Below the pieces are notes generated by a model. The model ran no database searches, was not told the origin of the DNA, and saw only the letters and a list, made by a program, of their open reading frames with translations. Shown piece after piece: positions 1-33,992 of a DNA stretch of 33,992 bases. Each line of letters opens with the position of its first letter. Within the stretch, counting starts at the first letter, position 1. The stretch comes from Acidobacteriota bacterium (GTDB taxonomy: Bacteria; Acidobacteriota; Terriglobia; Terriglobales; Acidobacteriaceae), in assembly GCA_003224755.1 (NCBI GenBank), contig QHZR01000021.1, forward strand, positions 1 to 33,992, given 5' to 3'. Position numbers and translations under genes: made by a program.

Positions 1-1
1 T

Positions 2-442
2 TCGCTTGAAGTGCGGGTGCCTATGCTCGACCACGAATTCGTGGAGTGGGTAACGAAATTGCCGGTGGAATGGAAGTTTCGCAAGGGCGAGCGGAAATAT
101 CTGCTAAAAAAACTAGCTGCCCGGCTTGAAATTCCGCGAGAGCTGCTCGATCGCCCAAAGCAGGGTTTCCAGCTTCCCCTGGTGGAGTGGATGAAATATG
201 AGCTCAAGCAGCAATTGCTGGAGGTATTGCTCGAGCCGCGCACGCTCGAGCGCGGCTACTTTAGGCCGCGAGCGGTACGCAGCTTGATTGAGGAACATCT
301 GCGCGGTCGCCGTAACCGCTCGGGGTTGTTATGGCGCATGCTGGTGCTGGAATTGTGGCACAGAAATTTTGTGGACGGGATACGACAAAACCCTGCGCCA
401 CCAGCCATCGCCGGGAGCGAATGCCGCGTTACCGCGGGGTAG
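2..442 (+). CDS. Asparagine-synthase-type amidotransferase, C-terminal fragment (cut by window edge)
   Basis: This open frame runs in from the left edge, so its true start lies outside the window. The visible ~146 residues match the C-terminal end of the AsnB synthetase domain. They open with the RVPMLDH motif, equivalent to RVPFLDH in the complete paralogue at 24364-26313. A KQGFQLPL segment and a TLERGYF segment also align with that paralogue (KMGFPTPW, TLERGWF). Family knowledge: AsnB-like proteins transfer glutamine amide nitrogen to a carboxylate, and in EPS loci they are thought to amidate sugar acids or similar acceptors. The glutaminase domain and ATP-binding PP-loop are not visible. 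The stop is 24 bp before the sulfotransferase start, so the two are probably co-transcribed. The family is clear but the substrate is unknown. Confidence 0.88.
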   Translation, partial: SLEVRVPMLDHEFVEWVTKLPVEWKFRKGERKYLLKKLAARLEIPRELLDRPKQGFQLPLVEWMKYELKQQLLEVLLEPRTLERGYFRPRAVRSLIEEHLRGRRNRSGLLWRMLVLELWHRNFVDGIRQNPAPPAIAGSECRVTAG

Positions 443-466
443 CCGGCAAAACTAGAGGCGGAGGCA

Positions 467-1486
467 ATGGGGATAGTGACAGCACCAATTCAAGAAAGCT
501 TGACCACGCGCAGCAAGGCGCCAGTGTTCGTGATCGGCTGCGGACGCTCGGGAACCACCCTCCTCTATCACATGCTGCTGTCCTCCGGCAACTTCGCTAT
601 CTACCGCACGGAATCGAATGTCCTAAACTTGCTGGAGCCGCGGTTTGGCGATCTCAGCAAAGCCCGCAACAAACGCCGCCTGCTTGAAGCCTGGTACCGG
701 AGCCGCCTATACACGCTTTCTGGGTTGGATAAGGCCGGATTAGAAGCCAGAGTGATGGCGGAGTGCAGCAATGGCGGCGATTTCTTGCGCATTCTGATGG
801 AACAGATGTGCCGCAAGCAAGGTGTGGCGCGCTGGGCGGACACAACCCCCGAACATTTGCTGTATCTGCCACGCATCAAGGCCACCATTCCCGGGGCGCT
901 GATCGTTCACATCATTCGTGATGGTCGCGATGTGGCGCTTTCGACTGCCAAACTCGGCTACATCCGCCGCTTGCCTTGGGATCGTACCCCGGAGACGATG
1001 GTGGCGGGGTTGTATTGGGAGTGGATGGTCGGCAAGGGTCGAGAGGACGGCCACAAGCTGGGCAACGATTACCTGGAAGTCCGCTTTGAGGACTTGATAA
1101 CCAACCCCGAAAAGACGCTGAGTAAAATAGGCGCTTTCATCGAGCACGAGCTGGATTACGAGCGCATCCGGAAGGCTGGAATCGGATCGGTGAGTGCACC
1201 CAATACATCCTTCCGGGACAACGGGAAGAATGACTCCTTCAAGCCACTGGGGCGCTGGCGCTCTGGTTATCGACGTGAACATCTCTCTCGGCTTGAGTGC
1301 CTGATCGGTCCGACCTTAGAGGAACTTGGATATGATCTGGCCACGACGGGCGACAGCGTGCCCGCTCGATCTCGGCTTCGCATCCTGCGCGAGCTGTATC
1401 GTGCCTACTTTAGCGGAAAACTCTTTCTCAAAGCGAAAACCCCGCTGGCCAGAATGCTGGTGACACGCGATCTTTCTTGGATATAG
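467..1486 (+). CDS. PAPS-dependent sulfotransferase family protein
   Basis: This 339-residue protein is a likely cytoplasmic sulfotransferase that moves sulfate from PAPS to a sugar or other hydroxyl. The N-terminal loop GCGRSGTT (residues 24-31) is the 5'-phosphosulfate-binding loop of the family. IIRDGRDVALS (about 149-159) fits the second, 3'-phosphate-binding motif. The ATG is preceded by a GAGGCGGAGG purine tract. It sits 24 bp after the amidotransferase fragment on the same strand, inside an EPS locus. That favours a glycan acceptor, although the family also sulfates other small molecules. A Sat-CysC/CysQ operon at 27.4-30.9 kb could supply the donor and remove the PAP by-product. The family call is firm; the acceptor is inference. 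Confidence 0.88.
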   Translation: MGIVTAPIQESLTTRSKAPVFVIGCGRSGTTLLYHMLLSSGNFAIYRTESNVLNLLEPRFGDLSKARNKRRLLEAWYRSRLYTLSGLDKAGLEARVMAECSNGGDFLRILMEQMCRKQGVARWADTTPEHLLYLPRIKATIPGALIVHIIRDGRDVALSTAKLGYIRRLPWDRTPETMVAGLYWEWMVGKGREDGHKLGNDYLEVRFEDLITNPEKTLSKIGAFIEHELDYERIRKAGIGSVSAPNTSFRDNGKNDSFKPLGRWRSGYRREHLSRLECLIGPTLEELGYDLATTGDSVPARSRLRILRELYRAYFSGKLFLKAKTPLARMLVTRDLSWI

Positions 1487-1509
1487 TCTCAATGAGTCGG
1501 CTTAACAGA

Positions 1510-1580
1510 TGTTTTGGCCAATGTCCTTGGCTGGTCAGTTGGTAACGATTTGTGCCCACGGGGCGTTCACGTGGGGGTGG
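1510..1580. terminator. Two small hairpins between convergent genes, possible terminator zone
   Basis: Two inverted repeats lie in the 168-bp gap between the convergent sulfotransferase and GT39 genes. One is GCCAA/TTGGC (1517-1521 with 1527-1531). The other is CCCACG/CGTGGG (1555-1560 with 1570-1575). Neither is followed by a clear T-run, so intrinsic termination is only a guess. Confidence 0.25.
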
Positions 1581-1654
1581 CAGTATTCCTGATGGCAGGA
1601 TAATCAGTAATGCGCTTCCCTTGACACTGCGCGAAGTTGGTGGCTATTGCGGCT

Positions 1655-3367
1655 CTACTTTGCCTGTATGTATGGCTTGAGTTCTTCCCAGGGGATCACA
1701 ATGTCACGACCCATCGTCAACATCCGAATTCTGAGGAATTTCCCCGCCGGCGGCGCCCATTTCAAATTCTCATAGAGCACCAGTGTCGGATGCGCAGGGT
1801 ACACGTCATCGCCAGATATCGGAAATCTGCCTAGTTCCTTATAGCCAGGAGACTTCAAGATTTCCCGCAAGATCTTCTGCGACTCGAAGTTCAGCTTTGA
1901 CTCATCTGAAACTACGATGAAGTGGACTCCGTCCTCGCGAAACATATCTTCGATCTCTCTCGCGCTGTGCACGAGTTCTTCGCTACCGCCCTCTTTTTTG
2001 ATGTTGTAGGCGTACAGCGCTTTGCGGAGTACCAGAAACCGTCGAGCCGGGTCTTCCGCCCGCATGAAGAAAATGAAGTTCCCTGCCAGCGGTCCATCGA
2101 ACAACACCACCGCGGATTTGCTCTGCTCCTGAATTTTCTTTGGGACCTCGGCATACCCGGCGACATAGGGTCGATGGAATGCCCAGGCTGAGGCCAGCGT
2201 CGTTGCCACCACCATGGTCGCCGCCACCGCAGCTGTTCTCTTAAGCACCGGCGCGCGAAAGAACGAAAATAGCAGACCACAAGCAAAGTATAAAAAAGGA
2301 GGGAGCCAGTAGATCACATATCGCGCCTCCTTGTGTCCGATCAGCGTCAGAGTCACATAACAGGCCACGATCCAGCTCAACATGATGGCAACCACTTCGG
2401 GTCGCGCCCATCGCCGGCTGGTCACGATGCCGAGAACTCCCAAACCCAGAAGCCCCCATCCCAATTGTTGCGGCAGTGCCTTGAGATAGAAAAACCAACG
2501 CTCGATCGCGTCGGTCTTTTCGTTCAAATCCATCGCGATCGTTTTCCAGTGAATCGCGTACACCACCGCATAATAGGGCGTGATCAATACAAGACAGATG
2601 GCTACCGCGTACAAAACCTCTTTGCGAACAAAGAATTTCCACCCTCCGCAAAAAAGCCCCGTCATCGCACAGAAAGGAATCAGATAGATTCCGTTTTGTT
2701 TGGTCAGTAATGCCGCACTGGCAAACAAGGCAAACCAATACACCTGCGATTTCTTGCCCTTGAGCAGGTAGGACACCCAGAAATAACTCGCCGCGAGGCA
2801 ACACGCCAACGATGGAATCTCGAGCATCACTGTCTTTTCAAATAGAAGCACCGTGGGTAGCAGCGCGAGCCAGATGGCAGAAACTGCGGCCGCCCAATCA
2901 TTCAAAAGCTCCCGTACCAAAAGAAACCAAAACACCGACCCCAAAATCGCAAAGAATAGAATCGCCAATCGTGCCGCGACCACCGTTGGCCCCAGAATGA
3001 GAAAGAACAAACCTTCAACGCAATAAAAAAGAGGTGGCCAGTGAACGACCCCGCTGAGCGCGGGATATTGTGCGTAGTAACGATAGGTATAGGCCACGGG
3101 ATGCGCCGGATGGTCCCGCACCAAGTCCGCAACGTAGAGCCCTGTCATCGCATGTTGCGTCTCATCGACGTTGTAGCTGAACTCGCCCAGCCGCACCCCT
3201 TTCAAAATGGTTACGGTCGAGAGCAGCAGGACGCAAGACAGCAAAGCCGTGGTCCGGTTATCCCAGCCTCGTCGTTCCGGCACAGACCGGAGCCCCTGCA
3301 TGGCGGGTGCCACGGAAAGGGTCGGAACGTCCGACGCCAATTGGGTTTGCCCTTCAACCTCATTCAT
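1655..3367 (-). CDS. Membrane glycosyltransferase, GT39/ArnT-like (dolichyl-phosphate-mannosyltransferase type)
   Basis: About 570 residues with roughly ten hydrophobic membrane segments in the first ~400 and a soluble C-terminal part, the layout of GT-C enzymes. The first periplasmic loop carries a DE pair (NVDETQH) followed by an HWPPLFY segment, typical of GT39-type proteins. Such enzymes use lipid-linked sugars and transfer to a protein, lipid or glycan on the outer face of the inner membrane. I chose the ATG at 3367. The frame stays open to a TTG at 3400, which has no ribosome site, while the ATG has GAGGTG about 15 bases upstream. The gene is monocistronic, convergent with the sulfotransferase and backed by decayed transposon DNA. 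Donor and acceptor cannot be read from sequence. Confidence 0.82.
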   Translation of the reverse strand: MNEVEGQTQLASDVPTLSVAPAMQGLRSVPERRGWDNRTTALLSCVLLLSTVTILKGVRLGEFSYNVDETQHAMTGLYVADLVRDHPAHPVAYTYRYYAQYPALSGVVHWPPLFYCVEGLFFLILGPTVVAARLAILFFAILGSVFWFLLVRELLNDWAAAVSAIWLALLPTVLLFEKTVMLEIPSLACCLAASYFWVSYLLKGKKSQVYWFALFASAALLTKQNGIYLIPFCAMTGLFCGGWKFFVRKEVLYAVAICLVLITPYYAVVYAIHWKTIAMDLNEKTDAIERWFFYLKALPQQLGWGLLGLGVLGIVTSRRWARPEVVAIMLSWIVACYVTLTLIGHKEARYVIYWLPPFLYFACGLLFSFFRAPVLKRTAAVAATMVVATTLASAWAFHRPYVAGYAEVPKKIQEQSKSAVVLFDGPLAGNFIFFMRAEDPARRFLVLRKALYAYNIKKEGGSEELVHSAREIEDMFREDGVHFIVVSDESKLNFESQKILREILKSPGYKELGRFPISGDDVYPAHPTLVLYENLKWAPPAGKFLRIRMLTMGRDIVIPWEELKPYIQAK

Positions 3368-3483
3368 AGGATTAGCGGTTCGCACCTCTATTGGTTGCAA
3401 TTGCTAGCGGTTTGGACTAAGCCGGAATCTCTCTTTTTGACTTCAAAAACAGCGCTACAATTGTAAACCTATATTTCGCCTGC

Positions 3484-3840
3484 TCGCAATGGAGACTTGG
3501 AGGCGCGAAGGCAAGGCTGCCCCGCGTTACCAGATCTTCTGCGAACCGATCAACCGGAAAGTCGGATCGTGCGACAGCCGCTCGGCGTCGTTCACATCTT
3601 CGTATCCGGCTAAGCGGCTGTAGATGGATTGTCGCAGCAGATCCGGGAGTGGCAACTGAGTGTTCTTGCCCCGCCGATCGTCCATGATGTTTGCGGCGAC
3701 GAGTGCGCTCAATCCTAGACGTTCATCCAATTCCCGCACAAAAGCAAACCACCGTCGGAAGTGACGCGAGAACCTTGGAAATCAACTTTCAAAGAGGGGT
3801 TGAACGAGAGCTGAAAGGACTGATTTTGTGTTTCACCCAC
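3484..3840 (-). pseudogene. IS1380-type transposase, decayed N-terminal remnant
   Basis: Minus-strand translation starting at a GTG (3840) gives an N-terminal stretch ending in VDFQGSRVTSDGG. After a one-base shift near 3739-3740 it continues as RELDERLGLSALVA, RRGKNTQLPLPDLLRQSIYS, AGYEDVNDAERLSHDPTF and RLIGSQKIW. These are hallmark N-terminal motifs of IS1380-family transposases as I know them. The frame then meets TAA (3527-3529) where the family normally has Glu, yet the next codons still read RGAALPSRLQ as expected. So there is one probable base deletion and one nonsense change, and the catalytic C-terminal two thirds is missing. I did not find the terminal inverted repeats. It is a dead fragment marking an old insertion. 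Confidence 0.82.
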
Positions 3841-3927
3841 TGGGTCAAAGCCTCCGCGAACCTCGTTTTGCGCTCAAAGCCGCATGAATACTGGCGTGGC
3901 TCGATCATACGGCTACTTACGCCGACT

Positions 3928-4342
3928 TCAAAAAGGAAATGTGGATTTAGTAGCTTGTATAGCCAGCAACGAGAACTTTGTACCCGCTGGCACCCTGACC
4001 TTCAGGCGGCTTGTCGAACCGACTGCTTCGACGAGATCATCCAGTGCTTTGACTACTACCAGCTACTGCCGATCGAGGGAGCTGGTTTTCTGCGCAGGAC
4101 CATACCGATCGGCGGCAAAGGGCTGGAGAAATCCTGCAGTGGACTGGGTGCGGAATTGCTTGGCAATTTCGCGAAGCACCTGCTGACTAATGGGATAGAT
4201 GTGACAGTACTGCCAGAAGAACCCAAGGACTCGTTCGGGTTGCTAGGAGGGGCTGGATTAGGGCGTTTAGCAAAATGCGGTCCAAGCCGCGGTAGGCGAA
4301 ACGAATGCTATGCTTGTGGTGTTGGAAAAAGGCGTTGATGGC
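3928..4342 (-). pseudogene. Degenerate reading frame, possible relic of an uncharacterised protein gene
   Basis: No intact gene covers this ~600-bp stretch between the transposase relic and the GT4 gene. Minus-strand translation shows protein-like pieces in two frames. NAFFQHHK, SIRFAYRGLDRILLNALIQP (about 4336-4247) is followed, after a shift near 4187-4200, by IYPISQQVLREIAKQF. After a stop at 4063-4065 the same frame gives LVVVKALDDLVEAVG and runs to a stop at 3928. The opening resembles, from memory, an uncharacterised family common in Acidobacteriota, but I cannot confirm it. A plus-strand frame across the same DNA (3691-4338) has no recognisable features. Nothing is seen from 4343 to 4450. 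Confidence 0.35.
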
Positions 4343-4450
4343 AACTTCCCGTGTGGCCAGACACTCAGGAGCATAACGTCGTGAACGCCTCGTGTTTATG
4401 CTTTCCCGTCACCTTGCGCGCAGAGCCCCCCTGCCGCGTCGAGAAGTTGC

Positions 4451-5509
4451 TCAGTGATTTGAACCACGGTTCCCCCCTAATAACTCCCGATACAGATCCA
4501 GCACAGCGCGCAGGTTGCTTTCGTCGGGTGCCGCACCTGGGCATGGCGGCTTTGGCTCAGCCAGGGTCTCGATGATTGCCTTGGCGAGCATCGTCACGTC
4601 GGACTTAGGAATCAGCCGCACCGCCGCGGGGCGCATTCTGTTATCGGTGGCAATGACCGGAGTGCCAACATAGAGCGCTTCGCGAACCGACACCGCATCC
4701 CCATCGTAGAGGGTGGTCCGCAACATCACATGGCTTTCTCGTATAGCTTCCATGGTGATGAGGTGGGGAACATCTCCGTTCAGGAGGATGTGTTCGGCAT
4801 AGGGCTTGGATTGAATGGTTCGACGCAGCTCGCTTTCGAGGCTCCCAGATCCGATCATGATCAGACCTGACCTGGGAAACGCGCGCCGCACCGATTCGAG
4901 CACATCGACCTGCAAATTCAGTTGGTATTCGGATTCGAGCAGCCCTACCGAGATGAGTACGGGGCGATGTCGCTCAAAAAAGCTGTTCAGCGGCTCCGGA
5001 AAGCTCGGTGCGGTCTGATCCTCGACCAGGGCATGGGGATAGATGAGATGCCTATGTTCGGCGGGCACGCCGAGCCGGGCGAAGAAATCGATGATCTCCG
5101 GATTCACCCCAATGAGCGCGTCCAAACGTCGGAAAACAAAACCGGCGAATGATTTCGGGCGCGCTTGCTGCCCTTCGAGCGTCGAGGGATACCCGCCGGA
5201 ATGGAAGGTCACAACCGACCTGGTGCCGGGAACGAGGGAGCAGACATAAGCCAGGCGAACCAGCCGCCGGGTCAGCATGCCTCCAATATGGAGGTGAAGA
5301 ATGTCGTAGCGCAGGCGCAGAAGAAGCTGGAGCAGGCCGAACGCATTCCGGGGATAGTAGACCTCATCTCCTTCCGGCTTGCGATGACGGGTGATATTGA
5401 TGACCGCACACGGAATCCCCTGCTTCCTGAGGAAGCGTCGCAGGGCCACCAGATTGCTTTGTACTCCGCCATGGGGTGGCGGGTAGGGACCGAGCTGGAG
5501 CACTTTCAT
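4451..5509 (-). CDS. Glycosyltransferase family 4 (GT-B fold)
   Basis: A 352-residue retaining glycosyltransferase expected to act at the cytoplasmic face on a lipid-linked glycan. The N-terminus LQLGPYPPPHGGVQSNL is the glycine-rich acceptor-side loop of GT4 enzymes. A central VLISVGLLESEYQ strand opens the C-terminal Rossmann domain. DAVSVREALYVGTPVIATDN near residue 285 is the donor-binding E-x-A-x-x-G-x-P block. The ATG (5509) overlaps the stop of the upstream bi-domain oxidoreductase as ATGA, so the two are translationally coupled. It is the last gene of the 9581-to-4451 transcription unit. Sugar specificity is unknown. Confidence 0.9.
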   Translation of the reverse strand: MKVLQLGPYPPPHGGVQSNLVALRRFLRKQGIPCAVINITRHRKPEGDEVYYPRNAFGLLQLLLRLRYDILHLHIGGMLTRRLVRLAYVCSLVPGTRSVVTFHSGGYPSTLEGQQARPKSFAGFVFRRLDALIGVNPEIIDFFARLGVPAEHRHLIYPHALVEDQTAPSFPEPLNSFFERHRPVLISVGLLESEYQLNLQVDVLESVRRAFPRSGLIMIGSGSLESELRRTIQSKPYAEHILLNGDVPHLITMEAIRESHVMLRTTLYDGDAVSVREALYVGTPVIATDNRMRPAAVRLIPKSDVTMLAKAIIETLAEPKPPCPGAAPDESNLRAVLDLYRELLGGNRGSNH

Positions 5510-7689
5510 GAGTCAGAAGGGCGAAGCACCGTATCCAAACTGATCTCGCAAGGCAGGGAAGTACTCGCAGACTGAAGCATGCGCAAACAGGCAATGGTTG
5601 CCCGGGCGCCGTCCCGAACCGTGACGGGCGGAATGCGGCCTTCACGCAAGCTGTCAAAGAAGGCGCGCATTTCCGTAGCGTATCCCTTCTGCGCGAACAG
5701 CGATCTCTGCTTATGGACGACCGTCCTGCGACCGGTGAAGCGCTTGAAGTCTTCCGCGCTTGCTCCTACTCCGGGAGCAAACACTTCCACCCGTTCGCCG
5801 CCGGAGGTGCGGCTGCCCACAGTCGAGTAGGTCAGATTAGCGATCGAGCCGTCTGCGAAGCGAAAATTCGCAACCAGATTGTTCTCACCAATCGGGTCTT
5901 TTCGTCCGGTAGGCAGCGAGAAGGCCGAAACCGCCACGGGTTCAGAGGAAAGCAGCCAATACATGAGATCGACGAAGTGGCAGGCCTCGCCGAGAATGGC
6001 TCCGCCGATCGAGGGATCGGCCATCCAGTACGATCCGGAAATTCCTGGGGAATTGACCCGGCAGTTCAAGACGGCTGGTCCGGTACGCCCGTGCAACTGT
6101 TTTTTTAAGGCCATGTAGGAAGGCGCAAAACGGCGATTGAAGCCCACCATTAGCTGCCGTCCAGTCTCTTCGACCGCCCGATAAAGAGCTCGGCATTCCT
6201 CCTCGGTCAGGGCCATTGGTTTTTCGAGAAAAACGTGCTTGCCAGCCCGCAATGCCGCTAGCGCCTGTTCTGCATGCAGCTGGTTTCGGCTCACGATCAC
6301 CATCACCTGGATCTCGGGATCGCGCAACAACTCTCCGTAGTCCGAAGTGCAATATTCCGCCCCGAAGCGCAAAGCGTAACTCTTGCCCCGAGGTCCGTTC
6401 GAGGAATGGATCGAACGCAGGTAGGCGAAGGAGATTTTTTGTAAATTCGGCAGGTGTGCCCATTTGGCCAAGTTGCCAGCTCCCACGAGCGCTACACCCA
6501 GTCTGGAGTCGCTGCGGTCGCCCCTGGCCACTTCAATCTTGCGTTGGGGATGAAAACTCGAAACCGGATCTGCGGAACTGGCGGCTGGATAGCGCAGCAA
6601 TACGGCCAGGCTACTTGCGGCAGGATCAAGGATGGTTTGATACGCTCGAGAAGCATCGTCGAGCAGGAACTGGTGCGTCACCAGCGGCTGGATTTGGATG
6701 CGCCCTTGTGAAACCAGGCGCAGAAACTCCTGCATATTGCGATTCTCGGTCCAACGGATGTACGGGAGCGGATAGTCTTGGCCCTGCTGTTCATAAACGG
6801 GATCATAGCTGCCAGGACCATAAGCGCGCGCCATCAGCAGCTGGATTTCTTTCCGGTACATGTCGTACCAGGGGAAGCTCAGCTCGACAGCGCCCACATC
6901 GATAATCCGTCCGCGATCCCGACAAATGTCGACCGCAAGCTGGCAGGGAGCTCGAGACTTGGAGGCAGCTGCGATGATCACGCAGTCCGTGCCTTGCGCG
7001 TTCGTCAAGGCGCTGATTTGCTCCTGAAGCTCCGCACTCCCAACCAATGCACGATCGGCGCCCAGCCGGCGGGCCAGCTCAACCCGGTCGGGCTTGAGAT
7101 CAGTGGCGATCACGCTCCCCCCCTGCAAGCGCACCAACTGCGCAATTAGTTGTCCCACTAAACCGAGGCCAATGACCGCGACCTTTTCTCCCAAGGAAAT
7201 ACTGGCGATGCGAACCGCGTTCAGTGCAATACTGCCCAGGGTTGCAAAGCAAGCGTGCTCGAAAGGAACGTCCTCGGGAATCTTAACCACCAGATTACGG
7301 CCGACAACAATGGTTTCACCATGCCCGGTGCCTTCGCCTCCGTAGGCAACCCGGTCGCCGATGCTCAAATCGGCCACGTTCTCATGCTTGTCGACTACGA
7401 TACCCGCGCCCGAGTAACCGAGAACGGCGTATTCGCTAAATTTGGCTTTGACTTCCAAGAAAGTGCGGACGGGGCCCTGCAGCTTGACCGCGTTCCAAAT
7501 CTTGCCCAGATGGGAGGGGTTCTCGGCCACGGCTCGGACAATTCCTTCCTGGTGCACACTGGCCGTCTCGGTGCCACTGCTAATCAAAGAGTAGATCGGG
7601 CGCACCAAGACGTGATGGCCTAGGATGGCGGGATCGGGAACTTCATCGACGACGATCTCTTTTAGACCTTTGCGTAGCAGTTGTTTCAT
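5506..7689 (-). CDS. Bi-domain oxidoreductase: zinc-type alcohol dehydrogenase fused to Gfo/Idh/MocA dehydrogenase
   Basis: About 727 residues with two NAD(P)-binding domains. Residues ~1-370 are an MDR-type dehydrogenase with LISSGTE near the N-terminus and the Rossmann loop GLGLVGQ at about 174-180. Residues ~395-700 are a Gfo/Idh/MocA oxidoreductase with GAGNLAKWAH (about 403-412) and the signature EKP (about 489-491), followed by GFNRRFAP. Such fusions are found in EPS and LPS gene clusters and probably act on nucleotide sugars; the reaction is not established. I chose the ATG at 7689 because GAGGGG lies ten bases upstream; an in-frame TTG at 7716 lacks this. It follows the beta-helix lipoprotein gene by 41 bp and overlaps the GT4 start by 4 bp. 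Confidence 0.9.
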   Translation of the reverse strand: MKQLLRKGLKEIVVDEVPDPAILGHHVLVRPIYSLISSGTETASVHQEGIVRAVAENPSHLGKIWNAVKLQGPVRTFLEVKAKFSEYAVLGYSGAGIVVDKHENVADLSIGDRVAYGGEGTGHGETIVVGRNLVVKIPEDVPFEHACFATLGSIALNAVRIASISLGEKVAVIGLGLVGQLIAQLVRLQGGSVIATDLKPDRVELARRLGADRALVGSAELQEQISALTNAQGTDCVIIAAASKSRAPCQLAVDICRDRGRIIDVGAVELSFPWYDMYRKEIQLLMARAYGPGSYDPVYEQQGQDYPLPYIRWTENRNMQEFLRLVSQGRIQIQPLVTHQFLLDDASRAYQTILDPAASSLAVLLRYPAASSADPVSSFHPQRKIEVARGDRSDSRLGVALVGAGNLAKWAHLPNLQKISFAYLRSIHSSNGPRGKSYALRFGAEYCTSDYGELLRDPEIQVMVIVSRNQLHAEQALAALRAGKHVFLEKPMALTEEECRALYRAVEETGRQLMVGFNRRFAPSYMALKKQLHGRTGPAVLNCRVNSPGISGSYWMADPSIGGAILGEACHFVDLMYWLLSSEPVAVSAFSLPTGRKDPIGENNLVANFRFADGSIANLTYSTVGSRTSGGERVEVFAPGVGASAEDFKRFTGRRTVVHKQRSLFAQKGYATEMRAFFDSLREGRIPPVTVRDGARATIACLRMLQSASTSLPCEISLDTVLRPSDS

Positions 7690-7730
7690 TCCGATCTTTC
7701 CCCTCAAGACTTGCAAACGCTGAGTGAAAA

Positions 7731-9581
7731 TTATGGAGCGACGCCGGCCACGGCCCGATCCAAGGCGTCCATATCGGCGCCAACCCCTTTGCCATCGCTA
7801 GCGGCCTGGTGATACGGGCTGGTGGTTAGCAGGTGATAGTTGCCGCCATTTCCATCCTGGAAGTTTGCCAAGCTCACGGCCTTCCAGTTCTTTGGGAAAA
7901 ACTGCGAGCAATTCTTGAGCACTCCACAGTGGGGAGTTTTCGGATAAGGGTCGCCTTCGGAGGCCAGCCTGCGACTATCGTATACAATCACGTTGTTAGT
8001 GAATACCCAGGTGCGGTTGAAGCAGCGTTCAAGCACCCCCCGCGCGCCATCCGGACCTGCGCAGCCTTTGTTTCCCCCGCCAATCGGAACGCCTTGAACG
8101 CCGTAGTCTCCCGAGCCTACGAGATTATTTCTGAACACAAAGTGGTCGAACATCTGGGGAGGGTTGGCAAAGGCCTTTAGAATACCAGACCCCACCGGGA
8201 AGCCCGTGTTATGTTCGATGGCGATCTCATGCGGCCAGTTGGAATGTTGGTCAGTCGTGATGGCCCAGAGCGCACCCCCGGTACAGCAACCACCATCGTA
8301 CGTGGGTTCGCTGATATCTTCAAAAAGATTGTCGTGAATAGACACGTTGTAGATGGGGCCGGAAAGGAAGTTGCAGCTGCCCGTTCCATTCCCGGCTTCG
8401 CCAATACAGGTGGTGGCTTTGGTAGCCGCGATCGCCATTGCATTTGCCGTATGCCGGACAACGTTCAAACGGAAAGTGAGGTCATGCACGACACAGGCTG
8501 GGCAGAGCCCGTACTGGTTCTTGGGGTATAGCAGAATGGCTGTGCCTTTCTGCGACTGTGTCCAGTTGTTCTCGAAAACATTTCCCTCGATCAACTCGCG
8601 AACCGAGTTCTTGGTCTCGTACAGGTTCTTGACCGCGAACTTAGTCCCGAAGTAGTTTGGACTCTTTTCCCACCAGGTGAGCGGCTTAAACACATGATTG
8701 TGACGGAACTCAATATCGGAGAGGGTGGTCTGAGCGCGCCCGCCGCCCCAGAGGATGCTGGCGCCGGCAGCTTCGAGGAAATTATTCACGACCTTAACCG
8801 GGCCGATTCCGGTCACCGAGCCGATAGCTGAGGAATCCGCTCCGTAAACCGAGGTTTTGGAATGAATGTCCGAGATGTAAGAGTCGACAACCCCAATATA
8901 GGAACTGTTCTCGAAATCGATGCCCTTGACGTCCTCGCCTAGGGCTGTCCCGTGGATCCAGCAACGGTCGAAGATTACGTGGTCAGCGTTTTTGAGCAAG
9001 ATCAAATCGTAATAACCGCCAGCGGCGCCATTTGCTGCGGTGTCGGCAATCTCGAGCCCGATGAAGCGGTAGTGATTGGCCCCAGCTGTGTTCGTGAGAA
9101 TTTTCGTTTCGCCCTTTGCTCCAGTGATTCGGGCCATCATCCGGTTGCTGGAATTGCACGGGAATGGAGGTCTGCCCGGCAGGGATGCGACTCCCGCATA
9201 GCAGGGGTTGATCCGAGTTCCCTCTGGAGGCAGGCTAGAATCGAGGCTACTCGTGCGTATCACGATCCAGTGAGCGTCATCGCAGGATTTGTCGGGTAAT
9301 TCGAAATATCCCGCATAGGTGACATCGGGCTGCAACTCGACTGTGTCGCCGCAGGCGGCACGGCGCAGGGAATCCTTAAGGCCGTCGGTATCTTTGGCTC
9401 GAAGCCTGTGGCCCGGTGCGGGGGTATCGACGAGCGAAGTCTTGACGTATAACCGCGGCAGCTCCGCTGGCCCGTCAAAACCCTTACCATCGGAAACCTG
9501 TCCTGTGGCGGGCGAGCAGCTAGCGATGAATAGGAGAATTAAGATCCACACCGAATTCGGTGGCATAATTCTGACGATCAT
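7731..9581 (-). CDS. Secreted beta-helix lipoprotein (pectate-lyase-like fold)
   Basis: A 616-residue exported protein. It has a short N-terminus, a hydrophobic core (VWILILLFIA) and IASC, a lipobox with the lipidated Cys at residue 22. The mature part has many short strand-turn units rich in Asn, Gly and Val (for example HVIFDRCWIHG, PVKVVNNFLEAAGA), typical of right-handed parallel beta-helix proteins. That fold includes polysaccharide lyases and mannuronan epimerases. It also has several Cys pairs. The whole mature region aligns with the C-terminal module of the 10729-13200 protein, including the tail GADxxxL-A-AGV. Start choice is ATG 9581; a second ATG at 9566 is possible. No catalytic residues could be assigned, so it may be a lyase, an epimerase or only a binding protein. 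Confidence 0.8.
   Translation of the reverse strand: MIVRIMPPNSVWILILLFIASCSPATGQVSDGKGFDGPAELPRLYVKTSLVDTPAPGHRLRAKDTDGLKDSLRRAACGDTVELQPDVTYAGYFELPDKSCDDAHWIVIRTSSLDSSLPPEGTRINPCYAGVASLPGRPPFPCNSSNRMMARITGAKGETKILTNTAGANHYRFIGLEIADTAANGAAGGYYDLILLKNADHVIFDRCWIHGTALGEDVKGIDFENSSYIGVVDSYISDIHSKTSVYGADSSAIGSVTGIGPVKVVNNFLEAAGASILWGGGRAQTTLSDIEFRHNHVFKPLTWWEKSPNYFGTKFAVKNLYETKNSVRELIEGNVFENNWTQSQKGTAILLYPKNQYGLCPACVVHDLTFRLNVVRHTANAMAIAATKATTCIGEAGNGTGSCNFLSGPIYNVSIHDNLFEDISEPTYDGGCCTGGALWAITTDQHSNWPHEIAIEHNTGFPVGSGILKAFANPPQMFDHFVFRNNLVGSGDYGVQGVPIGGGNKGCAGPDGARGVLERCFNRTWVFTNNVIVYDSRRLASEGDPYPKTPHCGVLKNCSQFFPKNWKAVSLANFQDGNGGNYHLLTTSPYHQAASDGKGVGADMDALDRAVAGVAP
8770..8843. repeat. 74-bp near-identical block shared with 11735-11808 (copy 1)
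   Basis: This segment of the beta-helix lipoprotein gene matches 11735-11808 in the paralogue at about 71 of 74 positions, in the same orientation. It encodes part of the SVTGIGPVK-VVNNFLEAAGA region. The flanking gene sequence is visibly more diverged. Confidence 0.85.
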
Positions 9582-9672
9582 TCCGGGAAACTCGCGTTAT
9601 TATACTGCATATCGTCGCGCCTCATAAGTTCTGTGAGTGCCCGTGGGGAGCGGTTACTTGCTAGGGAAGGAC

Positions 9673-10686
9673 ATGTTTACACTTCGGCGACCCGATGGCA
9701 GCCTCCTGATTGAGGAAATAGGGAACGGCGTCCGCAAGTTAACTGCCGTACCTTTATCGACGAATACTTTTGTTTCCCGCACCTCTTGCACCACCACTTA
9801 TCCGGTTGAGCTGATCGAAAGTTTTCTGGACTTTGCCGGAATCACCGGCGTATGCGAGGTGATTGGCAGGGATAGTGATCCAGACACGGTAGCCAATAAC
9901 ATTGCGGCGCTCACCGCCGCGTATTGCGACCCGGCAGAGTTTGTCAACCGGAAGATTCTCGACTTTGGTTGCGGGGGTGGGGCGTCCAGTGTAGTACTGG
10001 CAAAGCTCTTTCCTGAGTCGCAGGTGGTGGGCGTTGATCTTCGTGCGGACAAAATCCAAATGGCTGCGGCCCGCGCGCGACACCATGGTCTCAAGAATGT
10101 TGCGTTTCATGTGGCCCCGAGCGGCACAGAACTTCCGTCCGGAATCGGTCAGTTCGACTTTGCCTATCTTTTTGCTGTTTACGAGCACCTGCTCGCCAGA
10201 GAGAGGCCGCTGGTTATGAAACTGCTCTGGTCGAAGCTGAGTGACGGCGGGATTCTCTTCCTCGATGCCACCCCCCACCGATATTTTCCGATCGAACTCC
10301 ACAGCACCAATCTTCCCTTGATCAACTATCTTCCGGATCGTGTTACGCACCTCATGGCGCGCAAGTTTTCCCGCCTAAGGGCAGAGATCAACAAATCCCC
10401 AGTGTGGGAAGACCACCTCAGAGGGGGAATCCGGGGGGCTACAGAGAAGCAGGTTGTAGACAGCATCGGTCAGGATGGTCGCTCTGTACCACTGCTGTTG
10501 GAGCCCAAGAGGCTGGGCCTCGAAGACCGTTGCGACTACTGGTATTCGCGGCTCAGCCCGAGATACGGCATCATCAAGAAGGCGCTGCGAATGGGATTGA
10601 AGATGACCTACCGCGTTTCTGGAACCGTGCTCACCACAAATCTTTCGCTGGCCATCAAGAAGGAGCGATTTCCAGGCAGCCGCTAA
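9673..10686 (+). CDS. SAM-dependent class I methyltransferase
   Basis: About 337 residues. The SAM-binding loop ILDFGCGGGASS is at about 95-106, followed by VVGVDLR, whose acidic residue ends strand 2. FDFAYLFAVYEHL fits motif IV/post-motif, and a GGILFLDATPHR segment follows. I chose the ATG at 9673 because AGGG sits six bases upstream; the GTG at 9637 has no ribosome site. It is transcribed alone, between two minus-strand beta-helix genes. Within an EPS locus it may methylate a sugar or another intermediate. The family is clear; the substrate is unknown. Confidence 0.85.
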   Translation: MFTLRRPDGSLLIEEIGNGVRKLTAVPLSTNTFVSRTSCTTTYPVELIESFLDFAGITGVCEVIGRDSDPDTVANNIAALTAAYCDPAEFVNRKILDFGCGGGASSVVLAKLFPESQVVGVDLRADKIQMAAARARHHGLKNVAFHVAPSGTELPSGIGQFDFAYLFAVYEHLLARERPLVMKLLWSKLSDGGILFLDATPHRYFPIELHSTNLPLINYLPDRVTHLMARKFSRLRAEINKSPVWEDHLRGGIRGATEKQVVDSIGQDGRSVPLLLEPKRLGLEDRCDYWYSRLSPRYGIIKKALRMGLKMTYRVSGTVLTTNLSLAIKKERFPGSR

Positions 10687-10701
10687 CCCCGTGAAAACCT
10701 C

Positions 10702-10730
10702 AGGCGGCTGATTGCCACCGCTGGCCGCCT
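10702..10730. terminator. Bidirectional hairpin between convergent genes
   Basis: A perfect 7-bp inverted repeat AGGCGGC/GCCGCCT (10702-10708 with 10724-10730) and a 15-base loop lie in the 42-bp gap between the methyltransferase and the convergent Ig/beta-helix gene. On the minus strand the stem is followed by GAGGTTTTC and overlaps the stop codon. On the plus strand it is followed by ACTTTACG. The position fits a shared terminator, but the T-tracts are weak. Confidence 0.45.
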
Positions 10731-13200
10731 ACTTTACGCCAGCCGTTGCCGTCAGCAATCCGTTAATATCGGCACCCAAATCTTTCCCGTCGGTGCCGGC
10801 ATTTTTGTAAGGACTGGCGGAAGAAAGCTGATAGTTGCCATTTTGCCCGTTGTTGTAACTTGCCAGTCCGACGGAGGACCAGGTGGTCAGGTAGTTGCCT
10901 GGCGGATAGGGCTGATTCGACACGGAACCGGAGGTGACAGCCAGCACATTGTTGGTGAAGGTCCAGGTCGATCCCATGCAGCCATTCAGCAGGCCAACCG
11001 TTCCAGAGCCGGCGATGGTGCCACATCCAGGCAAGCCTCCCCCGGGCAAGGTCTGATGAAAGCCATAGCTTCCGGCACCCAATACGTTGTTGCTAAAAAC
11101 GAAATTGGTGAACACCTGGGGTGGGCCCTGAATAATGATATTTGCCGTACCTGAGCCTGTCGGGAAACCAGTGTTGTGATTGATCAGGATGTCATGCGGC
11201 CAATCCACGCTACTGGGCTCAAATGTATTGACCCCGAATAGGAACCCGTCAGAGCAGCACTGACCCGGGCTGTAGGTCGTCGCATTAATATCGTCGAGGA
11301 CATTGTCGTGAATGCTGAAGTGGTTAATGGGGCCAGAATAGTACAAACAAGGGCTTGTAGCGCCTGGTGCGCAAGTCGTGGCAGGCGTGTTTGAAATACC
11401 GATCGCATTAACCGCATGGGTGACGAGGTTATAGCGGAAGGTAATGTTTTGGACCGTACATCCCGGACAGCCTCCATACTGGTTCTTCGGATAGAACAGA
11501 ATCGCGGTGCCCCTCTGGGCCTGCGCCCAGTTGTTTTCAAAAATATTGGCTTCAACCAGCTCGCGTATTCCCATTTTGTTTTCAAACAAGTTCTTTACCA
11601 CAAAGGCGGTGCCGAAATACGACGAGCTTTGCTGCCACCACGTAAACGGCTTGAACACGTGATTGCGACGGAGTTCGACATCGGTGATGTTGGTTGCCGA
11701 GTAACCACCGCCCCACAGGATTGTGGCACCAGCGGCTTCAAGGAAATTATTCACGATCTTAACCGGGCCGATTCCGGTCACCGAGCCGACAGCTGAGGAA
11801 TCCGCTCCATAACCCGAGATCTTGGAGTGAATATCGGAAATATAGGAGTCGATTACAGCAATATAAGTACTGCTTTCAAAACCCACTCCCTTGACGTCTT
11901 CTCCGATTGCGGTTCCGTGAATCCAGCAACGATCCAAGATGATGTGGTCGGCAGCTTTGAGCAAAACCAAATCATAATAGCCGCCGGTAGCGCCGTTAGC
12001 CCCGGTATCGGCAATCTCCAGTCCGATCAATCGGTAATAGTTGGCACCCGTGGCATTGCTAATGATCTTACTTTGGGTTGCAACGCCAGCGATTTTTGCC
12101 ATCACATTGCCGATGGAGGAGCAATTCAAGGCTGGCCTTCCGGGCAAGAATGAAACCCCGGCGTAACAGGGGGTGGCGCGCGTGCCTTCAGGTGGAAGAC
12201 TGCTGAGCGCGCTGCTTCGAAGGGTTATATAGTGGCCAGCGTCACAATTCTTGGCATCCAAACTAAACCCAGCGTAGCTCTGGCCCGCCTGTAACACCAG
12301 GGTGTCCCCGCAGCTGGCTGTATTGAGGGCGGTTTGAACACTTGCACCGGCGGGAACCTGAATCACGTTACCCGGGGATGGCGTTCCTTGAGTGGCAGTG
12401 TAGAAACAGGTTGCGGGCAACGCGGCCGGTCCATCGCTGCCGCCGAAGTTAGGTGCGTCGCCGGGGTTGCAATAGCGATTGTCGGCTGCGCTTGGGCCGG
12501 GTCCCGGCGGTGGCGGCGGCGGAGGTACCGGTGGCCCCGAAGGTGGTGCGGTCACGGAAACTAACGCCGTGGCCGTCGAACTTGCATTGGCCAGCCTGGT
12601 GGCGTTCACGCTTACGTTTTGATTGGTGGTGACATTGGGTGCGGTGAAAAAACCGGATGACGAAATGCTTCCCGCACTAACCGACCAGGTAACTGCCGTA
12701 TTGCTCGTGCCCTCAATCTTGGCAGTGAACTGCTGGGTTCCTCCCGAGGTAATGGTCGCGCTGGTAGGCCAAATCGATATCTGCACGTTGGTCGGGCCAG
12801 AAACAACAATCGTGAAGACGTGGTCCCCAGAACCGCTGTATGGTTGATCGCTAACCTGAATTGAGAATGCATAACTCCCGACGGTCTTGGGCGTACCGGA
12901 AATCACGCCAGTATTGCTATTGAGTGCTAGCCCGGGAGGAAGCGTCTGCTTGAGCGAAAACTGGTAGGGTGATGGACCTCCCGTCGCTTTGAGCTCGGCT
13001 CGAAATTCTGTCCCGACGTAGGCGGCCGGCATCGTGCCAGTAACCGTGAGTTTCGTCGTGGCGGTTGCTGAGATCGTCAGAAAAGCGATAGCCAAGACAA
13101 GACACAGAAGACACATCGGAGCAGCGAAGACGGTTGTCGTGCACACTACAGCTGTGAATTTCGATCTAACCCAGTCGAGGCTTCTGGATGAGGGGGACAT
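10729..13200 (-). CDS. Large secreted protein: Ig-like domains, Pro-rich linker, beta-helix module
   Basis: About 823 residues. A long signal segment (LCLVLAIAFLTISATA) is followed by a putative Ig domain (about 52-135, with PPGLALNSNTGVISGTP). A second bacterial Ig-like domain (about 137-218, TITSGGTQQFTAKI) comes next, then a proline-rich linker (about 219-236). The rest is a beta-helix module homologous to the mature part of the 7731-9581 lipoprotein. The ATG at 13200 has GGAAGG four bases upstream, which decides against the longer 13269 start. It probably sits at the cell surface and binds or processes a polysaccharide through the helix; the Ig domains would act as spacers. Catalytic residues were not identified. 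It lies 253 bp downstream of the operon ending at 13454 and may have its own promoter. Confidence 0.82.
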   Translation of the reverse strand: MSPSSRSLDWVRSKFTAVVCTTTVFAAPMCLLCLVLAIAFLTISATATTKLTVTGTMPAAYVGTEFRAELKATGGPSPYQFSLKQTLPPGLALNSNTGVISGTPKTVGSYAFSIQVSDQPYSGSGDHVFTIVVSGPTNVQISIWPTSATITSGGTQQFTAKIEGTSNTAVTWSVSAGSISSSGFFTAPNVTTNQNVSVNATRLANASSTATALVSVTAPPSGPPVPPPPPPPGPGPSAADNRYCNPGDAPNFGGSDGPAALPATCFYTATQGTPSPGNVIQVPAGASVQTALNTASCGDTLVLQAGQSYAGFSLDAKNCDAGHYITLRSSALSSLPPEGTRATPCYAGVSFLPGRPALNCSSIGNVMAKIAGVATQSKIISNATGANYYRLIGLEIADTGANGATGGYYDLVLLKAADHIILDRCWIHGTAIGEDVKGVGFESSTYIAVIDSYISDIHSKISGYGADSSAVGSVTGIGPVKIVNNFLEAAGATILWGGGYSATNITDVELRRNHVFKPFTWWQQSSSYFGTAFVVKNLFENKMGIRELVEANIFENNWAQAQRGTAILFYPKNQYGGCPGCTVQNITFRYNLVTHAVNAIGISNTPATTCAPGATSPCLYYSGPINHFSIHDNVLDDINATTYSPGQCCSDGFLFGVNTFEPSSVDWPHDILINHNTGFPTGSGTANIIIQGPPQVFTNFVFSNNVLGAGSYGFHQTLPGGGLPGCGTIAGSGTVGLLNGCMGSTWTFTNNVLAVTSGSVSNQPYPPGNYLTTWSSVGLASYNNGQNGNYQLSSASPYKNAGTDGKDLGADINGLLTATAGVK
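11735..11808. repeat. 74-bp near-identical block shared with 8770-8843 (copy 2)
   Basis: Direct copy of 8770-8843 with about three mismatches, offset by 2965 bp. Both lie at the same place in two paralogous genes. It contains an uninterrupted identical run of about 32 bases. Confidence 0.85.
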
Positions 13201-13453
13201 GGCACCTTCCAAAAAATAAGAATCGGGCGAATGGCGATCTCTTCGGTACTCTATAGGCACGATTACCAACGTGGTAGATCACCAGAGGACCTGAACTTCG
13301 GGAACACACAGAAGTACATGACTGTTGACGAGTGGGCTTGACAATTAGAATTTCAGGAGATGTTTACGCCCGGCGACCGCCGGCAAAAATCGATGGCAAG
13401 CGATGGATGAGACGAGTAGCGAGCGAGTGACAGGTTACGGATGCGGAATGCTC

Positions 13454-14248
13454 TTAAGAAGTACGAGCGCGTTCTCGATTCAATAGCGACTTTCGCAGAT
13501 GCAGATAATAGGATCCGCCAACCTGCTTGGCAATCTTCTTCAAGTTCCAATACAGATATTGCTGCGCCCGAGGTGCCCATTGGCCACAAGCAATGCACGC
13601 GACAGTGTCCGCCGAAAGTCCTTGCTGAACGGAATATCGTCCCAGAACCATACAGCCATCTACGCGAATGATCTCTCGAGTGGGCTCGGAGTTGAACAGC
13701 ACTTCGATGCCTGCCGCGGCCGCGGTTTCAGCCACTTTCCGGCTGTAGTAACCTCCCGGAACCGACGCCACCCGCAGTCTCTCGCCGCAAGCATCCGACA
13801 ACACACGCAAGCTTTCGCGCCACTGTTCGTCGAGCTGCGCACGCGAGCAGCTTGACATACGTGCCGGATGCGAACAGGAATGACTACCGATCACGTGGCC
13901 GCGGGTATGGAGCTCTCGAATTTCGGCGAGTGCTAAGAATTGCGACTTGCCGATCCAATCCGTAGTGATGAAGAAATGTCCGCGAAAGCCATATTGTTCG
14001 AGCAGCTCCGCGGCGTGAAGTGCACCACGGCCACCATCATCGAACGTGAATAGAACCGAGGCCTGATCGTCGCCGACGGTTGCGGCGCTCGCCAGCGTCT
14101 TGGAACTTTCGACGCGGCTGCCGATTTCCCCCAGATGCTCGCGAAATACAGGAATCTCCAGCTTGTAAATATCGGCATCTCCGCCGGAAAATCCGCTCGT
14201 CGAGAACTGACCCACGGGTACTACATCGTGATAGAGCAGGGTGATCAT
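13454..14248 (-). CDS. Polysaccharide deacetylase (NodB/CE4 family)
   Basis: About 264 residues. It starts MITLLYHDVVP, the usual first strand of these deacetylases. TFDDGG (68-73) carries the catalytic Asp and first metal ligand, and HSCSHP (123-128) carries the two zinc-binding His. The family removes N- or O-acetyl groups from sugars. The ATG at 14248 overlaps the formyltransferase stop as ATGA, which fixes this start over the longer 14311 frame and implies coupling. No signal peptide is seen, so a cytoplasmic or lipid-linked substrate is possible. It is the last gene of the operon that begins at 20409. The family is firm; the substrate is unknown. Confidence 0.9.
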   Translation of the reverse strand: MITLLYHDVVPVGQFSTSGFSGGDADIYKLEIPVFREHLGEIGSRVESSKTLASAATVGDDQASVLFTFDDGGRGALHAAELLEQYGFRGHFFITTDWIGKSQFLALAEIRELHTRGHVIGSHSCSHPARMSSCSRAQLDEQWRESLRVLSDACGERLRVASVPGGYYSRKVAETAAAAGIEVLFNSEPTREIIRVDGCMVLGRYSVQQGLSADTVACIACGQWAPRAQQYLYWNLKKIAKQVGGSYYLHLRKSLLNRERARTS

Positions 14249-15087
14249 ATGGGCCGACGTTTCGCCGCGCGCTTCCAGCTGAGGTATCTCGTCATCCAGG
14301 GCTGGCCCCATGCAGCCGACTTCCTGCCGGTCACGTCGATGGGGATGGCTTCGCGGCGGTAAATGCTGGTGAGTTGCGCTTGAATATCGTCCAGGTTCTC
14401 GAACACGGTTCGATGCTGGATTATGATGTGCGAATCTTCGATTTCATCGAGCTGACAATGATAGAAGGCGAAGATGGGGCCGGTGTCGACGCCACGATCG
14501 ATGCGCAGCAGGGTCATACCCACCCGCTCCAGGTCACGATTCGCCAGCGCCCAAAAACAGCCGTGTGCGTTGCGGTATTCCGGACAGATTCCAGGATGCA
14601 TGACGAAGGTCCCGCAAGTGGGAATGCTAAAGATTTCCTCTTTAAGGATCACCTTGCAGCGGGCGATCATGAGATCGGGTTTTGCTTGCGCTATAAAATT
14701 TTTCGCAGGCGCGGAATTGGGCGAGGCGCACTCGAGTACGGGCGTACGGACAGGTATTTCCGGGTAACGATCGAACAGTTCGGCCCGTTTCTGCTCCTCC
14801 CAACGCCGATCGGCGCGGGCCAGAAACAGGCGGTAGTAAAGGCGAAAGAGCACGACGTCCAAGAAGCCAAATAGACCCACGCGCTTGACCTCGCGCTGAA
14901 TGCGACGCCGCTTTTGTCTTCCCGTCTCTCGCAGCGCGATAATGCCCGCGAGGGTAGAAAACGAAGCCAGCCAGCGCGGCACCACAACCCGGTTCAGCAT
15001 CTCCTCTTGATGACAAATCAAGAGAATCCGCATGCTTTCGGCCGGGTTGCTTTTCTCGGCTGAGTCGAGTTGGTTCGGAGCGCTCAT
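14245..15087 (-). CDS. Formyltransferase-family protein (sugar N-formyltransferase-like)
   Basis: About 280 residues. The C-terminal half has the formyltransferase core: MHPGICPEYRNAHGCFWAL with the conserved His at about 164, then RIDRGVDTGPI with Asp at about 201. This matches the His/Asp catalytic pair of the methionyl-tRNA and sugar N-formyltransferases, which use 10-formyl-tetrahydrofolate. The N-terminal ~130 residues lack a clear match to tRNA formyltransferase, and the context is EPS, so an amino-sugar substrate is inferred. The start is uncertain: ATG 15087 is 11 bp after the GT2 stop, while ATG 15033 would give MRILLICH. Neither has a strong ribosome site. The stop overlaps the deacetylase start. 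Confidence 0.8.
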   Translation of the reverse strand: MSAPNQLDSAEKSNPAESMRILLICHQEEMLNRVVVPRWLASFSTLAGIIALRETGRQKRRRIQREVKRVGLFGFLDVVLFRLYYRLFLARADRRWEEQKRAELFDRYPEIPVRTPVLECASPNSAPAKNFIAQAKPDLMIARCKVILKEEIFSIPTCGTFVMHPGICPEYRNAHGCFWALANRDLERVGMTLLRIDRGVDTGPIFAFYHCQLDEIEDSHIIIQHRTVFENLDDIQAQLTSIYRREAIPIDVTGRKSAAWGQPWMTRYLSWKRAAKRRPI

Positions 15088-15098
15088 GGGGGCACGGA

Positions 15099-16244
15099 CT
15101 ATGTCCACACCACCGGTTGACGTTTCTCGCCGGCAGCAGTAGTTTGTCTTCCCGGCCAGATCACGTGATAGAACCAGGCAAATAGAGCAGCATTGATCAT
15201 GCAGAAATAAAAAGGCATGCGCAGCAACTTTGGTTTCAGCCAACCGACGGCGCCGAGGGCAGCCAGACCGTAAAACAGGATCTCGAAAAACAGCAGGGCG
15301 CGATAGAAGGGTAAGCGCCACAGTGCCGCGTTCGCGGCGAAGGCTGCCAGCATCGCGATGGGGACTAGGATTCGCGTTCCCTTGTGAGAGAGAAAACAAA
15401 ACAGTGCCAGCGGGCGTGAAACCAGTCCGGGAATCTCGCGCATCTGTTCCAGATTGCCGGCCATGATGCGAACCCGCCGTCCGAATCCCGCCATCTCGTC
15501 CGCCTCCTCATAGGCAACAGCTTCGGGTTCATAGGCGATGCGCAAGCCGCGCTTGAGTACGCTGGTCGGAATTACGAAATCATCATTAATGCTTGTCGGC
15601 GGTGGAAATGGGTACAGCTGTTTGCGCAAGCCGTAAAGGGATCCATGGGCTCCGGCCAGCGCACCCAGCCTGGCTTCCTGAAGTTTCACGAAGGTCTCAT
15701 ACTTCCAGTAGAAGTCTTCCTGGTGTCCGAGCCTGGTGGATTCCTTATCGAGAACCCGGTAAACCCCGCTTGCGGCTCCGACACTCGGATCGGCAAAGTT
15801 AGCTACGAGCTTGCGCAGGGCGTCGCCCGCCAGCATGCTTGAAGCGTCGGAGAAAACGATGATTTCCCCCTGCAATTGCGAGACCGCCTCGTTCAGCGCC
15901 GCGACTTTGCCGCGGTTCACAGGAAACTCCAGTAAGCGCACGCGATTTTCGCGCTCGGCCAAGGAGCGAACGATCTCGGCCGTCAGATCAGTCGAGCCGT
16001 CCGAGGCGACCACAATCTCCAACTTGCTTTGAGGGTAGTCGAGTTGGAGCGAATTGCTAATCTTTTCCTCGATGACTGGGGCCTCGTTGTAAGCGGCGAT
16101 GAGCAGCGAGATCGAAGGCTCAATCGCAGACTTCTCGACCGGCCTCGGGAAGAGGCTCTGCAGGGCCCAAAGCAGCACGGGGTAAGCCACGTACGCATAG
16201 ACAATGAGCGCCAGAGAAATCCAGAAGATGAGCTGGACTGCCAT
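15099..16244 (-). CDS. Membrane-anchored glycosyltransferase family 2
   Basis: A 381-residue processive-type GT2. One N-terminal membrane helix (residues ~5-30) precedes the GT-A domain. IAAYNE (49-54), SDGSTD (81-86) and a SDAS acidic motif (132-135) bind the nucleotide sugar. A later NDDF and a GRRVRIMAGNLEQM segment stand where Q/RxxRW-type acceptor motifs usually are. Three hydrophobic segments close the C-terminus. The family polymerises or adds beta-linked sugars at the inner membrane. It begins 3 bp after the methyltransferase stop and ends 11 bp before the formyltransferase ATG, inside the 20409-13454 operon. Confidence 0.9.
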   Translation of the reverse strand: MAVQLIFWISLALIVYAYVAYPVLLWALQSLFPRPVEKSAIEPSISLLIAAYNEAPVIEEKISNSLQLDYPQSKLEIVVASDGSTDLTAEIVRSLAERENRVRLLEFPVNRGKVAALNEAVSQLQGEIIVFSDASSMLAGDALRKLVANFADPSVGAASGVYRVLDKESTRLGHQEDFYWKYETFVKLQEARLGALAGAHGSLYGLRKQLYPFPPPTSINDDFVIPTSVLKRGLRIAYEPEAVAYEEADEMAGFGRRVRIMAGNLEQMREIPGLVSRPLALFCFLSHKGTRILVPIAMLAAFAANAALWRLPFYRALLFFEILFYGLAALGAVGWLKPKLLRMPFYFCMINAALFAWFYHVIWPGRQTTAAGEKRQPVVWT

Positions 16245-16247
16245 AGT

Positions 16248-16898
16248 TTAGACCGCTTTCGACTCCACACAGTAGAGCTGGCCGTAGATTTCTGAGGACT
16301 GAACTTGAAATCCGGCGCGACTTAGGTAGTCGGTCACCGCTTCTTCAGTCCAGAAGTAAACCGGGCAGCCGGCGATCTTGAGGCGTTGTTTGCGGATTCG
16401 AGCGCGCAAAGTTCCGGCACGCGGCCAGGCCGAGAGGAAGCGGTCCCGGGTGATGCTGCGAATGACCTGAAGGCGCGGCAAAGGATCGCCGACGTAATCC
16501 CAGAAGCCGATGGCGATCACGAGGTCAAACTGCCGGTCCGTCTTCCAATCCTGAATGTCGCTGAGAACAAAGTCGCAGCGCTCGAGGACACCGTCTTTGC
16601 TCACCAGGGCTTTGGCAAGTTGCAGCATGTTGGGAGCAAAGTCGAGCCCAGTTACTCGAGCGCCGCGCTGAGCGAGCGCGCTTACGAAACGCCCGGACCC
16701 GCAGCCAACATCGCAGACCGTCTGCCCGCGGCAATCATCAGCCTTGCGCACGACCCAGTGAAAGCGCTCGTACATGTCGCGGCGTAGCCACCGATCTAGC
16801 AGCCGCGCCACGGGATTCTTATTGCCGGTATAAATCGTGTCAAATTGCGGTGCAATACGGTCCCAGTATTCCGCTATCTGCCGGGTTTCATCTTGCAT
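16248..16898 (-). CDS. SAM-dependent class I methyltransferase
   Basis: 216 residues. The SAM loop VCDVGCGSGRF is at 61-71, followed by VTGLDFAPNML with the acidic residue after strand 2. FDLVIAIGFWDYV is the motif IV region. The ATG (16898) has GGGGGAA just upstream and overlaps the stop of the upstream deacetylase by 11 bp. It fits O- or N-methylation of a sugar or lipid-linked intermediate, but the target is not deducible. Confidence 0.88.
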   Translation of the reverse strand: MQDETRQIAEYWDRIAPQFDTIYTGNKNPVARLLDRWLRRDMYERFHWVVRKADDCRGQTVCDVGCGSGRFVSALAQRGARVTGLDFAPNMLQLAKALVSKDGVLERCDFVLSDIQDWKTDRQFDLVIAIGFWDYVGDPLPRLQVIRSITRDRFLSAWPRAGTLRARIRKQRLKIAGCPVYFWTEEAVTDYLSRAGFQVQSSEIYGQLYCVESKAV

Positions 16899-17817
16899 TG
16901 TTCCCCCAAGTATGAGCCTGAGCCAACCCCGCCAGGCCGCTATTTCGAAAACTTGTAAAACTGCCGCCGTCGAGCATGTCCGCCAAGCGACGGTAGGTTT
17001 TTCCCAGATTAGTGTAATGCCGCAGTCGTGATATTAGGCGCCCATTCAGTCGCGGTTGCCCCGGATCGATCTCCCAAGGGTGAACGTAGGCAATGACCGG
17101 CAGATTTTCGGCCTGAGCGCGTCGCATTCCTAAGCGCGTATACCAGGTTGGCAGCAGCCGTAGGTATCCGCCCCCGCCAAAAGGCAGATTGCGCTCGCCC
17201 CAAAGCCGGAAAGTGGCGATGGGATACTCGAGCAGTGGGCCGGAAGGGGTGTCCAGCTGAAAGGGCCCCCGCGGCGCGTCGGGGATGCCATAGCGATCGT
17301 GATGAATGGGAAAAATGCTGGAGTCGTAAGTAAAACCTGTTTCCACTAGGATCTCGGCCGCCCACAGCGAGCGAGTGACGATGGAATAGGTTGGAGCGCG
17401 ATAGCCGCGGAGCGGAACTCCGGCGATCTGCTCGATGGTTTCCTTGGCCCGATGGGTATCTTCACGGAATTCACTTCGATCAAGCTGATACACCATGCGA
17501 TGCCAGTAAGAGTGACAGGCCAGTTCGTGTCCAGCGGCGGCAGTGTCGCGCACCAGCTGGGGACAACGTTCGGCGACCCAGCCCAGCACGAAAAATGTCG
17601 CTTCGAGCTCGAGTTCCGAGAACAGGTCCAGCAAGCGACGGGTGTTAGGTTCGACCCGACTCTCGTACGATCCCCACTGAGAGCGGTCGACGTTGGCGGC
17701 AAACGCCTCGGCGTGGAAATAGTCTTCGACATCGACTGAGATCACATTTTTAAATGTGGCGTCGGGCGAAGCCACGGCCACGCTTTGGTCGAGTCCGAAT
17801 TGTTCCTGCTTAAGCAT
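16888..17817 (-). CDS. PEP-CTERM/XrtA-locus-type polysaccharide deacetylase
   Basis: 309 residues. It has the distinctive VDVEDYFH opening (28-35), replacing the usual TFDDG of NodB proteins. The zinc motif HSYWH (101-105), RGYRAPTYSI (about 137-146) and the late VHPWEIDPGQPRL block follow. This set defines the deacetylase subfamily found with exosortase/PEP-CTERM EPS loci (NodB domain plus the C-terminal DUF3473 region). It is expected to deacetylate an EPS sugar. It starts 4 bp after the GT4 stop and overlaps the methyltransferase start by 11 bp. The subfamily call is strong, although no exosortase is present in this window. Confidence 0.92.
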   Translation of the reverse strand: MLKQEQFGLDQSVAVASPDATFKNVISVDVEDYFHAEAFAANVDRSQWGSYESRVEPNTRRLLDLFSELELEATFFVLGWVAERCPQLVRDTAAAGHELACHSYWHRMVYQLDRSEFREDTHRAKETIEQIAGVPLRGYRAPTYSIVTRSLWAAEILVETGFTYDSSIFPIHHDRYGIPDAPRGPFQLDTPSGPLLEYPIATFRLWGERNLPFGGGGYLRLLPTWYTRLGMRRAQAENLPVIAYVHPWEIDPGQPRLNGRLISRLRHYTNLGKTYRRLADMLDGGSFTSFRNSGLAGLAQAHTWGNNAR

Positions 17818-17821
17818 CGCT

Positions 17822-19054
17822 CTACGCGCTCGCGTTCAAGACTGCAAGGCTTTGTTTGTCGACAATTTGGGCAAGGATATCGCCGAATTCACTCGCGACC
17901 TTTCGCCAGCTGTAGTTTTCTTCCACGAGTTTCCGAGAGGTCATGCCCAGCCGCAAGCGCTCCCCCGTGTTGGCAAACAGTGAGATTACACATTCGGCGA
18001 AATGCCAGGGTTCATCCGCAATGAGAATGTGTTCACCATCCCGCACCGGCAGACCTTCTGCGCCCACGGAAGTCGAAACCACGGGCTTGCCCATCGCCAT
18101 GGCTTCGAAAATCTTGATACGCGTGCCGCCACCTATGCGGAGGGGAACGATCGATACCGCCCCACGGGCTAGGTAAGGCCGGATATCCTCTACCCAGCCG
18201 GTAATGTGAATGTTGTTTCGCTTGGCCGCCAACTCCTCTAAACTTCTTGAAGGCTTCCGCCCGATCACCCAGAGTGAAACGTCGGGAACCTGTTGGCGTA
18301 TGAACGGCAAGATCTCTTCTACAAAATAGAAGATGGCATCCTGGTTCGGCAGCCAATCCATAGAGCCAGTGAAGACGATCGAATTCGGCATCTCTGGCCC
18401 GGAAGTAGGCTGGAAGTATTCGGTATCCACGCCGGTTGGAATCGTACTCAGCTTTCTGGACCCGAGAAAGCGTGCAAAGGTGCCACGATCGTTTTCTGAA
18501 ACCGTGAGTACGTGGTCGGCGAGCCCAAGATAATGTTGTTCGGCACGCTGCATCTTTTTCCACTCCAGCCAACAGAGCCACTTCCACAGTAGATTGCTTG
18601 TGACCTCGTAATGGCGTCGCCAAATCAAAGCTTCCACATTGTGAGTGAACAGGACTTTGGGGCAGGCGAGGTCCCAGGGTATCGCGCCTGCGGCGAAAAT
18701 GAAATCGCATAGGATGACATCATAAGCTTCGCGCTCGGCGAGCTTCCGCAATTCAGCTCTCACCCGTTGCCGGCAATATTTCCCGATGCTGTAAGGCTCG
18801 GGAGAAAGACTCCGGGCGGAGTAGTCCAGGAATTCCCCCCAACCCCTGGCCGCGGGCAGCTGCAACGGAATACAGACCACCCGATCAAAGATGCTCTCCA
18901 GGTCCGGGTGGGCATCGCTCGCGTGGGCACCATAGAAGGAGAAGAAAGTCACGCGATGATGCAATGCCAGTTCGCGAAGGATACTGTAGCTGCGGATTTT
19001 TCCTCCCGTATCAGGAGGAACTAAGCCACCGGCTTTAACCCACAGGATCTTCAT
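17822..19054 (-). CDS. Glycosyltransferase family 4, exosortase-locus type
   Basis: About 410 residues. MKILWVKAGGLVPPDTGG gives the N-terminal acceptor loop. LFTHNVEALIWRRH and VLTVSENDR lie in the first GT-B domain. GGGTRIKIFEAMAMGKPVVS is the donor-binding E-x7-E-type block. This arrangement is like the sugar transferases seen with PEP-CTERM/exosortase EPS clusters. I placed the start at ATG 19054, 29 bp after the dehydrogenase stop with GGGGAA upstream; a longer frame from 19093 would overlap that gene. Second gene of the operon. Confidence 0.88.
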   Translation of the reverse strand: MKILWVKAGGLVPPDTGGKIRSYSILRELALHHRVTFFSFYGAHASDAHPDLESIFDRVVCIPLQLPAARGWGEFLDYSARSLSPEPYSIGKYCRQRVRAELRKLAEREAYDVILCDFIFAAGAIPWDLACPKVLFTHNVEALIWRRHYEVTSNLLWKWLCWLEWKKMQRAEQHYLGLADHVLTVSENDRGTFARFLGSRKLSTIPTGVDTEYFQPTSGPEMPNSIVFTGSMDWLPNQDAIFYFVEEILPFIRQQVPDVSLWVIGRKPSRSLEELAAKRNNIHITGWVEDIRPYLARGAVSIVPLRIGGGTRIKIFEAMAMGKPVVSTSVGAEGLPVRDGEHILIADEPWHFAECVISLFANTGERLRLGMTSRKLVEENYSWRKVASEFGDILAQIVDKQSLAVLNASA

Positions 19055-19083
19055 AGGAAATTTCCCCAAGGCATAGGCCGACG

Positions 19084-20409
19084 CTACCAGCAAAGGCCTT
19101 GGTACGTGCCGGCGCGGTCGATACGGCGCTCTTTCTCCAGGTTCACTAGATCAATCACAATGTGATTCTCACGAATTCCAGCGGCCAGCGCTTGCTTATC
19201 CAGACCGCGGGTGGCGATGACGACAACCTGGGCTTTGCCTAGCACCTTCTCGAGACTGGCGCACAAAAGCGAACCGATATGGGGAATCACTTCCTCAATG
19301 TACTGACGATTGGAGCCGATGAGGCGGCCGAGGGAAACGTTATCGTCCCAGATCTGAACGTGCCGGCCCTCCCCGAGCAGACGTTTCACCAACTGCACCT
19401 GCGGGCTTTCTCGTAGGTCATCAGTGGCTGCTTTGAAGCTGAGGCCCAGAACGGCCACATTTTCTTTGCCGCTTTCAAGAATCATTTGAATGGCGCGCTC
19501 CAGATGCTGCTGGTTGCTGGGAAGGACAGCTTCGAGTAGCGGTAGCTCCAGATCCAATTCCTTGGCGCGGTAGTTCAGCGCCCGCACATCCTTCGGCAGG
19601 CAAGAGCCGCCGAAGGCGAAACCTGGTTTGAGATAGCTGGCTGAAATGTTGAGCTTCGCGTCAGCGGTAAAGATTTCGGTCACCGCCTCCGCATCCACAG
19701 CCAATTCCTTGGCCAGAGTCCCCACTTCGTTGGCAAAGGAAACTTTAAGAGCATGCCAGGCATTGGAAACGTATTTCACCATCTCCGCCGCCCGAAACGA
19801 GGTTTCAAAAATCCGGCCCGGAGCCCAGGCGTAAAGTTCACGTAAAATTCCGCTTTGGACGCGATCGGCGGCTCCGATAACGGTCATTGCCGGTTCCAGG
19901 AAGTCAGCGACAGCCGTACCTTCTCGCATGAATTCGGGATTGACACAGACGGAGAAATCCTTCCCCATGCGCTTTCCGCTCGCCTGTTCCAGTGTGGGAA
20001 TGACGAGACTCTCCGCGGTTCCGGGCAGCACTGTGCTGCGCAGCACCACCAGATGAAAAGAATCTTTTTGCCTCAAGGTCTCCCCGATCTGGCGACAGAC
20101 AGGTTCAATATGTCCCAGGTCGAGTTTGCCACTGCGCAGGCTAGGGGTGCCCACACATAGAAAGGAGATTTCGCTATTGAGAATCGCGGAGGCGAGATCG
20201 GCGGTAGCATGCAGTCGGCAGGCGCGATGGGCTTCGCTAATCAGCTCCTGTACACCCGGCTCCATGATGGGGCTACGACCGGCATCCATGGACTCGACCT
20301 TGGTGAGGTTCAAGTCCACACCTATGACCCGATTGCCCTTGTCGGCCAGGCAAGCAGCAGTGATCGTTCCCACGTATCCTAAGCCAAAGACGCTGATCGA
20401 GCGGCTCAT
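19084..20409 (-). CDS. algD: GDP-mannose 6-dehydrogenase (AlgD-like), UDP-Glc/GDP-Man dehydrogenase family
   Basis: 441 residues, the usual AlgD length. The NAD loop GLGYVG is at 9-14. The catalytic Cys270 lies in PGFAFGGSCLPKDVRAL, and the protein ends in GLCW. These features, together with RSTVLPGT and LSFKAATDDLRESP, resemble Pseudomonas AlgD (Cys268, ending in GICW) more than UDP-glucose dehydrogenases. The reaction would be a four-electron oxidation of GDP-mannose to GDP-mannuronate in the cytoplasm, feeding a uronate-containing glycan. It heads a seven-gene operon and faces the divergent GT4 across a 332-bp promoter region. UDP-glucose dehydrogenase activity remains an alternative. Confidence 0.87.
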   Translation of the reverse strand: MSRSISVFGLGYVGTITAACLADKGNRVIGVDLNLTKVESMDAGRSPIMEPGVQELISEAHRACRLHATADLASAILNSEISFLCVGTPSLRSGKLDLGHIEPVCRQIGETLRQKDSFHLVVLRSTVLPGTAESLVIPTLEQASGKRMGKDFSVCVNPEFMREGTAVADFLEPAMTVIGAADRVQSGILRELYAWAPGRIFETSFRAAEMVKYVSNAWHALKVSFANEVGTLAKELAVDAEAVTEIFTADAKLNISASYLKPGFAFGGSCLPKDVRALNYRAKELDLELPLLEAVLPSNQQHLERAIQMILESGKENVAVLGLSFKAATDDLRESPQVQLVKRLLGEGRHVQIWDDNVSLGRLIGSNRQYIEEVIPHIGSLLCASLEKVLGKAQVVVIATRGLDKQALAAGIRENHIVIDLVNLEKERRIDRAGTYQGLCW

Positions 20410-20741
20410 AGCAGAAGTTGTATCCTAGATGCACCTGCCTGGGAGTAAGGACGCGCGTACGAAGTGGGGGCAACTTGCTTGCCGAACCCCGACGGTGAAA
20501 CCTCGCTCTTCAGCATTGAATATTTATTTTCATTCATTTGGAAGGTTACCAATATTCGCCTAACAGTCATGGCCCGAGAAGCGGAATTATGTGCAAAGAT
20601 TTTCTCATTTGTCGTAAGGCTTTCCTGTCCGAAGTTTGCGGCGAAAGGTAATATTTAATAACGGCTGGCTATTCATTGGAAAGTGAATTGCGAACTACAG
20701 AGTCTTAATTCGTCCATCTCAACAACATACACCATAGTCTA
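20410..20741. promoter_or_regulatory. AT-rich divergent promoter region between two EPS operons
   Basis: This 332-bp gap contains no gene. It is clearly more AT-rich than its surroundings, especially 20515-20560 and 20640-20700. It must carry promoters for the minus-strand algD operon and the plus-strand GT4-heparinase operon. AATATTCGCC (20551-20560) and GGCGAAAGGTAATATT (20640-20655) form an imperfect, widely spaced inverted repeat. No clear sigma-70 pair was found. Confidence 0.55.
20468..20482 (+). promoter_or_regulatory. Possible sigma-54 (-24/-12) promoter
   Basis: GGGCAA-N5-TTGC keeps the exact GG-N10-GC spacing of RpoN promoters (GG at 20469-20470, GC at 20481-20482) and matches four of six bases of TGGCAC plus TTGC. 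It points toward the GT4-heparinase operon, about 260 bp upstream of the first ATG. A single weak match can occur by chance. Confidence 0.3.
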
Positions 20742-21968
20742 ATGAATCCAACCGGTCCTGATACCGCGGCGGCTCCGATCGAGGTGAACGAAATAGATTC
20801 GGTGCCGGCTTCCGCGCGGGCGCATGCGCCCCAGGTCCGGAATGTTTTCTTTCTTCTCGATTCATTCGAAGTCGGTGGAACTGAAACGCAAGCAGTCGAG
20901 CTAGCCCGCCGCTTGGCCTCGGCCGGGCGTCGAGTGACCCTCGGCGTGTTGCGGGCCGAGGGGCCGCTCGCCGAAAGGCTCGAGGATTCAGCAGTTTCCG
21001 TTATGGAGTTTCGGCCCCGCGGTGGCATAGACTCTCCGGGCGGGATATACCAGTTGCTGCGCCTGGCGGCTTTTCTTCGCCGCGGACGTTTTGATGTGGT
21101 TCACACTCATGATTTGTGGTCCAACCTCATGGGAGTACCTGCAGGCTGGCTGGCCCGCGTGCCGGTCATCATCTCTAGCCGCCGCGATCTGGCGCATCTT
21201 GCATGGTACGAGGGCAGCCGGCGGGTTTGGCTGCGCCGAATCCAGAGCCTTTCCCATGCGGTATTGACCAATTCGACGGTGATCCGTCAAGCCTTGATCT
21301 CCGATGATCGCTTCGCGCCAGAGAAGGTGCGTGTCATTCCCAATGGGATTGATTTGAAAAAATTCTCCCGCCGCTTCCCCGACCGAACGCGAATTTTTCC
21401 CGGCCCTTTCGAAGGGAGCACGATCGTGCTCGTGGGCAATATGCATACCGATGTGAAAGGCCATCCTTGGCTGATATCGGCGGCTGCGGCCGTCATCCGC
21501 GAGTTTCCCAAGACCCGCTTTGCCTTCGTCGGGGATGGCCAGCAAAGGAGCACATTCGAACGCCAAGTAGCGGGCCTAGGACTGGGGCAGAATTTTCTCT
21601 TTCTAGGACGTCGCTCTGACGTTCCTGAAATTCTGGCCTGCTCGGATATTGGGGTGCTGCCGTCCCAGGCCGAAGGCTTACCGAACGCGCTACTGGAATA
21701 CCTGGCGGCTGGTTTGGCCGTGGTGGCCAGCCATGTCGGTGGAAATGTCGAGATCGTCGAGGACGGTCAGACCGGGCTCTTGGTTCCTCCCCAGGATTCG
21801 CAGGCGCTGGCCGCCGCCATTCTTCGTCTGCTGCGCGATCCTGACCTGGCGCGCAGACTGGCACAGAGCGGCCATAACTACGTGGCTCAGAAATACAGTT
21901 TCGAGCGCCTGGTCGATAGCACGGATCAGCTCTATACCGAACTTCTCGGCGGGCAAAGGATCTGCTAG
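20742..21968 (+). CDS. Glycosyltransferase family 4
   Basis: 408 residues. The N-terminal loop FEVGGTETQAVELARRL is the typical GT4 acceptor/nucleotide loop. FDVVHTHDLWSN and VRVIPNGID occur at expected places. GVLPSQAEGLPNALLEYLAA supplies the E-x7-E donor site. It heads the plus-strand operon. The stop and the next ATG are one base apart. No ribosome site is obvious before ATG 20742. Expected to add a sugar to the EPS repeat unit on the cytoplasmic side. Confidence 0.92.
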   Translation: MNPTGPDTAAAPIEVNEIDSVPASARAHAPQVRNVFFLLDSFEVGGTETQAVELARRLASAGRRVTLGVLRAEGPLAERLEDSAVSVMEFRPRGGIDSPGGIYQLLRLAAFLRRGRFDVVHTHDLWSNLMGVPAGWLARVPVIISSRRDLAHLAWYEGSRRVWLRRIQSLSHAVLTNSTVIRQALISDDRFAPEKVRVIPNGIDLKKFSRRFPDRTRIFPGPFEGSTIVLVGNMHTDVKGHPWLISAAAAVIREFPKTRFAFVGDGQQRSTFERQVAGLGLGQNFLFLGRRSDVPEILACSDIGVLPSQAEGLPNALLEYLAAGLAVVASHVGGNVEIVEDGQTGLLVPPQDSQALAAAILRLLRDPDLARRLAQSGHNYVAQKYSFERLVDSTDQLYTELLGGQRIC

Positions 21969-21969
21969 C

Positions 21970-24357
21970 ATGCCAACCACTGGAGTGAAGAATCGCTGGC
22001 AACGCTTGCGCTCTATGGGCCGCGAAGAACTCGCGCTCCGCCTCGGCCAGCAGCTCCGCTCACGGCTCGATGTCTTTCGATACCGGAGTGGTTTTCCCAT
22101 AAAACCGGAACCGTTGTTGCCCGTACCCCCTTATACGCCGAACTTCTTCTTTGCTGCCGAAGATGTTTCCCGATTATGCGACCTCCTGCGTCGACGCTTA
22201 CCGAAACAGGCTGAGGAAATTCTCGCCCGCGCGGAACGGATTTGCCTCCACCGCTTCGATCTGCTGGGGTATGAGGATCTTTACTATGGCGAGGATATTG
22301 ATTGGCACTGTGATCGCGTACACGATCGGCGGGCGCCACGTAAGCCCTGGTACAAGGTTCGTTACCTTGATTTCGCCGAGGTTGGGGACAGCAAAGTCAC
22401 ATGGGAGCTGAATCGACATCAGCACCTGGTGACGTTGGCCAAGGCCTACCGTCTTACTGGCAACGAGAAGTTCACCGAGGAATTGTTCCGCCAGTGGCAG
22501 CATTGGCATGCCCAGAATCCCTATCCGTTCGGGATAAACTGGGCCAGCAGCTTGGAAGTAGCTTTCCGCAGCCTGTCTTGGATCTGGGTTTATTTTTTGT
22601 TAGCGGGTAGCCGGGCCATGCCGGCATGGTTCCGCGAGGAGTGGCTGCGAGCGCTGGCCGTAAATGGACGCCACATTGAAATTCATCTGTCCAAGTATTT
22701 TTCTCCAAACACTCACCTGTTGGGAGAAGCCGTGGGATTGTTCTTCATCGGAACCCTGTGTCCCGAGCTTTCTTCCGCAGAGCACTGGCGGCAGCGCGGA
22801 TGGCGGACGGTCGTCGACGAGGCCAACCGGCAAGTACAGCCGGACGGCCTACATTTTGAGCAGTCCACCTATTACCACGTGTACGCAGTCGATTTTTTCC
22901 TGCATGCGGCGATGCTGGCCCTCGTCAACAATACTCCGGTGCCCGCCGAATTTGAGCGCAGTCTCGAGCAGATGCTGGATGCGATATGTACCCTAGGGCG
23001 GGCGGGAGTGCCCCCGCAACTGGGCGATGACGACGGAGGGCGGGTGTTCGATCCGCGGCGCAATCGCGCCGAGCACATGTTAGACCCTCTGGCCACGGGG
23101 GCCGTGCTGTTTGAACGCGGCGATTTCAAGCGGGTTTCCGGCGGCTTGCGCGAGGAAACCATTTGGTTGATCGGCCACCAAGGTGTCCTAGAGTTCGATC
23201 CCCTGGCGGAGAAACTTCCTGCCTACGATTCGGTCGCGCTCGAGGCTGGCGGTTTGTACGCCCTGGCGGGACCAAGTGGCGAACAGTTGCTGATCGATGC
23301 CGGGCACCAGGGTGCTCTCAGCGCCGGACATGGCCACGCCGATGCGCTCTCGATTACCCTGAACTGCGGCGGTCAGATGCAGCTTGTGGATTCGGGTACG
23401 TGCGAATACGTGGGTGCCGGCTCGGAACGGAGTCGATTTCGCGGCACCGCCGCCCATAACACACTGGTCATCGACGGGCTGCCGCAGGCCGACCCCGGGG
23501 GACCGTTCGGCTGGATCAATTTGCCGCAGGTGAAATCGGAAGCTTGGATCAGCGGGCGACACTTCGATCTATTCATCGGCAGCCACGATGGATATCGTCG
23601 GCTCCCGAATCCAGTGCTGCATCGTCGATGGGTGTTTTCGCTCAAAGCTGATTTCTGGTTAGTGCGTGATCTCGCTCTCGGGCAAGGGCAGCACCGGCTG
23701 GATCTCCATTGGCACCTAAGTCCGCATCTTGTGCCCGGCAATGAACATCCGGAGGCGTTCTTTAGCCTTGCCGGAGGAAGCGGGCTATGTGTGATCACAG
23801 CCGAAAACGAAACTTGGGCGCGCGATGTCCGCCGGGAGTGGTTTTCTCCGGTGTACGGTCGCAAGGAAGCTCTGAACGTGCTGCACTTCGGTACCGTGGC
23901 AGCTCTACCTGCGGAATTTGTAACCTTGTTAAGGCCGCTCGGGGACGGGAGAGTACCCGCAACCACGTTCCGCCATCTGAAAACAGATGCAGCGGCGGAA
24001 GTCTCCGGCTACCACTATGAGGCGGCGGACGAGGAGCACACTGTTTTTTTCGCCAGTCCAGGAAGAGCCTGGAGCTATGGATTCTGGGAGACCGATGCTG
24101 AATTCCTGTATTGGGGCAGGAGGCGAGCGCGACACTTGCTCATCTCGTGGAACGGCTCCTTCATCAAAGCCGCCGGCCACAGTCTGATTTCCTGCCCCCG
24201 GCCAACATGGTGCGAGGTCTCGATCCAGGATGACGCGATTGAGGTCTCTGGCTCCGGTGCGGATCTCCTAACCGACGAACAAGCCCTGCGCAATTTAGCA
24301 GTCGACCGGGAACCGGCATGGACGAGTCCAGTGGCCGGTCCGAGTCAAGGAAGGTGA
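21970..24357 (+). CDS. Heparinase II/III-family protein (alginate-lyase-like)
   Basis: 795 residues, the size of EPS-locus members of this family. Residues ~100-340 are the alpha-helical toroid domain (WELNRHQHLVTLAKAY, NPYPFGINWASSLEVAFR). Residues ~440-640 are the C-terminal beta-sandwich, with GHGHADA (453-459), DSGTCEY (474-480) and FRGTAAHNTLVIDG starting near 490. Family members cleave uronate-containing polysaccharides such as heparin or alginate by beta-elimination. In EPS clusters they may trim or edit the polymer. No signal peptide is seen, so its compartment is uncertain. The ATG at 21970 follows AAAGGAT and is one base after the GT4 stop. The open frame extending upstream to 21649 overlaps the GT4 and is not used. 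Confidence 0.9.
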   Translation: MPTTGVKNRWQRLRSMGREELALRLGQQLRSRLDVFRYRSGFPIKPEPLLPVPPYTPNFFFAAEDVSRLCDLLRRRLPKQAEEILARAERICLHRFDLLGYEDLYYGEDIDWHCDRVHDRRAPRKPWYKVRYLDFAEVGDSKVTWELNRHQHLVTLAKAYRLTGNEKFTEELFRQWQHWHAQNPYPFGINWASSLEVAFRSLSWIWVYFLLAGSRAMPAWFREEWLRALAVNGRHIEIHLSKYFSPNTHLLGEAVGLFFIGTLCPELSSAEHWRQRGWRTVVDEANRQVQPDGLHFEQSTYYHVYAVDFFLHAAMLALVNNTPVPAEFERSLEQMLDAICTLGRAGVPPQLGDDDGGRVFDPRRNRAEHMLDPLATGAVLFERGDFKRVSGGLREETIWLIGHQGVLEFDPLAEKLPAYDSVALEAGGLYALAGPSGEQLLIDAGHQGALSAGHGHADALSITLNCGGQMQLVDSGTCEYVGAGSERSRFRGTAAHNTLVIDGLPQADPGGPFGWINLPQVKSEAWISGRHFDLFIGSHDGYRRLPNPVLHRRWVFSLKADFWLVRDLALGQGQHRLDLHWHLSPHLVPGNEHPEAFFSLAGGSGLCVITAENETWARDVRREWFSPVYGRKEALNVLHFGTVAALPAEFVTLLRPLGDGRVPATTFRHLKTDAAAEVSGYHYEAADEEHTVFFASPGRAWSYGFWETDAEFLYWGRRRARHLLISWNGSFIKAAGHSLISCPRPTWCEVSIQDDAIEVSGSGADLLTDEQALRNLAVDREPAWTSPVAGPSQGR

Positions 24358-24363
24358 GAGTCG

Positions 24364-26313
24364 ATGTGTGGAATTTGCGGGATTTTTTATCGCGATAAGC
24401 GCCGAGCGATCGATCCCGACACGCTCGCGCAGATGAACTGGCGCATCGCACATCGTGGTCCGGATGACGACGGCTTCTTCATCGAAGAAAACATCGGATT
24501 GGCCATGCGCCGGCTTAGCATCATCGATCTCAAGACTGGGCATCAGCCGATCACGAACGAGGATGAGAGCCTATGGATCGTCTATAACGGCGAGATCTAC
24601 AATCACCAGCAACTCCGCGATGATTTACAGGCGCGCGGGCATCGCTATAAAAGCAAAAGTGACACCGAGAGTATTCTTCACGTGTATGAGGAATACGGTC
24701 CAGGATCGGTTGCGCACCTAAGGGGTATGTTCGCTTTTGCCATTTGGGATCGACGAAGCCGGCGTTTGTTTTTAGCGCGTGACCGCCTGGGCATCAAACC
24801 GCTCTACTACCGCTGGGATGGACAGACTCTGCTATTTGGCTCCGAGATTAAGGCTATTCTTGCCTATCCCCAACTGAAGGCGGAATTCAACCCCGGCACT
24901 TTGCGGGAATATCTCGCGTTCGGCTACATTGCCGGGGCGGAAACTATGTTTGCCGGAATTCGGAAGCTGCTTCCCGGACATACCCTGGAGCTGGACGAGT
25001 CGGGCGAGTTGACCGTCAAACCATATTGGGATCTGTCCGCGTCACCCGAGACCGATCACCGACCTCGTAGTTACTATGTCAACCGTTATCGCGAGCTGCT
25101 CGAGGAGGCTGTTTCCAGCCACCTCATGAGTGATGTGCCCGTGGGCGTGTTCCTCAGCGGAGGTCTGGACTCGAGCGCGGTAGCGGCGCTAGCCACCAGA
25201 ATCCGCAAAGAGCCAATTGAAACCTTTTCCGTGGGATATGGCGAGGAGGGCTACAGCGAGTTGCCCTATGCCCGGCAAGTGGCCGATCACTTGGGCTCAA
25301 AGCACCACGAAGTTCGGCTCAGCCGTCAGGAATTCTTTGAGAGCTTGCCACAACTCATCTGGCATGAGGACGAGCCCATCGTTTGGCCATCCAGCGTTTC
25401 CCTGTACTTTGTGGCTCGGCTTGCCCGCGAACGCGTGACGGTGGTCCTCACCGGAGAAGGCAGTGATGAAACCTTAGCCGGGTACGCGCGCTATGCCTGG
25501 ACACTCAAGAACACCCGCATGGACACGGCTTATCGGCTGCTGGCACCGGAGATCCTGCGCCGCTCAATTCGCGCTGGCATCCGCTCCAGCCCTCTTCCGG
25601 CCGCGCTCTATCGCAAGCTCGAGCATACGTTCCTCGTGCGCGATGGAAGTTCGTGGGCGTCGTTCTATTTCGACAATTTTTACTCTGCCATTTCATCCAG
25701 CGAAGCCGATGCTTTGTTGATGGATGAGGTGAAGGCCAGCGCAGGAGATGCCTATGACGCTTCCATGTTTCACTGGGCGAAATCTTCCGGCGACTTGCTT
25801 CATCGCCTTCTCTATACCGATATCAAAACCTACCTGGTTGAGTTGCTGATGAAGCAGGATCAGATGAGCATGGCGGCATCGATCGAAAGCCGGGTCCCCT
25901 TCCTGGATCACGCCTTGGTGGAATTCACGGCCCGTATCCCGGCGGAATATTCCATCCATGGTTTCGCTGGGAAATCGATTTTAAAATCCGCAATTGAAGA
26001 TCTCCTACCCCGCTCGATCGTGTATCGCAAAAAGATGGGATTTCCTACGCCCTGGTCCTATTGGCTGGAACAGCCGCAACTTGCGGACTTGCGACGGCTA
26101 CTGCTTGAAGGACGAACCCTCGAGCGAGGATGGTTCAAGAAGGCCACAATTGAACATCTGTTCCGAGAACATGCTGCCGGCCGTCGCGATCACGGAAACC
26201 GTATCTGGCGCCTATTAAGCCTGGAGATCTGGATGAGGGTATTCCTCGACGGACAAACTCCAGCCATGCAGCCACCAGTTTTGGAGTTTTCCAAGAGCGT
26301 GGCGCCGCGATAG
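24364..26313 (+). CDS. asnB: Asparagine synthase-type amidotransferase (XrtA-locus type)
   Basis: 649 residues with both AsnB domains. Cys2 of MCGICGIF is the glutaminase nucleophile. RRLSIIDL and YNGEIYN follow in the N-terminal Ntn domain. SGGLDSS (265-271) is the PP-loop for ATP, and RVPFLDH is in the synthetase domain. AAGGTGAGAG precedes the ATG, 6 bp after the heparinase stop. In EPS loci this type is thought to amidate a uronic acid or amino-acid substituent, or to make asparagine; the context cannot decide. A second, partial paralogue lies at 2-442. If mannuronate is the building block, its carboxylate is a plausible acceptor (inference). Confidence 0.93.
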   Translation: MCGICGIFYRDKRRAIDPDTLAQMNWRIAHRGPDDDGFFIEENIGLAMRRLSIIDLKTGHQPITNEDESLWIVYNGEIYNHQQLRDDLQARGHRYKSKSDTESILHVYEEYGPGSVAHLRGMFAFAIWDRRSRRLFLARDRLGIKPLYYRWDGQTLLFGSEIKAILAYPQLKAEFNPGTLREYLAFGYIAGAETMFAGIRKLLPGHTLELDESGELTVKPYWDLSASPETDHRPRSYYVNRYRELLEEAVSSHLMSDVPVGVFLSGGLDSSAVAALATRIRKEPIETFSVGYGEEGYSELPYARQVADHLGSKHHEVRLSRQEFFESLPQLIWHEDEPIVWPSSVSLYFVARLARERVTVVLTGEGSDETLAGYARYAWTLKNTRMDTAYRLLAPEILRRSIRAGIRSSPLPAALYRKLEHTFLVRDGSSWASFYFDNFYSAISSSEADALLMDEVKASAGDAYDASMFHWAKSSGDLLHRLLYTDIKTYLVELLMKQDQMSMAASIESRVPFLDHALVEFTARIPAEYSIHGFAGKSILKSAIEDLLPRSIVYRKKMGFPTPWSYWLEQPQLADLRRLLLEGRTLERGWFKKATIEHLFREHAAGRRDHGNRIWRLLSLEIWMRVFLDGQTPAMQPPVLEFSKSVAPR

Positions 26314-26360
26314 CTGAGAGGCAGGCGTCCGCTGCAAAGATCAAGTCATTTCGAGTCCAC

Positions 26361-27440
26361 ATGTTAAAAACCATAGGGCGGGCGGTTCTCAAAGTCCTGC
26401 GCAGCGCGCGCGTTTTTGAAAGGGTTGCCAATAGTAGCTGGCGGAGGAACCGGCTGCTCATCCTGTGCTATCACGGCGTTGCCCGCGGCGACGAGCACCT
26501 CTGGCGGCCACATCTTTATATGCATCCCAGCCTCTTTCGGCAGCGGCTGGAGCTCCTGAAGCGCGGAAACTACAACGTCCTTCCCTTAGCAACCGCCTTG
26601 GCGCGGCTTCGCCAGCAAGATTTGCCCGAGCGTAGCGTTGCCATCACTTTTGATGACGGCGCCTTTGACTTCTACGATCAGGCTTATCCGCTCGTCAAAA
26701 GCTACGGTTTTCCGGTAACGGTTTACCAAACCACCTACTACAGCGAATATTCAAAGCCGGTTTTCAATCTGATTTGCTCCTACATGCTATGGAAGCGGAG
26801 GGGATCGGTGCTCCCGGATGGAAAACCAATCGGGCTGCCCGGATCGCTCGACCTGAAGACAGAAGCGAGGCGCATCGAGATCGTGCGCTCGTTACTTCGC
26901 ACCTCGGAGGCGGATGGGATGACGGGAGCGCAAAGGAATGATTTGGCTGCGCGGTTGGCCGAGCTGTTGCACTTGGATTATGACCAGATTCTGGCCAACA
27001 GGACTCTGCAGCTGATGAACCGTGACGAGATCGCGCTATTGGCTGCCGAAGGCGTCGACTTCCAACTGCATACCCATCGCCATTCGACTCCGATTGATGA
27101 GAAGCTCTTTCGCAAGGAGATCCAGGATAACCGCCGCTACCTCCCGCAATCGGGCAGAAATGCCGTCCACTTTTGCTATCCGAGCGGTGTGTATCGCGAC
27201 GATTTTCTACCCTGGTTGCAGGCAGAGGGAGTCATTTCGGCCACCACATGCAATCCCGGCCTGGCATCGGGCGACGCAGACCCGTTTCTGCTTCCTCGGC
27301 TGGTAGACACCTCCGAGATCAGCGCCGTGGAATTCGAGAGCTGGCTGACAGGAATCCGCCCGCTGCTCCGCTCGCCTAAACCTGCGCCCAGGATCGTGCC
27401 CATCGCGGCTGGGCGCAGCTCTCAAGTAATGATCGACTGA
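26361..27440 (+). CDS. Polysaccharide deacetylase (NodB/CE4 family)
   Basis: 359 residues. LLILCYHGVARGD begins the domain, TFDDG (96-100) holds the catalytic Asp, and LHTHRHS supplies the HxxxH metal-type motif near residue 235. An insertion of about 100 residues between TFDDG and the His motif makes it longer than the 264-residue copy at 13454. A late HFCYPSGVY block is typical of the family. It follows asnB by 47 bp and is the last gene of the plus operon, converging on cysQ with only 6 bp between stops. Third deacetylase of the locus. Confidence 0.9.
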   Translation: MLKTIGRAVLKVLRSARVFERVANSSWRRNRLLILCYHGVARGDEHLWRPHLYMHPSLFRQRLELLKRGNYNVLPLATALARLRQQDLPERSVAITFDDGAFDFYDQAYPLVKSYGFPVTVYQTTYYSEYSKPVFNLICSYMLWKRRGSVLPDGKPIGLPGSLDLKTEARRIEIVRSLLRTSEADGMTGAQRNDLAARLAELLHLDYDQILANRTLQLMNRDEIALLAAEGVDFQLHTHRHSTPIDEKLFRKEIQDNRRYLPQSGRNAVHFCYPSGVYRDDFLPWLQAEGVISATTCNPGLASGDADPFLLPRLVDTSEISAVEFESWLTGIRPLLRSPKPAPRIVPIAAGRSSQVMID

Positions 27441-27446
27441 GCGCGA

Positions 27447-28256
27447 CTAGCGACCCGATGATTGGGCGGGCACATACTCTTTGAGCAGCGCTGCCAGGGG
27501 ACCGGCCAGATCAGGCCCACACGCGAGCAGCCCAGGTAACCAAGGATGCGGCTTATTGCAGCGCAGAGGTTCATTGTTGAGCGTGCGCAGGAAGCCTCCA
27601 GCGCTCTCAATTAACGCAGCACCCCCGGCTACGTCCCACTCATGCTTGGGAGTCAGCGTGAAGGTGCCATCCGCCATGCCGGCCGCGACCAGCGCCAGCT
27701 TGTAAGCCACCGACCCTGTGGGTCGAATTCTGAATTTTCCATTCTCGAAGATCTTCCATTCGCCGCGCTTGACCTCGCTGCGGCTGGCAAGAATAACCGC
27801 ACCCTCGAGAGTAGTTCTTCGAGTCGGGCCAGCGGGTTTGCCATTGTATGTCAAGCCGGTATCGAGCGAGCCCAGGAAAGTTTCTTTCGTGGCTGGGTTC
27901 AATATTCCCGCGGCCACGGGTCGGCCATTTTCGACCATGGCCACTGAGACACAGAATTCCGGAATACCAGCGACAAACTCGCGCGTGCCATCGAGCGGAT
28001 CCACCACCCATACCCGCTTCTGCTCCAGTCGCACCAGGTCGTCCACGCTTTCTTCCGACAGCCAGCCTTCTCCATCCCTCAGCAGCAGCTTGCGCAAGGC
28101 CGCATCCACAGCTTTATCGGCTTCCGTGACCGGATCATGTCCAGCCTTGAACTCGGCTACGATTTCGCCGGGCGTGAAGCGAGCTAGGATTTTTCCGGCG
28201 ACATCGAGCGCCAATTGAATTCTCTCCAGAATTTCGGGGTACGAGTGTGTGGTCAT
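27447..28256 (-). CDS. cysQ: 3'(2'),5'-bisphosphate nucleotidase CysQ / inositol monophosphatase family
   Basis: About 269 residues. The Li-sensitive phosphatase metal motifs are present: WLSEES (about 65-70), VDPLDGT (about 85-91) and EWDVAGG (about 206-212). CysQ removes the 3'-phosphate from PAP, the by-product of PAPS-using enzymes, giving AMP. The context favours PAP over inositol phosphate, since it sits in one operon with Sat-CysC. Two adjacent ATGs (28259 and 28256) are possible starts, 41 bp after the permease stop; the longer frame to 28346 overlaps the permease gene. In this locus it would relieve product inhibition of the sulfotransferase. Confidence 0.87.
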   Translation of the reverse strand: MTTHSYPEILERIQLALDVAGKILARFTPGEIVAEFKAGHDPVTEADKAVDAALRKLLLRDGEGWLSEESVDDLVRLEQKRVWVVDPLDGTREFVAGIPEFCVSVAMVENGRPVAAGILNPATKETFLGSLDTGLTYNGKPAGPTRRTTLEGAVILASRSEVKRGEWKIFENGKFRIRPTGSVAYKLALVAAGMADGTFTLTPKHEWDVAGGAALIESAGGFLRTLNNEPLRCNKPHPWLPGLLACGPDLAGPLAALLKEYVPAQSSGR

Positions 28257-28300
28257 CATTTCTTGAAGGGAAGCATTGTGGGGTCCCAATTCTGGTTTGA

Positions 28301-29062
28301 TCAAGCCCAAAGCATCCGGACTCCGCTGGCCAGGAGAATCACGCACAGAATTCGCCGTAGCCAGGGCACGGGAACGCGAGTGCTCAGGTGCGAACCGAGC
28401 AGTCCGCCAGGGATGGAGCCGATCAGCAAGGGACCGACCAGACCTGGATCGACGTTCCCTAAACGCCAGTGCAGCAGTGTGGTTAATCCCGTCAGCGCTA
28501 CCGCGTGTACGATGTCGGTGCCAACCATCACTTTGGGCGGGAAACTGTAAAGCAACAACAACAGCATCATAATAATGCTGCCCGAGCCTACCGAAGTCAT
28601 TCCCACCAAAGCGCCTGCCAGCAGGCCCACGAAGGACATTCCCACAAAAGACTTCATGGTCGGGGGACGATTGGACACGTGATCCTCAATCCGTCCCTGG
28701 AACATGAGCAGGCTAGGAATGAAGATCAGCAGAAGTCCGACCGCAGACTTGATGAAACTATTCACCTCACCGCCGTACAAGGTACGCAGGTGAGCCAGAA
28801 AACTCACTCCGATGATGGATCCGGGGAGGCTACCCGCCGCAAGTGCGAGCACTACCTTGCGGCGGACTGTCCCTTTGCGAAGATGAACGATGCTGGATCC
28901 AATCTTGGTGACGAAATTGAACGCCGCGTCCGATCCCACCGCCACGATCGGAGGCACCTTGAGCCCGAAAATCAAAATTGGTAGCAAGAGCACGCCGCCC
29001 CCGAGCCCGGTCATCCCGATCAGGGTACCCACCACCAAACCAATCACGATCTTGGCAACCAT
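28301..29062 (-). CDS. TauE/SafE-family membrane permease
   Basis: 253 residues with about eight hydrophobic segments. The duplicated motif GLVVGTLIGMTGLGGGVLLLP in the first half and LLAGALVGMTSVGSGSIIM in the second is the internal repeat of TauE/SafE proteins. Family members move sulfite, sulfoacetate, taurine-derived anions or other small anions. Between sat-cysC (41 bp upstream) and cysQ (41 bp downstream), sulfate or sulfite transport is the likely job. Direction and ion are inference. Confidence 0.88.
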   Translation of the reverse strand: MVAKIVIGLVVGTLIGMTGLGGGVLLLPILIFGLKVPPIVAVGSDAAFNFVTKIGSSIVHLRKGTVRRKVVLALAAGSLPGSIIGVSFLAHLRTLYGGEVNSFIKSAVGLLLIFIPSLLMFQGRIEDHVSNRPPTMKSFVGMSFVGLLAGALVGMTSVGSGSIIMMLLLLLYSFPPKVMVGTDIVHAVALTGLTTLLHWRLGNVDPGLVGPLLIGSIPGGLLGSHLSTRVPVPWLRRILCVILLASGVRMLWA

Positions 29063-29103
29063 GCTCTTTGCTGAATCGCTCGCTCCGAGATCTGCGCTTT
29101 CGT

Positions 29104-30855
29104 CTAAGCGGGGGGGGCGCTGGAACTGATTCCGATGAAGCCTTCTCGCTCAAGATGCAGAATGATCTCTTGTGCGGCTTCTTCGGGTGTCATTTCCGCG
29201 GTGTTAATCACCACCTCGGCATCCCTGGGTTCCTCGTAGGGATCCGAGATGCCAGTGAACTCCTTCAGGATTCCGGCGCGCGCCTTGGCGTACAATCCCT
29301 TGCGATCCCTCTGTTCGCAAACTTCGAGCGGCGTCGAAACATGCACCAGGATGAATCCGCCCAAGGGCTCGATCATGGCGCGTACGTGTTTACGGATGGC
29401 GTCGTAAGGCGCAATCGGGGCACAGATCGCGATCCCGCCGTTCTTCGTGATCTCCGAACCAACGTAGCCGATGCGGCGGATATTGATGTCGCGGTGCTCC
29501 TTCGAGAATCCCAGTTCAGAGGAAAGGTGTTTTCGCACCAAGTCGCCATCGAGCAGGGTCACAGGACGGCCGCCCAGTTCCAGGAACTTCGTACGCAGAA
29601 CGTTAGCGATGGTGGATTTGCCCGAACCGGAAAGACCGGTGAAGAAAATTGTCAGGCCTTGCTTGTGTCGTGGTGGATAGCTGCGCCGCAGTTCCTCGAC
29701 AACTTCCGGGTAAGTGAACCAGCTTGGAATGTCTCCGCCTTCGTTCAGACGCCGGCGAAGATCGGTGCCAGAAAGATTGAGCACGCGGGCTCCGTTCAAG
29801 ACCTCGTCCTCGGGCACGTAGCGGTCCTGGTCTGCGAGGTAGACCATCATGTTGAACGGAACCATGGTGACCCCAATCTCGGCCTCGTGCTTTTGGAACA
29901 GATCCTGGGCTTCATAGGGACCATAAAAGGGTTTACCGTCACCGTCTTTGCCGGGACCGGCGTGGTCTCGCCCCACGATGAGGTGCGTGCAGCCATGATT
30001 CTTACGGATGAGTGCGTGCCAAATGGCTTCCCGCGGCCCGCCCATGCGCATCGCCAGCGGTAGCATTGCCAGCTTCACGGTTCCCGCCGGGTATTTGGAT
30101 ATCAGCAACTGATAGCAGCGAACGCGGGTAAAGTAGTCCACGTCCCCCGGCTTGGTCATTCCCACCGAGGGGTGCAGGAGGAGATTCGCTTCTACGCTCT
30201 TCGCGGCACGAAAGGTAAGTTCCTGGTGGGCACGGTGCATGGGGTTTCGGGTCTGGAAGGCCACCACGCGGCGCCAACCCAAGCGGGAAAAATCCGCCCG
30301 CAGCTCGGCGGGGGTGAGGCGCAGAGTGCGGTAATCATAGTGCGCGGGCATGACCCCCCCTCGGATCCGGCCGCCCACATACCAGGGACCGCTTTTGTTC
30401 AAAACGTAATCCGCTCCCGGATGTGCGGTGCTGGTAGTCCGAAACACCGCTTCCGCCTCGGCCTTGCGGTTGGGCTGCCAGACATCTTCTACCTCAAGCA
30501 CCGCCAACATGACACCTTCGGCATCGCGCAGCGCAACCTTGCTGCTCCCCGGCTTTAAAGACTTCGCAAATTCCTCCGTGACATCGAGCGTGATGGGGAT
30601 CGGCCAGATTAGGCCGTTCGCAAGCCGCATGTTCTGACAAACGGATTCATATTCGGCGCGGCCCAAAAATCCGCGTAACGGCGAGAAGCCACCGCTCATG
30701 AGCAATTCCAGGTCGCAAATCTGGCGCGGGCTCAGGTCCCAAGAAGGCCATTCCCGCGAGTGAGCCTTCAATTCGCTGATTCTTTCCGGTTCTTCGATGA
30801 GATTAACGAGTTCCCCGCCGTGGGGGGCAATCAGATGGCCTGTCGAAGCAGTCAA
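29104..30855 (-). CDS. sat-cysC: Bifunctional sulfate adenylyltransferase / adenylylsulfate kinase
   Basis: 583 residues. The N-terminal ATP sulfurylase domain (~1-395) has QTRNPMHRAH (201-210) and GRDHAG (295-300). The C-terminal APS kinase domain (~400-575) has the P-loop GLSGSGKS (407-414) and LDGDLVRKHL (about 435-444). Together they turn sulfate and two ATP into PAPS in the cytoplasm. The start is TTG at 30855: an AAGGAGGTG site nine bases upstream supports it, and there is no better ATG. It leads a three-gene operon with the TauE/SafE permease and cysQ. No PAPS or APS reductase follows, so the product is available for sulfation as well as assimilation. Confidence 0.94.
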   Translation of the reverse strand: MTASTGHLIAPHGGELVNLIEEPERISELKAHSREWPSWDLSPRQICDLELLMSGGFSPLRGFLGRAEYESVCQNMRLANGLIWPIPITLDVTEEFAKSLKPGSSKVALRDAEGVMLAVLEVEDVWQPNRKAEAEAVFRTTSTAHPGADYVLNKSGPWYVGGRIRGGVMPAHYDYRTLRLTPAELRADFSRLGWRRVVAFQTRNPMHRAHQELTFRAAKSVEANLLLHPSVGMTKPGDVDYFTRVRCYQLLISKYPAGTVKLAMLPLAMRMGGPREAIWHALIRKNHGCTHLIVGRDHAGPGKDGDGKPFYGPYEAQDLFQKHEAEIGVTMVPFNMMVYLADQDRYVPEDEVLNGARVLNLSGTDLRRRLNEGGDIPSWFTYPEVVEELRRSYPPRHKQGLTIFFTGLSGSGKSTIANVLRTKFLELGGRPVTLLDGDLVRKHLSSELGFSKEHRDINIRRIGYVGSEITKNGGIAICAPIAPYDAIRKHVRAMIEPLGGFILVHVSTPLEVCEQRDRKGLYAKARAGILKEFTGISDPYEEPRDAEVVINTAEMTPEEAAQEIILHLEREGFIGISSSAPPA

Positions 30856-30862
30856 CTCCCTA

Positions 30863-30871
30863 CACCTCCTT
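30863..30871 (-). promoter_or_regulatory. Strong Shine-Dalgarno site for sat-cysC
   Basis: AAGGAGGTG on the minus strand is almost fully complementary to the 16S rRNA tail and about nine bases before TTG 30855. It fixes the unusual TTG as the start and implies high translation. Confidence 0.8.
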
Positions 30872-31006
30872 GGTCCTTATCCATTCCACTTGCCTATCGC
30901 GGTGGATTTTTCCAGACCGTCTGACGATGCTGGCCGTGCAATCTAGAACAGAAGAAGCGGCACACATGCAACAAGGTTCCTGCAGAGTACCGCCTTCCCA
31001 TACTAC

Positions 31007-31051
31007 ACAAAAACTTGCCTTCGGAGAGAGCAGATTTTCTCGACCGAAAGC
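31007..31051 (-). terminator. Intrinsic terminator after the Ig-like lipoprotein gene
   Basis: On the minus strand GCTTTCGG (31051-31044) pairs with CCGAAGGC (31024-31017), eight pairs with one G-U, around a loop that holds an inner GAGA/TCTC. It is followed by AAG and a run of five T (31013-31009). It lies 22 bp after the lipoprotein stop. Confidence 0.55.
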
Positions 31052-31072
31052 CCCCAGCTACACGCCGGTAGT

Positions 31073-33313
31073 CTATTGAACGGTTAAAACTGCCATCCCG
31101 CTGACCCCGTCGAATTTTGCCTTTATGCTCGTCGTTCCCGCTGACACGCTGCTTGCCACTCCCCGAGTGTTGATCGTGGCGACGCCGGCATCCGATGAGC
31201 TCCACTGTGCCTGATAAGTGAGGGTAAACACAGATTGGTCGCTGAATGTGCCCGTCGCAGTGAACTGCTGTGAGCCGCCCAACCCGATCGCGGCACTGGC
31301 TGGCGTCACGGCAATCGATGCCAGGGTCGCACTGGTCACGTTAAGCGTTGCCGTCCCGATTTGCCCCGCGAAGGCGGCAGAAATCGTCGTAGCTCCGGGC
31401 GCGGTGGCGGTAGCTAGTCCAAAACTCCCCTTGGTATTGCTGATCGTCCCTACCGAAGAAGCAGACGACGTCCAGGTCACAACCGAGGTCAAGTCCTGGG
31501 TATCGCCATTGGCGAATGTGCCGAGGGCCTTGAACTGCACATTGATGGTGGCGGGCACGCTTGTGTTGTGAGGTGTGACCTGGATGGAACTCAGGGTCGC
31601 GGATTCCACGAGCAATTGGGCACTGGCACTCAGAGAGCCGGATTGGGCACTGATGGTCGCAATTCCACCGGACTGTCCTGTCGCCAAGCCAGCAGACACA
31701 GTTGCAATGTTCGTATTTGAGGATGACCAGGTTACCCAAGAATTCAGGTTCTGTGTAGTTCCGTCACTAAAGCTGCCGACGGCATTGAATTGCAGACTCG
31801 AACCCGGCGCAACCAGCCCGCTCGAGGGGGTCAGCGAAATCGATGTCAGGGTCGCCGAGCTCACGGTCAACCTACTCGATCCGGCGGCAGAAGCGCCCGC
31901 ATAACTGAAACTGGCAGTGATGTTGGCGCTTCCGGCACCGGCTCCCGTGGCTATACCAAAGCTTCCTGGAGAATTCCCCACGGTTGCGACCGCAGTGTTG
32001 TTTGAACTCCAACTGACAGTGCTGGTGATGTCTTGCGTCGTAGAATCGTCAAACACCCCTGTGGCGTTGAAATTTGCATGCGCCGATGTGGGGATGGTCA
32101 CATTCTGCGGGGTAACGGAAATGGAGACGATCTTGGCGCTGGTCACGGTAAGCGTTACTGAAGCCGTGGCCGACCCTAGAGTGGCGGTCACGGTCACGGT
32201 TCCCGGAGCAACTCCGAACCCAAGTCCATTGGACGCGCCGATCGCTAGGACGGATATATCGGACGACGACCATGCCGACTGATAGGTGACGCCACGCGTG
32301 CTGCCATCATTGAACGTACCGATTGCCTTGAACTGAATGTTCGTGCCCTGCGCGATCACCGCGTTGGCCGGCTGAATCGAAAGGGAAGTGAGATTGGACG
32401 CATTCACGGTGAGCGACGTAGAGTTCGTTAGCGACTGGAACACCGCCGAAATCGATGTAGTTCCAAGATTTCTTGCCGTCGCCAGACCGCTAGTGCTGAT
32501 CGAGGCAATCCCGGTTTGGGAAGAATCCCAGGCAACCACATCGGTGACATTCTGGGTGGTGCCGTCGGAGAAGCTTGCCGTGGCGGTAAACTGCTGGGCC
32601 AGTCCCAAGGGCATTGTGAAATTCACCGGACTAATTGAAATCGAGGTTGCGGACGCAGAGCTCACCGAAACCGAAGCCGCAGCCGAAAGCGATCCCGAAG
32701 TGACCGTGATCGTGGTTGCACCAGCCGCCAGTCCCAAGACCAAGCCCTGGGTCGGGGCAGAATTGCTTATCGTAGCTACGGCGGTACTTGATGAGGTCCA
32801 GTTCACGCTACCCGTAAGATTCTGTTTGCTGCCGTCGCTGTAAGTGCCCGTGGCGATGAATTGCTGGGTGGTTTGAGGAGCGATGGAGGCAGTTGACGGA
32901 GTTATAGCAATCGATACCAAACTGGGAGCTATGGTCAGGCCAAAGGATCCACTGACGCCAGAAATTGTTGCAACCACGGAGCAGGCGCCGCTTGCTTTCG
33001 CCGAAAGCACGCCACTAGCAGACACACTACCGACCGCCGAGTTGGATGAACTCCAGGCCGCCGAGCTGGTCAGGTCCTTGGTCGTGCCGTCGCTGTAAGT
33101 GCCGGTCGCTTTCATCTGCTCGCTCTGGCCCACTGTCAGGTTCGCGCTGGGCGCCGTTACCGCTACCGAGGCGAGATTTATCTGGGGAGTAGGGATCGGG
33201 GAAGTATTCGGTCCATTTCCGCCGCCACAACCGGTCAGCAACGTGGCAGCCAGCAAAGCTGTTGCTGGCAAGAAAATCCGCAGTGAACACCCCCCATGTA
33301 CAAGAATCTTCAT
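31073..33313 (-). CDS. Surface lipoprotein with eight tandem bacterial Ig-like (BIG2-type) repeats
   Basis: About 746 residues. The signal peptide ends in LLTGC, a classic lipobox with the lipidated Cys at residue 29, followed by a Gly/Pro/Thr-rich linker. The rest is eight repeats of about 85-95 residues. Each has the pattern S-I-x-V/I-T-P, then QF-x-A-x-G-T-F-S-D-G-T-x-Q-x-L/V-T, then W-S-S-S-N-x-x-V-A-x-I. No catalytic domain, anchor motif or PEP-CTERM tail is seen. Such proteins form stalks or adhesins at the cell surface. The ATG at 33313 has GAAGGGA directly upstream, favouring it over the longer 33379 frame. A hairpin terminator follows. Its role in EPS attachment is inference from context. 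Confidence 0.87.
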   Translation of the reverse strand: MKILVHGGCSLRIFLPATALLAATLLTGCGGGNGPNTSPIPTPQINLASVAVTAPSANLTVGQSEQMKATGTYSDGTTKDLTSSAAWSSSNSAVGSVSASGVLSAKASGACSVVATISGVSGSFGLTIAPSLVSIAITPSTASIAPQTTQQFIATGTYSDGSKQNLTGSVNWTSSSTAVATISNSAPTQGLVLGLAAGATTITVTSGSLSAAASVSVSSASATSISISPVNFTMPLGLAQQFTATASFSDGTTQNVTDVVAWDSSQTGIASISTSGLATARNLGTTSISAVFQSLTNSTSLTVNASNLTSLSIQPANAVIAQGTNIQFKAIGTFNDGSTRGVTYQSAWSSSDISVLAIGASNGLGFGVAPGTVTVTATLGSATASVTLTVTSAKIVSISVTPQNVTIPTSAHANFNATGVFDDSTTQDITSTVSWSSNNTAVATVGNSPGSFGIATGAGAGSANITASFSYAGASAAGSSRLTVSSATLTSISLTPSSGLVAPGSSLQFNAVGSFSDGTTQNLNSWVTWSSSNTNIATVSAGLATGQSGGIATISAQSGSLSASAQLLVESATLSSIQVTPHNTSVPATINVQFKALGTFANGDTQDLTSVVTWTSSASSVGTISNTKGSFGLATATAPGATTISAAFAGQIGTATLNVTSATLASIAVTPASAAIGLGGSQQFTATGTFSDQSVFTLTYQAQWSSSDAGVATINTRGVASSVSAGTTSIKAKFDGVSGMAVLTVQ

Positions 33314-33473
33314 TCCCTTCAACTGAACAGCAATGCGGTGACCAAAAACAGAGCCGTAATTCCACAGAAAAAAGGCCATTTAACGCGACCACGAGACGAG
33401 TGCAGTAGGTGAGCGAAGTTTTTTGCGACCTCTAGGGAAACGAAATGCGCAGCTATTACCGAAGTAATCTCTA

Positions 33474-33497
33474 GGGCTTATCTAGCCGATATAGCCC
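33474..33497. promoter_or_regulatory. Interrupted palindrome, possible operator
   Basis: GGGCT-TATC, loop TAGCC, GATA-(T)-AGCCC: a 9-bp arm repeat with one bulged base, midway in the divergent promoter region. It could bind a regulator or form a hairpin; no T-run follows. Confidence 0.3.
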
Positions 33498-33560
33498 GTA
33501 CCGCGCTTATCGAAGGTTCATCACCGTCAAGAAATGTGCGCTGTTTGTTCTCGCTCGACC

Positions 33561-33587
33561 TTGACATTTAGGCGCAGGCATTAAAGT
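33561..33587 (+). promoter_or_regulatory. Possible sigma-70 promoter for the ATP-grasp gene
   Basis: A perfect TTGACA (33561-33566) is followed 15 bases later by TAAAGT (33582-33587), a four-of-six match to TATAAT. The start codon is 34 bp downstream. The short spacer lowers confidence. Confidence 0.35.
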
Positions 33588-33621
33588 GTAGAGGGAATTT
33601 CTTCGGAGTCTAAAGGGTACA

Positions 33622-33992
33622 TTGGCACGTATCTTAGTACTGGACGGTCACAGTCCAGCCGCGCTGGCATTCACCCGCTCGCTCGGCCGGGCGGGGCACT
33701 GGGTTGCAGTGGGCGCGCAAACCAACATTCATGCCCCTGCCTTAGTCTCGCGCTATTGCCGACTCGCTTTTCGTTATCCTGTTTCGACCGATGATGCTGC
33801 CGGCTTCATCGATTTCCTTCTCGATTTCCTGCGGCAACAATCAGTCGAACTAGTCGTGCCCATGACCGACTGGACGATCTCGCCCCTTTCCCAATACCGC
33901 GATCGTTTTTGCGAAGTTTCAAAGCTCGCCTTAGGCCCACATGCTGCGCTTGAGACCTCGTCAGATAAATTCCAGACCATCTCCATTGCCCG
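33622..33992 (+). CDS. ATP-grasp-family protein, N-terminal part (cut by window edge)
   Basis: The frame starts at a TTG with AGGG four bases upstream and runs off the right edge after about 123 residues. ARILVLDGHSPAALAFTRSL, GRAGHWVAVGA, a central VELVVPMTDWTISPLS and a late SSDKFQT match the N-terminal (pre-ATP-grasp) domain of carbamoyl-phosphate-synthase-like ATP-grasp enzymes. The Asp-Lys pair near the end usually sits just before the ATP-binding domain. Such enzymes join a carboxylate to an amine and occur in many EPS loci. The catalytic domain is outside the window, so the substrate is unknown. No ATG is better placed. Confidence 0.72.
   Translation, partial: MARILVLDGHSPAALAFTRSLGRAGHWVAVGAQTNIHAPALVSRYCRLAFRYPVSTDDAAGFIDFLLDFLRQQSVELVVPMTDWTISPLSQYRDRFCEVSKLALGPHAALETSSDKFQTISIA

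Follow-up and report, generated by a model that had tools for sequence, protein, structure and literature searches.

A widespread pairing of an asparagine-less formyltransferase-fold gene with a NodB-type deacetylase gene and its possible role in N-acyl exchange on amino sugars

In the present study, a strong and wide linkage was observed between two bacterial genes, one encoding a formyltransferase-fold protein (FT) and the other a NodB/CE4-type de-N-acetylase (DAC), which share four bases in the window, the whole stretch of 33,992 nucleotides analysed here from an Acidobacteriota bacterium (contig QHZR01000021.1). Herein, we propose that the two proteins might form a two-enzyme N-acyl exchange module, in which de-N-acetylation of an amino sugar is followed by its N-formylation, and we give this proposal about an even chance. 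DAC, as a metal-dependent de-N-acetylase whose CE4 fold is of the PgaB/IcaB/PplD kind, would take the acetyl group off an N-acetylhexosamine in a cytoplasmic glycan intermediate, and FT would add a formyl group from 10-formyl-tetrahydrofolate to the freed amine, turning NHAc into NH-CHO; overlap of the genes and the fusions that occur naturally would hold the two steps together. From the genes and their overlap, the conserved residues, the predicted folds, the co-occurrence and the fusions observed in the present study, we infer the two reactions and the order in which they occur, as well as the formyl donor, the substrate and its location.

The gene pair and its cluster in the window

The FT frame ends with TGA at 14247-14245 and the DAC frame starts with ATG at 14248, and thus ATGA is common to both. 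The preliminary description, which had reported a formyltransferase stop and a deacetylase start sharing ATGA within 13454-15087, was correct in both the overlap (14248-14245, minus strand) and the range. The mechanical list of open reading frames contains longer frames, with DAC beginning at an ATG at 14311 and the FT frame open to 15399. The DAC start at 14248 is backed by homologues aligning from an MITLLYHDV-like start. FT homologues mostly match from about residue 17-20, close to the second Met (about 15033), and the FT start at 15087 is, on sequence grounds, one of two possible candidates, the other being that at about 15033. DAC matches the Pfam family Polysacc_deac_1 at 74.9 bits (cut-off 23.1), and FT matches Formyl_trans_N at 35 bits (cut-off 26.1), a match that covers only profile positions 72-169 of 181. 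Overlaps of four bases are common in bacterial operons; taken alone, that between FT and DAC is ordinary, but the pairing of the two genes is not. The exact four-base overlap was observed in 30 of 70 pairs and any overlap in 43 of 70, counting the window, with starts chosen heuristically and a few DAC frames split or cut by contig ends.

FT and DAC are the last two of seven tightly spaced minus-strand genes running from 20409 down to 13454 (Table 1). By its sequence matches, the cluster in the window resembles exosortase-A (XrtA/PEP-CTERM) exopolysaccharide clusters, with TIGR03006 matched above its cut-off and TIGR03087, TIGR03108 and the XrtA-like genes below theirs; the exosortase XrtA model matches two genes, on two other contigs, at 202.2 and 200.6 bits, just below the cut-off of 208. 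The sugar dehydrogenase of the window appears not to be specific for N-acetyl sugars, which speaks against the exchange: UDP-glucose dehydrogenase models outscore the UDP-ManNAc and UDP-GlcNAc models, and an aminouronate, suggested by this enzyme together with the asparagine-synthase-like protein, is therefore only a guess. For the product, a precedent is provided by the O-antigen of P. aeruginosa PAK, which holds D-GalNFmA (PMC4773840, excerpt), and WbpS has been described as making uronamides (PMC3684757, excerpt).

Table 1. Positions of the gene pair, of other genes of the window and of genes near DAC at two loci without FT
Feature	Position	Strand	Remarks
FT	14245..15087	minus	formyltransferase-fold protein, 280 aa; V162-x-H164 replacing N-x-H; D197, D201 kept
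DAC	13454..14248	minus	NodB/CE4-type de-N-acetylase, 264 aa
ATGA	14245..14248	minus	FT stop and DAC start in common
Family 2 glycosyltransferase	15099..16244	minus	directly upstream of FT; best NCBIfam match PgaC/IcaA, 92.6 bits, far below cut-off 422.3
SAM-dependent methyltransferase	16248..16898	minus	
Second deacetylase, XrtA-system type	16888..17817	minus	TIGR03006, 344.1 bits, cut-off 276.2
Glycosyltransferase, TIGR03087-like	17822..19093	minus	246.3 bits, below cut-off 316.65
NDP-sugar dehydrogenase	19084..20409	minus	TIGR03026, 384.4 bits, cut-off 189.8
Asparagine-synthase-like amidotransferase	24364..26313	plus	TIGR03108, 578.3 bits, below cut-off 816.9; cluster context
Third deacetylase, PgaB-like	26361..27440	plus	matches far below cut-off; cluster context
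ATP-grasp and PHP genes near DAC	L161:2181-4275; L162:1849-3794		loci without FT

Several other features of the window were also observed. The third, PgaB-like deacetylase has no adjoining formyltransferase, and its relative at another locus (L164, 53.5 bits) adjoins a canonical one. A single 736-aa frame at 5506-7716 combines a zinc-dehydrogenase domain with a GFO/IDH/MocA oxidoreductase domain. In addition, two large proteins, encoded at 7731-9581 and 10729-13269, are similar on visual comparison; an Ig-like He_PIG match was found for one and no Pfam match for the other.

Occurrence of the pair and its genomic neighbours

A scan of species genomes with FT revealed 95 relatives, of which the best 80 were used (45-62% identical), and these, together with the window and three further loci, made up 84 loci. 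The loci were picked by FT alone, and the presence of DAC is therefore not built into the counts. DAC lies next to FT on the same strand in 73 of the 84 loci, forms one open frame with it in two and is absent in nine, where loci with DAC split between frames (L045, L057) or cut by a contig end (L064, L101) are counted as adjacent. When the window (L005) and two apparent repeats (L007 of L062, and L008 of L079) are left out, the pair is adjacent in 70 of 81 loci and in one frame in two, with DAC absent in nine. The record titles, taken as given for MAGs and including one that looks wrong, name Acidobacteria, Planctomycetes, Nitrospirae, Gemmatimonadetes, Chloroflexi, Proteobacteria, Cytophagales and others. 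Thus, the pair, whose absence from other genomes had been named in the preliminary description as grounds for rejecting a functional coupling, is conserved across many phyla as judged by title.

In both one-frame cases, FT comes first and DAC second. The fusion at L114 (548 aa), from an isolate of Pinirhizobacter soli, is encoded on a contig of 2.2 Mb; that at L059 (551 aa), where the record title gives about 5-fold coverage for the contig, might result from a frameshift error. Among the nine loci without DAC, the contig ends within 200 bases downstream in two (L068, L091), and the other seven (L065, L080, L082, L088, L090, L097 and L113) are all planctomycete by title; a close DAC is encoded elsewhere in one of these seven genomes, only distant ones in five and none in one.

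From the side of DAC, profile searches of 396 genomes of the phylum of the window, 334 of the phylum of genome G448 and 338 of the order of genome G455 gave 22 close DAC genes, with FT adjacent or fused in 18, or in 16 of 19 without the three genomes on which the searches were centred (the window's own, G448 and G455); several of these genomes are also among the loci found through FT, and the two counts are not independent. In the phylum of the window, the six matches at E 1e-90 or better were used of 30 listed, and the other 24 are more distant (about 1e-30 to 1e-44), with two of them in the window's own genome. FT itself is present in 4 of the 396 genomes at E 1e-40. Four loci carry DAC without FT (L120, L199, L132 and L133): the genome of L120, G448, has FT elsewhere, at L065, and no FT was found in the 12-kb region of L199, which has a gene in common with Dyella-type loci. 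The absences are provisional, as the genome searches scored part of the first-look candidates, namely six per genome in the FT and DAC searches of the window's phylum, seven in the other DAC searches and three in the search for the second family described below.

The distances of FT and DAC co-vary (r = 0.726 for 66 pairs; the highest of 1000 shuffles gave 0.159). Together with the patchy and wide occurrence, this result fits a two-gene unit that was inherited and moved together, although shared descent alone would also give co-variation. On plasmids, tblastn with FT gave six partial matches, 28-38% identical, none of which covers more than 80% of the query.

These distributions bear on an alternative in which FT and DAC work on different nitrogens or sugars of one glycan, one of which ends up formylated and the other as a free amine. 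The window encodes three deacetylases, so deacetylation need not feed formylation, and the loci with one partner (the seven planctomycete loci with FT and no DAC, and 4 of the 22 DAC genes with no FT) agree with separate tasks and count against the exchange. However, consecutive steps are made more likely by the two fusions and by the genes being nearly always adjacent, and we consider this alternative unlikely.

A second family of paired genes was also revealed. The contigs of L062 and L164, which carry FT and DAC as well, encode a different formyltransferase with an intact N-x-H motif, which is fused to another deacetylase in L062 (577 aa) and adjoins one in L164. With the L062 fusion as query, 17 of 396 genomes yielded 19 matches, and the 11 examined of the 18 non-query matches comprise one fusion (L168, 644 aa), eight genes with an adjacent deacetylase (among them L174, a repeat of the L164 pair) and two without, resembling ordinary Fmt. 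Formyltransferase-deacetylase coupling thus also occurs with the canonical catalytic motif. In the genome of the window, which is 87% complete, no second-family gene was found among the four Formyl_trans_N genes. The record of L062 (CALQCC020000024.1) is titled Bordetella parapertussis, a title that looks wrong; the same 577-aa protein occurs in G054, a genome listed under the window's class.

The preliminary description had named an amino sugar of an exopolysaccharide (EPS) as the target. The cluster of the window and some other loci are linked to glycan genes, but this target may be too narrow, as 21 of 50 loci longer than 14 kb are without a homologue above 100 bits of the other cluster genes of the window. 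Glycan genes are present at two of these 21, with PIG-L, an ABC-2 transporter and a DegT aminotransferase beside or near the pair at L050 and a family 2 glycosyltransferase beside it at L093, and the marker counts therefore miss some glycan clusters. At L036, a signal peptidase and an alpha-amylase adjoin the pair. In six loci chosen for missing window markers, no glycosyltransferase was observed among the 25 families listed of 114 (60 genes), while one-member families beyond these 25 could hold others. The pair thus seems not to be confined to EPS clusters like that of the window.

No third constant partner was seen among the neighbours clustered or scanned, and a single glycosyltransferase family accounts for at most 13 of 44 upstream and 7 of 39 downstream neighbours, where the scans covered 44 of 73 upstream and 39 of 69 downstream genes, on the same strand only. 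The neighbouring genes were called greedily by length, and five frames of L072 without a Pfam family are probably wrong frames. A protein family recurs near the pair in Dyella/Luteibacter-type loci (L161:9481-10740, L201:5688-8195 and L096:6544-8022), the member at L096 being without a Pfam match.

Two wider regions around DAC genes without FT (L161 and L162, for L132 and L133) contain ATP-grasp proteins, 37% identical over 386 positions and above the Pfam cut-off in L162 only, together with PHP-domain proteins, which are likewise homologous to each other. Single-sequence searches with these proteins found no homologue in the other scanned loci, all but one of which bear FT or DAC, within flanks of up to 8 kb. 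Directly upstream of DAC, L161 has a methyltransferase-like gene and L162 a gene with a weak resemblance to glycosyltransferases, each of which overlaps DAC by four bases if DAC begins at the first start codon of its frame. The replacement of FT by a ligase, at two loci only, is a lead and not a result.

Folds and conserved residues of the two proteins

Enzymes of the CE4/NodB family carry Asp-Asp and His-x3-His motifs. DAC has the family model (PF01522), the fold and both motifs, and D70, D71, H123, H127 and H7 are invariant in 44 rows; no signal peptide is evident by eye. The predicted structure (pLDDT 92) gave VIA Z scores of 26.1 with BA0330, 25.6 with PplD, 23.2 with IcaB, 22.5 with PgaB and 12.8 with ArnD (8t0j), the last being 13 below the best, and no ArnD model is among the eight NCBIfam matches of DAC. 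Judged from sequence and model, DAC looks complete as a deacetylase.

These scores bear on a further alternative, a transient N-formylation as in the Arn pathway, in which FT would formylate a nucleotide amino sugar, a glycosyltransferase would pass it on and DAC would act as an ArnD-like deformylase. ArnA is among the relatives of FT, ArnD is a NodB-fold enzyme among the structural matches of DAC, and a family 2 glycosyltransferase lies directly upstream of FT in the window. Despite these resemblances, the fold of DAC is far nearer to PplD, IcaB and PgaB than to ArnD, no glycosyltransferase is a constant partner of the pair among the same-strand neighbours scanned, and the neighbouring glycosyltransferase scores only 20.9 bits with the ArnC model (cut-off 529); moreover, fusion of a formyltransferase with a deformylase of the same substrate would serve no purpose. 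An Arn-like role therefore appears rather unlikely.

The model of FT (pLDDT 92) shows a formyltransferase fold with a long helix of 52 residues at 56-107, for which hydropathy, the only guide to membrane association, is not decisive. Of the features of the family PF00551, the fold and the catalytic His and Asp are present, and the Asn and the HxSLLPxxxG motif are missing. The catalytic His (H164), the catalytic Asp (D201) and the second Asp of the D-x-G-x-D-T-G loop were observed in all 85 FT rows, which count the window and two other loci twice, whereas the catalytic Asn two residues before the His is replaced by Val in 83 rows and by Ala in two. His164, Asn173, His175, Cys177, Asp197 and Asp201 occur in every one of the 85 rows and Cys168 in 83, and many other residues are invariant, including the protein's own motif HPGICPEYRNAHGCFW. 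This strict conservation speaks against a decaying gene. The formyltransferase motif has been given as HxSLLPxxxG, with Leu109 and Leu110 proposed to line the ligand site (PMC4388273, excerpt); FT reads HPGICPEYRN instead, and its Cys168 aligns with Leu110 in an alignment read by eye. As controls, Asn was found in all three paralogues of the window's own genome and in 19 of 19 motifs found in other loci, with no motif found in 10 of the 29 control loci on either strand. In the tree, a branch (100/99) has all 20 Val-type rows on the same side; their sister group is unsure, as the closest Asn-type row sits on a long branch.

The missing Asn is the main point that a specialist would want explained, as this residue has been called crucial in FMT, ArnA and GART (PMC4388273, excerpt). 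In the same excerpt, 10-formyltetrahydrofolate dehydrogenase (FDH), a hydrolase, has Ile104 where the others have Asn, and changing this Ile to Asn cut the hydrolase activity to less than 10%. V162 of FT lies at the position of Ile104, and FDH chains are the top matches of FT in the PDB both by sequence and by Foldseek. FT might accordingly be no formyltransferase, acting as a 10-formyl-tetrahydrofolate hydrolase or transferring another acyl or one-carbon group. However, a hydrolase would have no evident use beside a deacetylase, the VIA Z scores of Fmt (18.6), the hydrolase domain of FDH (18.1) and ArnA (17.5) lie within about 1 of each other and are too close to pick transferase over hydrolase, and the many invariant residues fit any of these activities, so that we regard this reading as improbable. 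Action only on initiator tRNA, which the preliminary description had set as its other ground for rejection, is unlikely, as the genome holds three other Formyl_trans_N genes, one of them a separate Fmt-like gene with the Fmt-type motif INLHASLLPKYRG.

The proposed exchange and known systems

The conserved pairing, the fusions, the co-varying distances, the second paired family and the residues and predicted folds together make the exchange of acetyl for formyl plausible, and the fusions in particular argue for consecutive steps. Against the exchange, the Asn is gone in the whole FT family, and the known relative with a hydrophobic residue in its place, FDH, is a hydrolase. The paired reaction of the preliminary description, in which the deacetylase frees an amine for the formyltransferase, has thus gained from the fusions, the co-varying distances and the second family and lost from the missing Asn and the loci with one partner; the reaction itself is still something that we infer.

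A broader hypothesis, which we offer as speculative and improbable, is that DAC is the constant half of an N-acyl editing cassette with exchangeable second enzymes, by which the acyl group would be rewritten on finished N-acetyl sugars. The second enzyme would usually be the Asn-less FT, possibly carrying the formyl group on the conserved C168 or C177 instead of using Asn-assisted direct transfer, and an ATP-grasp ligase with a PHP-domain protein would take its place in some clusters.

Most known N-formyl amino sugars come from nucleotide-sugar pathways, where the amine is introduced by an aminotransferase. If the exchange is true, it would provide a route to N-formyl sugars from abundant N-acetylhexosamines, N-formyl groups would be expected in the glycans of many bacteria that have received little study, and the need for an Asn described as crucial in formyltransferases would be put to the test. 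No paper on the pair was found among the titles and abstracts listed by searches of the open-licence literature, and the main text of a survey of PEP-CTERM/EpsH systems (PMC1569441) contains no word starting with "formyl"; an excerpt of PMC4172580 uses both words in an unrelated sense, and excerpts of PMC7281560 and PMC3210612 describe formamido groups on other sugars only.

Compared with known systems, FT shares with the sugar N-formyltransferases (the N-domain of ArnA, WbkC, VioF and WlaRD; Formyl_trans_N) the fold (the ArnA and WbkC matches down to rank 23 have VIA Z scores of 16.3-17.5), the catalytic His and Asp, the D-x-G-x-D-T-G loop and, at part of its loci, a glycan cluster, and it differs from them in the absence of the catalytic Asn and of HxSLLPxxxG, in its 52-residue helix and in its place beside a deacetylase. 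The hydrolase domain of FDH (ALDH1L1) is the best PDB sequence match and likewise has a hydrophobic residue for Asn; unlike FDH, FT has a two-gene bacterial context and its own motif. DAC resembles the de-N-acetylases PgaB, IcaB and PplD in fold over about 205 residues (Z 22.5-25.6); unlike PgaB and IcaB, it has no match to the PgaB or IcaB NCBIfam models at E 0.001 and lies beside FT. The ArnA-ArnC-ArnD pathway also unites a formyltransferase fold with a NodB fold, but FT scores only 39.7 bits with the ArnA model (cut-off 777), the ArnC model is likewise far from its cut-off, and the fold match to ArnD is much weaker than those to PgaB and IcaB. Finally, NodB frees an amine that NodA then re-acylates with a fatty acyl group. 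The acyl group and the second enzyme differ from those proposed here, and DAC scores 33.8 bits with the NodB model TIGR04243, below the cut-off of 240; in both systems, however, a NodB-fold enzyme would free an amine for re-acylation by its neighbour.
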